Notes under the pieces: generated by a model
Databases searched by the model: none
The model's input: the letters and a program-made list of their open reading frames with translations, nothing else
Told to the model about the DNA's origin: nothing
Shown: positions 1 through 64,000 of the stretch, piece after piece
Numbering within the stretch: the first letter of the stretch is position 1
How the letters are laid out: each line of letters begins with the position of its first letter
From: Agarophyton chilense
Lineage: Eukaryota > Rhodophyta > Florideophyceae > Gracilariales > Gracilariaceae
Direction: 5' to 3'
Assembly: GCA_030374765.1 (NCBI GenBank)
Contig: JARGXX010000099.1
Span: 372,001 to 436,000 of the forward strand
Length of the DNA stretch: 64,000 nucleotides
Program-made: the position numbers and the translations under genes

Positions 1-1271
1 GTTGGCATAGCCTTTAGACGTGCCAATTGTTGAGATCTCTGCCATCGGTTCTTTTGTACCCATCCTCGTCAGTATTGCTGCGCCTTTTCTCCCTCCGTGT
101 TCGTGGATAGACCTATCGGAAACTCAATTTCTTTCCATTTCCCGCCCCCGTTTCCGTCGCTATTTAACTACATACTACAACTTCACTTTCTGTTATGCAG
201 TGTGCTGCATTTACGACTGTCATTTGCGTTTCGTTTGTCGTTTCGCGTTTCGGTTTGTGCTTTGATGAATGTTGCTCTACATATTTCATTTTGGTGTGGT
301 TATCGGTGCGATTGCTCTCTTGGTCTCTGCGTCTGTTGCTACTGCCGCTGGTTCTGTGCTGTTAGTCTGTTTTCGCTCGGTTCTCACTGTAAGTCTGATT
401 AAACGTGCTAGGGGCTATCACTGCCTCTGCTACAGTCCCCACTGATCTTTTAGCATCCCGTTTTTCCGAGAGTGTAGGCTGTTAGTATTGCTCCGTGTCA
501 CGTTTTTCTCATTGCCTTTACTGTGCCTCTCGCTGGTGTCTTCTCAATGGTGTCGCCCAAACGTTCAAGTAGTGGGGATCGCTGTCTTACCACATCCTAC
601 TGCGTGCAGGGGACTTCGTCGCGTCAAGCGCAGTAGCGTTTCGTAGGTATCCTCCCTGCCTCTGCGGGATTGTGTTTCTGTCACATTCGGTGTCACCTGC
701 TTATCTAGACTGGTTGCCGTCGCTGGACTTCTCGTGACGCATTGCGGGCAACTCCCGTGTTGTGGCAATTCCAAGGTCTTGTTCTTTTTTCTATGGCATT
801 TGCGGCGTTTTTATTGCCTCGTTTTTGGACACAATAGGGCCCGTTATTTGGGCTTTGGCTAGCCTAAATATTCGCACAACCCTCCTTTCGTGCTGTTCAA
901 GTGTTGACGTTGTCGACATCCTCTCTTTTTGCAGCAATCTTGCCTCCTGTCGTTGATACTACTGCATACCTTCGGTCTATTCTCTGCCAGCATTTCGACA
1001 CCATCCAATGCTCCCTGCATCCACGCAAACACCGTTCTCGATGATCCCTCCGAAAGTACTGAAGGTATCCAATAGTGCCCGTGGTAGTAGCTGGGAATCA
1101 ATTCGAATCTACAGAGAGACGAAGAAGTGCTTATTCAAATGAAAATAAAATATTCGTCAGGGATCTGCCTTTTGTGGAGCACGAGGTCTGTGAAGCTGGA
1201 TTTTCTTGCGAACCTCGGATCCAAATGAAGGGACACCCAGACGTTGGTTTAAATCGTGTGGTTGTTGGTAG
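1..1271. other. No confident gene
   Basis: The stretch is pyrimidine-rich on the plus strand. It holds only short open frames (for example 20-265 and 97-402), none with a recognisable domain, and no coherent codon pattern runs across the block. It may be decayed repeat sequence or intergenic DNA. No RNA gene, LTR end or inverted repeat could be placed here. Confidence 0.4.
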
Positions 1272-2120
1272 ATGTCGCTCTTTGTGTCTCCCCTACTTTC
1301 TGCATTCGCTGCGCATGATCCCCAAACGCAGATAAGTTCCTCCCAGATGGGGGAAGACTTACAATTATCGTTCATGTCTTTACCACCCCCTACCAAACCT
1401 CAAGCTAGTGAACATCTTAAAGAAGGCAGAAGATCAACCAAAAAACTGTTGACATTAGCTCAAAAGTGGTCCATAGGCGAATGGATGATAAATTATTCAA
1501 ACATTAACGGCGAAAAAAACATATGCTCCAGGACAGTCAAGCATTTCCCCCAACTCTTTCGCGGTAGCACGAAAGGCAATCTGCAGCGGGCAAGCAGGTA
1601 TTGGCATTCACGATCTGGACTGTGTACGGGACAATGTGTAATAAAGAAGACGGCGAATGTTTCGTTTCTTCGCGCAACCCGACAAGAAATAAAGCGGCAC
1701 TACTGCAAGGCGAAGGTTGTTAGAGGGAGGAGGGTGACACCATAGGTGTTGGGACTGCATGAAAACTTGGTAGAGGAGTTTAATCGGCTGAGAAAAAGTG
1801 GGGTTAAGTTTAACGGAGATTTATTACGTCCCGTACCACTACATCTGATTCAATCTAAACTAAAATTTGATCCATATTACTCTACAATGTCGACACAAAA
1901 AGCTGCAACTCAATCAAGGAACACAAACGACACGCTGGTTTCGAACTTTCAGGTAACGGAAAGGCATTGTAAGTGTGAGGCGTGTCGGCCCATCTCGTAC
2001 TCATCGACTGCTTTCTTCAACGCCCCATGGTCGCTCGGGGAGCGAAAAATAACAAAACGAGCCATTTCCGGAATGTATGTGACCGTATTTCCGAGCAAAC
2101 CGAAACAGGCCTTGTCATAA
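1272..2120 (+). pseudogene. Broken DNA-transposase-like fragment
   Basis: Two consecutive open stretches share one frame and are separated by a TAG at 1743-1745. The joined frame carries a helix-turn-helix-like region (KWSIGEWMINYS, then a basic segment) followed by VLGLHENLVEEFNRLRKSG. That resembles the N-terminal DNA-binding part of pogo/Jerky-type transposases known from protist genomes. The TAG sits where a Trp would fit (TGG to TAG). No downstream DDE catalytic domain is visible, so this would be a truncated relic. The assignment rests on resemblance only, and another transposase family or a non-coding frame is possible. Confidence 0.33.
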
Positions 2121-2852
2121 AACCCAGTGCGCGTGTAGAATGAGTCCCAATGTTCTGAAAAGCCCATCGAACCCATCGATTCAAGCTTAGCATCTACGGC
2201 TAAGCGTAACTTCTCCCCTTGAGACGTTTTCACCATGAACACTACCAGAAGCTTCGACTTCACGATGATGTACTTCTCGGTCTCTTCAGTCAAGGTAACC
2301 TCACGTGTGCATTTTTTATAGAAGAAGTCGGACGCAGTTTATTCTTGATGTCAGAATAGTTCTAGGGCCTTATATTCGTTATATTTTCTTTGCATGAAGA
2401 CATTTTTGTACAGGAAAAGGAAATGGCAAAGGATGGTTCACGAATTACTGGAGAAAACAACGCGGGGAACTGCTGACGACGATGACATTGTTACTTTCTC
2501 GAACCTTGAATGTAGTACCATACAAGGCTTCTCTCGCACAAGCGTACCCTTTGGTTTACATTTTTTGTTGTCCTCCCTCTCTCCTTTCCCAATTTTGCCG
2601 CTCTAAGGAAGGTTGTGATATTTCAGCTTGCGAGAGGCTGCGTCCGCGCCACACATGGACACAGCCCCATGGAAAGGCCTACAACAGAAGCAAGAATCTA
2701 TGACGTTTATCCGTCCCCTGCTGAGAAGCAACTGGAATCTGCTCCGCACGATGCTTGTGCAAACGATGCGTACTTTCGTGTATTTGAGTACGTTTGATCG
2801 AGGGATAGGTTGCAAGAGGGTAGTTATGTATTCCTACACTGTGTAATACTAT
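2121..2852. other. No recognisable gene
   Basis: Only short frames on both strands, none with a domain that can be named. The block ends at the left LTR of the minus-strand copia element. The five bases before that LTR (actat) do not match those after the right LTR (tcttc), so the insertion boundary has changed or the LTR ends have eroded. Confidence 0.4.
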
Positions 2853-3162
2853 CGTTAGAACACCTGTCGCAACTGTACCGTTTTCAGAGATTGTACGATG
2901 AAATTCTTGGTAGGAAACGGTGGGTGCGTGGAGAGGGTTTGAAAGCAAAGAGACGAATTAAGACTGGTGTAAAGCGTCTTTTCGGTTTGCGTAGAAATGC
3001 TTTCAGAAGCTTTCTTTCCCAGTTATTCTTCCTACATACCCGGCAATTGTAGTGCTGTGGAGGTCAGAGAAAGTACAATATACGCTGCGGTGCCTTTGCA
3101 CGACGGCGCAACTCGTTGGCGGGCAAAAGGGTAATAATTAAAAGAAATTACTGCTCGGCGCA
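2853..3162 (-). repeat. 3' LTR of copia element E
   Basis: This direct repeat of 8842-9150 can be followed from the GTTA(A/G)AAC region to ...CTGCTCGGCGCA. The intact partner starts TG and ends CA; in this copy the first base has changed (CG). The downstream ~1.1 kb is internal to the element. Confidence 0.7.
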
Positions 3163-3342
3163 TCTCCGAGATACACCAGCTCACTTGCAGCCCACCGTGC
3201 ACAGCTCTAATGGACACTCCCTTCATTTCCCGATCTGGTACCGCAGTGACCATCCACAACCCTCGTACGTGGTAAAAACTACCCTTCGGCGCCTTTCTTT
3301 GCACATACTCGACTTTCGGGTGACGTTTTGTTCCACATACGA

Positions 3343-3693
3343 ATGGCGCTCGATCTCGCAGGCAACCAAAACGATGGGAGCGCAAACGATAGCAAGAGCA
3401 AACTATTTTCAATCGAGGAGGTAATGGCTGCTAACTGTTCCGTATTAAACGGGCGCGTATTGGCAGCGGAGCGATTCTATGCCACTTCGAGCGAAAAGAA
3501 TGGCACAGAATCCATAATTGGAATCGGTATTTCCACGCTACAGTCTTGTGCGTGTAAAAACGTAACGTATAGCGTACGCGGTCAAACGCAGCGATCCAAG
3601 TCCAGACCTGTTCCTGCGCTGCCTGCGTTCCAAATTATCAAGCGCAATTTTCGACGAGCGAGAATTATAGTGCGGAGCCCTGTTCTTCAGTAG
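3343..3693 (+). CDS. Unrecognised open frame, antisense in copia E
   Basis: An ATG at 3343 opens a 116-codon frame that lies in the 3' region of copia E on the opposite strand. It has no recognised domain and its C-terminus is basic. It could be a piece of captured host sequence, an antisense frame of the element, or chance. It is followed at once by another plus-strand frame (3789-4244) in a different phase. Confidence 0.2.
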   Translation: MALDLAGNQNDGSANDSKSKLFSIEEVMAANCSVLNGRVLAAERFYATSSEKNGTESIIGIGISTLQSCACKNVTYSVRGQTQRSKSRPVPALPAFQIIKRNFRRARIIVRSPVLQ

Positions 3694-3788
3694 TGTTTGG
3701 ATAACCCGGGTTCTCCCTGACTAAGGTGGGACCCGGAGCACGGGGACGAAGCCAAAAGGCTCGCAAATTCTTCGTCGAGAGTAGACAC

Positions 3789-4244
3789 ATGATCATTATA
3801 AAGCGTTCGAAAGGCCTCTGTCCCTCTTTCGCTATCGCCAATGGCGTTGGAAGGTTAACAAACGAACAAGTTGGGCGTCGCGTGCAAATTGCAATTTCAA
3901 ACAACGATTTGACTTGCAAATCGATCGGAGTCTGTCAGCGTGTCCTTCACGAAGCTCAAGGAGGTCTCAAAATTGCAAAGGTTCGTGACGGGCAATTCAA
4001 GACAAAAATCTTCGATTGGATTGCGATGCGAAAAAAAGAAATATGGATATTTCGAATGCGTGCGGGTAACGACATTGGCCGCTGCGTGATGGTCGATGGC
4101 GAACGTAGCGAGATAGTCGACATCGAAGAAAGGAAAGTGATGCGAAATTGCGAAGCAGCACTCAGAGCTTGCGGCGGAGATGATGCTGAAGGACTATATA
4201 TCGCTGAAGTACGACTACCTCAGAGTTTCTCTTCTACCAAGTAA
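3789..4244 (+). CDS. Unrecognised open frame, antisense in copia E
   Basis: This 151-codon frame runs from the first ATG (the open frame extends upstream to a GTG at 3726) and ends 20 bases before the convergent copia RNase H end at 4264. The predicted protein is mixed alpha/beta-like, with no named domain, signal peptide or membrane segment. Its placement between RNase H and the 3' LTR, on the opposite strand, parallels the antisense frames of the three gypsy elements further along the window, but no sequence similarity to them is seen. Real coding status is uncertain. Confidence 0.25.
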   Translation: MIIIKRSKGLCPSFAIANGVGRLTNEQVGRRVQIAISNNDLTCKSIGVCQRVLHEAQGGLKIAKVRDGQFKTKIFDWIAMRKKEIWIFRMRAGNDIGRCVMVDGERSEIVDIEERKVMRNCEAALRACGGDDAEGLYIAEVRLPQSFSSTK

Positions 4245-4263
4245 ATTTATTTAAGGTTCCATC

Positions 4264-5740
4264 TTAGTTGCGTACAATCCATTGCTCTGGACGTACATCC
4301 AGTACACCAGTTGAAATGACTTCCCTTAAAGATGCCTGTTGCATCGACTTCGTAAGGCCATCAGCTATATTCTTCGAACTTCTCACGAATCCAATATTAG
4401 AGATAGCTCTCCTTTTGAATCCTTCTCTAGCAGCAGCGATGTCAAGCATAGTTCTCTTTTCCGATGTGCGTGAACCTTTGGGTATCAAATTAAGTAGGGA
4501 ATTTCTATCGGTAAACACAGACACTGGGACTCGTTTCCCTACGATATGGCATATCACATCTGCCAACGTCGCTGTAACATCAAAGAGGTCACTGAAGGCG
4601 ATGAATTCACCTGCCATTGCTGAGCGCGTTACTCACTTAGATTTGTAGGATCTGAAATGAATAGGAGCTGCTCTTTCGGCATCGTCACCAAGGACACAGA
4701 TGTGGCCTCATTTCGAAGATAAGTCACGATTGTTGGCGAAAGAGGAGTCCGAAAAGCCAACAATTTGTAAGCAATCAAGCTTCAAAGGAGGTATTAGAAG
4801 CTATACGGGGTTTTATTAAGCAGAACGAACAGCTCTGTCCAGTTGCTTGATAATCTTTCCCCTTTCCTCATTAAATAGCTCCTCAGTGACCTGTGATAAT
4901 TGTGATATTTCGAATTGGAAATCTGGCCAGGTGTTTGAAAGCCAAGATAGTCTCATGCACGTAGGTCGAAAAGCAGGAAGAGATGCGGTTTTTGGAAGTT
5001 CTTCAAGCTTCCTCAAAAACTCGTGCTGATTCTGTATTATAGTCCCATCCTTTTCCCGAATGAGCGAAAATCCCGTGAAAGTGCAAGGCAAATACACGTC
5101 GTCCGTCATTTCAAACTTTATCTTCGTTTCCTTGCAGTATTACAGGAAGGAAGAGTCACTGCATCCCAAAAGATCATCTACACAACCACCAGATAGTCCA
5201 TTGAGTATACCGTCCTTCATGTGAGTATAAAGAGCCTGGTCCGATCGAGTGGGTACCATGGTGCCATAAATACCCAGACTCACACAACCCACACAGTGGT
5301 TTTCCCACCTGAAGGCATTGAGAAGGATGGAGTTCAATTTCAGGAACGGGATTCCAGATCAATATCTGGCACAGGATAGGTTCTGTTGATTGAAGGTAGG
5401 CTTGAATAATATCAGAGGTCCAGATATCAAACTTATACATTGCGGCCAGTGCTAACAAGAGCCTGAATGATGAAGGTTGTAGCGTGGTTGTGGAATGTAC
5501 CATCATATTCTTCATGCGATCCCGATGTCCGTCGATTACGTATCTATCTTTGTACTTCACTTTCTCATCCTCAGTAGACTTGATTGCGAGCACAAATCTC
5601 CCTGGTAGGACGTTTGAATTTGTCAGGATATCTTCTCTCAAGATGAGCTTGAAAGTCTCCCTGCTCAGCAGATTCTTGATCTCCCTTCTCTTGGCACAAA
5701 TCATCTTATTCGACATGACTCTTGAGTCATTTTTGTCCAA
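4264..5740 (-). pseudogene. Copia E reverse transcriptase-RNase H, broken
   Basis: Three minus-strand fragments are in order. 5740-5174 has the RT fingers/palm start (KYKDRYVIDGHRD, then DIWTSDIIQAYLQS, where the second D matches the first catalytic Asp). 5109-4816 has a late RT/connection segment. 4617-4264 ends RNase H (SVFTDRNSLLNLI, then SSKNIADGLTK, the typical copia RNase H tail). The YVDD-box region lies in the damaged gap between the first two fragments. Frameshifts and stops separate all three, so no functional enzyme can be made. Confidence 0.72.
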
Positions 5741-5832
5741 GATTTCCGTCAGATAATCTTTGAAATCTTTCGGGGAAGCAAAAAAACCTTAGGCTCTGTC
5801 GAAGATCTGGAAAGAATGAGTGTACCAACGTC

Positions 5833-6810
5833 TCAGGTGGCCCATTCGCGATGCGTTTGCCGTAGAGGCTGGTGATACCTCTCGCCAATGCCAAGACTTG
5901 AGTGCGCTTTTATCCCAGTTCGGTCAACATGAACATTGGAGAGGGCTGCGATGTTAATGAACATAGGACTAAATGCTGTTCCTTGGGCAGTCAGAATTCG
6001 GTTCGGTAGTCCAGTGTATAGGGCTGGCCACCACAAGAGTATCTTTTGCCAGATAGTCTTTGTCGATACATCCGAGGGAAAACATGCAGCATAGACGTGT
6101 GTACCTTCGTCTATAATTTGCAACACCGGTTTCCCGTACAGATACATGATATCGAGAAGGATTTTCTCATTGTAGCGAACATTCTCAGCACCAATTACAA
6201 CTCGAAAACGAGTCGGGGCGTTACTAATCCTTTGACAAAGATCACGTCTCTTCGTCAGGTCCTTGAGAATGGACAGTGATTCTGGTATAGCTTCTTCCGG
6301 GCGAGCGCGTTTCATCAAGTTGAAGAGCTTTTCGGCAGAGGGGTGAAAGAACTGCTTGTGAAGTTTCATCAGTTGGGACCTCGTGACGTATATTTGGCTC
6401 TGTAGAGCTATATCTACAAATACATGCCCTCTTCTGGCTCGACGAGGTGGAATAGACCATTTGTAAAAAAACTGTTCCAGTCCATGGTCGTTTTGAATGC
6501 GAGATCGCTTCGTCCACCGATTGGAGACTGTGTAAGCGATCAGAGGTTCTTTGTCAAGAATGTCCATACCCAGGAGTGCAGGTATGTCACCCTTGATGAC
6601 ATCCCATTTTACCAGCATTGGAGGAACATTAGCAGGCGTAGCCAAAGAAGGAATGATATGACCAAGAGAGTCGAAGGTGGTATCAGAAAAGCGGAATCTC
6701 GCCTTGACCGGATTTTTCATGAGCCCTAGCATGCGAATAATCTGTTCAGAATACATCCGTTGCACCACAACGCACTTCGGTTCTCTAACACCCACGCCGA
6801 ACCCATGCAA
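5833..6810 (-). pseudogene. Copia E protease-integrase, broken
   Basis: A 325-codon frame. The start contains a protease tail (ALLGMDILD, the flap-to-C-terminus signature of copia proteases). An integrase follows: an HKQFFHPSAEKLF segment matches the first half of the HHCC zinc finger, then ILLDIMYLYGKP with the first catalytic Asp and RILTAQGTAFSP at the second, where the Asp is lost. The catalytic Glu region at the end is also altered. Upstream protease active-site sequence was not found in frame. It lies between Gag and RT as expected for Ty1/copia. Confidence 0.65.
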
Positions 6811-7043
6811 TCGAGAACGTCGATGTTCTTACACAGTGGTTCCCAAGTGAAAATCCAATACATCAACATCCTGAATGACTTCCTTGCGCCTCGGGTGAGT
6901 GGTTCGGTGGGAAGCTATCCAACGGGCTGGGCGACGAATATGAGGCTTGTTCCTTCTTCGCCCTACTGAAAATCTTGAGGGCCCGGGTCACTGAGGGGAT
7001 TGACTTGGCTACTCATTGAACCTGCTAAGTAGTGAGTATACCA

Positions 7044-8836
7044 CTACTTATCAGTTGATACACTGTCAGGGGCATTCTCGGTAGCCTTCACTATCGTTAC
7101 TTCGTCAAACAGATGGACTTCGTAGTCGCTATTATCGGGCTCATATTCCTTATGAGTGTCCGAGACCTCATCAGGTGTATAAGTCTCTCCCTCCATGCCA
7201 AGAATTAGCTCAGAAACGATGTGAACAGCGGATTTACCGTTCTTCAAGCGATGGCGGACTTGGCTACGAATAGAACCAGAATTGCAGCGATGACCGGGCT
7301 GCCAAGAGGCACGGCACCTGTGAAATTCGTTCCTTCGTTGGCTTTCTTCAAACGAGCGAAGAGTTGGAAATGTAGCCATTTAATGGCGTGCTTCCTGGTG
7401 ACGGAAGTCCTTGCGAGGATCATGCTTGCGAACACGCCTCGGGTCTTTTCCTTACTGTTGGAAGAAGGTTTGGCCCTCGACAAGATGAGTTCCGGGAGAC
7501 CAGTGTGCTTCTTCAATTTCTTCTTCCATCTGTAGGTTTTCGCGAAGAGATGTAATGAAGCCATTAAAGGTATACTTCGACGTCACGATGTTGCTGATCG
7601 GCAGCTTTGACCATGACAAAACTAGTAAAGCCTTCTTTTGATAATCAATCTTGTAGGCCTCAGAGCGGAATTGCGGTGGACACTGAAGATAAAGTTTTTC
7701 GATGACAGTGACTATCTTTGTCAACCCTTCTGAGGTAGAACTGATCTCCCTCTCAGCGATGAACTTGTCGATTCTCAGAGTGCTCAGCTTGCCGTACTCT
7801 TGCAACTGGCGAGCGTTGCTGTTGTACTCGGCTACCATAAGCTTAGCCATATCTTCTAATACCATATCATCACTTGCATTGTTGAAGAAGAAAGTGCGGG
7901 ATGGCCCATAGAGGAAATTTTCGAAGTAGTCAGCTTTCTATGAAGGAGTAAGACGGTGCTTTCGAGCACAGACGATTTAGTATCGTAGAGTGAGCTCAAT
8001 GGACTGGTTCAGCTCTCCCTTAAAGAGGCTGTACTTGAAATGTTGGATAACATAGCTCGCCTTGCGAGTATCTTCGGCAATAGATTGAACACGAATGGCT
8101 GCAGAAGGCAAACTTCGTCGGTATTGATTTCTAGGAATGAAATCGGAAGGAGTAATCTCAGCTACTCTGTGTAAACCTTGTTTTTGTTTTGTATCATCAT
8201 CGCCCTGGACCTGGTCTCGATACTGGTGTAGAGAGAGTACAAGCGAATCACTCTCGTCTGTTTCGTTATCACGAAGACTTGTAGCAGATAGGTAATGGCC
8301 TCCTTCATTTCGTAGGACGCAAGAAGCAGCTCTGCTACTACGATAGAGCTCTATTTTTTGCTCTCATTGTGTCCATGGACGCATCTGTCAAATTGGTTAA
8401 CCAGAGATGGGTCAAGATAGGCCGGTTTGTTGTCTCTCTCGAAGACAAAACCAAAAATTTATCAAACACATCATGATTTTTGTCCAGGTCATTAAGTTCA
8501 GAGACATCTTGGAGCTGTTGAATCGAGAGCAATGGTGCCTGGAAGAATCCTGGATTAAAGATTACTTCCGGAGATGGTAGGACGCTCTTAAAAACTCCTT
8601 CGATCTCATCCTTAGGTGATTGCGAAAATGGTGTCTATGAACCACTCTCATCCATTACGGGATACACGCTAAGCACAAAAAAGGCAAAGTCTCGTAGTGG
8701 CTTTCTTGTTTCTGTTTGTGGCTCAATATTTGTCGCCAAGCGCTTCATGCGATCATACCGAGGTCACATTTGGGAGCAGGTAGACAAAACCATAGAGGCT
8801 TTATGATATTATTGCAGCAAAGTGCTCAGAATCCAT
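7044..8836 (-). pseudogene. Copia E Gag, broken
   Basis: Fragments at 8532-8338, 7865-7452, 7564-7244 and 7379-7044 lie upstream of the protease/integrase on the same strand. The 7865-7452 piece has the helical character of copia Gag (KIVTVIEKLYLQCPPQFRSEAY...). The 7379-7044 piece carries WQPGHRCN, the right half of a CCHC zinc knuckle; the left cysteines are in a neighbouring frame or lost. A short ATG frame at 8836, just inside the 5' LTR, could mark the original start. Several frame changes make the gene inactive. Confidence 0.55.
8823..8835 (-). promoter_or_regulatory. Primer-binding-site-like sequence of copia E
   Basis: Just inside the right (5') LTR the minus strand reads TGGATTCTGAGCA. 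That differs at three positions from the TGGTATCAGAGCA type of site found in many plant copia elements, which is complementary to the 3' end of initiator tRNA-Met. The spacing and orientation support the minus-strand assignment of element E. Confidence 0.4.
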
Positions 8837-8841
8837 ATTGG

Positions 8842-9150
8842 TGTTAAAACATTTGTTGCAACTGTACTGTTTCCAGAAATTGTACGATCGAATTCTTGGT
8901 AAGAAGCGGTGTATGTGCCGAGAGGGTTTGATAGAAAAGAGACGAATTGAGACTGGTGATAAGCGTCTCTGGGTTTCGCGTAAAAAACTTTCATAAGCTT
9001 TATTTCCCAGTTATACGTCCTACCTTCATGGCAATTATAGTGCTGTTGAGGTCAGAAAAAGCGTAATATACGCTGCGGTGCCATTGCACGCCGGGGCTAC
9101 TCGACGGTGGGAAAAACGGAAAGAATTAAAATAAATTACTGCTCGGCGCA
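8842..9150 (-). repeat. 5' LTR of copia element E
   Basis: Partner of 2853-3162. It starts TGTTAAAACA and ends CGGCGCA, giving the usual TG...CA ends. The base after it, at 9151, is already inside the open Gag frame of the DIRS-like element. Confidence 0.7.
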
Positions 9151-9162
9151 TCTTCTAAACGC

Positions 9163-9969
9163 GTGACGGGGGGCAAAGAGGGTGAATCCTCGAGTGAATA
9201 CGAGTCCGAGTCCGCTCCGGATTCGGACTCTGAGGAAGAGGCTACTACGCGCTCCAGTGAAATGCAGAAAATTCTTTCTTTCATGGAGGGGTTGGAGAAG
9301 GCGCAGAAACGCATGACTAAAGACATTAAGGAATTGAAGGAGTCGCGGAAAAACTCAAAGAAGAAGTCAAAGGTGGACGATTTTCTTGTCGACATCAGAC
9401 AGGCGATGGAAGGAGTTGTTGTCGATTCTGGCAATGACTCTGGTTCAGAGTCCGACGATGGAGACGAGGGGATTTCGAGCCTTGCGAAGAAGGCTTTGAG
9501 TTCGAAGCGGCAGAAGGCGAACAAAAAGTTCTGGGTTGCTTTCGCTAGCAAACCGTTTCCTGAACAATATGTTTCGGTTGACAGTCTTGAAGGGGAAAAT
9601 ATGCTCCGCAAAGCCCTGAAGAATTATCCGACGGTCTCTGCGTGGGTTGAAGCTCGTCATTTGACGGGCATTCGGAACCGCCGGGAAGCTGCAACACTAG
9701 CTCGGGTTATCGACTGCCTCATCAGCTCTTTGGGCATTATGCGCGCTAAAAATGAGTTGGCGGTGGAGTTGGCAATTTCCAGGTTGGCTGCAGTGACAAT
9801 GGTTGATAAGACTGGCAACTGGGAAGCGGCCAGAGAACTCGAAGAGGAGCACGACGATTTGATAAGCGAGTCAATGAAGCGAAGGCTTCACAAGTCGGCA
9901 AAACTTCGTAAGGAGTTTAAGAAGGATAATTCTGCCTTGCGGAAGCAAGGAGACGGGAACGAAAATTAA
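9163..9969 (+). CDS. DIRS-like Gag protein, 5' truncated
   Basis: This open frame has no ATG near its left end (first ATG at 9262) and runs upstream into the copia LTR boundary, so the real N-terminus is probably lost. The N-terminal ~50 residues are acidic and Ser-rich (Glu/Asp/Ser runs), followed by a coiled-coil-like Lys/Glu stretch (residues ~35-75), a second acidic patch, then a helical region and a basic C-terminus. It lies 68 bases upstream of the RT frame, as Gag does in DIRS elements. No zinc knuckle is seen. The role as structural protein is inferred from position. A CAA-rich run separates it from the RT frame at about 9975-10010. Confidence 0.5.
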   Translation: MTGGKEGESSSEYESESAPDSDSEEEATTRSSEMQKILSFMEGLEKAQKRMTKDIKELKESRKNSKKKSKVDDFLVDIRQAMEGVVVDSGNDSGSESDDGDEGISSLAKKALSSKRQKANKKFWVAFASKPFPEQYVSVDSLEGENMLRKALKNYPTVSAWVEARHLTGIRNRREAATLARVIDCLISSLGIMRAKNELAVELAISRLAAVTMVDKTGNWEAARELEEEHDDLISESMKRRLHKSAKLRKEFKKDNSALRKQGDGNEN

Positions 9970-10037
9970 TATAAAAACAACGACAGCAACAGCAACAACA
10001 ACAACAACAAATTTTTAATTCGGCGGGCAGGCGGGAC

Positions 10038-11894
10038 GTGCTTCCTATGTCAGGGGCGTCTGATATACAGGACGGGGATACAAAGAAAGCAAGCGCACGA
10101 CAACGACAAAAGTGGAGACGCAAGAAGAAAATCCAAAGTATACTTGAGGGACTTCGAAGTGGGCTTAATTGCTTGTATGCCGGGCATGTCTACCCCTTTC
10201 TGCCGGTACAAGAGAGGAACGATGTCCAAAGCCTGGCGAGCAATATCTTGCAAGGCATCGGGGAGGACTCATACCTCCGAAATTATTTCGTTGCGGAGGA
10301 GTCGGTAGGAGAGGTTGATTCTACGTTCGAATACAGTGACCCACACCAATGGGTCTGGCTGAATCCGGACCGAGTATCATTTTCAGAAAATGGTCTGGCA
10401 GCCTCGGCTGATATTATGTCATTACTACCAGGGGATATACAGCTACCATATATGACTAGAAAAATTATCCGAGAAGATGAAGACGTGAAAGGAACTAAGA
10501 AGCCGTTTTGTGGAGTGAAGGCGAAAGATTACAATGCCCTGACTAGAAAATTGGTGGAAGGGGGGTTAGTAGATTTGAGGGAAAGAAAACCGAAAGTTGT
10601 AAATGGTGTTTTTGCGGTTCCTAAAAAAGAGGGAAAACAAAGGCTCATAATCGACGCTCGGAGCGCTAACCTTCAGTTTACCGATCCACCAAAAATCGAT
10701 CTTCCTAACCCAGGGCATCTGGCGAGATTACACATCCCGGAAGGACGAACGCTTTATGTTGGAAAGTCAGACATGGACAATCAATACCACCGAATGAAAT
10801 TACCGGGATGGATGAGTACGTATTTTGGTTTGCCACCAATCGAAGTCGGAAGGAAAAAATTATTCCCCGTCATGCTCTCAATGTCCATGGGGTAGTCACA
10901 CTCTGTCTTTGTGGCTCAGAAAATCCATCTAGAAATCTTAGCTCGCGCTAAGCTCTGCATGGACGACTGGGTAGCGGATTCAATTTCCGTTGGCGAATAT
11001 AAATTTGAAGCTTACGTGGACGATTATTTTTCGTTTGGAACAAGCAAAGAGATGTCGGAAAGAAATCTGCGGGCCGTGATAAAGGAGTCTGAGCGTAGCT
11101 CTTTGCCTTCGCAGGCGACAAAAGTATCATGGCCGGCAGAAGGAGAAAGTACAGAAGTCTTGGGAATTGAAGTCGGGAAAAATGGCGTATTGATGCCAAA
11201 ACGGGAAAAAATGAGAACGCTGATAACATTTACTGAAAACATGCTGAAAAAGAAGATATGGAAGGTACAAGAAGTACAAAGCATAATTGGAAAATGGGCT
11301 TGGTTTATGCTATTGAGGAGGCCACTCTTTTCGGTCTTCGAAATAATATATTCCATTACGTTCTCAACCAAAGAATATGTTGGCGGCAACGTAGTTAGCC
11401 GGAAGGAGCTGGAATTAATTTTAAAAATAGCACCGTTGATCGGGATTAATATTTCTACGCCGTTCAACACAACAATCCTTTGTACAGACGCAAGCTTAAT
11501 TGGTGGAGGAGTAGTTTATACCGAGTGCCGAGATCATTTGAAAATTTGCGAAGGGTCGGATCGGATTGAATGGATTGAAGAACAGGAGTGGAAAATTGCG
11601 ATACGACATCGTTGGAAGAAAAAACACCCGATACACATTCTAGAGGGCGAAGAAGTCATTCTTGGTCTGCGTTGGCTTCTTCGAAATCGGAACAATTATC
11701 GAACACGGATAATTATGTTTATTGATAACCAGTCGCTTCTTGGAGCTTTGCTAAAGGGACGTAGCAGTAATTGAAGCTTTAACCGGATCCGCAGACGCGT
11801 TGCCGCGTTGGTACTCGTTGGTGATCTAACAATGGATTATTTTTATGTCCCTGGTGGGAAAAATCCAGCCGATGAACCGTCACGGGCTTTTTGA
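10038..11894 (+). pseudogene. DIRS-like reverse transcriptase-RNase H with two nonsense codons
   Basis: A single frame is open from 10038 to a TGA at 11892-11894 apart from a TAG at 10893-10895 and a TGA at 11772-11774. Domains in order: N-terminal extension; RT with FAVPKKEGKQRLIIDAR, GKSDMDNQYHRMKLP (first catalytic Asp) and AYVDDYF (YVDD box); RNase H with LCTDASLIGGG and MFIDNQSLL; and the family tail YVPGGKNPADEPS. The TAG falls in the conserved ...MG-W-S...FVAQ stretch, where Trp is expected. The TGA falls where an Arg (CGA) is plausible. Each is explicable by one transition, and no frameshift is needed. Copies without these stops elsewhere in the genome would show that this is recent decay. 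Confidence 0.8.
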
Positions 11895-12847
11895 TCTAGC
11901 TCGCCGGCGGGTAAAACTGGCAACGTTGCAGGGATACCTTAAGATCCTTGGTTATTACGTGGAGTGGCTGGCGCAACAACCAGTCGCTCGCCGTCGATGT
12001 AGGAACGCAGAAGAAGTTGATAAGTTGTTCACGAGGTATTGCATTGATCTTTTTCATAGTAATCAACAATTGAAGGCAGGAGGCGTAGCTCAGGAAAAAT
12101 CAGCGTTGGAATTTTTTGCTCCCCGAACTCAGCGGGAAGTTGGTATTGGCGAATCAAAGTATACAAGGCTGGACAGCTTCGCGCCCTAACCTTCACTTTG
12201 GCGTGTGTCCGGAAATCGTTGTATACGGATTGGCATTGGATCTTTTCAAACACGGGGATCCGGATCTGGGGGTAGGATTACTGCTGCTGTTTGATGGGTT
12301 TCTCAGGCTAGGGGATTTATTGCAGCTAAAAGTATTGGACGTCGCCATGCTGCCACTAACCGAAAAGCGACCGCACTATGGGATGCTCAACATTGCGATA
12401 GGAAAACGTGGCCGTAATGAATCCGTCACGATAGGGCCGTATTTTTTGGCGGTTTTGTTAAACAAATTAGTTAGAAGAAGGAAATTGGCAGAATCAGAAG
12501 TTCTTTTCCCGTATCAACCAGCCCGATTTCGGGCCGGTCTCCGAAGAGCCGTCGAACGTCTAGGGATTCCGTTCGCGATCACTCCACACATGCTTAGGTA
12601 CGGCGGGGCGACCACCGAAAAGCTTTATGCTCGTCTCGCCGACCAGTATATAAAATGCCGAGGACGTTGGCAAAGCAATAAAAATTATAAGAGATATATT
12701 CAACCACACAAATTATACCACTCGCTCAACGAACTATCCCCGGCCCAACGTCAGTCATTTGAGGCTGTTAACACCAGGGAATACACATCTTTCAACGTAC
12801 CGCCGCCAGATTGGGCTGGGGGTTTGGATAATCATGTGGAAACTTAA
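11845..12847 (+). pseudogene. DIRS-like tyrosine recombinase, one frameshift
   Basis: The first part (11845-12189) and the main part (12116-12847) are in different frames, so an indel lies in the overlap. The catalytic set is visible in the second part: Arg in DGFLRLGDLLQL, His-x-x-Arg in TPHMLRYGG, a GRW segment, and the Tyr nucleophile candidate in NYKRYIQ. It would integrate circular cDNA by site-specific strand exchange without a target duplication. The start overlaps the last 50 bases of RNase H, a normal arrangement for DIRS elements. Apart from the frameshift the active-site residues are intact. Confidence 0.78.
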
Positions 12848-12957
12848 GCCGAAAATCGTTTTTCGTTTAAGTCAGTTCGTCAGAATTCTGCACCCGACTC
12901 GCAGAATTCTGACACTCGGAATCAGTTTTCTGAAAAAATCATTTTAACAGAAAACTG
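12843..12957. repeat. Cluster of three hairpins after the recombinase gene
   Basis: Three inverted repeats follow one another: an imperfect one near 12843-12871; a perfect 12-bp pair GTCAGAATTCTG at 12879-12890 with its complement at 12902-12913 (11-nt spacer); and a perfect 10-bp pair CAGTTTTCTG at 12923-12932 with its complement at 12948-12957. They may be part of the element's terminal or internal complementary region, or a 3'-end formation signal. Confidence 0.55.
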
Positions 12958-13325
12958 TTTTCTGGAATATCAACTTAGAGCTTGGAATTTATATCAGAAG
13001 GAAGTTTAGTTTGGATAGTAGTAGTGGACTTGGTTGTAGGAATTTAATGGGTTTTGGTCTAGGATTGGTTTTTGGGGAGTGGGGGTGAGCTGGCAGGGAC
13101 TAAGTTATTTTTTGGTAAAGTCGCTCGGATGCCATCGCGTGGTAGTTTAAAACACTATAGCTTCGTATTAAAAATTGAAATGTTGTTGTCAAAAAATTAT
13201 TTTTTATCTTGTCAATAGTACTTGGTTAAAAATGCGAAGCGTAATAGTACGAGCGTAGCGAGCTGTCACGTAGTCAATGAGAGGAAATATCTCTTTCAAT
13301 CATCTAGGAATGCATACTTCAAAAT
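12958..13325. other. No gene seen; possible right end of the DIRS-like element
   Basis: Moderately AT-rich sequence with no open frame of note. The right terminal repeat of the DIRS-like element should lie here, but without the left end it cannot be matched. Confidence 0.35.
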
Positions 13326-14260
13326 TTGAGGCCATCAAAGGAACACAGCCACCGTCTTCTTCCCCCCCGAAAGCGTGAAGCAATGATAATCTTAGTCAAC
13401 TCTAACATAGCCAGCGGGATTTATTTTATCATCTTTGAGACAATCTTACCTCTTCTTCTTGGATTTGCGCTAAAAGCAGCCATCTGCACTTCGAATCTTC
13501 AAAAGCTTTACCATCAGCCACAAGCGTTGCACCTCACTACTAGTCGGCTCTCTCTTTTGACGGACTATGGCGTTACTACTACCCGGAATGCACGTCTTTT
13601 TTCGCTCATCGGCTCATGTGTGATGATTCTAACGATTCTAGGCAGTTTTTCATTCGATGGTCGCTCTCGCGTTGTCACAAAGACGGTTAACGCCGAACTG
13701 CTCATCTTCCCCACCAATAATCCAGAAAAGCTCGTCGATTTCAGTAGACATATTTCACCTGATGGGTCAAGGGTATCTGCTTCTTACTTGCTGGCACGAG
13801 ATGCGGTGGATTGTTTCCGATTCAATGGAACCGCACAAACAGTGTTCTCCGCGGTCGTAGGTTTCACCGGCGACCTGGACAATGTTATACACTCTAACAG
13901 TGATTTCTTACCCAACATTTCTTGTTCGCTCCCTGTCAATGGATATGTCAACGGTGCCGTGTCCCATGAAGAGTTGGTGGAATCGTCTGAATTCGGTGAT
14001 AATTGTGACTTATCTGTAGAGCCAAATGTGAGAAGCGTATCGGTCTGGCCGGAAAACGTCACAATAGGGTGCAATATAGAAGTCATTGAGGCTTGGTGCT
14101 CCAAGTTTATCAATTACGTCTGTGTGGCTCAAATTCGCTTTGAACAGAATTACTCTATGCTACATATTATACTCAACTCTATCATTCCAATTGGTCCAGT
14201 GTTGAAGGGTAAGGCTAGGATGGAGCCATTGCCTAGCCAAGCCGTTCAATCAGTGACATA

Positions 14261-14395
14261 CAGTGCGTTTCAAAAACATATCCCTTTACAAAAACTGCGC
14301 CAAAAAGGCATTTCACGTACTGTAGAGCACATTTCACAACATATAAAAACCACTAAGTCAATAACACTGTTTCAAAAGTATATCCTTTATACAAT
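14261..14395. repeat. Left Tc1 end with outer and inner transposase-site repeats
   Basis: The outer repeat begins at 14261 and an inner copy of the GTTTCAAAA...ATATCC motif lies at about 14369-14385. Paired with the right end, this resembles the IR/DR arrangement of Tc1-like transposons such as Tc3 and Sleeping Beauty, in which each end carries two binding sites. Confidence 0.65.
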
Positions 14396-14408
14396 CATTC
14401 GCTCAATT

Positions 14409-15404
14409 ATGGCTCGTGGCGCACCTCTGACACGCTCTGAACAGCTGGAAATCATGGAATTAGTAGGTCAGGGTATCATTCCAGCAGATATAGCCCGAAA
14501 ACTCAAGCGCAGCCCAAAAACAATCAGCAACTTCATCAAAAACCCCGCTACATACGGAACAAAGCGTTCCACCGGCCGTCCTACGGCACTATCCCCGGCC
14601 GATAAGCGTGGAATTAAGCGAGAACTATGCCGCAACACTTCATCTTGCGGAAAATTTGTCAAAACTCTAAATTTGCCTCTATCACGATCTACAATATGGC
14701 GTGAAGTCAACCCTCAAAAGTTGTTCAAGTACACAAAAAAGAGGAAAAATTTTTTTTTAAAAGATAATCACAAGAAAAATCGAGTTGAATGGTGTGCTCA
14801 AAAGGTTTATTGGAAAACGGATTGGAATAATGTTATCTTTTCCGACGAAAAAAAGTTTAACCTTGATGGTCCAGATTGCTATAAATTTTATTAGCATGAT
14901 CTACGAAAAAAAAAGAAGGAATTTGTGACTAGGCATTCAGGAGGCGCATCATTAATGGTTTGGGCTGGAATCTCCACGAAAGGAGCAACTGATATGGATT
15001 TTGTTGAAACTACAATGAACTCTGAGAAGTATGCTGAGGTTCTAGAAAACTATCTTTTACCTTTTGCATACTGTATGCACGGAGAAGAATTCATTTTTTA
15101 GCAAGATAATGCACCTGTGCATAAATCTAATTCTATGAAACAGTGGTTCAATAGTCTAAATATGTCGGTTATGGAATGGCCTGCGCGCTCTCCTGACCTC
15201 AACCCTATCGAAAACATTTGGGGAATGTTGGCCCGAATGGTTTATGGGCAAGGAAGGCAATTTGATACAGTTTTTGATTTGAAAAATTGTATCAAAGATT
15301 GCTGGGAAAAGATTGACTGTAATGCTATCAATTCTTTTATAGAATCAATGCCAAAGCGTTGTATAAGTGTTATACAGGCTAGAGGAGCAAAAATAAACTA
15401 CTGA
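14409..15404 (+). pseudogene. Tc1-type DD34E transposase with two amber codons
   Basis: One frame of 332 codons runs from the ATG at 14409 to 15404, broken only by TAG at 14892-14894 and TAG at 15099-15101. An N-terminal paired-like helix-turn-helix (TRSEQLEIMELVGQG...ISNFIKN) is followed by catalytic residues: first Asp in IFSDEKKF, second Asp in QDNAPVHKS, and Glu in DLNPIENIWG, with 34 residues between the last two. The first TAG replaces an expected Trp, the second an expected Gln. Otherwise length and motifs are normal for the family, so the copy is only lightly degraded. The frame is also open leftward through the terminal repeat into the host gene. Confidence 0.85.
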
Positions 15405-15422
15405 ACTCGCGTTAGAATAAAA

Positions 15423-15560
15423 AGGATGCAATAAAGGTTATGATTTTGAAACAGTTTTTTTACTTGAAAATTTTTTCACACTGATTTTGTTAGTTGTACT
15501 GTAGCCAAAACGTCGATTTTTGGAAAATTTGCGCGAGGGATATGATTTTGAAACAGACTT
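15423..15560. repeat. Right Tc1 end with inner and outer repeats
   Basis: The minus-strand reading gives an outer repeat ending at 15560 next to TA and an inner GTTTCAAAATCATAACC copy at about 15435-15455, the inverted counterpart of the left end. Confidence 0.65.
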
Positions 15561-16049
15561 TATATGTTGGCCACGGGTGTGGACTTTAGGATCGGAACCC
15601 TGGAGTCGTTGTCCACAATGGCCATAGAAAAGAACAGGCGAGTGACAGTCATTGATGAAGGTGTTCCTGATGGGAGAGTACTTGAAACGGAGGTGTCATT
15701 GATTTTGTTTTTGAGTACGGCGGGTTTAGCTACAATGCTCACTATTGTAGTGAGCTCAGTGTCGTTGTATAGATGGATTCAGATCGTTCATATGTTTGGT
15801 CTGAAGGGCAAGATTGGTTTCAGTGATGCAATTGAGATCCTAGCATTGGCGGCCGGTATTACTGAGAGTGACGAGGGTGTTAAATTCGGAAATGAAGTTA
15901 CCGTGGGAATCAGTCCTACAGAACCTCAGGTCGGGCCTGTGGCACAAACAAACGAAGGTGGTTCAGAGTTCATGGAGAACGAACTAATGGGTCGATTAAG
16001 CCATATGACAGATAGATCGCTAATCATAGAGTGTACGGGCCCTTCCTAA

Positions 16050-16703
16050 CCTTTTTTTTGCTGGTCAACCATCTGAAGGTTCCGCTGCTCATTTGGTTGC
16101 CTTTTTGGGCTTCGGGGAGGGAGAGCGTGTGATAATTGAACAAAAGTAACTGTCCCACAAACGTCAAACACAGACAGATCACAACGGAATTGAACGGCAA
16201 GCTACCCCTACCCTTGAGGACATAGCGCCATTCTGCATTGATAAAGAATCGGTTTTGTTGAGGGACGCTCTGATCAGAAAACGTCTGAATGAAGGTTTCC
16301 TCTGCGGGTAGAACGGCGCAGATGATATGCTGCAAACAACCACAACAGACTGGAGAGTTTTTTGATCGGGGAAAGAATACAGTTTCGCGATAGGGATAGA
16401 TCGTGCTTGATGGACGTACTGCCTAATCTGGTCGGGATTTGGCCTCTTTCTGTTTCAGATTGCCTACACAGAACATGCCATCTGCAGGAAAGGAGGATAT
16501 CAAACACCGTATCAAAGTCACCGTGTTTCCCGTCTTGGACGCGAAGTTTAAGCCTCTTCATAAACGAAACTGATCCTGCTCATTACGTCGCTTTGCAGCC
16601 CAAACGACTTACCAATTACAGGGCATGTGAAACATGAATACGACATGGGATATCATAAAAAACTCGCCCGAGCGGTAGCTTAGCTTTCCGTTCACAGTTC
16701 AGT
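16050..16703. other. Intergenic, no confident gene
   Basis: This segment lies between the end of the split membrane protein gene and the copia insertion. Short frames on both strands (16274-16561 minus, 16362-16637 plus) overlap each other and have no recognisable domain. It may be the promoter or first exon region of a gene disrupted by the copia element, continuing at 21666. Confidence 0.35.
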
Positions 16704-16708
16704 ACAAT

Positions 16709-16947
16709 TGTGAGATAGCTAAGACACGTACAACATCAATCGATGACGTACACACTACTAGAAGGAGTACGTCACCTCAAGTGTCCGAAGGGTCGCATAG
16801 TATCCCTTTATAAACCCACGTCAATAACCTTGGAGCTCTTCCCAGAGCTTCCGGCAGACCCTTTGTGCCGAGTATCGCTTGTGTTGAGATCGTCCCCACC
16901 ACTGCACACGTATGAACTTCAACAACATGTCGGAAGGTCATCTTACA
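16709..16947 (+). repeat. 5' LTR of copia D, with promoter
   Basis: It begins TGTGAGATAG and ends TCTTACA. It contains a TATA-like box (CCCTTTATAAACCC) at about 16802-16815, the likely start of U3-driven transcription. The segment after it would be R/U5. Two ATGs near its right end (16912 and 16927) are in frame with gag. Confidence 0.93.
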
Positions 16948-18087
16948 GTTATGGGCCCAGGGGACGATCTCAGCCCAAGTAATATACTAATCCCACCAAA
17001 ATTGCGTGCAACTACAGACAAGCTTTTATGGCGTGAAGCCGTCTTTGAATGGGCTCAAACTTTGAAAGCTTGTGCACATGGAGGCGATTCACGAGCAAAG
17101 GGAGCGGCAGCGACACTTGGATTGACACTTTACCGTTCTCTTGAGTTTGCAAAGAAGGAAGTAGTGAAAAAGGCCGTCCGTACAGGAGAAATTCAACTCA
17201 CACCCCAATCTGAAGATGAAATACTGGATCAAATGTCCGTAGTCAAGAAAGTCGTCGAGCTCGTCGCGAAGGACTCAACCGTAGATCGCCTGAGGCGAAT
17301 TGTTCGTCTCTATAAGGAAATCAACGGCTGCAAACGTCGATCGAAAGAGTCCATCAAGGAATTCGTTGACCGCTTTGCGGGTCCTGCCCTTTCTTATCTC
17401 AACTTAACGAATTCGAAGCAGGACTCTAGCGATAGTCAGAACTTCGCTATTATACTGCTTCTCAACGCGACGTTATCAGCACAGACATTCAATAACATAA
17501 TGAGCAACCTCGTCGTATCAGCAAAGAGTAGAAATCACGAACGGAGTGTCGCAGTCATTCCGATGCTAAAAACCCGTCTGGAGAGCGTCATTGGTATCCT
17601 AAACAAAGCTTCCTCAGGAACATTGAACGAAGATGAGAAAAGGACTTGTGTCGAATGTCATTCGACTATGAAAGCAGCTGTCTTCCAACAAGAGAAAACC
17701 TTCGATGACGACGAAAATCCTTCATGGATCGGACTTCAAGACGCCATACGAGCGTTGGAAGAGGCAGGTTTGGAAGAGAGCGATCTCAATAACACATCCT
17801 TTTTTGATAAGAAACCTGAATCATCTACTCGGTCCTACCTTAACTCTAATAAATTCAACAGGAGGAACAGGAAGCGTAAGTATAACCAGGACAACGAAAG
17901 TACCGAGAATACAAAGGATGACAAAGAATCTGATGATAAGAATGACGACGAAGAGAAACCTCAGAAGGATAACCATGATAAAACGCAAGGAAGAGGGAGA
18001 TACACCAATAAGCCCAAAGGTAATTGGCAGCCTAGGCCTACGGGACAGACTAAGATTAACGGAGAAGGAAAACCGTTTTTTCAGTAG
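16912..18087 (+). CDS. gag: Copia D Gag (capsid/nucleocapsid)
   Basis: This 391-codon frame could start at three in-frame ATGs: 16912 and 16927 inside the LTR, or 16951 inside the primer site. If RNA starts downstream of the TATA box, any could be used. The N-terminal two thirds is helical, as in copia Gag. The last ~90 residues are low complexity with alternating basic and acidic runs (Arg/Lys/Asn, then Asp/Glu/Lys, then Gly/Arg-rich). There is no CCHC zinc knuckle; RNA binding may instead use the Arg/Gly-rich tail. The end overlaps the -1 frameshift site, so a Gag-Pol fusion is expected at low frequency. Confidence 0.85.
   Translation: MNFNNMSEGHLTVMGPGDDLSPSNILIPPKLRATTDKLLWREAVFEWAQTLKACAHGGDSRAKGAAATLGLTLYRSLEFAKKEVVKKAVRTGEIQLTPQSEDEILDQMSVVKKVVELVAKDSTVDRLRRIVRLYKEINGCKRRSKESIKEFVDRFAGPALSYLNLTNSKQDSSDSQNFAIILLLNATLSAQTFNNIMSNLVVSAKSRNHERSVAVIPMLKTRLESVIGILNKASSGTLNEDEKRTCVECHSTMKAAVFQQEKTFDDDENPSWIGLQDAIRALEEAGLEESDLNNTSFFDKKPESSTRSYLNSNKFNRRNRKRKYNQDNESTENTKDDKESDDKNDDEEKPQKDNHDKTQGRGRYTNKPKGNWQPRPTGQTKINGEGKPFFQ
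16948..16960 (+). promoter_or_regulatory. Primer-binding site of copia D (initiator tRNA-Met anticodon arm)
   Basis: Immediately after the LTR, GTTATGGGCCCAG is the complement of CTGGGCCCATAAC, the conserved anticodon stem-loop of eukaryotic initiator tRNA-Met. Drosophila copia and yeast Ty5 are known to use a half-tRNA made by cleavage in this loop. The ATG inside the site, complementary to the CAU anticodon, is in frame with gag. Confidence 0.75.
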
Positions 18088-18122
18088 GGGATTCGGACCT
18101 GAACACAGTGGATCCGAATCCC
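18075..18122 (+). promoter_or_regulatory. -1 ribosomal frameshift signal between gag and pol
   Basis: A GTTTTTT run at 18075-18081 overlies two Phe codons of gag. A 6-nt spacer containing the gag TAG follows, then a perfect 10-bp stem: GGGATTCGGA at 18088-18097 pairs with 18113-18122 across a 15-nt loop. Pol is in the -1 frame relative to gag and is open upstream across the site. Slippery run, spacer length and adjacent stem match the classic signal. Confidence 0.7.
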
Positions 18123-21100
18123 ATTCTTGACGAAGGGAGTCCTATATCCTCAGGAGGAATTATCTCTGCCGTGCGACTGTGTCAAGTGCTCAACATAGAG
18201 TTCAAACCCTCAACGGCAAGAAACAAATATCGCCGCGGATGGGGAGATCAATGCCTAAATCCTAAGAATGTTAAATGTTCCTGGACACTGTCCACTCAGG
18301 ACGTGAACAACAAGACGATGGAATTCACATTCGACCTGTTCGAGGACAAGTCACCCCTAACGATTGGGCTGGACGTGAAACAGTATAGTACAACAGACTT
18401 CTCTGTACATCAACCAACGTTGATAATCAGACGACCTCTAGATAGCGAAGCAAGAGTATTCAGGCTCTACTTAAGGTCTACATCCGTATACGATTTACGA
18501 GCTCACGTGGCCATCATACCGACCGTTTGTGGACTATTAAGCTCGGCAATTGAACGGTGTAGACCGAAAACACTGGCCAAGAGGTTGCATCGGCTGACGC
18601 ATGGTCATCCCAACGAGATAATCAGCCTTTGCGAACGGGCTGGATACAAATCCAAAGAACTCGAATTAGAGGTCAAGAAGATCAGCGACAACTGTCCTAT
18701 TTGTGCGAGATCTGGTCCACCTATACCATCAAAGAAGATATCGATTAATCATGTGAACCAAGCCTTCAATGTGGAAATACAGATGGATTACATGTTCTGT
18801 ACCATTCGAGACACAATATATTCAGTATTACACATAGTTGACGCAGGTACTGGCTATTCTGAGGCAAGCATCACATCTGATAGGGAATCACAAACAGCAA
18901 CAATCGTACTAGAAACGGAATGGTTCAACCGACACGGAGCTCCAGAAGCTCTGTCAGCCGATTACGAAATGGACTCAAAGATTATCCGTCGATTCTTATC
19001 GGGAAGGGACATCAGATTCAAAGCACGGCCCGTGAGAAGACATAATAAAACCGGCATCGTAGAAAGGAAACATGGGGTAGTCAAACGCATACTCGAGAAG
19101 CTCCAAATGGATACCACCCGTGGGAGCGATAAGACGATACTATCCAGAGCACTCTTTCTAGCTAATTGTTTCACAGGATCAAAAGTCATGAGCTCTTTTG
19201 AACTCGCGAAAGGGTACGCTCCTTCAATCCTAGGCGCACCCAGGAGGCTCGTGACCGAAGAGCTTCTGAAAGCCTACACAGAGCAGACAGCAACACGCGC
19301 ACTTCAACGGGTGCTAAAGGCACACGATCATTCAACAATACCCGAATCGGCTATAAAGCCGGGTGAGGAGGTGCTTTACTTCTACAAAAGTTCCAAACAG
19401 AACGAGGCTGACGAGTGGCGCGGCGCAACAGTCGTTAAAGCCCTTCCTCATATCGTCGAAGTCCGTCGTTCGGATAAGGGACCCGTATCGAAAATTTCCT
19501 ACGAAGATATCAGGCTGCGTCCGAGATCTCAACTCGCACGCGAACTGAGCGAAGGAGTCATGGAAGATTATATAGACCTCACACTCAGCCCAAGCAACAC
19601 CGACGTTCACGAAGAAGCTACAGAGATCACCACCTCACTCATGGCTAATAACGACGTCAATAGGGAACAAGTTTACAAAGATATGGGGCACTACACCGAC
19701 AATCTACTGACACACTCTGAACTCAACGACGAACAGACATTGCAGTCAAACGAACAGCAGATTCTGAAGGACATGCAACGGGTGATTGGGTCAAGACAGG
19801 TGAATGCCAGAGAAGTAGAATTTGCTCCAGCCTGGATATTACAGAAGGCAGTCGAGAAGGAACATGCGGATAATTGGTCGGAGTCATACATGGAGGTATC
19901 AGAGAATGAAATACCTCGTGGTGCAAACGTTATATCATCTCACACAGTGTACAAGGTTAAAGTAGACGAAGACAATCACAGGAAGTTGAAAGCACGCCTC
20001 GTGACACACGGAAACAGAGACGATCTTAAAGATGACATCAGAAAAGACTGCTCTAATGCCGATATGACCATCATTCGCATCTTGATTAGTGTCGCTCTTT
20101 CTCTTGGTTTCGTATTCGGCGTTGCTGATATCAAGGGTGCATTTCTTCAAAGTGGCCCAATACAGCGGGATATCTACGTCAGACCTGCATTGGAATTCCG
20201 AAAGAAGAAAGGCGTCCTATGGAAACTTATGAAGTTGCCATACGGAATCGTGGAAGCTGGAAGGCAATGGGCAAAACGTATAGAGTCATGGATGATCGGA
20301 ACAGCTGAACTAGAAAGGGTATACGGGGTTAACCAACTGTTTACAAAGAAGGATGAAGACGGCCGCATCACTCTTCTCATAGCCAAGATCGTCGACGACC
20401 TCCTGGTCGCCGGTACGGAATTGAGAATCCGCAACTTCATGGACTCACTACAGCACGAATTCGAAGTGGGAAAAGTCCGAATTGACGCCGTACTGAACTT
20501 TGCCGGATGTGATATAACCAAAGACGCGGACCAGAATGTCATCTTGTCAATGGTTCCGTACATGGAACGCCTCCATCCCATCGAACTTTCGAAGGCGAGA
20601 AGAAGAGAACGTGATGAAAGAGCTAATGACGACGAGATCAAAAAATATCGTTCGCTAGCTGGAACCCTCATGTATTTGGGCTCAGGCGTCCTTCCCTCAG
20701 CATCGTTCGTTACGTCAAAAATGCAACAAGAACTGGGTAATCTGAGAGTTAAGCACCTGGTAGATGCCAACGTAATGTTACAAGAAATACGAAGTTTGGG
20801 ACCTACGATCAAATACATCAGACCATTCGGAGTTACAGCCGTAACCTTGACCACTCTTTCCGATGCATCACATGGCTCCAAAGATCTCGCATACGGACAA
20901 TCGGGTATTATTTGCGGTGTTCAATTATTCACGGAAGTTGACGACGATCCCATCTTCCATCCCTTGTACTGGTCGAGCACAAAACAAAGACGTGTGACTT
21001 ACTCTTCATTCGGTGCAGAAATACTAGCGTGTGCGGAAGCAGAAGATCGAGGTTTTGACATGAAGGTGACGTTCGCTAACATCTTTCCGAAGATTAGCAT

Positions 21101-21386
21101 TTCTCACCGAATCCTAGTTGATTCTAAAGCACTGTTCGATACCATCACAACGTTACACGAATGTCGCGAATTTCGCTTGAGGAAAACAGTCACGATTATC
21201 AGAGACGCTTTCGAGGCCGGAGAACTGGATGAGATCACTTGGATTCCGGGAACAATCAATTTGGCCGACGCTCTTACCAAACGTAGCGTAAATCACTCAG
21301 CAAAGATGAACCAAATGTTTCGTGATGGGTTCTGGAGCATAGATGTTTCCAAAGGAGTCAGTCATGACTCAAGGAATTGGCAATAG
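18108..21386 (+). CDS. pol: Copia D Pol polyprotein (protease, integrase, RT, RNase H)
   Basis: The frame is open from upstream of 18084, so the true product is probably a Gag-Pol fusion entered by -1 frameshift; residue numbers here count from 18108. A protease-like start carries Asp-Glu-Gly (residues 8-10) in place of the usual DTG/DSG. Integrase has an HHCC finger (H161, H165, C196, C199) and D227, D285, E319. RT has VADIKGAFLQ (D674) and IVDD (D763, D764) where most relatives have YVDD. RNase H has TLSDAS and LVDSKALFD and ends with the copia tail GTINLADALTKR. Domain order defines Ty1/copia. No stop or frameshift is present. Confidence 0.92.
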   Translation: MDPNPILDEGSPISSGGIISAVRLCQVLNIEFKPSTARNKYRRGWGDQCLNPKNVKCSWTLSTQDVNNKTMEFTFDLFEDKSPLTIGLDVKQYSTTDFSVHQPTLIIRRPLDSEARVFRLYLRSTSVYDLRAHVAIIPTVCGLLSSAIERCRPKTLAKRLHRLTHGHPNEIISLCERAGYKSKELELEVKKISDNCPICARSGPPIPSKKISINHVNQAFNVEIQMDYMFCTIRDTIYSVLHIVDAGTGYSEASITSDRESQTATIVLETEWFNRHGAPEALSADYEMDSKIIRRFLSGRDIRFKARPVRRHNKTGIVERKHGVVKRILEKLQMDTTRGSDKTILSRALFLANCFTGSKVMSSFELAKGYAPSILGAPRRLVTEELLKAYTEQTATRALQRVLKAHDHSTIPESAIKPGEEVLYFYKSSKQNEADEWRGATVVKALPHIVEVRRSDKGPVSKISYEDIRLRPRSQLARELSEGVMEDYIDLTLSPSNTDVHEEATEITTSLMANNDVNREQVYKDMGHYTDNLLTHSELNDEQTLQSNEQQILKDMQRVIGSRQVNAREVEFAPAWILQKAVEKEHADNWSESYMEVSENEIPRGANVISSHTVYKVKVDEDNHRKLKARLVTHGNRDDLKDDIRKDCSNADMTIIRILISVALSLGFVFGVADIKGAFLQSGPIQRDIYVRPALEFRKKKGVLWKLMKLPYGIVEAGRQWAKRIESWMIGTAELERVYGVNQLFTKKDEDGRITLLIAKIVDDLLVAGTELRIRNFMDSLQHEFEVGKVRIDAVLNFAGCDITKDADQNVILSMVPYMERLHPIELSKARRRERDERANDDEIKKYRSLAGTLMYLGSGVLPSASFVTSKMQQELGNLRVKHLVDANVMLQEIRSLGPTIKYIRPFGVTAVTLTTLSDASHGSKDLAYGQSGIICGVQLFTEVDDDPIFHPLYWSSTKQRRVTYSSFGAEILACAEAEDRGFDMKVTFANIFPKISISHRILVDSKALFDTITTLHECREFRLRKTVTIIRDAFEAGELDEITWIPGTINLADALTKRSVNHSAKMNQMFRDGFWSIDVSKGVSHDSRNWQ

Positions 21387-21410
21387 GAGTTTTTTTTTTA
21401 GAGGATACTA

Positions 21411-21426
21411 ACGCGACAGGAGGGTG
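21411..21426 (+). promoter_or_regulatory. Polypurine tract of copia D
   Basis: The short purine-rich stretch ACAGGAGGG directly precedes the 3' LTR, the expected site for plus-strand DNA priming. Confidence 0.55.
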
Positions 21427-21665
21427 TGTGAGATAGCTAAGACACGTACAACATCAATCGATGACGTACACACTACTAGAAGGAGTACGTCACCTCAAGT
21501 GTCCGAAGGGTCGCATAGTATCCCTTTATAAACCCACGTCAATAACCTTGGAGCTCTTCCCAGAGCTTCCGGCAGACCCTTTGTGCCGAGTATCGCTTGT
21601 GTTGAGATCGTCCCCACCACTGCACACGTATGAACTTCAACAACATGTCGGAAGGTCATCTTACA
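21427..21665 (+). repeat. 3' LTR of copia D
   Basis: 239 bp, identical by eye to 16709-16947, followed by the ACAAT target duplication. It would supply the polyadenylation region for the element's RNA and a promoter reading outward into the flanking sequence at 21666. Confidence 0.93.
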
Positions 21666-21791
21666 ACAATACAGTACGCCACGAGCCTATCGCCCAAAGA
21701 TAATCCTACTGCCATTTCCCTGGAGTCTGCTCTTGGAAGGACTTCAAAGGGGTTCATGACTACGGTTTTTAGTGGTGTTTTTCCGAGAGAA

Positions 21792-22022
21792 TACTTTTGA
21801 TCAGGTGAAGATGGAGATTTCGCGTTGACTTTCCCATTAGATCTCGCTGATGATGTAAGGGTGAGGGGAAAAAGATGCGTCAAAGGTTTCTTTTGCGGTA
21901 AACGCGTTACATGCAAGCGCCCCGTCGCGGTGCACCCCTTAGCCGACATTCACGAGAGGTTGAAAGAAAGAGTATATGATAAGATGAAGGCTAGAATCGG
22001 CGGTGACGAAACGCCTCTGTAG
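21792..22022 (+). CDS. Possible 3' coding fragment next to copia D
   Basis: A plus-strand frame of roughly 75 codons ends in TAG at 22020-22022. It is open from about 21797, just after a TGA, and has a Lys/Arg/Cys-rich middle (CVKGFFCGKRVTCKR) and a charged helical end. No family was recognised. It could be the last exon of a gene whose upstream part was disrupted by the copia insertion, or chance. Confidence 0.25.
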
Positions 22023-22280
22023 TCGGAAACACAACCTGGACCTGACACTTTTTTAGGTTATCTTTGTCGTAAGCGTGAGCTCTTCTTGTGGTGGAATCAT
22101 CCTCAAATGTTTCGTTAAAGAGATAAAGAGATATTTTTTGGTAAGATTCCAACTCGATTCCTACTCGTGAAACCGGTTGTCTCATATGCACAAATCATCT
22201 AAAGTGTGTAGAGCACTTCAACAGCTACATGGATGATAGCGTTGATCAATATCTAACAGAGGTCTCAGAGACTTGTTCTC

Positions 22281-23216
22281 TTAACATTCAAAGGATAACT
22301 TTCGAGACGTCATATCTCCATACCCATGCACTTCAATCCTATCAGACCAAAGCTCGACTATTCCAGCGCTCCCGTCTGGGCTTTTTGAATCGAGAATCGA
22401 TTCACAAGTAATGTAATGAACACCATTCTTCAGCACGTATCCCCCTTCGTGAAAATGCCCAGCAAAATATGCCTTGACAACATGCTTGTACTCCGTGAAC
22501 AGATCTACGAACCATTGGCTTTCCCACACCACATGCATCTGATAATGTTCCTCGGGTAGAATGGGGAGATGGCCGCACACGATCGCTTTCATCCCGAGTG
22601 CCGATGTGTTGGAGAGAGTGGCACACAACCATGACTTTTGCTCAGATGACAGGCCACCATTCCAATCCTTAGCATTTGGAAGGTTTTGATTCTGTCGCAA
22701 AAACTCTCTTGCTTGCTGGGCGTATTGTTGATGATCGTCGCGATGGACAGAAACTTCAACAGTATCGACTACGATCACTCGCCAATCTCCGTAGTCCTTC
22801 GTGTAGTAAGCGCTCTTTATTCCTAACCTTTCGAGAAGATATGGGCGACCGGCATCGAGGCAATGGTTTCCAAGCACATGCTGTAAAGGAGAATTGGACT
22901 TGCTCAAAGCCTCTATCACTGCTTCTAGATCATCTCGAGTTTTGGCTAATGTCTCATTCCCGTCTATGATATCGCCGAGTTGAAACAGAGCTGAGACGTT
23001 GTTCTGGTTCACAAAATTGACACTAGACTCTGTTTTCGGGATAACCTTTGAATACCATCGTAGCTTCCCAACGTACTGTGCGATGAAATGTCAGAAGAAC
23101 AGTTTTTGGGAAGGAGAAAGGGAAATTAGGCATACTTCGATATGGAGGTCAGGCTTGTTGGCGTACTGGACGTCAGTGATAAAGCCCAATCTTACAGGCC
23201 CGCTTTCGGATCCCAT
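22281..23216 (-). CDS. ADPRM: ADPRM-like metallophosphoesterase (ADP-ribose/CDP-alcohol diphosphatase type)
   Basis: Two exons: 23216-23136 (27 codons from ATG) and 23075-22281, joined over a 60-nt GT-AG intron in phase 0, for 291 residues. Exon 1 supplies the first metal motif (GFITDVQYA, D15 and Q17). Exon 2 supplies GDIIDG (~61-66), LGNH (~95-98), CGHLP and the HxH motif AGHFHEGGY. The Gln in the first motif, an NGG-x-S-x-EQ-x-x-WL segment and the RWY segment after the splice match the Mn-dependent ADP-ribose/CDP-alcohol diphosphatase family, which hydrolyses ADP-ribose, CDP-choline and similar diphosphates in the cytosol. The exon 1 frame meets a stop unless spliced, which supports the intron. 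Length is close to the family norm. Confidence 0.85.
23076..23135 (-). other. 60-nt intron in the ADPRM-like gene
   Basis: The minus strand reads GTATGCC at the 5' end and CGCACAG at the 3' end. Splicing keeps the frame and joins the QYA motif to the RWY segment as in homologues. It is the only intron in the window placed with confidence. Confidence 0.7.
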
Positions 23217-23919
23217 TTGTGCACCTGATGTACTGACGCTTTAAAGTCGAAGTGCCCTCGTTCGGCTTGTGTGAGAAATCTACGAAGTAGGTTTAACCGA
23301 GCAGGGGCATAAAAGCGAGTGCATGTAGATTCAGCAAATTTTGTCTGGCGGACTCCGCTGCTATTCTGACTATGACGCTTAACGACCTCGTTGTGTTCTC
23401 AGACCGATTTACGAAGGGTACACAGTGGTGAAGGGTGTGCATGAATACCTGGCCTGCGTACACGTGCGTTCGGGCCACTCAGTTGACCCAATCTATCAGG
23501 TTGTGCCAGATGAAAACGGGCTAAGGGTAGTGGGGTATCCCGTTCCCTTCGAAACGCGTGTGTTTTGAGCCACTTGTAAACGAGCCTCCTCCACCTCCTC
23601 CTGGCTCATTGTCGGACGAAAACGAACAACTTAACAGAAACCAGCGTGAAATGTCCGCACAGCACTGCTTCATTGCATTGTCGTGTGTATATTTCCACAA
23701 GCCGCCATGCTGCACGAGATGTTCAATAGATATTTGCTGTCGTGGGATGACGCTTGGTAGTACCAGAATTTGCAACATCATATCATCTTTTCAACTGTTT
23801 GTTATAGAACAAAGAAGGGAAAGAATGAAGACACCTGATATTTTGTGTCTGTTAATAAGAAAGGAGGATTAAAAAACACAGACTGATAATTCATCGTTCT
23901 TCATGCTGCAAGTCGACAG
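23217..23919. other. Intergenic, no confident gene
   Basis: This segment lies between the 5' end of the ADPRM-like gene and the 3' end of the sulfotransferase gene. Overlapping frames on both strands (23558-23872 plus; 23781-23521 minus with a Gly run from a GGAGGTGG-type repeat near 23586) show no domain. It should hold the ADPRM promoter and the sulfotransferase 3' UTR. Confidence 0.45.
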
Positions 23920-24957
23920 TCACATGTATCCTTTTTTGGTCAACCAGGTCGCGCATTTTGGCTCCGCAGAAACAGCACGCTTTCCCCTTTCCAGAAACTC
24001 CTGGCTTAGATACTCGGTTGATATGTGCTTTGGACTCATCAAGTTCGACACATGCCAATCAACTCGGGTGTCCGGTTCTCCTCCTAACGGCACTCGCAGG
24101 CGAGAAACTTCGTGCAATGTACTTCTGTAATCGAGTTCGGAATAGTTCCAAGGCAGGCTGGATCCCAGTTTACGTATAAGCCACATCATACTTGAAGGAG
24201 TCCCATCTCCCCAACTTTCGTAGCGAATGTCAACTACTGGAACGGCGGAGCCGGCCTCCAATATCAGAGTGTTCCTTCTTCGTATGAGTACCTGGCATTG
24301 TTCGGCCCACTTGCTTTCATGTTCCCATTCCGATCTGTTCTTTGCAAACATTTTGAATGCCGAAACAGTTTCTTCTCTAAGATCTCTGTAACCAGTTACC
24401 AACAGATCTACTTCCTCGGCAAATGATTTGTTGTGAGCAGGTCCGGTGAAGTCGTAGTACTGCTTTGCAGTATGAACTTTCACAAGAATTGAAGTTCCCA
24501 TCGTTTTAAGCAACGCTATTCGGTCATATTCTATCATCGTGTTGTTTTCTGGTATCAGTTTTGCTAGCATCCAGTTGCTACTTGCCACTGTGTTAGGATC
24601 CCGTATTCGCAATAGTACTCGCAAAACATTGAATATAAGCGTCGAACCGGTGCGAGCCCCACCGCCGGCAATGACGAAAATTGGTCTTGGGGCACCGTTG
24701 GCAATCGTTTTTTCGGCTGTGAGTTGCCTTTCTTTTGACTTGTCAGAAACCCAGACGACAAAACAGCCAAGAAGACGTAATACCCAGTATGCAGAAGATA
24801 GTATTCCGACAATTGAAAGAAGAAAGAACAAATTTGGGTATCGATTGTGAATTGAACGAGCTGAGACATGCTTTCGCCGGCAACGAGCGGGAAAAGTCGA
24901 GGTTCGCGTGGAATACTCTTCGGACCCTCTTCGAGCAAAAGCGGTGTACACTCCCAT
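23920..24957 (-). CDS. Golgi-type carbohydrate sulfotransferase-like protein
   Basis: 345 residues from an ATG at 24957. A short basic N-terminus is followed by a hydrophobic segment at ~43-70, giving the type II membrane topology of Golgi sulfotransferases. The 5'-phosphosulfate-binding loop is AGGGARTGST (~97-106). A candidate 3'-phosphate-binding segment is GYRDLREETVSAF, with Arg191 and Ser199. The enzyme would move sulfate from PAPS to a glycan or other acceptor in the secretory pathway; the acceptor cannot be told from sequence. In red algae such enzymes are expected for sulfated galactans, a link that is inference. It lies on the same strand as its two neighbours, without close spacing. 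Confidence 0.75.
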   Translation of the reverse strand: MGVYTAFARRGSEEYSTRTSTFPARCRRKHVSARSIHNRYPNLFFLLSIVGILSSAYWVLRLLGCFVVWVSDKSKERQLTAEKTIANGAPRPIFVIAGGGARTGSTLIFNVLRVLLRIRDPNTVASSNWMLAKLIPENNTMIEYDRIALLKTMGTSILVKVHTAKQYYDFTGPAHNKSFAEEVDLLVTGYRDLREETVSAFKMFAKNRSEWEHESKWAEQCQVLIRRRNTLILEAGSAVPVVDIRYESWGDGTPSSMMWLIRKLGSSLPWNYSELDYRSTLHEVSRLRVPLGGEPDTRVDWHVSNLMSPKHISTEYLSQEFLERGKRAVSAEPKCATWLTKKGYM

Positions 24958-25324
24958 GATGACGAATTTTCGAGGTAGCTACTCAATAAACTAGCTGGAA
25001 CAAGGATTTTGGTTGTCGACGAGAACGCGAGTTTTGGGTCTATTCCTTTCCGATTCAAAACATTAGTCGACATCAGGCACTTGAAAATGGCATTGTAGTA
25101 TTTCTTATATTTTTATGGCCCAAGAAAACCTGCCACTTTAGCCGGGATGGATATGAGTCTTTGGCACTCAGTGAACGGGCCAGGTTAAGAGAATTCCCGT
25201 AGCGATCGCATCGAATGCTCGAGCAACACATCGTGATTTGATCACAGACCATTATGCGAATGTATCGACATATCACACCGAAATTGGGGTTGGTTTGTAT
25301 CATCGCTTCACTGCTGTTTCCGTT
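24958..25324. other. Intergenic between sulfotransferase and Gemin6-like genes
   Basis: About 370 bases. A minus-strand frame running 25073-24564 crosses into the sulfotransferase gene in another phase and is best read as a shadow. No other feature was seen. Confidence 0.5.
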
Positions 25325-25807
25325 CTATCGCTCAAGAGTTCCCACCGTTGCAGGGTCCTTGATATCAGATAGAATGTGATGAAGTCGGGCAAGAACGGTT
25401 TCATTCTCGCTATAACTAGAACTGACGTCGTACGGAGGAACAATCCAAGCTGCTCCGTCGAATAGAGAGATATGCTTCTCTCCATCCCTTTCAACAAGTT
25501 TGGCGTCAATCAACCTCTCTCTAAATTCTTTGATCAAATAGTTACAAGGTATGGAACCTTTGAAAACTTTCGGAGTTTGAAACGGTATGAGAGGGATTTT
25601 CCTTGATTCTTCAACACTTGCTTCCATCAGTTTTACTGACCAAACTGTATTCTGCCAGAGTATAACCACCGAATCCGTACACTGAATGACTAAGTTTCCA
25701 GATTCAGGATCAATTACGTGCAGATATCCTTTCAGTGTGGCATGAAGCGTTTCAACCTCGACGAATTTCTGCTCCTTTTCGAAATGAAGAGCATAAAACT
25801 CATTCAT
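25325..25807 (-). CDS. Gemin6-like protein (SMN complex)
   Basis: 160 residues from the first ATG at 25807 (the frame is open to a TTG at 25828). The N-terminal ~75 residues resemble an Sm-like fold (LKGYLHVIDPESGNLVIQ, parallel to the KGW...TDP...N-V stretch of Gemin6). The C-terminal part has PPYDVSSSYSENETVLARL, matching the AD domain signature PPY...S-NE-ILSR that ends Gemin6. Length is near that of Gemin6. The family acts in the SMN complex that assembles Sm cores on spliceosomal snRNAs. The match was made by eye and is moderate; another AD-domain or LSm-type protein is the main alternative. No intron is needed. Confidence 0.6.
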   Translation of the reverse strand: MNEFYALHFEKEQKFVEVETLHATLKGYLHVIDPESGNLVIQCTDSVVILWQNTVWSVKLMEASVEESRKIPLIPFQTPKVFKGSIPCNYLIKEFRERLIDAKLVERDGEKHISLFDGAAWIVPPYDVSSSYSENETVLARLHHILSDIKDPATVGTLER

Positions 25808-26339
25808 GATATACAAACTATGGAACAAGTATGAATAACTACCACGAGTACACTCATGTCATAAACTTGTGAAATGACCAACGTCAGCTTTTTGCACATA
25901 GCGGTTGATCATTGGGCGACTCCAAAAACCAAAACACTCAAATTATTTGTGGGCGCCATTTTTTGGTTGTGAAGCGGTGGGCCAATCTTGACAAAAAACT
26001 TTGGCGGAAATAAAGCTTTCCCGCAGCTGAAAGATAGATGAATCTGATATAAATATTTCGAAATAAACTTCTTTTTCTTCCTGATTTTTTTGAAACGGCA
26101 CGCAACCAAAGACTTAGATGAATAGTTACTACCCTTTTCATAGACTTTATGCGGGACGGGAGAATTTGCGGCAGTTTCCCGCCAACCGCCCCTCCAGCCA
26201 AAACATCTCTTTATCCGGTGCTCCCGCGTTACACTTGATTCTACAAATACCTTTGATATCACAAATAGGAACGTGATATTGATAGCTTCCCGCAAAGTCT
26301 CTTTTTTCTCCAATATCATCCCTTGAAAAAACATTTAAA
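25808..26339. other. Upstream region of the Gemin6-like gene
   Basis: Minus-strand frames at 26334-25909 and 26201-25938 overlap in different phases and are Lys-rich without a domain; neither is convincing. The region should include the Gemin6-like promoter. Confidence 0.35.
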
Positions 26340-27760
26340 CTGGTCATTCTCATCTCTATGGTCGTTTTAATTTAAATAAAGCTTTTTTAATTACAGTGAC
26401 AGTAACATACCACTTTCAATGCGATACTATTCTATTGCTCAGAAAAAACCAGCTTAAAAACTTTAAAAACAATATTGGAAGCAATTTATAACATAATTAG
26501 CAAATAATGAAAAGAATCAAGTTCTTTATATTGCCAAAAACTACTTTATTCTTGCTCAAAACTATTCAAAGACTCCATAAAGCTATTTTTAACAATAACT
26601 TTGACTTTTTTCCCATTTAACCATCAAACTAGAGCATTAATCATCACAAGACTTCCACGCGTTGTCAAAAATTATAAAAAGTGCACTAATCAACGTAAAA
26701 CTCAAAAATGTTCCCCATCGAGAGGTAACTGTCGTAATTTACGTTTAAAAGCACTTAATATCCCGTCTTGCCGACGATGATAGAAAGTAATACAAAAAAG
26801 GTCGCACGCTATAAATTAGTTCAAACCAATCGTGCACAAAACATATATACTTCACATAAAAGAATATATAAGAAAGAGCACGCAAAATTTGAAGCCGAAA
26901 GTTCTTATCGCATTACCGATTTCTGTTCTACACTTGATATCGTTCAAAAAAACCATTCACGTTTATTAATTAACCCTCAAAGTGTGTTGTAGGTAAACGA
27001 AACAGCTGTTGATTTCACGTTTTCAAAATGGGAAAATCTTTAACCACAAAAGACACTAAGAATGGAGATCATCGTAGCGTTAAGTCAACGTATGGTCAAT
27101 TCGAGCACTTTATCGCTGTTATAACTTCATTTGTGGGAGATATACCGACAATTGTTTTTATTATGGCAGAAAAACGGAAAAACAGCGAATAATATGCACC
27201 GGTAACAGAAACTTTCCTTCACCCTCAAACGGGATTTCTCAACCATTCACGTCACTAAAACTTTTTCTATAAGATACATGCATTATCATCACCAAAAAAT
27301 GGTTCAATGGAAGGCTCTGTGCTTGAAACATTTGTCAAACATTCGCAGAACAGTGCACGAAAGTACATTCAAATGCATGACACATTTCAGCTCGTTCTAG
27401 ATGATCATTCATCGTGCAAGAATCAACTCTGGATTTAGTACTCTTCGTGAAAAAATATGGAGACTGTCATAAATTCTGCTAATACTTAACAAATTTTGAA
27501 GCCATGCGATGAACTTTTCAACAAAAGATTTCACGAGCAAATTAGAAATTTGCATGACGAAATCTATAGTCAGAGTCGTGTAGACGCCACCAGAGCCAAT
27601 TTCAACCTTTCTTGTGCCGTGTTTGCGAGTAAAAAAATCACTCTAAACTTATTTAAATGTCATTTTAAAGTCACAGGCACCTTTTCGTCTCAATATAAAT
27701 TCACCGATAAGTACAAAACCTTTATAGATGAATAAAATAAAAAGGTGAATGACGAATTGT
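26340..27760. other. AT-rich block without recognisable genes
   Basis: Base composition drops sharply compared with both sides. Two short plus-strand frames, 26768-26992 (Lys/Asn/Tyr-rich) and 27496-27735, have no recognisable domain. The block could be a non-autonomous mobile element, an organelle-derived insert or an eroded spacer. Its ends were not matched as inverted or direct repeats. Confidence 0.4.
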
Positions 27761-29824
27761 GGTATAAACCAAAACAGTAGAGAGGGGTTGTAAGACCTGA
27801 CAGTTCTAGAGAGCGCGCGATGGGCTCGACCTAGTAGAGGGAAATTGAGGATACATGTAAGGTGTGGCAGTACCAGCCTCTGAAAAGTGCAACAGAAACG
27901 GTGGACGTACTGCGACCACGTTGGTAGACGGTCATGCACAGCGCACGCGGGTCCGGAAACCCATAAGGACACTATTCTTACCTTCATGGTCGACTGTAGA
28001 AACCAAAAGGGGTAAAAGTAGTTAAGTAGGTGCTTGAAATTACAATAGTGACCGTGGTGGCCATATTTGGTGTAGTTCAATACCTCGCGAGGGTAAAAGA
28101 CACTCAAGGTGTGTGAAGCCTTGCTCCCTTCTTAGGGGAATTCAGCGTAGAGCCTTCCGTATCTCCTAGCTGTGGGTGTAACTCCACGGAGACTTCAAGA
28201 TATACCACGGAAGTGGGGATAGAAACGAGTATGCAGTGTACGATAGCAATGCGGATAACCTTGGAACAGGGTAAATAAGGGAATAAATAAAGAAGGAAAC
28301 CCCAACCGAGCAGTAGAAATAACAAGAAACCAAGAAACAACCCAATACTGGGGCGGAGAAGAAACCTGTAACACACAGTAAAATATATGTATAAAAGAAA
28401 CAGGGAAAACACGCAAGGTGTAGTAAGAATCACTCCTTAAGAGATGCCGGGGGCACAGCTGAACCGATGGCAGTGCGGATACCCTCCGAGGGGAGTAGTA
28501 ATTCTGCAAAGGCAGTCACAATTAGAGCCGAACACCCGGTACCCATTTACTTGGTGATGGTGACGCCGAGATCGCTGGAGCACAAGTACTGTTCTACTGT
28601 GGCCAGTAGACTAATACATTAAATTAAATACACTAATCTAGTGCCACTTATTATATTACTACATTTCTAATTAATGTTCTTCTCATGTGGAGACCCATTA
28701 AAACGGGGGTCCCTGCCTTCTAAATATACCACGCCACCATAGCGCCAAAAATCCTACAACTTTCCTCTCATAAGTAGAGCATCCCCCACGGGAGTATCAA
28801 TATTAACTTATGAGTATCTGACACCGGAATATCGCCGGGGGCGTTGCACTACACTTGGTGGGGATATATCTCTCACCGGCTACTGGACCTACGGTGGGGC
28901 TCTTCGCCACGAGGCTACGGGGAGATGCATTTGAGGTGCCATTTCCTATCTACTTAATTCTACCTAACTAATACTGCATTAGCGAAAAGCTAATCCAATT
29001 GCTAACTAAACTACTGTAGTACACCACGCATGCAGGCAACCATCCAGGTCCAACTTGAGGCAGGATTACCTCATCGGTGTAGCTCATTATACTACAGATC
29101 CCCCTCCTAGCAACAGCCACGCCTCGTGGCTTTACCTAAATGCGTTCGATAGTGCTGTGCAATACATTGCAGCGGCCGCCAGTGCGAGATGTACACAACG
29201 GTTTGGTAATGCCGCGGGGTAAGCCGAATTGTTTCGACCACCGCCGTAGTGCTTGAGGTCCCTCCCTCGTGGCCGTTCGCAACGTCTTAGAAACCAAGCT
29301 CCCCGTAAGGGTTGCTAATCTTAATGAAGAGTTCGTGTACCAATCTGTTTTGCCGCGTTATCCGTTGTTTTTTTCCGGAGCGCGGACGTCATACCTCATT
29401 TTTGCCTTCTCCGCTTCTTCTCCTTTTTCGCGCCGGACCTTCTGGTGTCATCGTTTCCATTCGTCTTCCTTTCTTCCTCCTTTTCTTTACCTTCTCGTAC
29501 CGTATCGGCTGGATTGCACTCGTTTCGATGCACGCGGACTCCCCGAAACCTCCTGGTGAAAGTGGCATGTCCGCCGAGGGGTCAATCAAACAGGGTGATG
29601 GCTCTCGCCGTGTGTAGAACCCGATGGAGAGTGTGGTTTCCGTGTCGGTGCGGCGCTTTCGGTTCTTTCCATCGCGGTCAGCGGAGAATTGGAGCACCTC
29701 TGAGGACATATTGCACGACCGTCTTGGGTTGCATCGGGCGTGAGAGCCTACCGTCGATTGCTACAAAGACCTTGGGTCCGAGGCAATTCAGGTCCGGTCT
29801 GCCTCTCCATCCCTGTAGGCCACC
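27761..29824. other. Unresolved region, probably 3' end or LTR of gypsy element A
   Basis: Frames here (27649-28107, 28104-28433 and 28195-28509 minus; 29269-29882 plus, overlapping) look compositional. By position, downstream of gypsy A pol and its antisense frame, the 3' LTR of A should lie here, but no partner copy was found in the window to prove it. Confidence 0.3.
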
Positions 29825-31740
29825 ATGTCTGATAAGGATCCTCGCGGTTCGAACCGCAGCCGTGGTATTTCGAAGCCTCTGACCCGCTCCCACTTTCGGG
29901 GTCGTGGTCGTGGCCTGTCCGTTTCCGCTCCGGTTTTCTCTTCATCCCCCATCGCTGGTGCGTCATTTGGTTTTCCTCCTGGGTTCGAGTATTACGATCC
30001 GTATTTGTTCAGCGCACCGCCTTCAACCCTCCACCCTTTTGATTTGCTCCCAAAGCTCAAGGCGCTACACTTGAAGGCCACATCTTGGGCGGCCCCGATC
30101 AACACCGCTGGGTTTAGTTCGCAGTTCAAGCATCCCACCCTTCCTGGTTATACCTCATGGAATCGTTGGGACACTCACTGTCTTGATGCCATGCTACTAG
30201 CTCCACCGATGCGGTCCAGGGAGAATCATTTCCGTCCCGGAAGACAGGTTTGCTTTCAGAAGCGGCAGCAGCATTCACCGTTTCAATTTTTCATCCCCAA
30301 CACTATCCCGGGCGAACTACCGTATTTGCAGTGTAAGAACGATATCTTCTACTTCCGCAACCTGGTGGGACTGTTGAACCGTACCGGTCCGTCGACATAG
30401 TGGTTAAAGCTTGACTCGGAAATGGTGATTTTTAACACACCCTTCGATACCATTCACTGGTTGGATCGTGACCGTTAGGGTGAGAACGCTGCCACCGAGG
30501 CCCGCATCCGTTGTTGGAGCAGTCTCGTCCGTACCATGCATGGTCTCCTTTCCACGTTGTTCTTTTCTCAAACGACTGATAATCAACGCAAATAGTATGT
30601 TACCTGTCCCAAATGGTGGCTATTATACCATTTAGTCTGTGGCTCTCGCGGAGTGGGCCGTTCTAGTGGCCATTCTCGCTGCTAAGGTCTCCCGCGACTT
30701 TATTACCTGGGAGAGCCGATGCTCCAACCCTCGGATCACCAACTACGGTTTCACATCTGTTGACAGTATCTTCCGTGTTCCTTGCCCCACCGTGGATCAT
30801 ATCCGTCAGATTTGTGTGTAGGAGATTCTCGTCGGTACTGAATACAACCTTGTTTAGTTGGATACTTACCTGGAGGTGTCTCTGTCTCATCTGTGGAAGG
30901 GTGGCCAATGATTGGAAGTTTGGGACTTCGAGAAGCTCTCAATCCCCAGTGAGGCCAATCGAATATTACCAGGCTAGTAGCCCATTGGTGGGTCCCCTCA
31001 GCTACTTACCCATGAGGTGGAAACTCCGGAAGGTATTACCCCCGTGCCTACGACCCCCACACCTGCTGGTTCCGCTGGTATTTTTTTCTATCCACGTTCC
31101 CCATATTCTCCGTTCGGTTTCTGCTGCATCTGCTGGGCCTGCGCCATCCCTCATGGTGAATCCTACCAAAGCTGCTGGTTGTGGGCCTGTTACAGCTCCT
31201 GTCATTAGTGAAGCGCTCATGAGGATCCAGTGAGTTGGCGTCTCTCTTCTCAACCTTCTCGGTCTGCGCTTCCTCCAAGAAGCTCCAGCGCTTTTGGAGC
31301 AGCTCATTCCTCGTCAAGCTGGCTATATCGCCGCTGTCAACCAGGCAGTGGCTTTTCCTAGTCGATTTCAGGCAGGGATGTACCAGGCATTCATGCATCG
31401 CGTCGCGAATCTCAGCATCATTATGGAGCGAGCGGACGCTTCAAGCGATCCCGCTGTGGGCACCATGGTTGTTCTTTTGTTGGCTTACGCCAGAACTTAC
31501 CGTGTGGGTAACATGCCAATGCCTATGCCTGGCTCTTCGCCCTTCCCTGCCTCTCCTTTTACTTAGGGTACCTCTTCAGGTCTGCCGCCGTTGCCTCCGA
31601 CTCCTCAGGTTTCTGCTCTCCATTTATGTAGTGCGGGCTCACAGTCCCACACACCAAATCTTCCCGATACTAGTTTCGGGCCTTCTGGAGGACCTTCTAC
31701 AACTCCTGGTGTGGACTCCTTCGTGAAGAGGCCTTTGTAG
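29825..31740 (+). pseudogene. Antisense frame of gypsy A, decayed
   Basis: It starts with ATG at 29825 in CCACCATGT and encodes an Arg/Gly/Ser-rich start (RGSNRSRGISK, then RGRGRG) followed by sequence similar to the plus-strand frame at 44012-46012. Shared landmarks: EW-x-V-x-VAIL; EILVGTEYNL / ENIVEGTDYTV; DTYLE / DSYLE; PRQAGYIAAVNQ / PRHAQYMKALNQ; then MYQ. Stops and frame changes break it (readable parts 29825-30400, 30639-30821 and 31294-31566). It converges on the 3' end of the minus-strand gypsy A pol gene about 125 bases away. Function unknown. Confidence 0.6.
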
Positions 31741-31864
31741 AATTCATATCTTATAACAAATTCGTGATCTCCTCTTGACTACACCTTTTCTTTACCTTCG
31801 CACGGAGCAATCGCACGGCTAATGTCTCTTCTCCGCCTCCTTAGCGGCCTGAACCATTTTAGGT

Positions 31865-33003
31865 CTATATGAATCGGTTGGTGGGTGTTTTTTTACGCCT
31901 GCGCCAGTACCGTAATCGAAAGTTGCGTGGTATATGGTGAGAAGGTTCCCATTTGTCATCTCCAGAGCCATAGTCATACCACCGCACGGAGTAACAAAGA
32001 CCTTCTAGTATTCGTTTGTGACCTACAATGGTGTCGCTCGCGTATTCGGAGGAGGGGACCTCAGAATGCCTGCTTAGTTGAGGTGAAGAGCCCTGCTTTT
32101 GGGCTGCTTTGGTTGCGGTAGGATCTGGAGCGTTCTTCAGTTTTTGCGATTGAACGCTTCCCGTACCCTTTGGTGAAATTAACTTTGGTGCTGGGGGTGC
32201 CGTTCCAAAGATCGGGTCCGCTGTAACTTCACGCATCCCTTGCTGTAATTGGTGATGTATTGGAGAGGGGACTGGGGCAGTTTGAGTTGCTTCAGCCGCT
32301 GATGCAGATGGTCGTTCAGGTTCAGCTTGGTTGTTCTTACAGCCGTCTCGGAGACCACTATGCCCCGTATAACCACCTTTAATAGGGTCTGTTGATACCC
32401 GGTCTAACGATACGGTGTTTTCGAGTCCATCCATTCGAACCGTAACGGTGTACTCATTCGCTGATATCACCTCAAATGGGCCCGTATACTTGGATAGTAG
32501 CTTCGATTTGATGTCAGCATCCATACGAATATCGTCATTTTCTTTGGCTGGTGTCGCTCGCGACCCACTGGGAGAGATATCAATGAAACCATAGTCACAA
32601 ATTTCCACCTTGATAATCCTTTTCACCACTTCGTCGTAGTAAGCTTATAACGCTTTTGGACTACTCTCAATTTGGCATTGGCTTTCTTTAAAGTTGTCCT
32701 GAGCTTGTTGAGTATATTCTTCTTGACCTGAGCGGACGTAAGTGTACCAGCTGCTTGGTTGGTTTCGGATCCTGGTTGAAGGAAAATACCATGAGAGATA
32801 CGGGAGAGAACCATGTCGAAGGGAATAGTCTGCGCAGATCGGTGTACCTGAAGGTTGTAGGCATATGTTAGGGGGTGTACATAATCAGCCAATCCAGTTT
32901 GGGGTTCTTCTACATAGTGTCGTAGTATGGCCACGAGGGTTTAGTTGAAGCGTTCCACTTGGCCGTTCGTCTGCAGCTGGTATGCAGTGGTGAAGTAATG
33001 CTT
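31865..33003 (-). pseudogene. Gypsy A integrase C-terminus and chromodomain, truncated
   Basis: Reading from 33003 downward, the frame starts in mid-integrase (HYFTT...QTNGQVERFN, with the catalytic Glu kept), meets TAA right after, then continues (32934-32623 and 32629-31865) through the region that contacts DNA. It ends in a chromodomain-like segment (VGHKRILEGLCYSVRWYDYG...DDKWEP) and the tail RLRYWRRRKK. Upstream pol sequence is cut off exactly at the left LTR of gypsy B at 33004. A chromodomain after integrase marks the chromovirus branch of Ty3/gypsy and would guide integration to modified histones. Confidence 0.7.
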
Positions 33004-33450
33004 TGTGAAGGAGCAACGATAACGGTTGAGCTTGTAGGCCGCCGGGCCCTGGGGGAACTGACAGATGCCATGTGGACTGGCCGACCTCAGCTGGACTGAT
33101 TTAGATTATTAATTTATTTCAATTAGTGTAATAGATTAGCATTACAGTGCCAGGGAGATCCCAACGCTTCTCCATCATTATTTATTTGGCTCGAGTGACG
33201 CTTCTCCCTTAGAGTAAGGTAGGAACCGTTAGGATGCTAAATATCCCCCCCTTTGGTATATTAGTTCCACCCATTGGTCTTCAAGCCATCGTTTCCGTAG
33301 CTCCGAGCTGTAGGACTACGCAGTAAGCGCCAGCCCATTACACTAATTACTCTGGGACTGCCGCCGTCAAGGATTCGAACCTTAGGCCCCGTTATACCAC
33401 GCTACGTCCGGTCGAGAGCAGTACGCTGACCTACCAGTCATTGCGTTACA
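33004..33450 (+). repeat. 5' LTR of gypsy B
   Basis: Starts TGTGAAGGAG and ends GCGTTACA. It is similar but not identical to 41248-41693 (several substitutions and a one-base length difference). It contains a tRNA-like minus-strand segment at about 33371-33421. Confidence 0.82.
33371..33421 (-). other. tRNA-like segment inside the gypsy B LTR
   Basis: The minus strand reads TAGCGTGGTATAACGGG..., then CCTAAGGTTCGAATCCTT. The second part fits a T-arm/B box (GGTTCGAATCC) and the first a D-arm/A box, but the anticodon arm is missing. The 3' LTR copy (about 41611-41660) keeps TAGCGTGGTAGAGC and the same T-arm. It is not a functional tRNA; it may be a relic or internal RNA polymerase III signal. 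Confidence 0.4.
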
Positions 33451-33574
33451 TTTTGGTCTACCGACTTAGAATCCTCTAGGAATAATTGAACGTAACTCTG
33501 GAACGAAGAATTATCCGGATTCTAATCATTGGTTTATTCCCCAACGGACCAGAAGAACAGAAGCAATCGCCAAT

Positions 33575-35676
33575 ATGGATGCAGTAAACACACCAAACCG
33601 ACCAGACCGTAGGACTCACACGACAGGAACAGTTGCCACTGCAACGCCGACGATGTCGTCTGAACCACAGGTTGATAATGTTAGCTACTGCAGGAGCACG
33701 AGAAGCCTGCCCCAAGGAGTACTGACTCCCCTGGACGACCCTGAAAGGATTCGCCGAGAACAAACGGTAGCAGCGCGTTTACGAGAACGCCTCACCAGGG
33801 CCACCTCTAGGCCAGGACCACAACAAGGGGAACCCCGTAAGACCGAAAGGATTAGAGAGAATACTCCCAGAGGGCTTGCCGACCTTCTCTGGCACCGTCT
33901 CCGTGAGCTCTGCTCAGCCCATGTGGATTCCATTGTGGACATGCAACTCGCCACGGCGATCGCTGACAATACGGATTTTTTTATTCTTAGACTCCCTCAT
34001 TCAGGCCGTTCAAGGAGCAGTCAACCGCCACTCAGGCAACAACGCGGTCCCTAGAACCACTCCACGAGTCATCCATCCGGCTTCAATATGGAAACCCCCT
34101 ACCGAAACCCCAAGAGTGGCGGTATTACCGCCCCTCGCCGGGAACACCATCAGGAACATCCAATGGAAGGACAATATAGGAGCAGAAGAGAAGCTCCGCG
34201 TCTAGAAGAGAGACAGATTGCCGTACCCAAAAAGACAATATGAGGTACAGTGACCTCAGGGGTCCATCGGATCTGAAAGATATATCGATTCTTTAGGTCC
34301 CTACGACGCTAGAAAGAAATAAAATAACCGCAGCAGAAAGAGGAACAGAAGAAGCAAAAGAAGAGTCCATTCGGACGCGAATGATTCCAAATCGGCCTCG
34401 ACCGAAATGACCGACTCGGAAGTGGATGAGGCTGCTGTTCGAGGCCTCAGACCACTGACAACCACAAACGAACTTTTCTTTAAGGTTCTAGACTGCCGGA
34501 ATTACCGGCTGGCCAACAGATCCGCGAAATATTCTGGTTCGGTGGCTCGAAGAGTCGCCAAATGGGCCAAACGGATGCAACTAACCATTACGGACAAGTT
34601 CTCGTGTTCCGATCCCATTACTGTCCTTAGATTTCTTAGTTTGTTCCGTACGGCCTGCGATCAGAGCGGTGTCCACGAGGGCGTTGCACTGTACCTTTTT
34701 TCAATTCTTACTTACAGGACAGGCGTGTGACCGAGTGGCTTCGAAGATATCTGGCACAACTGACCTCGTGGGTGCTCAAGACCGTGAGCTCCTCAGTTCA
34801 TACCCTCAGGTCGTTCATTACCTCTTGGAAACTTACGCCACGGACGACCTTATAATGGATGCCCACCAGGAAGTAATATCCTTTAGGCACAGCTCCAACA
34901 TGACCGAATCGGCTCTTGCAGACGACCTATGGGAGAAGGCTTACCGATTTGGAAACGTGTTCTCCGAAGGACGGCTTAAATGTCACTTCATCACGGGATT
35001 AATCTTTGCCATTCGGACACAAGTCCGCGATTATCACACGGAAACCCCACAATACTCCTTCCGAAGGCTCTTTACTTATGCCGAAGGTTATGGCAAAACC
35101 TGCACGAATTCCAGGTGAGACGCTGATATATCCGGAGGACACGCAACTCTATTGCAGAACCCCAACCAATCCCATTTCGCTAGCTCCACGGAATCTGACA
35201 TGGATGCATCACTCCACTGCCCCGCTTCGGGAGATGTCCTCGCGGTCAATTTCTGTACTTCTCCGTCCGTGCCCCCATCATATACCTCTCAGGGAACTAC
35301 AGCGACCACTGGACCACCCACAACCAAGTATTCTCCCTTTCCGCCCCGAAAGGACGTTTTTGTTCGCGCCCCAAGGGCTTTCTTCCTCTGCCTTTCGATG
35401 GCCCTACCTTGTGACTGTACGAGGTATCTGCCTGAAAATGCACGTAAAAACCTCCTAGCCCTCAGGGAAGAGAATTAACGGGTGCGGAGATCCGAAGGAA
35501 TGTTTAACAGGGCACATCAACGAACCACAGGGACCCCTGGAAGCTCACGCTATGCCACGCCTCCGGATACTCCGATCAAACCCCCACTGGTCCACGCCAT
35601 TGTAGATCCCACGGAAGACCCGGAAGAGAAATCTTATCCTCACGAACAAACGGAAACCGCATCGGAAAACTCTTAG
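33575..35676 (+). pseudogene. Gypsy B Gag, broken
   Basis: Fragments at 33575-34054 (ATG at 33575), 34407-34730, 34669-35118 and 35482-35676 are in order but in different frames. The first is Arg/Thr/Pro-rich. The middle ones match the minus-strand gag fragment at 41694-42230 (PLTTTNELFFKVLD... and YPQVVHYLLETYATDDLI against YPQV-DFL-ETYETDELI). No zinc knuckle was seen in the readable pieces. Confidence 0.65.
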
Positions 35677-35726
35677 GGGGACGACGCGAGGCAGATACTC
35701 ACTCTTTAAGCCCCTGCCTCTACCAA

Positions 35727-38036
35727 TTGGACGGTCATGAGCCAAAGAGCTCCTCACCTCCCAATACAAACCACCCACAATGGACCATTCAGAATGAACC
35801 GGAATTGAAACACAGTAACGACCCTGTCTGTATCCTTAGAAAAGAGAACTATAAAGCTCCAGTGACGGTAGGATCTCGTTCCAACAACTCTCGAGTGACC
35901 ACAGCCGTATTGGACACAGGCGATGGTCCCAACTTGGTCCATCCTAAGCTGCTCCCACTAGGGTGGCAAGATTTCGTTCAGGCAAGGAAGACCCCCAGGA
36001 TTACCGACGCATCACGTAGACCAATGGACATTAAAGGGATAGTACCACTTTACCTCCAGGCAGGACAATTCAAAGTCCGCACGTGGTTCTTTGTATGTCC
36101 TAACTTGGGTGCTCAGGCAATCCTAGGGACCTCCTTTATCGATCGATATATTTAGGCCATTTATCCAGGCCTTAAAAAAGTCGAGTTTTACCGCGCACCT
36201 TATATCTCCATAATTGGTTCAACCCCAGGTCCAGAAGCTAACCGCCAACGAGCGGTTGTCTCCGAAAACACGAAGTCCAATAAGGTTCGCCTGTCAAAGG
36301 CCAAAACAATACCGCCAATGTCCCAAATCGCTGTATCGGTCCATTCCCAGTTTTCAGGTCTGGTAACGAGTCATAATCACCCGAAAACGGTTCTGAAGCA
36401 CCTTACCTTGATGGCCAATGGAGTAATGAACATCCACCCCAACAGGTACTTTTTGGTCACAATCAGTAACTTCAGAGATAAACCCGTGCGTTTAGCAAAA
36501 GAAACAGTGATTGGTATCACTCCACCCGCGCCCGTGGCCATTATGGAGGCCCAAATTGATAATCTTGCAACGCCAACTCCCGACGAGGACGTCGACTCTT
36601 GCGAGGGGACGGTCGCCATCTGCGAAGAATTCGAATCCTATAGGCCCCGGGTACTTGATCTCCTCAGGGAATACCGGGCCATGTGATCAGGTAGATTGGG
36701 CACAATCAGAGCCACTACACACTGCATTAACCTTCAGGATGATGCTAGACCACAGTTCCAGCACGCATACAGTACAGGCATTAAGGGTAGGGAAATCGTC
36801 GCCGACCAGATGGACAAGATGCGCAAAGCTCAAGTCATAAAGCCGGCGCCTCAAAACAAATCCGAATGGGCAAGTCCCCTTGTCCTCGTGGCTAAGAAGG
36901 ATGACTCCTTCAGGTTCTGGGTCGACTACAGGAAGCTAAACGGCGTAACCAAGAGGGACTCATACCCAATACCCCGCATGGATGACTGTCTGGATTCCTT
37001 AGGCGAAGCTGTCGTATTTATCACACTGGACGCTCGCTCTGGATATTTGCAAATCCCTTTGGCCGAAGATGCGAGAGAGCTGACAACCTTTACCATCCAT
37101 GAAGGTCTATTCAGATTTACTCGTATGCCCTTTGGTTTAAAGAATGCTCCAGCAACTTTCCAACGGGTAGTGGACATCATACTGTCCACAGTCAAATGGA
37201 AGTTCGCCCTGGTCTATTTGGATGACGTTATAATCTTCTCACAAAACGTTAAAAAAACACCTTCGCCACGTGAAGAAGGTGCTAACTATCCTACAGAACG
37301 CTGGAGTACCACTGAAACTCCGCAAATGTGCTTTCTTCCAGGCCTCAGTGTACTATCTCGGTCACATCGTCCTCCCAAGAAAGCTAAAAGTAGCCACACG
37401 GACCACAAATGTGATTCGCCAGGCTAGGCCTCCTAGCATCCACACGGAACTACGATTCTCCGTGCGCTTGTGCAAAGTTTACCGACGGTTCGTCTAAGGG
37501 TTTGCCAAGATCTCGGCCCCTCTCAACTCGATGTTGAAGGAAGGAACACCTTAAGAGTTCGAAGACTTTACCGACGACCAATACGAGGCATTTCAGTCCC
37601 TAAAGAGCAAATTGCTGAACCCCTTTATACTGGATTTACCAAAACCTAATAGGCCCTGTGTCCTGGATACAGACGTTTCTGAGGTCCAGGTGGGATGTGC
37701 AATGCTACAGGAACAGGAGTCATCGAAGGACTATCGACCTATTGGATATTGGAGCAGAACGCTGACCAGCGTGGAGTGCAACTACAGCACCACCGAAAAG
37801 AAATGTCTAGCAATCGTATGGTCCGTATTGACACTCCGACCGTACCTCGAGGGAACTAGGTTTACCATTACATCAGACCAAGATTCACTCCGCTCGTTAC
37901 TCAATATGACCGATGCATCAAGTCGCCTCGCTCGATGGCGACTCAGGCTGTCCAAATAAGACTACGAGATAACCTATAGGCCAGGCATCAAGTACCAGGC
38001 AGCAGATGCCCTCTCGCGAATCATTACTGACGGAAC
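35727..38036 (+). pseudogene. Gypsy B protease-RT-RNase H, broken
   Basis: The protease (35727-36155) has the active site VLDTGDGPN and the tail ILGTSFIDRY. The RT (36696-37427) has DSYPIPRMDDCLD, FITLDARSGYLQIP (first catalytic Asp), FTRMPFGLKNAPATFQR and ALVYLDDVIIFS (YLDD). A frameshift follows at about 37270. RNase H (37612-37959) has CVLDTDVSEVQVG, ACLAIVWS-like KCLAIVWS and TSDQDSL, then a TAA in place of a residue before DYEITYRPGIKYQAADALSR. A stop also separates protease and RT parts. The residues of the RT active site are intact although the reading frame is not. Confidence 0.8.
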
Positions 38037-38366
38037 TGACGACACTCCATTAGACTACCTAATTCCTACCCCCTTTACAGATGATGGACCTCAGGACTAT
38101 ACGGAAACTGATGACCTTATGGGTAAGGTGCAATCGGAGGATCCTGAGGTAAAGGAGAACGAAGTATACCTATTGGACTAGGAGACAGTACCGCCCAATT
38201 CGACACCACGTCAGGTTAGCGCGATAGCCCAGGAGGAAAATGAGCTCCTCCCTAAAACTATTGAGAAACTCCTACAGTCGCAGGTTGAAGATGGGTACTG
38301 CAAGGAAAAGGCACAATTGGTAGGAAGCCCTGGATGCCTGTTCGACTATGACCGATTTCGACTATT

Positions 38367-40065
38367 ATGTCGCCGCTCACCGCTGGATCGGACACTCCAA
38401 CGGGTAAACAAAGTTCACTAAGGGCGAGATTCCTATACCTCGCCCATTTGCCTCGCTTGGCTGGTCACCCTGGAGGCCGACAGATGTACCAGAACCTAAG
38501 AAAGTTCTTCTACTGGCCACTTATGGCGCAGGACCTATGGAAAAAAGCACGGAACTGTTTATCGTGCGCACAAAGCCGCCGAGGGTCTCGCACCAACCAT
38601 CGGGCCAAATTGACGCTGTTTCCCGCCGCAGGTCCGATGCGATTTGTCGCAATGGATATACTAGGACCTTTTCCCAAGTCGTGCCATGGGAAACGGTTTG
38701 TTTTATTTATAACCGAAAGGTTTACCAAACTTACACGAGCCCTACCCCTAGGAGAGGCAACGGCCGCGGATGTTGCCACGGCCTTTTTGTCTCACTGAGT
38801 ATATACATATGGCATGCCACTCTACTACATTACGGATAACGGCAGCCATTTTGTATCCAAATTCTTCTCACCTGTTTGGGAGACCTTAGGTATCCAGCAT
38901 GTGACCACCACGTTGTACCACCCGCAAACCAATGGGCAAGCCAAACGCTTTAACCACACCTTTCTGTAACAATTGGCTCACTACGTATCGGAGCACCAAT
39001 TGGACTGGGACGACTACGTTGAGCCACTGGTTTATGCCTAAAACGCGCGAGTGCACCCTTCCACGGGTACAACACCTTTTCATTTAACGCTAACGAGATC
39101 GCCACCGCCGATAGCGGTTGATCTTCAGCAGTCCATTATTTCCCAGGACATAAGCGAAGGAATGACTCCTACCAAGGCGAAGCGCTACTCGCGACGACCC
39201 ATCGACCGCATTATCCAATCGGCCTAAGCTGTACTGACTAAAGCCCAACGGCGCTACAAGGTCAATTTCGACAAAGCCGTTTGGAACACACCGACCTTTG
39301 GCAAATGAGAATTGATTATCCTGGACCGGCCACCGAAGGACAATGATGAACTCGAGAACACTACGCGGAAGCTCCTTCCCCGCTCTATGGGACCATACAA
39401 AGTCCTTAAGGCCAATCAACACACCATTACGTTACTAATTGACGGCCTACAGGAAGCGGTGTCTATTGATCGGGTCACACGATCCCCCATCTCTCCCGAA
39501 TCACCAAGGTCCTAGTGCCCTGGTCCAACAAAATCAATTACGGCCTCAGGTCGACGCTCAAGTCGCCACACCCTCTAAGGCAGTTCCCGCGGACTCGACT
39601 AGCCCCATGGACCCGATAGTCAATGCCAATGACGATGACCCATCTCTTCCAACCTACTCCAATGGATTAGCCCCTCTGGACCACACTCTGCTGCCGAAGA
39701 ATGAATACCAACCGGAGTATGTGATTGAGCGCATCATACCTGCTGGTCGGGGAGAAGATGAAACTATGCGCTACCGCGTCCGTTGGCTCGGCTACACACC
39801 TGAGGAAGACACTTGGCAAAAGCCTCGAACCCTTCCGGCTAATTCTGTCGCCCTCTATTGGCGCAGAATCAGCCGCACGGAGCACGGCCTTCAGGAGGGG
39901 GCAACCATTGGCCCATATAATACCAAAACGCCTGTCGAAACGCCTCCGGAGACAACGATTCGCCGGAGCGCCCGCATCAGGGGACAAATCCAGTCCTCGG
40001 CGACGCCTGAGGAAAACTTGAGACGCTCTCAAGGGTGGACGCCATCCCGGGGCACGCAAGTTTGA
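38367..40065 (+). pseudogene. Gypsy B integrase and chromodomain, broken
   Basis: Integrase starts with an HHCC finger (HLPRLAGHPGG...NCLSCAQSR) and MDILGPFP with the first Asp. After a stop near 38798, ITDNGSHFVSKFF (second Asp) and QTNGQAKRFN follow, where the catalytic Glu has become Lys. Several further stops lie at 38969-39310. The last readable part (39439-40065) has a clear chromodomain: EYVIERIIPAGRG...YRVRWLGYTPEEDTW. Without the Glu the integrase would be dead even with the frame repaired. Confidence 0.78.
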
Positions 40066-40371
40066 GATACAAGAGCGAACTTGGGAAAACACAAGATTTT
40101 CTTTATTTGACTATCTAGCAGAGGCCGAACAGCCCTCGCCATGTCCTCAAGGTTCGTGAAAGCGCTCCGAACACCAACAGGACTCACTCGGGCGGCGCAG
40201 GAGTAACCCCGTCGTCCTAATTGGAACCGGCAGGAGAAAATCCGGGACTAGGGTCATTCGGGGAGCCTACTGTACCAACAAGACCGGCACTTGCCGGCGG
40301 AGCACGCTTCTTCGGCGGAGATTCACCTGAGGAACTATTGTCACCATAGAAAGCCTCCGGGTCGCTCGAAT

Positions 40372-40962
40372 TTAGACCATACCGGGCATCCAAGTCGGCA
40401 GTAACCCTCTCTGGGACATCACCTGCGCACTATGCTGCAGCATATTGACTATAGCGGTCTTCAGATCCTGACTCTGTTGGACAACCGCGGCGTAGCGCAC
40501 CGAGCTACGCGCCCAGATGAAAGCTTCACTCAAAACTGTCGCAATGTCCATCGAGTCAGTAATACCAACGGGACGGTAGAATGGAATGACGCACTGCCCG
40601 CGGATTTCGTCGAATGATATGGTCATAGTGCTCCCCGGGGCGCTCAGCCGGGAAATGGATAGTAAAACCGACGGAAGCGACAAAGCTCGGAAGGAGAGTG
40701 CCGTATCCGACGGGCTTAAAAAGCGATGGCGGCATCGCGAGCGATCATTGGAGGAATACCGCGACGGGGAAGAAGGAGGATGAAACCGAATCGGACAGAA
40801 TGACCGACGAGGCCCTGAATGGACGAGGCGCGCACCGTAATTCACGACGGACGACGCGCGTAGGGTCGCCAAAGGAGTACCGAAGGATAGGAAAGGCGGC
40901 AAGGAACCCCCCCCGGTGCGCGTACAGTACCTCAGGTGACGAAATTGCCCACCTGGCGCCAA
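40372..40962 (-). CDS. Antisense frame of gypsy B
   Basis: A minus-strand frame lies between the B chromodomain end and the 3' LTR. The first ATG is at 40626 (84 codons); the frame is open upstream to 40962 and is Arg/Ser/Pro-rich there. The C-terminal helix (SSVRYAAVVQQSQDLKTAI, then MLQ) has the same spacing of Tyr, Gln and Met as the homologous part of the frames in A and C (QYMKALNQ...LDMYQLATGQ). The similarity is weak, so homology is tentative; the shared position and orientation are clear. Confidence 0.4.
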   Translation of the reverse strand: MAPGGQFRHLRYCTRTGGGSLPPFLSFGTPLATLRASSVVNYGARLVHSGPRRSFCPIRFHPPSSPSRYSSNDRSRCRHRFLSPSDTALSFRALSLPSVLLSISRLSAPGSTMTISFDEIRGQCVIPFYRPVGITDSMDIATVLSEAFIWARSSVRYAAVVQQSQDLKTAIVNMLQHSAQVMSQRGLLPTWMPGMV

Positions 40963-41247
40963 GGGTCAGCTCTTACGCATTGATACCTCAAAGGATGCTG
41001 GCGATGCAACGCCCCGTCGCTCCCACTGGTAACGAGAGCAACTTACCTCTGGAATGCTCATAAGACGTCGACATGTCGGGCACTGCACCGCTCGTGTCCA
41101 GACCATTAAGACGCTGAGGATCACGACGTTGCGACCCCGAAGGCAAGACTGGAGGTACAGCCTCAGGTCCAGATACAGCCAGGCCCCCAGGAAGGTGTGA
41201 GGGAATTTGGACTTCGCCGTGACGCTCGAATCCTAAGGAGGAAGATA

Positions 41248-41693
41248 TGTGAAGGAGCAACGATAACGGTTGAGCTCTGTAAGCCGCCGGGCCCTGAGGG
41301 AACTGACAGATGCCACGTGGACTGGCCGACGTCAGCTGCACTCATTTAGATTATTAATGTATTTTAATTATTGAATTAGATTAGCATTACTGTGCCAGGG
41401 AGATCCCAGCGCCTCGCCAGTACTATTTACTTGGCTCGAGTGACGCCTCTTCTTTAGAGTAAGGTAGGCACCGTCAAGATACTAAATAACCCTCTTTGGT
41501 ATATTAGTTCCACCCATTGGTCTTCAAGCCATCGTTTCCGTAGCTCCGACCCGTAGGACTACGCAGTAAACGCCAGCCCATTGCATCAAGTACTCTGGGA
41601 GTGCCGTTGTAAAGGATTCGAACCTTAGGACTCGCTCTACCACGCTACCATCGACTGAGATCCGTACGCTGACCCACCAGTCATTTAGTTACA
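41248..41693 (+). repeat. 3' LTR of gypsy B
   Basis: 446 bp, starting TGTGAAGGAG and ending TAGTTACA, similar to 33004-33450 throughout with scattered substitutions, indicating an old insertion. Confidence 0.82.
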
Positions 41694-42230
41694 TTCGCTG
41701 ACGGTGTCCCAGCACCTCAGAGTAGGCTTTTTGAATCAACTCATCGGTTTCATATGTTTCCATGAGGAAGTCCGCCACTTGTGGGTATGGAGTCAGCATT
41801 TCCGTCTGTTCATCATCCACCGCCATGGTATTGCCCTGTCAGCGGCTGTGTAACATGTTGGCAGCCTTATATATGAGGTAAAACTGAAATACCTACATCG
41901 CGGCACCCTCCAAACCCCCATTTTAGTCACAAATTATCTTGAACCTCTGAAGGAATTCGATGATGGCGATGGGGTCGTCTCCCGAGAAACGGTTATCCCC
42001 CATCTGGAAATTATGCTTCCGGTGATGCTTAGTTATCTTCTGAGGCACCTCTTTGGTGTACTCATAGTTCTTGTTCTCCAACCTATAGATTTGGTAGTCG
42101 ACCGCCTTCGTAAAAAGGTCGTTCAACGGAACGATCACCTGTATGTCTAGATCGTTGTCGGAATCTGACTCCGACGAGTCATACAGTTTGGTATTACGCT
42201 TGCGGTTATTATTCTCCTTCTTTCAACGGG
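41694..42230 (-). pseudogene. Gypsy gag fragment right of element B
   Basis: The minus strand encodes a Gag segment homologous to that of gypsy B: 42138-41923 holds PLNDLFTKAVDYQIYRLENK and SGDDPIAIIEFLQRF, and further down YPQV-DFL-ETYETDEL at about 41800-41725. It is cut at 41694 by the B LTR. It may be the 5' part of element A (integrase end at 33003), but the pol region between them is absent, so either B's insertion was followed by a deletion or the two flanks come from different copies. Confidence 0.6.
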
Positions 42231-43546
42231 AATCTTTCCTTCTTTGTCGTACAAGCACCTCCTGGGTATGCTACTGTCTTGTCTCGGGAGCGTGGTGACG
42301 CTCAACCTTAGAAGGTAGACGTAGTAAACCTCAATGGTAATAGGGCACCGTGAAAACCCGCAGGGGCAAACGGCGGGGCAACTAGCCTATACCGTGTAGG
42401 TGAAAGATGGTAGGCGTCGACGCGCGGGAAAGCCTGTGTGGTAGTTGATAAACAATGAACCAAAAGGTATAGTCGTGACCCAAGTGGTGCCTGTCTTTAT
42501 CAGATTAAAATGGGGGAGGTGCAGTCCCCTATATGCAGTGGACTGCACTCTCCAGATCACTCGGGAGGTGCCAGCAAGGCATGGTCTCTGGCCTAGTGTC
42601 AGAGACCTGGACAGCACTGGCTACAGTGCCAGGTGGCCACGCCACTACTGTACTAAAAACAAATATAATTACAATTACATGTACTAACAATTACTCAACC
42701 AGAAGGTACATGTCAACGCTACACGTGGCTGACAACACCTAGATGGTAGCTCGCCCGGAGCTGCAGGGCCGATGATCACTCGCATCCATCACCTACAAGG
42801 CCAGTGTTGTATATTGACAACCTCAAAGGTCAGCCCTTCCGCCACTATACGACAGACGCCCTTCCTACCCGTGAGGCACGCCCCGTGTCTCCTTCCATCA
42901 AACCATAGAGTTGTAGCGAGTGACAGCGGCGCGGTCATCGGAGTGGTGTCTGTGCGCGACGCGCAATCCCTTGAGGTTCAGAACTCGGCGCCAGTATTGG
43001 TTGGGGAGGGCGCGCAACGACGTCGGCGCACGAATTGAGCGACAACCATTCAGGTAGGGACTGTCATGAGGGCGATGAAGTGTAACCAGCGCGCTCTCGG
43101 ACACCTTTTCGGTAGTGGCCCTGTTTGCTTGTGATTCTGCTTCTGCATAGCCCCCTGTCTAACCAAGTTGGTATCTCACCCTTCCGAGTTACTCAAACTT
43201 CAGTTTCCTCCTAGGTCCCTGGGCGCGCCGTCCCGCCTGGTCGTTCCCACGGCTTGACAACCCTTCAGGTATTGCTGCCCTTAATTGGCGTCGTCGCGAC
43301 CGTTACCGTGCTGTCCAACTTTCCCTGAAGGTTTCCTGGCTTCTCGACCTTTCAGGTTTCGTCTACCTCGTAAGGATTGACTGGTGGCGCCGGTGGGACC
43401 AGCGCCTGCGTCGATACAACCATTGAGGTGTTGTCCAGGGTCCGTGGTGGAAGCTTCCGGTTGTGAGACCTTTTTGGTGTTGAGCGGCCCCGTCGATAAT
43501 TGCGCGACCTTTTTCCGGTTTTGCATTATGGTTATACCTCAAGGCG
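42231..43546. other. Unresolved region; likely LTR of gypsy A and/or C
   Basis: No coherent gene. By position this should include the 3' LTR of gypsy C (downstream of its antisense frame) and possibly the 5' LTR of A, but no repeat partner was found. The right half (42960-43546) contains many near-palindromic ACCT...AGGT-type motifs spaced roughly 40-70 bases apart. Confidence 0.3.
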
Positions 43547-44011
43547 ATGACAGGATCGCGCCGCCTCCACGCACGCCTTCGAACCCATTCGGTGCCACGT
43601 CGATGCACCTCGCACCGCATCGTGGATTCGTCACCGCTACCTCGAAGGGGTGGGTCGTCCCCACAAGCAGCACCAGCGCTCGAGAGACGTGAGATTCCGG
43701 TCACCACTGAGGTTGAAGAATTCGGTGATTCCGAGAGGATTGATACCCCTGCAGTTATGCCTTTAAGGTCGGATTGGTCCCGTTCCACGATACCTCAAAG
43801 GTCTGGACCCACTCGCCACCGTACGCTGGCAACTGTTGCACCTGAAAGGTCGATGTCGGTACTACCGGAAAGGTTGGATACGTTGGCCGTCTCCTCAGAA
43901 CGGACCGAGGAGGCGCCACTTCAAAAGGATGAATACCCGCTGGTGTTCACCGCGGCGGTGGAGGTCGAGCCATCACCTCGTTCGTCGGATCGAGCTATGG
44001 CCTTCCCAACC

Positions 44012-46012
44012 ATGTCAGGTAGCGGCCCATCGCGTGGCCGTGGACGCGGTGGTATTACCAAGAGGGTGAATCGCTCGACTTCTCGAACGCTTACCAACAC
44101 TGGTTTTCGCAGCGTGCCTATCCCTGCGACAAAGGTCTCCCCTGGGACTCCAGCTGACCCATACCAACGCAGTGGTGGACCTCCTCCGACAACACGATCC
44201 AATTGGGCTCACAATCTCGCGTTTTGTGCGGCGAACCGGACGACGAGTCAGTATGGACCTTTTGGTATCATCTTCGACCAGGTGACGAACAATGACCTGT
44301 TGAAGCACGATTGGCCTGTGGCGGTGTGGAATTCTTCATTGCTGGCAGCACTTACCAGACCACGATTGGATACCTACTTGGGTTTGTCCCGTTGGGACTA
44401 CGAGCGACTTCGCTCAGTTCCATTGCTCTTGAAGAAATGGGACCAAGAGTCTCAACCTCGTCAGGGTCGAATGGAAAGTTTCCAGAGTCGGCAGCGTCAT
44501 ACACCTTCGAGGTATTTCATCCCGCCGATATATCCGAGCGACTTGCCGTATGTGCGCATCGAACTGGAGCTGGATTATTACCGTCGATTGGTGGTGCAAG
44601 TGTGCCAGTACCCGTCTATTCCGGATACTTACCTTCCGGTTTCACCTGACTTGGTTTCCCTGAATCGGCCTTACACCACTATCAACTGGGCTGACCGTAG
44701 TAGGTGGGGCGAGGATGCAGCGACGGAGAGTCGCGTTCACACTCGCCACTTTTACACTCGCGTTATGCATATGTTTCATAACGTCGAGTACTTTTCACAA
44801 ACTACGAAGGGAAGACGCGATTGGTACGTGCTTCGACTAGAGCGATGGGAGTCCTATGAGGTTCCGTTATCGCTGAGCGTGCCCACTCCGCCGGTTTTGG
44901 CGTACTTCGGGAGTCATATTTCCCGGAACCTAGAGCGGTATTACCTCATTTGGTCGATTGCTTTCTCGGAGTGGACCGTGTAGGTTGCCATCCTGGCTCT
45001 GGAGGCCGCCCGTTACGGTATCGATTGGGATTGTCGCAATCCCGACTCTGACATACACCGATATGATGTTCAACCTGTAGGTCGCATCTTCTTCATACCT
45101 CCGAGGGTTGCCCAGGATATTTCCCGATTTGGTTACGAGAACATCGTGGAGGGGACCGATTATACCGTGAAGGATTTGGACTCGTACCTCGAGCAGAGCA
45201 AGAATTACCATTGGGATTCCCATCAAGGTTCGGAAGCTTTCGATCGCGCAACTTGAGAGATTGTGCCTCGCCACGCCCAGTATTACCCCAGGGAGCCTCC
45301 TGTTTATGGAGCTCCCGCGAGCCCAGAACCTTATCACGGTACTGTGGAGACACCTGTTGGTCCTTATGCTGGACCCTTCCCGTCCGAGCCGTTACCTCAC
45401 GGTCTTAAGTCGCCTATCCCTACGGGTGTGACTCCTACTCAACCGAGCTCCTTGCGGGTTGCTGGTCCGGTTCGACCTCTTTTGGCGGGTATTGCACGTC
45501 TTCCGCCTCAACATTTGATGGATTTTCCGGCCTTGGTCGGTTTGCTGGCTCGAATTCGCCAGTCTCGCGTCATTAAATTTCATGGGGCTTGTCCTACCTC
45601 CGTGTTTGCTGCATTAACGTCCCTTGAAGGTTTGCTGCCGCGCCATGCGCAATACATGAAGGCGCTGAACCAACTTGATGAGTTCCAGAATCAGTTCCAG
45701 TTGGACATGTACCAACTGGCCACCGGTCAGGTTGCCAATCTGGCGAGTGTCTCTGCTGCCGCGCTATTTGATCCTTTGACAGATCCCCTTCTAGGTTCCA
45801 ACTTGAACCCTGCGGTTTTGCAACCTGCTCCGGCGGTTCCTTTCGTTCTTCCTCTATTGGTTTCGACTCCTCTCCCCAGTGGCGGGGCTACCGCTACTTT
45901 GCTACCTCTTAGGTCGATGGCTCCTAGCATTTGCGCAGGTTTTCCTCCGTGGGTACTCAATAATACGGGTCCTCCTGATTCCATTGCTCCTCAACCGCCA
46001 GGTAGTTGTTAA
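44012..46012 (+). pseudogene. Antisense frame of gypsy C (~666 codons, two nonsense codons)
   Basis: The ATG at 44012 aligns with the start of the homologous frame in element A (both begin Met-Ser, then a Gly/Arg-rich stretch, RGRGRGG here). One frame runs to TAA at 46010-46012, broken only by TAG at 44981-44983 and TGA at 45254-45256. The frame is open upstream to 43547, but that part has no counterpart in A. Composition: Arg/Gly start, a Tyr/Trp/Arg-rich middle, a Pro-rich linker, then a helical C-terminal domain (LPRHAQYMKALNQ...MYQLATGQVANL). It points toward gypsy C pol and ends 160 bases from it. No known domain; the conservation between A and C implies it was a real protein. Confidence 0.68.
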
Positions 46013-46172
46013 AGTAAATTGTTCTCTCTTGTTGTCTCTTCTACTCTTAAATTTGGTTGTTCTTTCGTGTTCTCACTTGTAGATAATCTGACACGCATAT
46101 GCGTCCACCTTCTGCGGAGAGCGACGTATTTTCTCACCCTTCCTTAGGCCTGAGTACCACGAAGGTCCAAGG

Positions 46173-47591
46173 TTAGCTTTCTGCAGGCATTGGCTCCTTG
46201 CGACGGCGCCAGTATCTGATACGGAAGTGTGGGGGTATTGCGGCTGGGGGTTCGAGGGTGTCCCCTTCTGGGCCCCAGCCGTACCACCTTACGGTGTACT
46301 TAAGACCATTGTAGGTTGGCGTGTGGCCCACCAGACGCTCAACGGGAAATTTCTCTGAGGTTTGGTCCTGATCTTTCGGGGGAACGCTACCTCGAGGGTT
46401 CATATGTTCGGAGTTGGGAGCTTCGTGCGTGGGAGCCGGGTCGGGAGCTCCCGCTGTTACGGTGTGAGGTTCCATTTCCGCCCCTGTTAGAGGGTGGTAA
46501 TCCGGATCATCCCGTTGTAGTTCATTATTCACCTCAATTGGGGTGGGGTCCTCCGAGGGTCGAGTACGCAGAGCTACCGCTCTGGGCTCTCGGGCTGAGG
46601 TGCCTGCCTCAATGCGATGTTAAACCGTTTCAGGTGCTACCGTAATACGGTTAATTGATATCATATTCGGTATTCCATCTTGGTCAACCGTAACGGTGTG
46701 GTCTGAGTCGTTCAATACCTTATAAGGTCCCACTGATTTGGGTAGAAGCTTCGAATTGATATCTCTGTCAATAGCTTCATCGTCTGCTTCATCACCCGGT
46801 CGTGGTCTTTTACCTGAAGGTGGGTTATCTATATAGACATATTGTCCCGACGATACAGAGACCACTTTGGTTACCTTATGGTCATAGTCGGCCTTGTACC
46901 TCTTCTGGGCTGCAGTGAGGCGGCTCTCTGCATGTTTGAGAGCCCTCATCAACCTCACAAGGGTATTTCGCTTGACTTTGGCAGGGGTCAGTGCGCCAGC
47001 TGCAGTGCTGGTGGTATGATTTCCCTGCACTACAATACCTGGGGGGTGTCGCGAAAGAACCAAATCAAAGGGAGTGGTCTCCGTTGACCGGTGTACCTTA
47101 AGGTTATAAGAGTAGGTGAGCGGTTGCACCAGCTCATCCCACCCAGTTTGGTGTTCTTCCGTATAGTGTCGTAGCCTTGATACCAATGTGTGGTTAAAGC
47201 GATCAACCTGTCCGTTCGTCTGCGAGTGGTAGGCAGTAGTGAAATAGTGCTTGATACCCATGAGGTTTCAGACTGCTTCGAAAAATTTCGATGCCAAGTT
47301 TGAACCATTATCGGTAAGTAGGTACAGTGAGGCACCATACGAGTAGACACAATTGTTGAGGAACGCGATCGCCAGCGTTGTTGACTTCGTCGCCTTTAAA
47401 GGTATCGCTCTCGTGAGCTTCGAGAACCTGTCGGTGATCACAAGAATGTGCTGGTACCCGTTCTTGGTCTTGGGATATGGTCCTAGAAGGTCTATCGCAA
47501 AAAAGACTCCAGCGGATTTGCTGCTGGAAACAGCTTGAGGCACTTTCGATGCTTTCGAATACCACCGCGGGTATGAACACAGGATTCGCAT
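46173..47591 (-). pseudogene. Gypsy C integrase core and chromodomain, broken
   Basis: 47591-47268 holds the integrase catalytic start (FFAIDLLGPYPKT with the first Asp; YLLTDNGSNLASKFFEAV with the second). After a TGA, 47261-46620 has HYFTTAYHSQTNGQVDRFN, where the expected catalytic Glu is Asp. 46532-46173 ends with a chromodomain-like segment (VERLVGHTPTYNGLKYTVRW) and the tail RIRYWRRRKEP shared with element A. It lies convergent with the antisense frame. Confidence 0.75.
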
Positions 47592-49279
47592 TGACCTACA
47601 AAGGTAAAGACATCATGAACCATATGAGGCCAATTGAACCGTTGCCTCAAGGTGTAATACATCCTAGTGGCACCGGGCTGTCGCGATAGTCTCGGGTAGT
47701 GCGCGAGATACAAGACTCTTGAGCGCAGTGCCTTCGGAACCCCCTTTTGAAGGCTACCATCCAAGTTTGAACTTCTCAAGATGTACCCATTGTGGTCCAC
47801 ATCGAACGGTGATCCTTTGAAACCAATTTGGTCAGACAGGGTTCTGCAGCACGCATCGTGGGCCTGTTCTCGTAGAAAGTCCTCTCGGGTTACGGGCATG
47901 AAGTTCGTTTCCTCTAGGGTTAATATCTGCGTTGCCATGTCTGTGTTCCGCATGGCACCTTCTTCAGGTAAGTCCCAACATTTTTCTAGGTGTTTGCCGG
48001 TACCATTTTGGTTTGATGACACCAAAAAGCAAGGGATATCATCTTCCACAGGTTCTGTCTCTAACCCTGGGGTGTTTAAGCGTGACATAGCGTCAGCTAT
48101 GTTGTCCTTGATACCTGGACGGTACTGTACGTCGTATTCAAACTCCGACAGTCTCAACCTCCAACGGGAAAGTCTACCAGACGCATCTGCGAGTCAGAGA
48201 GTCCACCTTAAGGCGTCGTGGTCCGTGCGCAACGTCAAGCGCTCACCATACAGGTATGGACGTAGCATCAACATGCTCCACACTACTGCTAGACATTCTT
48301 TCTCGGTTACCGTGTAGTTCTGCTCCGCCTCATTCATAGCTCGGCTCCAGTACCCTATGAGTAATTTGTCTCCGTTGTGCTGCTCCTGCATGAGAGAACA
48401 ACCAATTAGGGCATGGGATGCATCTGTATCCAGCGTGTACGGTAGATCTGTTTTCGGTAACGCTAAGATTGACGGCGACAACAGTGCTCGTTTCAATTCC
48501 TCAAAGGTATCCATTTCGTCGTTCGATAGATTCTCAAAACGTTCAGGTTCACCTTTCTGGAGTTTCTTGTCGAGGGGAGCCGCTATTTTCGCGAATCCCT
48601 TCACGAAGCGGCGATAGACGTTACATAAACCTATAAAGGATCGTATGTCTGTCTGGGATCGTGGCAACTTGACCTTTTGTACGGCTTTAATGTTGCTCGG
48701 CGCAACCTCTAGGGTACCAGGGACTATGATGTGGCCAAGATATTCAGCCGTTATGGTAAAGAAGACGCATTTGCGTAGCTTCAGCGTCACCCCCGCCTCA
48801 GCTAGGAGGGTTTGTACGGTGCGCACGTGAGCAAAATGCTCTTCTACCGATCTGGAGTAGATGATTACTTCATCGATGTATACCAAGGCCGTTGTCCACT
48901 TAACCTTCGAAAGGATGATGTCCAGCGCCCTTTGAAAGGTGGCTGGAGCATTACGCAACCCGAATGGCATCCGCGTGAAGCGAATCAAACCTGCATGGCA
49001 CGTGAAGGTCGTTTTGTCTCGATCTTACTCACCTACAGATACCTGCCAATAACCACAATTGGCATCCAACGTGGTAAATATCTGCGCATCTCCCAAGGAG
49101 TCGATGCACTCATCCATTCTAGGTATCGGGTACGAATCCCCGATGGTCACGCTATCGAGCCTCCTGTAGTCCACACAAAACCTCATACGGTTATCCCCTT
49201 TCTTCTGAACCAGAACCACGGGACTAGCCCAATCTTGGTTGGCTGGTTCAATTACCCCTTCTTGGAGCGTTCGCTCCAC
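47492..49279 (-). pseudogene. Gypsy C RT-RNase H and integrase zinc finger, broken
   Basis: RT begins at 49279 (ASPVVLVQKKGDNRMRF, DSYPIPRMDECID, FTTLDANCGYWQV with the first Asp), meets a stop at 49025, and continues at 48988-48194 (FTRMPFGLRNAPATFQR). The YxDD box reads YIDE, so the second catalytic Asp is lost. RNase H follows (YTLDTDASHALIGC, ECLAVVWSMLML, LRTDHDALR). The last part (48157-47492) has the FEYDVQYRPGIKDNIADAMSR tail and the integrase HHCC finger (HYPRLSRQPG...CESCVHTR, with one His changed). Frame is mostly kept; point damage is the main cause of loss. Confidence 0.78.
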
Positions 49280-49521
49280 TTCTTTGAGTTTTCCTTCTCT
49301 CTTTTTCGGACCTGCACGGTATGGTTGCTGATAAATCGGCTTCGAGTCAGGGAGGAGCTCGATGCGATGCTGTGTAGCCTTAATTTAGGCCAGATGGCCT
49401 GACCACATGGTTTCGAACTCCTCCAGAAGGTCGATAATACGGCCCCGCAGTTTGCCGTTTTCTTCACCGATCTGGACTGTATCTTGTCATTGCCTTTTAG
49501 GGTCAGGTTCCTCTTCTTTGT

Positions 49522-50214
49522 CTACCGATGCCTTATTGGTAGCTTTGAATCCAAATTCGTATTTATCGATACCTTTGTGGTTGTGGACGCATTTGCGCAC
49601 CTCCCTTCCTTATCGAAGGCGACCTCGCCGAGATAAGTGTGAGCTACGGTGAAGACCCCTTGTGGTGCCGGTAGTGCGATGCCAACATTGGTATTTTTCG
49701 GCAACTTCAAGTTATGAATGCTGAAGATGCTGAGACACACCTTAAAAGGTTGATTTGGGATGTTGTCGACAATCTCGTTGGCAATCAAGGTGAGGTTTCG
49801 ATGTGCTAACCTCGGATGGTTTTGTAGTATGACCAGCCTGGGGGTCGCACACGACACCGGTACAAATATTTGGTGCATTGGCGGGATAACAACCTGCTTG
49901 GTAATGCGCACTTTGTTGGAGACCGTTTTGGTAGATATCCTCTTCTTCGGTTTGACAAACCATACCTGTTTGGTTTCTGTATTACCTAAAATGGCAATTC
50001 GTCCCCCCTGACGTAGGGCGACGGTATGGGAACCAGGAAGGATTGCTTTGACATGTCTGTCAATGAAGTTCGTACCTAGTAGGCAGTCTGTCGGTAAACG
50101 GTCAACAACAAAGAATTGCAGTCTTACCTTGAGGTGTCCGAGCTGCATCACAATGGTGAGCATACCTCGAAGGTTTAATGGGCGCTCATTTGCATCCACA
50201 AGCGGGTTCGTCAG
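49522..50214 (-). pseudogene. Gypsy C protease C-terminal part and pol linker
   Basis: The frame resumes right at the transposon insertion with NERPLNLRGMLTIV and reaches the protease end CLLGTNFIDRHV, followed by a linker comparable to that between protease and RT in gypsy B. The protease N-terminal part with the Asp-Thr-Gly site is on the other side of the 12.7-kb transposon (near 63045), which proves the nesting order: gypsy first, DNA transposon second. Confidence 0.75.
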
Positions 50215-50231
50215 TGTTCTCGGAATGCTAG
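50215..50231 (+). repeat. Left terminal inverted repeat of the CMC-type transposon
   Basis: TGTTCTCGGAATGCTAG, preceded by CAG. Inside it lie subterminal CTAGTTT motifs: an inverted pair at 50333-50343 and 50354-50364, and further copies at about 50380-50387 and 50397-50406. They are candidate transposase-binding sites, as in CACTA-type elements. Confidence 0.85.
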
Positions 50232-50723
50232 TTCAGTGGTCAAAAAAGGACGAATTGAAATGACCGAAAAACCACTGAATTTATCCAAATTTGGAGGTGT
50301 AAATTTCCGAAAATATTTTCATTCGTTCATTAGTGCTAGTTTGTATGGGAAGGAAAACTAGCACATATCTGCAGTTTTTCTAGTTTTGATGGAGGTAAAA
50401 CTAGCGTGAATCTTTCTGTCGCCGCAGTTTAAAGGTAAAAGTAGAGAAGTGGTGCAGGAGCAGATTCAATCTTTGTGCGCTCTAGATTGACAGAATATTA
50501 CAAACAACCGGTCCCAAAATGGACCTCAAAATAGAAATTGAACATTTAGTACAATCCATATCAATCGCAATAGAATCGCAGCCCGACCTGGCAGACCTCA
50601 CGTGCCTTGCATTCTATATTATTCTCCACCGCCCTCCCCTGTCACGTGCCCTGTGTGCGCCATACTCTCTCTCCGTCTACGCCCCCTACCAACTTCTTTC
50701 CCACCACCTCTCCTCCACCCACC

Positions 50724-53700
50724 ATGCCTTCCTGCTGCTTCAACGGTTGCTCTTTCTTCGCCCGAGAAATCCCCGCCCTCCAGCGGCACCAGAGAAGGTG
50801 CCCTCATCTCCTCTCCGCCAACAAGCGCTTCCTCTCCCCTGGCGGAAATGAACCCAACTTCCCCCCCCCGCACAAAACACCACAAGTCCACCTCACAACT
50901 CCCCCCTCATCTGCCTCCCTCACATCGCCCTTCCGACAACGTCCCTCTCGCACACCATGACTCCTATCTCCAAGACCAGCTCTCTCTCTCCCTCCACACC
51001 CAGGACGCCATCCACGTCGCCACTGCCCCTCTCGGTTCCCCCTCCTCTCTCGCTCTCTCCCCCCTCCCTCCTTCCACTCCCCCCCTCGACAACCCCCACC
51101 TGGAGAAAATGGTCCTCTACATCTCCTCCATCGCCTCCAAGCTTGAACAACGAAAGGCTGACGAACTCATCACTCTCCTTAATGATCCCCACTTCTCCGA
51201 ATCAACATTCCGGAACTCAGTCTCCTCCGCAAAGCAATGCCTCGCGCTCCAGGCAGACCTCTTCCACCAGAGAATCAGGTCCATTGGTTTCGCCCCCTCC
51301 ACCATCTTCGATTCCCACAAACGCTTCTCCGCAACCCTCTTCCAGAAAGACGCAATCCATGTCCTCAAACAACAGCTCGCCGTCGCACACTTCAAGAACA
51401 CCTTTTTCCACCCAACTCCCAAACATCCGCCTCCGGCTCCCCCGCCTTCGCACACCCCATGGCAGCCACCCTCTGCTCAAAAGTCGTCCCCGCACTCAAG
51501 ACCGCCATCATGCAGTCCACAAAAGATAACATCGTCTGGCATCTCCCTCACTCCACCGGTATCGACTCCTTCATCGACCTCGTCCAAATCTACTCCGACA
51601 AGTCCTCTACCTCTCTCAAATCTTCTTCCATCACCTCCTACCCCCTCCACATCACCCTTCTCAACTTCTCCGACTCCTTTCGCCGCAAATGCATCTCCGA
51701 CAATCTCACACTCCTCGGCTTTCTTCCCACCTCCTTCACCCCAATCACTCCTTCTCCAGATGCAGATATCATCACTCATTCCTCCTCCATCCCCCGCCAA
51801 ACAAAAATGGAACTCATACAGCAGACCATCTCCTCCCTCCTTCAACCTCTCTTCTCTTCCGCCCTCCCCGGTTTCCCCTTCCGCGACGCAGACGGCGTTC
51901 TTCGTCAATGCCACCCCATCATCGCCAGCTACTGCGCAGACATTCCCGAGGCAAAGGATATTCTCGCCATCTCCCACGGCACCCGCCCCTCGCACCCCTG
52001 CCACAGATGCTCTGTCCCTCGCTCACAACTCCACCAACACTCTCACACCCATCCCCCTGGATCTCTTCCCCTTCACCCTTGCAGCCCGCAACAAACACTT
52101 CTTCCTCCTCAAGGACTCCGAAGCAGCTCTCCTCGCCCGCAAGCCAAGAGTCTCGCGCAACTTCAAGGAACAAGCTCTCCAAGCACTCCACTCCCTCTCC
52201 CTCGCAAAATACCCCTCCCTCTTCGAGTCTTACCCCCTTTTCAACATCACCCCCCTCCTTACCCCATACAACATTTTCCCCTTCCAACCCCTCCACAACT
52301 TCCACCTCGGCGTTTCCAAACTCATCAAGCTCGCCGCCATCGAACGTCTCAGATCAGAACATCTCTTCACCACCATCAGCTCCACAAACTCCCGCCGTTC
52401 CTTCCACTCCGTCCGCACCTTTATCCTCAAGCACTCCAACTTCATCCTCACCGCCATCAAAAATCATTCCCCAGCTACCGGCCTCCACATCGACTTCTCT
52501 ACTTCCGAAAGCTGGCAGTCCCTCAACGGCTTCTTCACAACTGACGGCGTCCGCGGCATGCTAGAAGCAAAAGACTACCGCGCCCTCGACATTGTCTTCC
52601 CCTTCATCGGCGCCTTCTTCGACCGCTGCTGTGACGAAGCCAATTCCGCTCCCATCACAACTGTCTTCTCCAAGTACACAGACCTCCTTCTCACCTCCAT
52701 GTGCTACAACTCCGTCCCCGAATGGACCACTTCTCGTCTTGCCAAACTCGCCTCCCAAATCCATTCCTTCAAGCACAGAGCTGTCGATGTTCTCGGTCCA
52801 TACCATACCTCCAACCTTGGCACCCTCAAATTCCACCTCCTCGATCACATCGTAGACGACATTCGACGCTTTGGGGGTCTCCACTTCAACGATGCAGGCA
52901 TCTTCGAACAAGCCCATACCCTCTTCAAAGCACATTACTCCCGAACCTCCAAGCGCAGACCCACCGCGCACAACGAAACCATCCGTGCCATCGAACGCTC
53001 CGATGCCGTCAACAATTGGATTTCTCTCTCCGCTGATCCTTCCGTCACCTCATCCTCCCATGCCCCTCCTCCTCCCTTCCAAGCCCGCAAACCAGGTTTC
53101 GTCCGTGATGGCAAGCACACCTCCTTTTCCGATCTCATCACCGCTCACAAATTCCTTCGAGCAAACCCCCACTCAACAATCTCTTCCCTTCAGGACCTCT
53201 TCTTCCCAGACACTATCGCCATCATCCCACAGATTGGAACCCTCGCACTCCCCTCCTTCGTCACACTCACACTCCAAACACTAGCTCTCAACCAGGACTC
53301 CCCCACTCTCCGCCAAACCCGTCTCACATTCGTCAATTCCGCATACGTCGTCGGCGGCTTCACCCCAACCCTAGACGACTACATCGCCGATCGAAACGAG
53401 CTCGCCGTCAAAGATCCCCCTCTCGCACTCATTCAACGTATCTTCGCTGCTCCCTCCTTCGGTCCCTCTAAAACCCCAAAGTTCTCCCACATCCTCGTTG
53501 CCGGTTCCAGCTTCTGCAACCCCACTCCCACCGCCTGGGTCTGCAAGCTCAACTCTCTTCTTCGCTTCACCACCCCTTCTTCCCCTTCCACTCATAACGA
53601 GTTCGCCTTCGTTCAGTTCCTCGAACTCGTTCCACCCCAGGATCAAGTCGATGTCTCTCTCAATTGCATCTGCCTCCGATGGGCAACAGACGACGAACAA

Positions 53701-53988
53701 AACCACACCGCCCACCCCCTTCCTATCTCAAACACTTCCAACTCCGACAACGTCTCCCCCTGGTTCGGCCTCGTACCATCCTCTTCCATTCTCGGCCCCG
53801 TTCATGTACTTCGCCAAAACTACCCCGCACCCCCTTTCACCCCTCGATTGCACTGGCGCTTCCATCGATTTCACCTCAACAGATTCTACCTAGACCCAAC
53901 TGCCAAGCCCTACTTCTCCAACACCACCACTGGTGGCACAACACCACCACTGGGTGGCACCCATAATAATACCTCCCAAGGCACATGA
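50724..53988 (+). pseudogene. TNP2/Plavaka-like transposase, with frame breaks
   Basis: A 1128-codon frame (50602-53988) is open throughout only because the DNA is so C-rich; coherent protein sequence changes frame. From ATG 50724 an N-terminal Cys/His finger (CCFNGCSFFAREIPALQRHQ) is read in one frame. The protein moves frame at a C-run near 50863-50872, again near 51410-51455 and back near 52015-52050. Family-like segments: DADGVLRQCHPIIASYCADI, then CHRC (the transposase core with Asp and paired Cys, ~51890-52012), FQPLHNFHLGVSK (~52283) and the C-terminal NDAGIFEQAHTLFKAHYS. These match the layout of CMC-type transposases. Indels, sequencing errors or short introns could explain the shifts. 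Confidence 0.62.
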
Positions 53989-54075
53989 TCCAATAAAATA
54001 GTCACCGCTGCTTTTTTTCCGTAGCCGACCCCCATCTTGCTCCACCTCCTTACCCCCTTATCCCCCCGTACCTTA

Positions 54076-56730
54076 TCACTCTCCCACTCCTTGCCTACTC
54101 CCCAACGCTAAGCGCTTGAACCGTGGTTCTTCTGGTCCACATGACGCTATATAGCAATCTAACACCGCTCCAAGTCTTCTCGTGAGATTCTCCATGAAAA
54201 ACTCCTCCCTTATCGCCAGATAGATTTTCTCTCTCGACGGTATCCATAGCCCAACCGTCGCGATTCTCTCCTTATTCCCACTCACATCTCTACGATTCCC
54301 TCCACAGAATCCATCATTCTCAAACTCCTCAGCATACTCATCCTTCACCATGTTCCAGGCAACCCTCAATATGTCCTCAACAGCCAGTGGCAGAAACCTC
54401 CCAAACAGCGTCGAGAACAAAAGTTGCCTTTGGCCTCCCCGCCCAACGTCTCTATCCATCGTGGTCACCACACATCCAATCCATGCATCAAGTCGCGCAA
54501 GATGCATCACCGTCCCACCCACATACTGCCTTTCTCCATTTCTGTGACTCTCTACCGCGTAGCCCATAAACTCCTCCAACACTTTCAACGACACCTGATT
54601 TCGAAAATACATATCTGCCTCACCAAAGTCCTCCAAGTTCTCAGACACCTTCGATCCAGAATAAGTAATATCTTCAATCGCACTCGTTCTCCACGCACAC
54701 AGCTTACCTCTCCCATCCTCCCCCGACCCCATCAACTTCTCCTGCGCCTCCTCAATCTGCTTCTTCAACTCCGCCCAAAGATCCGTCCCTTCAGTCAACT
54801 TAGCTCGTTTCGCGATCAAATCATATCCAAGCATGGAAAACAGCTTATCACGCGCTGCTCGCTTCCGCACCCCAACCACATCGCTCAATGCTTGCTTCAT
54901 CCTCTGTCTCAAGCACCTATCCGCACTTACATTTTCCACGCACTCCTCTCTCCTCACCGCTTCCCTTATCGACTCCCATTTCTCTCACATTAACTCAGTC
55001 TCTACCACGTGCTTCAACAACAAATGGCTCCCGCCCTCTGTCGACGGCGTATACGGTCTCATCTCATATGCAACCTCAATTGGACATCTCGGAACCATTT
55101 CCTTCTCTCCTACCACAAACATACTTTCCTCCCTACTCTCCCCAACCGCCTCACTTCTATTCTTCTAGCTTCGACCCATATTCTCGGTGTCGAAGCAAAG
55201 TTCCGATGCCTCCAGTTTTGCACAATGAAGAATCCTATCATACACACGACGTGCAAATCCATAAAAGCATTCCTGCACTCTAATGTCATGCTTTCGTCGC
55301 CTCGTCACGCCTCCCTCCCCCCTCCCTTCCCCAGCGATTCTACTTTTCAACGCCTCCCTCAAACTCTCAATCAGGACATTCTGCTGCTTCATTTCCTCCC
55401 TCGCCCGATCCAGCTCCGTTTGGGTCATTTTCAAACTCACCATCACATTGTAGCTGTCTTCCTTCATACGTCCCATTTGTCCCTTCAACACATTCATCTT
55501 CTCAATTAGCATCGACCGCGGCAACAAACCTATTTCATCATCATTTGCTTCATCTTCCACTATACGGACGGCGTTCTCCACGACATTTAAATTCGCATTC
55601 TCCTCGTTATCATTATTCCTTGTGAATACAATGTTTCTCCTTACTCGCATACCTTCCGGCGTCCTTCGCCTTGCGTTCACCTCAAACCCTTCAACTCCCA
55701 AACCCACCCCTCTCCTCGGTGGCAAACGCTCGACATGTTCTCCCTGATGAGAAAGAACTGCTGCTCTTCCATCGCCTTCCTCCCCTGAACCACGTGTTCT
55801 CCCTCCAGCAAACCCCCTTCTCCCCCCCTCACTCACATGCACTTCTCTGCTTTCCCTTTCTTCTATCGCTCTTCTTCCTGTAACTCGAACACTCCCCATT
55901 CTTTCCCTTGCACGCTCTCTCCTTTCTTCCACGTAATCCAAGTTCGCCCCCTCCCATCTTTCCGCCTGTTCCCCCGCGGAAACTCCAACACTCTCTCCTT
56001 CTGTTCTCTCTCGAACGACTCTTGCGCCCGCGATTAGACCACTACTGGGTCCACCTATTCTACCCTCCACACCTCGGCTACTCTCTATTCTCCCTTTCTG
56101 TATCTCATCATCACCGTTCTCTTCCCTCATACCCGTAAACGATGCCCCTGCTTCTTTAACGCCTCTGAGGCGGGATCCACGTTCTCCGATCATTCTCTCT
56201 CCCTCCTTACGCCCCTTCGTCCTCTCATTCGGAATCTCTTCACCTCCTTCAGGTGCAGAGCATGGATTTACCGGCTCCACATCAGCTGAAGACGTGAGTA
56301 CAGCACTTAGAGTCCGCTCGGATGCATCCCCTCTCCTTGTCCTCTCTGGAGCTCTGCTCGCCCTCCCCCGCAATCCACTTCTAGGTACACGCGTGCGGTT
56401 GCTTCGCACGCCATCCCGTTTTCCATCGCCGCTCCGCACCATCTCTCCCGTAGGCGACGTGATTTTCTCCGTACGCGACGTGATTTGCTCCGCACTCTCC
56501 TCGGTCACCGTCTCCTTTGCGCGAACAGCCTTTCCTTTGCCCCCACTCGCCTCTCCTTTCCCACCATCTTGCCTTGATCTACCCCTCAGGCGCACGCCTC
56601 CCTTCTCTCCACTCGCGCCCTGGAGCCTACGCCCCTTGTCCCTACCGCCCTCCGCATCCCCTCCATGCCGCCGTGATTATGTACCGCGCCCGCTAGTGTT
56701 CTCGCTTCTCGATTTGCGCTTCGGAGCCAT
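54076..56730 (-). pseudogene. Accessory protein of the transposon, three nonsense codons
   Basis: One frame of 885 codons from ATG 56730 (MAPKRKSRSE, nuclear-localisation-like) to 54076. It is broken only by TAA at 56679-56677, TAG at 55167-55165 and TGA at 54987-54985; no indel is needed. The first ~300 residues are Arg/Glu/Gly-rich and disordered. A coiled coil follows (~residues 380-450, EKMNVLKGQMGRMKEDS..., TELDRAREEMKQQ), then a helical C-terminal domain (SDVVGVRKRAARDKLFSML...) without a recognised family. It may be a DNA-binding partner of the transposase, a role inferred only from position. It is read in the same direction as the methyltransferase gene, 380 bases downstream of it. 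Confidence 0.55.
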
Positions 56731-57108
56731 GGTTAAAGATATAGAGAGCGATCGTGGTATGGTCTTCCACGCGTTGCAATGCGATGGATGGGAGAGAAGC
56801 TTCGAAACATTCTGCTTCCAAAAATATACCTCCACCCTTTTCGTGTTCTCAGAAAACCCCCAAACTTTTCAGATATTTTAAATATGCGCTCGAACGCACT
56901 AGATATTGGAAAAGTATTCTCCTTCGGAGTACATGACTTTCCTTTAGCATATGTACTACGTCACGCTTTGACGTTATATGTAGCGACAAACATAGTAAAA
57001 GCTCACAATATCTGGTACACTACAATGAAATAAAGTAACAAAAGCGATGCATTTTTAATCGATTACTATGACTGGCGTGTTATTCATACTCCAGATATAC
57101 TCTGTCCC
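56731..57108. other. Spacer between accessory gene and methyltransferase gene
   Basis: About 380 bases with no real gene. It includes the read-through of the SET domain beyond its stop: in the same frame, codons 57105 to about 57058 still spell SET-like sequence before the next stop. Confidence 0.5.
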
Positions 57109-60100
57109 CTAATCCGCGAACAGCTCCTCTCCTATTTCTATATCTCGAATTGCTTGCACAGAAAGCAATCTATAGTCTCTCAACTGCAATGGGGTCCGCC
57201 CCGTCCCCGGAGTTCTGATGACCCGAACATTTGCAGTTCGGCGTCTCATTAACCCGTCTTCAACCGCATCCCTGTCCCTATCCCCTTCCACATACTTGGG
57301 GCCGTTAATTGTTCCCCCCAAGCAAAATGGAGCAGGGACAATCCACACCGGAATAAGAGACACCCCACTAATTCTTCCTGGTAGCTTGTGAAACACTTCC
57401 CCTCGGACGCTTATCTCCATCGCGTACTGCCGAAAACGATCAGCAGTCGCTTTCAATAGCCCCCCTCCGTATGCCTTATGAACTTCCTTCCGTTTTGAAA
57501 GATCATGGTACACCAAAGTCCCGTAAAAGTAACAAACAGTCTCACCTTGTATCACTCGGCGTGTTGTGTACACACCAACTCCCGCATTCGGGTGCCTTAT
57601 CGTCGACTTTGCAATCCGACAACCACATACTGTTGCCTCCACTGGCAGAATAGCATTCCAATCCAACAGTGACATCTTTCCTTGAAAACTTCTTGGCCAC
57701 TCATACAGCGCCTGCCGTCGCCCAATCTCCGATATATTCTTATCCTGCCACATGGAGGAGAGAAAATCCACGATATGGGGTGGAAACATCTGATGCTCGG
57801 GAAATCCAATAGGTGTTTTCCAGGACTTCGAACGCTTTATGACGACGTCCGGAAACAAGCATGTCACTCGAGTCACAGCGTTCCGAACATCTTGCGTAAT
57901 ATGAATGTCCGTCTCGTCGTTCCGCATGCATGACGCAAATTTCACTGTAGCGGCGTGCTTCGCATGAGCAAAGCACTGCGGATCTGGCTCACACCCTAGA
58001 AACTGACGGTGCTTTTCCAGTTCCATGCATGCCATGGCCGTTGAAAATGTTCCGGCGAAGAGGTCCACCACTATGTCTCCCGGCTGAGAAAACCTGCTGA
58101 TGAGCTCCTTCAGCAAAGCGCGTGACTTCTGTTCCGCCCGCACTTTCTGATACGTAACTGCTCCTTTGGCATTCTTCCTTCTCCATAGAAGTGTTTCACC
58201 ATTCGACATGGGAGGCACTTGGTCAATCACGCTATGGTAACCCAGATATCGCGATGGTACATAGCTGAAGTTCTCATAGTTCACCATGCCATGTTGTTCG
58301 GCGTAGGAAAACCCGCTGCGAACTCCATGAATGGCGTACTCTGTTCCGGGAAACAGCGAGCACGAACTACGTCCGGGATTACGCATCGGATTGCCTTGAG
58401 AGCGAATGAAGTGCAGCTGGACCTTGTCCACGACAAACGACCTGCTCTTCTGTCCATTCTCATCCTTTGCACCAATTCGACCCGACACTTCTTTCCATTC
58501 GTTCACCTGCTCAATCGCGCAGAATATAACGAAATGCCCTCCCGGACGCAGAAGTTTAGAGATGAGCTTCGCCGTCTTCACCATGTCTTGCCGGTTAAGA
58601 ACGTCGTACCAGCTGTTTTTCCTGTTCTTCTTCGCACGTATATTATACGGCGGGTCCGTGAGAATTAACTGCACTTTCCCTGTCGGAGAGACCCCATTGC
58701 TGCGCAATGTCTCGTCAATCTCCACCAGGTTCTCGAAAGTACAATTGTACATTCGACAGTGCTTATCCATCTCCGACTCGCACTTTTGGAGAGACATTAT
58801 ATCATCTAGAGAGGTAAGGTCGTGAGGCGGCAGAATATCCACCGACTCAGATTCGACCGACCTTGGTCCAGCTGTGGAAGAATGCTGACCAACACCCATG
58901 TTCTCTTCCTCATTCCCGGTCCCACCCTCCATTCCCTCTCCACCCTCTACCGCCGGAGCCTCCGAATCTTTCTCAGGGGGTACAACTTCTATCTCGTCTT
59001 CTTCCATAACCATAGTAGGTTCTGCCTTTGTCGCAGCCACCACTTCCACCTCCACACTCCCTCGCAGCTTTAGTGGCGATATGTATTCCGAGATGGTAGA
59101 GATAAGAGAGTTCGAGAAGCAGTCGAATCTCTCCGCAAACACTCTAGGCAAAGTGTATGTAAACGGTTTTAGAACGTCCCATCTTTCCGGAGCTGATATA
59201 GAGTAAAGCTGCTCATTCACAACCACTTTGTGCAGGTCAGCGAGAAACTCTTTGGCCAACATACGAAGTGGAGTGTCAACGTACTCCGGCAGGTTCCACG
59301 CCCATGTGTCGACATCCTCCTCCAATAAAGTACGGTTTTTACCAGGAAGGAGTCGTTGGGCCATGTCATTGTGAGAGAACCCATCCCTTCTGTTTCCGAT
59401 TGCTTGGAACTGCATATCAGAATATCGTAGATGGATAAAGGGAAAAACCATGAATTCCACGCCAGGGAATCCCAAATACTGGGCGAAGCTGTCCCACGCG
59501 TTATTGACGAGCTGCACACCAAAGCCCACACGCTGAGCTACTGGTTTGTCATAAATCGCCACCTTCGAAAACGGCGTATCGTAGGTTCTGTCCCGCTTTC
59601 TTCGCTTACGGGAGACTCTTCTCTTCTCCATAGAGACCGACTGAATACAAATGAGGAACAGCAACCTCTGGAACATTGTCGAGAAGTCGGTCGCGAATGG
59701 AGCTCGGCTTTTGCTCGCCTTCTTTCGGGTTGTATCCAGACCTTTGAAGAACTCTGTCAAAGTGACATTCTTCGGGATGCCCTTGAACTCCACCGCCTCG
59801 TATGCGTTCCAAAAGTCCCTCACGCGCCTATCTGGGTCCCCATCCCTTATATCCAGCAACCTCGCCGAAAAATAATTCTGACAGTTCGAGCCCCTCATTC
59901 CTACAACTCGGAGCTCATCTTCTGTGTAATTGGTGTGGTGGGGACCTAGGAGAGTGTAAAAAAACTTCGCGGTCTCCGGTAGGATGTGGCGATTGGCAAT
60001 TGCGAAATCGATGAATGCAGTGGGCCCCACTTTTCGCGGCTCATCTTCCTCCCGCCTCGTTGATGCGTAACGATCACGCAAATCCAGACACGCCCTGATA

Positions 60101-60186
60101 AGTTCATCCCCCGTACCAAACAGTTTACCCATTTCGAAGGTGTCTGCCGCAGGCGATGAAGAAGTTCTCGTGGGTTCTGGAGCCAT
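57109..60186 (-). CDS. DPPY-type DNA amino-methyltransferase fused to a SET-like domain
   Basis: 1025 residues from ATG 60186. Residues ~1-380: a region not recognised. ~390-480: acidic linker. ~480-760: a methyltransferase with ILTDPPYNIR (D511-Y514) before DLFAGTFSTAMACME (from D708) and ...LGCEPD. This permuted order (catalytic motif first, AdoMet loop later) is that of bacterial beta-class N6-adenine/N4-cytosine DNA methylases, not the MT-A70 RNA methylases. ~860-1025: a SET-like domain (AGVGVYTTRRVIQGETV at the start, GGTING mid-way, IEIGEELFAD at the end). The TAG stop falls where the Tyr of the closing DYG motif is expected. It would methylate DNA amino groups, with SET for chromatin targeting or histone methylation (inference). 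The methylase half has no visible lesion. Confidence 0.8.
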   Translation of the reverse strand: MAPEPTRTSSSPAADTFEMGKLFGTGDELIRACLDLRDRYASTRREEDEPRKVGPTAFIDFAIANRHILPETAKFFYTLLGPHHTNYTEDELRVVGMRGSNCQNYFSARLLDIRDGDPDRRVRDFWNAYEAVEFKGIPKNVTLTEFFKGLDTTRKKASKSRAPFATDFSTMFQRLLFLICIQSVSMEKRRVSRKRRKRDRTYDTPFSKVAIYDKPVAQRVGFGVQLVNNAWDSFAQYLGFPGVEFMVFPFIHLRYSDMQFQAIGNRRDGFSHNDMAQRLLPGKNRTLLEEDVDTWAWNLPEYVDTPLRMLAKEFLADLHKVVVNEQLYSISAPERWDVLKPFTYTLPRVFAERFDCFSNSLISTISEYISPLKLRGSVEVEVVAATKAEPTMVMEEDEIEVVPPEKDSEAPAVEGGEGMEGGTGNEEENMGVGQHSSTAGPRSVESESVDILPPHDLTSLDDIMSLQKCESEMDKHCRMYNCTFENLVEIDETLRSNGVSPTGKVQLILTDPPYNIRAKKNRKNSWYDVLNRQDMVKTAKLISKLLRPGGHFVIFCAIEQVNEWKEVSGRIGAKDENGQKSRSFVVDKVQLHFIRSQGNPMRNPGRSSCSLFPGTEYAIHGVRSGFSYAEQHGMVNYENFSYVPSRYLGYHSVIDQVPPMSNGETLLWRRKNAKGAVTYQKVRAEQKSRALLKELISRFSQPGDIVVDLFAGTFSTAMACMELEKHRQFLGCEPDPQCFAHAKHAATVKFASCMRNDETDIHITQDVRNAVTRVTCLFPDVVIKRSKSWKTPIGFPEHQMFPPHIVDFLSSMWQDKNISEIGRRQALYEWPRSFQGKMSLLDWNAILPVEATVCGCRIAKSTIRHPNAGVGVYTTRRVIQGETVCYFYGTLVYHDLSKRKEVHKAYGGGLLKATADRFRQYAMEISVRGEVFHKLPGRISGVSLIPVWIVPAPFCLGGTINGPKYVEGDRDRDAVEDGLMRRRTANVRVIRTPGTGRTPLQLRDYRLLSVQAIRDIEIGEELFAD

Positions 60187-60725
60187 TCATGTACGTGTTC
60201 AAACAACCTCACGGGCGGTCGTCACGAGAGGCTGAGTGAAAGAGAGCAGCGGGTGCGGGTGGGTGCGGGTGGGTACGGAAAGATTGTGAGTACGGTTGAG
60301 GAGCGCGCACGGAAGAACGGTTGTTGCGGAACGACTTCGCGGCTATCCTGGTTGCATTCTGTCGGCCGACAGAGGTGCGCGGGGACTTCATCGGGACCCC
60401 CGATGAAGTCGGAGCGCACCTCTGTCGGCCGTCAGGATATTTTTTAATTTTTTAGTTTTATTTTCTTGTATCGCCTACCAAGCCAATAGGCGTGTTTGCG
60501 ATGGAAAGAGACAAGGAGTTTCTTGAGTTTGAAACTAAGCGGACGTAGCTCAGGTTGAAACTAAGCGGACGTAGTTCAGGCTGATTGCAACGTACTGCTC
60601 TCGGGAGTGTTCCGGATAGTCGCCACCAAAGGAGCTCGATCCAATACGTCTCAGTCTGTATACCATAAAAGGCTCAAAGCGCTCTGCGACCATTTGCAAC
60701 CTCGACCGACTACGATCCGATTCAA
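60187..60725. promoter_or_regulatory. Divergent intergenic region with hairpin and tandem repeat
   Basis: This 540-bp region lies between the divergent methyltransferase and dioxygenase genes, so it probably holds both promoters. It contains a G-rich run (GCGGGTGGGTGCGGGTGGG) near 60254-60272, a long hairpin at 60363-60431 and a 26-bp tandem duplication at 60530-60555/60556-60581. A TATA-like TAAAAGG lies near 60665. Confidence 0.5.
60363..60431. repeat. Long hairpin in the divergent promoter region
   Basis: Bases 60363-60380 pair with 60414-60431 (18 bp), three mismatches follow, then 60384-60395 pair with 60399-60410 (12 bp) around a 3-nt loop. The outer arm begins CGGCCGACAGAGGTGCGC. It is too perfect to be chance in old DNA and could bind the element's own protein or act on transcripts. 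Confidence 0.75.
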
Positions 60726-60872
60726 ATGATGACTAGAGGCAAAGCGAAAGCGAGGGGTACTCCGCGGGGTACTCCACGCGCCACTCCGCGAAAAGCTAAA
60801 TCGGGAAACAATCTAGCTGGTGGGGATAGGACTTGGCCCGCGAGTAATTCGCGACTAAGAGAAGTGAGCTGA
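60726..60872 (+). CDS. Short basic leader frame before the dioxygenase gene
   Basis: Two adjacent ATGs (60726 and 60729) open a 48-codon frame rich in Arg, Lys, Pro and Thr, with a repeated RGTPRGTPRATPRK segment like a DNA-minor-groove or nuclear-targeting tail. Its TGA at 60870-60872 overlaps the ATG of the next frame (TGATG). Either a one-base change has split off the true N-terminus of the dioxygenase protein, or translation reinitiates at the overlap. Confidence 0.45.
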   Translation: MMTRGKAKARGTPRGTPRATPRKAKSGNNLAGGDRTWPASNSRLREVS

Positions 60873-61899
60873 TGGAGAAAGGATTTTGTGTGCTGGAAGA
60901 GTTTGCCACGGACGAGGGGATGGCGGATGAGGCGAAGAAGAGGGGGGTAAACTTCGATGGAGATGTGACTGGGACTTTGCTAGAGTTCTTCCAGACGGAT
61001 TTCTTGAACCAGCCGGACTTGACGATTGAAGGGAATAGAAAGAAATGGGACCCTATAATCAACGCTGGTGAGGAGAGAGACGCTGGAGATAGAGTGAAGG
61101 GAGTTGGGCGGTACATTACGACGAAGGTGGGGATTGTGGATTCTGTGGAGGGGGACGAGAACAAAGTTTTAATGGTGAGGAAAAGGGCATTATTGGATGC
61201 GAGGTTTGGACAGATTGCGGCCGCTCTTCGGTTGTGCAACAACCGGTCGGGGAAGAAGAGGATGTATGCCCCTGAAACAGGGGGGCGAGTGCTGTGTACG
61301 GCGGAGGGCTGTCCAAGGCAGGTGTTACATACGGACTTTCGAGGACTGACCGATGCCGAGAAGAACGTCGGAGAGGTTCCAGGGTTCTTCATAATGGCGT
61401 CGGGAGCGAGTTCGTTTATGCTTTGGGTTTGTGAGAGGTCACATAACATGTACGTACCCGACGACAGGAGCTTGAAGCGGGTGTCTCGGACGATGGTAGT
61501 GAGGAAGTTCAGGATTCCGCCGTACTCCATTTTTATTGGAAGAGGAGATGTGTTTCATTCTGGAGCTGGATACGAAGATGCATTGGTTAAGGAAGTTTGC
61601 ATGAGGTATCACATGTACTTGGTACCGGATGGGTACAAGCTACCGGACGCAGTGCATAGACAACCAGCATTTCGGCCTAAGTTCGAAGAGGATGATTCCA
61701 ACAAGGGTGATGATGAAGACGTCCAGGTAGATGAGGATGAGGAGTTGGATGAAGATTATAAAATGGAAGTTGTTGAAAGTGGGGTGGGGAAGAGGAGTAT
61801 GAAGAAGAGGATGATGAACCTGAGATGGGTCTCAACTCGGCTAACACAGATGGAGACTATGAAGACGGCGGTATGATAATGGATGACGACGACGACTAG
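60872..61899 (+). CDS. 2OG-Fe(II)-dioxygenase-like protein of the transposon
   Basis: From ATG 60872 the frame gives 334 residues ending at 61876. A one-base shift near 61788, in a G-rich run, would instead give an acidic tail ending at 61899, which looks like the original end. The core has the double-stranded beta-helix pattern: LHTDF (H153, D155), GFFIMASGASSFMLWV, PPYSIFIGRGDVFHSGAGY (H229), then CMRYHMYL (R245). His-x-Asp...His binds iron and the late Arg binds 2-oxoglutarate in this superfamily. TET/JBP, AlkB-like and other branches cannot be told apart by eye. Oxidation of modified DNA bases is a hypothesis drawn from the neighbouring methyltransferase. Confidence 0.6.
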
Positions 61900-62058
61900 A
61901 TAGTATCCGTTACCTATTGAAAAATAAAGAGTACAATTTGAGGTAATATGTGGAGTAGTCTCCTTTTCTTGTAATAGTGATCAGTCGTCTTTCAGTAGAA
62001 ACTCCTGAACAACTTGATTGAAACGCGTGAGAGCAGCACTTGCTTTCACTTTCTCATA

Positions 62059-62718
62059 ATGAATGACAACTGTCGAAGATATCAAGATTACGACATCAGG
62101 GAGCTTGCAGGTGGATTGAAAGAGAAGGTGGATGACTGCATTTCCGAGGTTGTTTCTGAGCTGGGAGGGGTAGTGCTGAGTGCGTCGGAGGGTGGGGTGC
62201 CATTGGAGGCGATATCGAACGTTCGGAGGGGGGTGAGGCTAGCTGGAAAGATGGCCAGGGATCATATAGATGGGATGGTGGAATGCATGGGGCTGGAGAT
62301 GGGGAAGCTGTGGAGGGCAAATGAGGAACTGAAGAGGCGTGTGAAGGTGTTGGAAGTGCACATGGAAGGGGTGGGGGAGATTTGGGGTGCGCGGAAGGTG
62401 TTGAAGGAGGTGGGAGAGGAGAGGGGGAGAGCGAAAGGGTCGCCGGTGACGCCAGGGAGACGCGGGGAGCCGGCTGGGATGAAGAAGGGGAGAGAGGAAT
62501 GGAAAGGGGGAGGAGTTGGAGAGAGTCGGCTGAAGAAGAGGAGGGTTGGTAAGGATGTGGAGAAGAAGGGTGGGAATGTGTGTGTGGTGGGGCAGCCGGG
62601 TGTGAGGAACTTGAGCAGTGGGGAGGTGGACGAGGTTGAGAATGCGGTGGTGGACTTCTTCAACCTCAAATACCCTCCTGGTGGAACGCTGGAGCCTAGT
62701 AAGCAAAATGGCCAGTAA
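62059..62718 (+). CDS. Coiled-coil basic protein of the transposon
   Basis: 219 residues from ATG 62059 (the frame is open to 62014). A helical N-terminus (ELAGGLKEKVDDCISEVVSE) and a coiled coil (MGLEMGKLWRANEELKRRV) are followed by a Gly/Lys/Arg-rich disordered part with a KKRR cluster, then a small C-terminal segment (VDEVENAVVDFFNLKYPPG). No family recognised. It may be a DNA-binding accessory factor; plant CACTA elements also encode a second protein that binds subterminal repeats, but homology is not claimed. No lesions seen. Confidence 0.5.
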   Translation: MNDNCRRYQDYDIRELAGGLKEKVDDCISEVVSELGGVVLSASEGGVPLEAISNVRRGVRLAGKMARDHIDGMVECMGLEMGKLWRANEELKRRVKVLEVHMEGVGEIWGARKVLKEVGEERGRAKGSPVTPGRRGEPAGMKKGREEWKGGGVGESRLKKRRVGKDVEKKGGNVCVVGQPGVRNLSSGEVDEVENAVVDFFNLKYPPGGTLEPSKQNGQ

Positions 62719-62963
62719 GGAGGTAGAAGGTACTGACGACTGCCTTGGTATGGATCTCCACCTAGAGCGGTCAAAAGTGACCAGTAAACTGCAAATGCAG
62801 ATTAAACTGCATTAAGTGGTCAAAACACTAAGATGCGGAGTTCTTATTTCCAATTTTTTTTTTTCAGGTGCCGAACTAGCGCAATCCCCAAAATTCTTAG
62901 ATTTTTTGGCTTTTTATTTACAAAACTAGCTATCTAGCACACTTATCTAGCATTCCGAGAACA
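62719..62963. repeat. Right subterminal region and terminal inverted repeat
   Basis: It contains GGTCAAAA motifs near 62767 and 62817, also present near the left end (50237), AACTAGC copies at about 62874-62880 and 62924-62930, and the terminal repeat at 62947-62963. CAG follows at 62964-62966. The shared subterminal motifs in inverted orientation support one element spanning 50215-62963. Confidence 0.75.
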
Positions 62964-62966
62964 CAG

Positions 62967-64000
62967 ACGTTGTTGTCGGGAGGTCGGCTCAAGTTGCGAA
63001 GTACCGCCTCAGGTATGACGCGAGAGTTCAGGACGTTTGGGCCGGTCCCGTATCCAACACGCAGGTGACCAGAACCGCAAGGCGATCGGAGAAACACATT
63101 GAAGCACGTAATTTATAGTTATTGTACTTCATATGACAACCCGGAACTGGTTGTGACGTGTTCTCTTCCACCGTCAAGGATCTGGGTATCGATTGGCCTT
63201 CAAATTGCAGGTTGGGTTCCGCCATTACGCCAACCATTCGGTGTTTTCCTCCTGTACGGGAGGGGTTGAGTCTAAGTTTGGTGTTTCCTCGATGGTACTA
63301 ACCAGTACCGGTGTACGGGGTTGGAACCTATCCGATGCTTGCGTTGAAGACTTATAGAGGCTTTGGTGATTCTGCATGCGAGCCTGAATCAACTGGTCTC
63401 TCATCCCTGGCGGTAAGTTAGCGCAATTGTTTGCCAAATGGTCTGTCGCGAAACAGAACCAGCAAACGAGGCCTCCGATTTGGGGGTCTCGCGTTACCAT
63501 TTAGGGGGGATTCGAAACCTGGTTGGTAGGAGCAGTGGCGTAAGATGTGGGTGGCGAGTTATAGGAGCTCGCTCCCTGCATCCTGTGCGAGCTCATCGCA
63601 CTTGGCGGCGATGGTACCGAGTTTGGTGTACGCGTTGAAGACCAATTTCCTACCGTCGAAGGTTTCGAGAACCGCCCCTGGGTCACTACGAAGTGGATAG
63701 CGGTCCCTGTAGGTAATTCGATGTGCGAGCTACCGTCTGAGGTTGTGGTGTCTTCAATTTCCAAGACAGGCCTTTTCGATTTATCCTTCGAGGCTGGAGG
63801 CAAGGCTGGTCTCTTTCCAATCCGAAGGGTATCTCCAAGGCCCTGAGAGTATCGAGCCAGCCCATTGTAGTCTATCTTTCGGTTAGTGGCCAGGTAGTTG
63901 CGTACCTGGGACCGGATCGCTCTGTCGACATTGTCGGCAAATAGCGACTTTAACCTAGAGATAGTGAACACATTACCACAACTGGTTGCCAGATTCCAAA
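62967..64000 (-). pseudogene. Gypsy C Gag (C-terminal part) and protease start
   Basis: From the window edge downward: a Gag tail (63971-63501, Ser/Thr/Pro-rich end), a stop, then a CCHC zinc knuckle CWFCFATDHLANNC (63500-63225), then the protease start with VLDTG (about 63045). A missing base after the Asp-Thr-Gly shifts the frame; the other frame continues with GPNVLNSRVIPEAVLRNLS up to the transposon at 62966. The element continues beyond the window, so its 5' LTR is not seen. Confidence 0.78.

What the first reader, a model, noticed from the sequence alone, without database searches (positions are those of the whole stretch)
50215..62963. Large DNA transposon carrying both a DNA-methyltransferase gene and an oxygenase-like gene
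Between perfect 17-bp inverted repeats and a CAG duplication lie a TNP2-like transposase, a beta-class DNA methyltransferase-SET fusion, a 2OG-Fe(II)-dioxygenase-like protein and two further proteins. Transposons with TET/JBP genes (fungal KDZ elements) and retroelements with DNA methylases are known. A CMC-type element with both a possible writer and a possible eraser is not something I know of. It could protect, silence or reactivate itself by setting and removing its own base marks.
Basis: partly seen in the sequence, partly recalled or inferred. Interest (0 to 1): 0.93.

Follow-up and report, generated by a model that had tools for sequence, protein, structure and literature searches.

The report
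Transposon family with methyltransferase–oxygenase module
A large DNA transposon, repeated many times in one 80-million-base genome, carries beside its transposase a predicted DNA methyltransferase fused to a SET-like domain and a second protein with a predicted ParB-like domain and a likely oxygenase domain, which it would probably use to write and alter marks on its own DNA and chromatin.

Summary
The 12,749-bp element, with perfect 17-bp inverted repeats and a 3-bp CAG duplication, is a damaged, shortened copy of a large Plavaka-type (CMC/EnSpm-related) family. Genome-wide, 492 ends match CGTCWG plus the repeat (3 mismatches allowed; reversed control 5). All 13 end pairs read show a CWG duplication; 12 rebuild the palindrome CGTCWGACG. 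The DNA methyltransferase–SET gene was scored at 45 places: each has the family's transposase or oxygenase gene within 16 kb, 33 have both. The window's "dioxygenase" is the tail of a 1247-aa frame seen in fuller copies; its N-terminal part is predicted to be ParB-like. Between the two divergent genes, the one fuller copy read has twelve 16-bp near-palindromes, parS-like in form. A second, contig-end family carries diverged versions of both genes, divergent at 13 of the 15 places where both were found. Writer plus "eraser" is a fair guess, unproven: substrates are unknown, and the oxygenase rests on an invariant HxD…H…R motif and weak fold matches. ParB/DNA-methyltransferase proteins in algal transposons are in print, so this is a new variant of a known kind.

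The parts
50209..50214 (.). Left half of the target site CGTCAG, with the 3-bp duplication CAG at 50212-50214
   Evidence: Sequence; 13 of 13 pairs with a 3-bp CWG duplication, 12 of 13 rebuild CGTCWGACG
50215..50231 (+). Left terminal inverted repeat, 17 bp
50336..50404 (.). Left subterminal repeats with CTAG core (50336, 50358, 50380, 50401)
   Evidence: 10 CTAG in the two 250-bp ends against 1.6 expected, reached in 0 of 2000 first-order simulations; positions largely kept in other ends held
50724..53988 (+). Plavaka transposase gene, frame-shifted in this copy; one open frame in 7 of 29 other copies read
   Evidence: PF18759; frames; conserved D, CxxC, HxxxH and E
54076..56676 (-). Second gene, one frame of 930-960 aa in several other copies, broken by stops here; function unknown
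57109..60186 (-). Predicted DNA methyltransferase (beta-class motif order, DPPY at residues 511-514) fused to a SET-like C-terminus; last 18 codons lost to an in-frame stop
60356..60438 (.). Remaining 83-bp inverted unit with two 16-bp near-palindromes (60358, 60421); copy C10 has an array of 12
60727..61876 (+). Remnant of the ParB-like/oxygenase gene: its start joined at about 60823-60830 (8-bp overlap) to the C-terminal oxygenase-like part
61999..62718 (+). Last ORF, function unknown; many other copies share about residues 95-239 of it
62876..62950 (.). Right subterminal CTAG sites (62876, 62926, 62934, 62947)
62947..62963 (-). Right terminal inverted repeat, 17 bp
62964..62969 (.). Right half of the target site, CAGACG, with the duplicated CAG
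   Evidence: Sequence

Best explanation
This is a shortened copy of a large Plavaka-type DNA transposon family that sits at CGTCWGACG sites and carries a predicted DNA methyltransferase-SET gene divergent from a gene for a protein with a predicted ParB-like fold and a likely 2-oxoglutarate/iron oxygenase domain, which would together set and alter marks on the element's own chromatin. Shown: ends, duplications, copy number, gene linkage, and the presence of both genes in a second family. Predicted from sequence and model: an N6-adenine or N4-cytosine DNA methyltransferase (closest solved fold CcrM), a SET-like end, a ParB/Noc-like part. Inferred: the ParB-like part binds the palindromes between the two genes and carries the oxygenase along the element; the methyltransferase marks element DNA (the CTAG-cored subterminal repeats are a candidate site) and SET marks its nucleosomes; the oxygenase changes one of these marks; the net effect keeps copies expressible or times the transposase's access to the ends.
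Confidence: 0.55

Rival explanations
1. The two genes work on the transposition step, not on silencing: the methyltransferase marks ends, target or new copies so that the transposase acts on the right DNA at the right time (as dam methylation does for some bacterial transposons, recalled), and the ParB-like protein pairs or holds DNA.
For: CTAG-cored subterminal repeats near both ends, as in CACTA elements whose transposase sites are methylation-sensitive (recalled); palindromic target CGTCWGACG.
Against: The palindrome array lies between the two genes in the interior, not at the ends. SET-like and oxygenase parts are not explained by end recognition.
Confidence: 0.25
2. The pair is a mobile epigenetic or conflict cassette used against competitors (viruses, other transposons) or as a selfish stabiliser, and the transposon is only its carrier.
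For: The pair also occurs in a second family near contig ends; none of the 46 scored Plavaka places lies beside it. The methyltransferase relatives P0007 and P0009 have a DGxHR segment of their own (by eye), which suggests shuffled modules.
Against: No Pfam nuclease or toxin among the element's frames searched. Only 46 of 476 transposase candidates were scored, so absence in the second family is weak.
Confidence: 0.15
3. Passenger genes: captured genes with no role for the element, drifting after capture.
For: Many copies carry stops; the region beyond the oxygenase gene varies between copies.
Against: pN/pS under 1 in the oxygenase part, also for changes shared between copies; methyltransferase and oxygenase motifs kept in homologues 26-49% identical; both genes in a second family, mostly divergent where both were found.
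Confidence: 0.05

Closest known systems
Giant EnSpm elements of red algae (Chondrus crispus, 16-20 kb, 4-5 ORFs; Kojima et al. 2013, told in PMC6431247; Petroll et al. 2025, told in PMC12477816; passages seen, primary sources not seen)
   Same: CMC-type transposase, similar length (about 18 kb for fuller copies here), several accessory genes, probably a red-algal host
   Different: What those ORFs encode could not be compared. Here the transposase is Plavaka by Pfam, with TGT..ACA ends
Sola1-1_Ec32 of Ectocarpus, and similar proteins told for green and red algal transposons (PMC12477816, passages)
   Same: Transposon accessory protein predicted as N4C/N6A DNA methyltransferase; a ParB-like domain; gene on the strand opposite to the transposase
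   Different: There ParB and methyltransferase are one protein in a Sola element; here the methyltransferase is fused to SET, and the ParB-like part sits on a separate protein with an oxygenase-like end
TET/JBP-bearing fungal DNA transposons, among them PlavakaB (PMC12730594; abstract, passages, sections 4 and 26)
   Same: Plavaka-type transposon with a likely 2-oxoglutarate oxygenase gene
   Different: No TET/JBP match here; the paper says that all TET-bearing Plavaka families belong to PlavakaB, whose ends are CATCA..TGATG; the parts that I read name no DNA methyltransferase partner gene
HarbingerS and MuDR elements of Phytophthora with SET genes (told in PMC12730594, introduction)
   Same: Transposon-borne SET methyltransferase
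   Different: Other transposase class; the passage tells of no fusion to a DNA methyltransferase
Bdelloid N4CMT (PMC8885841, passages) and DNMT-bearing retrotransposons (PMC5890265, title and start of abstract only)
   Same: Bacterial-type amino-methyltransferase in a eukaryote; DNA methyltransferase borne by a mobile element
   Different: N4CMT is a host gene with SPPY and a chromodomain, here DPPY with SET; those retroelements carry C5 enzymes
Bacterial ParB/Noc-parS
   Same: ParB-like fold, with 16-bp palindromes beside its gene
   Different: Transposon of a eukaryote; sequence unlike parS (recalled); an oxygenase-like end; binding untested

Membership tests
Plavaka (PF18759) transposase, CMC/T clade | Transposase domain above the curated score | tested here: met
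   80.8 bits against cut-off 26.3 in copy L041; 71.8 in the window
[quoted passage not shown]
   Invariant in 12 sequences: D456, C476xxC479, H754xxxH758, E778; first D probably D342, nearly invariant. The assignment is mine, by spacing; no structure
PlavakaA subgroup | TGT..ACA termini | tested here: met
   TGTTC..GAACA (the pairs were picked by exact ends)
PlavakaA subgroup | 2-bp duplication | tested here: not met
   3-bp CWG in 13 of 13 pairs; so not filed as PlavakaA
PlavakaB (TET-bearing) subgroup | CATCA..TGATG termini | tested here: not met
   Sequence
Beta-class N6/N4 DNA methyltransferase | PF01555 above cut-off, motif IV (DPPY) before motif I | tested here: met
   67.3 bits against 26.7; DPPY 511-514 before DLFAGT 708-713; motif names recalled
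Beta-class N6/N4 DNA methyltransferase | DNA methylation activity and base specificity | not testable with these tools
   Closest fold CcrM; the fold does not decide N6A against N4C
SET domain | PF00856 above cut-off 22.4 | tested here: inconclusive
   16.6 bits in the window copy (cut short), 20.5 in P0001, 19 in P0007, 28.5 in P0002, 26.7 in P0003
2-oxoglutarate/Fe(II) oxygenase | HxD...H...R on a double-stranded beta-helix | tested here: inconclusive
   Motif invariant in 11 sequences; low-confidence model with weak rows PrhA 3.6, SO_2589 3.5, SptF 3.4
TET/JBP | Match to the TET/JBP profile | tested here: inconclusive
   Not among the Pfam matches of 11 members at E up to 10; HMMER may miss remote members
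ParB/Srx fold | Fold and DGxHR-type motif | tested here: met
ParB/Srx fold | Binding of parS-like sites, nucleotide use | not testable with these tools
   Palindrome array seen, binding not tested

The most novel reading that the evidence does not exclude
A eukaryotic transposon that runs its own partition-like epigenome: a ParB-type clamp loads at a parS-like palindrome array inside the element, spreads along it and brings an oxygenase, while a partner enzyme that joins a DNA methyltransferase to a SET domain writes DNA and histone marks in one step. The two divergent genes form a self-contained read-write-revise chromatin module that has moved between at least two element families.
Probability: 0.25. 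Interest if true: 0.92.

Novelty: new variant of a known kind. Interest (0 to 1): 0.74.

Why it matters
Whether mobile elements write their own chromatin state, and not only evade the host's, is an open question. This family offers many full and deleted copies of one element in one genome at one kind of target site, so long-read base-modification data alone could answer it. A ParB-like fold tied to an oxygenase, and a DNA methyltransferase tied to SET, would also be new ways to spread and couple marks, and might give a sequence-addressed chromatin tool.

Tried and rejected
Rejected: chance inverted repeat; host genes next to a transposon; TET/JBP as a name for the oxygenase (no match); an intact element in the window (frame shifts, stops, deletion). 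RNA families in the element: none at gathering score. Prior art for the exact pair: the listings of ten paper searches and the passages that I opened named no transposon with a methyltransferase-SET protein plus a ParB-like/oxygenase protein; Petroll et al. 2025, the likeliest place, is not held, so I cannot say that it is unpublished.

Led nowhere: viral contigs gave six loci matched only in the methyltransferase core, and no oxygenase relative; no other unoccupied retroelement site within 3 mismatches; TTAGGG repeats absent, so whether the second family is subtelomeric stays open, and a contig end may also be an assembly break at a repeat; PHROGs and NCBIfam gave only weak ParB/DGQHR hints; no fold for the oxygenase part from its low-confidence model beyond three weak rows.

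Weak spots: gene counts are lower bounds, since only the best candidates were scored (45 of 229, 118 of 207, 68 of 439, 85 of 208, 53 of 195, 46 of 476); one search scored one methyltransferase of this family (C73:200974) that one search had not. In one search I used 45 methyltransferase places (46 rows, two pieces merged), 68 of 69 transposase rows and 61 of 125 oxygenase rows (90% identity or more, one row per copy; second pieces and paralogues left out); one of the 45 has its nearest oxygenase gene 10.6 kb away and no transposase. In one search I used 32 of 55 methyltransferase rows and 25 paralogue rows. One search dropped 3 of 30 oxygenase copies with stops and 3 of 29 transposase copies with many gaps; the window's own copy is among the oxygenase copies. 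The 13 end pairs were picked because both ends were exact and faced each other; one of the 13 target sites is CGTCAGTCG, and 13 of the first 100 exact ends lack exact CGTCWG. The retroelement copy in L002 that shows the flanks without the insertion also lacks 11 bp at the site, so it is not a clean empty site. The fuller copy C10 is not intact: its second gene and last ORF are broken.
Full report
OBSERVATION. The window lies at C99:372001-436000 of an 80-Mb genome in 135 contigs. The element spans 50215-62963 (12,749 bp) with perfect 17-bp inverted repeats and CAG on both sides. It sits inside a gypsy-type retroelement (reverse transcriptase at 48194-48988; a protease-like frame at 49522-50232 is read by eye, Pfam gave nothing). 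A retroelement copy in L002 carries both flanks without the insertion but lacks 11 bp at the site; no other unoccupied copy was found within 3 mismatches.

FAMILY AND TARGET. The terminal 17-mer occurs 182+162 times with up to one mismatch, its reversed control 0 times. With CGTCWG in front and up to 3 mismatches there are 250+242 ends, control 4+1. Of the first 100 listed exact ends, 87 have exact CGTCWG in front, 0.05 expected at equal base use. I read 13 pairs of exact, facing ends: 13 have a 3-bp CWG duplication, 12 rebuild CGTCWGACG, the other CGTCAGTCG. Uninterrupted CGTCWGACG occurs 514 times; the control word 739 times. So the family has a 9-bp palindromic target, cut with a 3-bp stagger (the cut is inferred from the duplication).

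LINKAGE. Of 45 methyltransferase places, 40 have the transposase and 38 the oxygenase within 16 kb; 33 have both, none has neither. The gap to the transposase is about 3.1 kb in most; the gap to the oxygenase is 3.2-4.4 kb in most and 0.66 kb in the window. No scored methyltransferase lies within 16 kb of 28 of 68 transposase and 23 of 61 oxygenase places, but only 45 of 229 methyltransferase candidates were scored, and one search found a further one (C73:200974) between such a pair.

CIS ELEMENTS. CTAG occurs 10 times in the two terminal 250-bp stretches (1.6 expected; 0 of 2000 first-order simulations). Positions are largely kept in the 13 ends held, of which L009 is the window's own right end, L004 and L049 are the same end, and L008 keeps only two. 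Between the methyltransferase and oxygenase genes, C10 has 12 sites within 3 mismatches of TCTGTCGGCCGACAGA over about 0.8 kb, one of them exact; the window has 2. Sites with up to 2 mismatches also occur in L002, L005/L049, L006, L052 and L065, five other copies that look short. No other fuller copy was read across this stretch.

SELECTION. pN/pS is 0.49 for the oxygenase part (27 copies, 313 codons) and 0.69 for the transposase (26 copies, 1050 codons); changes shared by two or more copies give 0.45 and 0.41, singletons 0.54 and 0.83. These are uncorrected counts between related copies. The methyltransferase DNA of other copies was not read, so its ratio is not known.

SECOND FAMILY. A search with the database protein P0002 found 24 places aligned over its residues 2-852 at 59-61% identity, 22 without stops. 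Of 32 second-family places compared, 21 lie within 20 kb of a known contig end, some on contigs whose length I do not know. Oxygenase paralogues 56% identical to the window's occur as 13 copies with practically equal scores; of the 32 places, 15 have an oxygenase paralogue within 20 kb and 13 of those are divergent. P0002 and P0011 (methyltransferase and oxygenase) are both listed with 4 contigs, the longest 20,528 bases, which fits one shared contig but does not prove it. None of the 46 scored of 476 Plavaka candidates lies beside this family, so it is open whether it is itself a transposon.

HOST. Probably a red alga: an inference from the Gracilaria hit, element genes that read without introns, and the known giant EnSpm elements of red algae.

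PRIOR ART. PMC12730594 (abstract, passages, introduction and section 4.2 read): TET/JBP in 11 transposon lineages; SET genes in HarbingerS and MuDR. PMC12477816 (passages): a ParB-like plus N4C/N6A methyltransferase protein in a Sola1 element; similar proteins told for green and red algal transposons; giant EnSpm in red algae. PMC6431247 (passages): Chondrus EnSpm of 16-20 kb with 4-5 ORFs. PMC8885841, PMC12695648 and PMC12502185: passages only, the last two with nothing on this. Petroll et al. 2025 not held. So element type and methyltransferase theme are known; what I did not find in print is the SET fusion, the separate ParB-like/oxygenase partner, the palindrome array and the target, and the primary red-algal sources could change that.

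MECHANISM. Most likely, I judge, the divergent pair is a chromatin module for the element itself; steps beyond sequence and fold are inferred. A role in transposition proper is the main rival.

Against the calls I mended the catalytic assignment of the transposase (the H motif and last E are H754/H758 and E778), the word intact for copy C10, the counts for the second family and the notes on what was dropped.

Noticed in passing
G000 contig ends, e.g. C95:4083-15054 and C95:2983697-2993123, C98:1489874-1500199, C33:3541-12194 (no locus held): Second family with diverged methyltransferase-SET and oxygenase genes, often near contig ends, mostly without stops.
   Followed up: partly
G000:C68:1691237, C68:2036903-2052342, C68:3130642: Exact copies of the 17-bp terminal repeat lie within about 1 kb of stop-ridden oxygenase paralogues only 39% identical: an older family seems to share the same ends.
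   Followed up: no
window 51001-56000 and 61001-63000: Very strong strand asymmetry: GC skew about -0.52 to -0.56 across the transposase and second gene, +0.37 to +0.42 at the right end.
   Followed up: no
L070:1106-1861 (+), L012:484-1308 (+): Two frames in copy C10 between the oxygenase gene and the last ORF, absent from the window copy and without Pfam match above cut-off; they may be cargo.
   Followed up: partly
window 13326-14894, 18108-21386, 48194-48988: Other mobile elements in the window: Tc3-like transposase, Copia-type and gypsy-type reverse transcriptases.
   Followed up: no
P0007, P0009 N-termini (A1): Methyltransferase relatives carry their own DGxHR-type N-terminus (by eye), as if ParB-like and methyltransferase parts were shuffled between proteins.
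   Followed up: no
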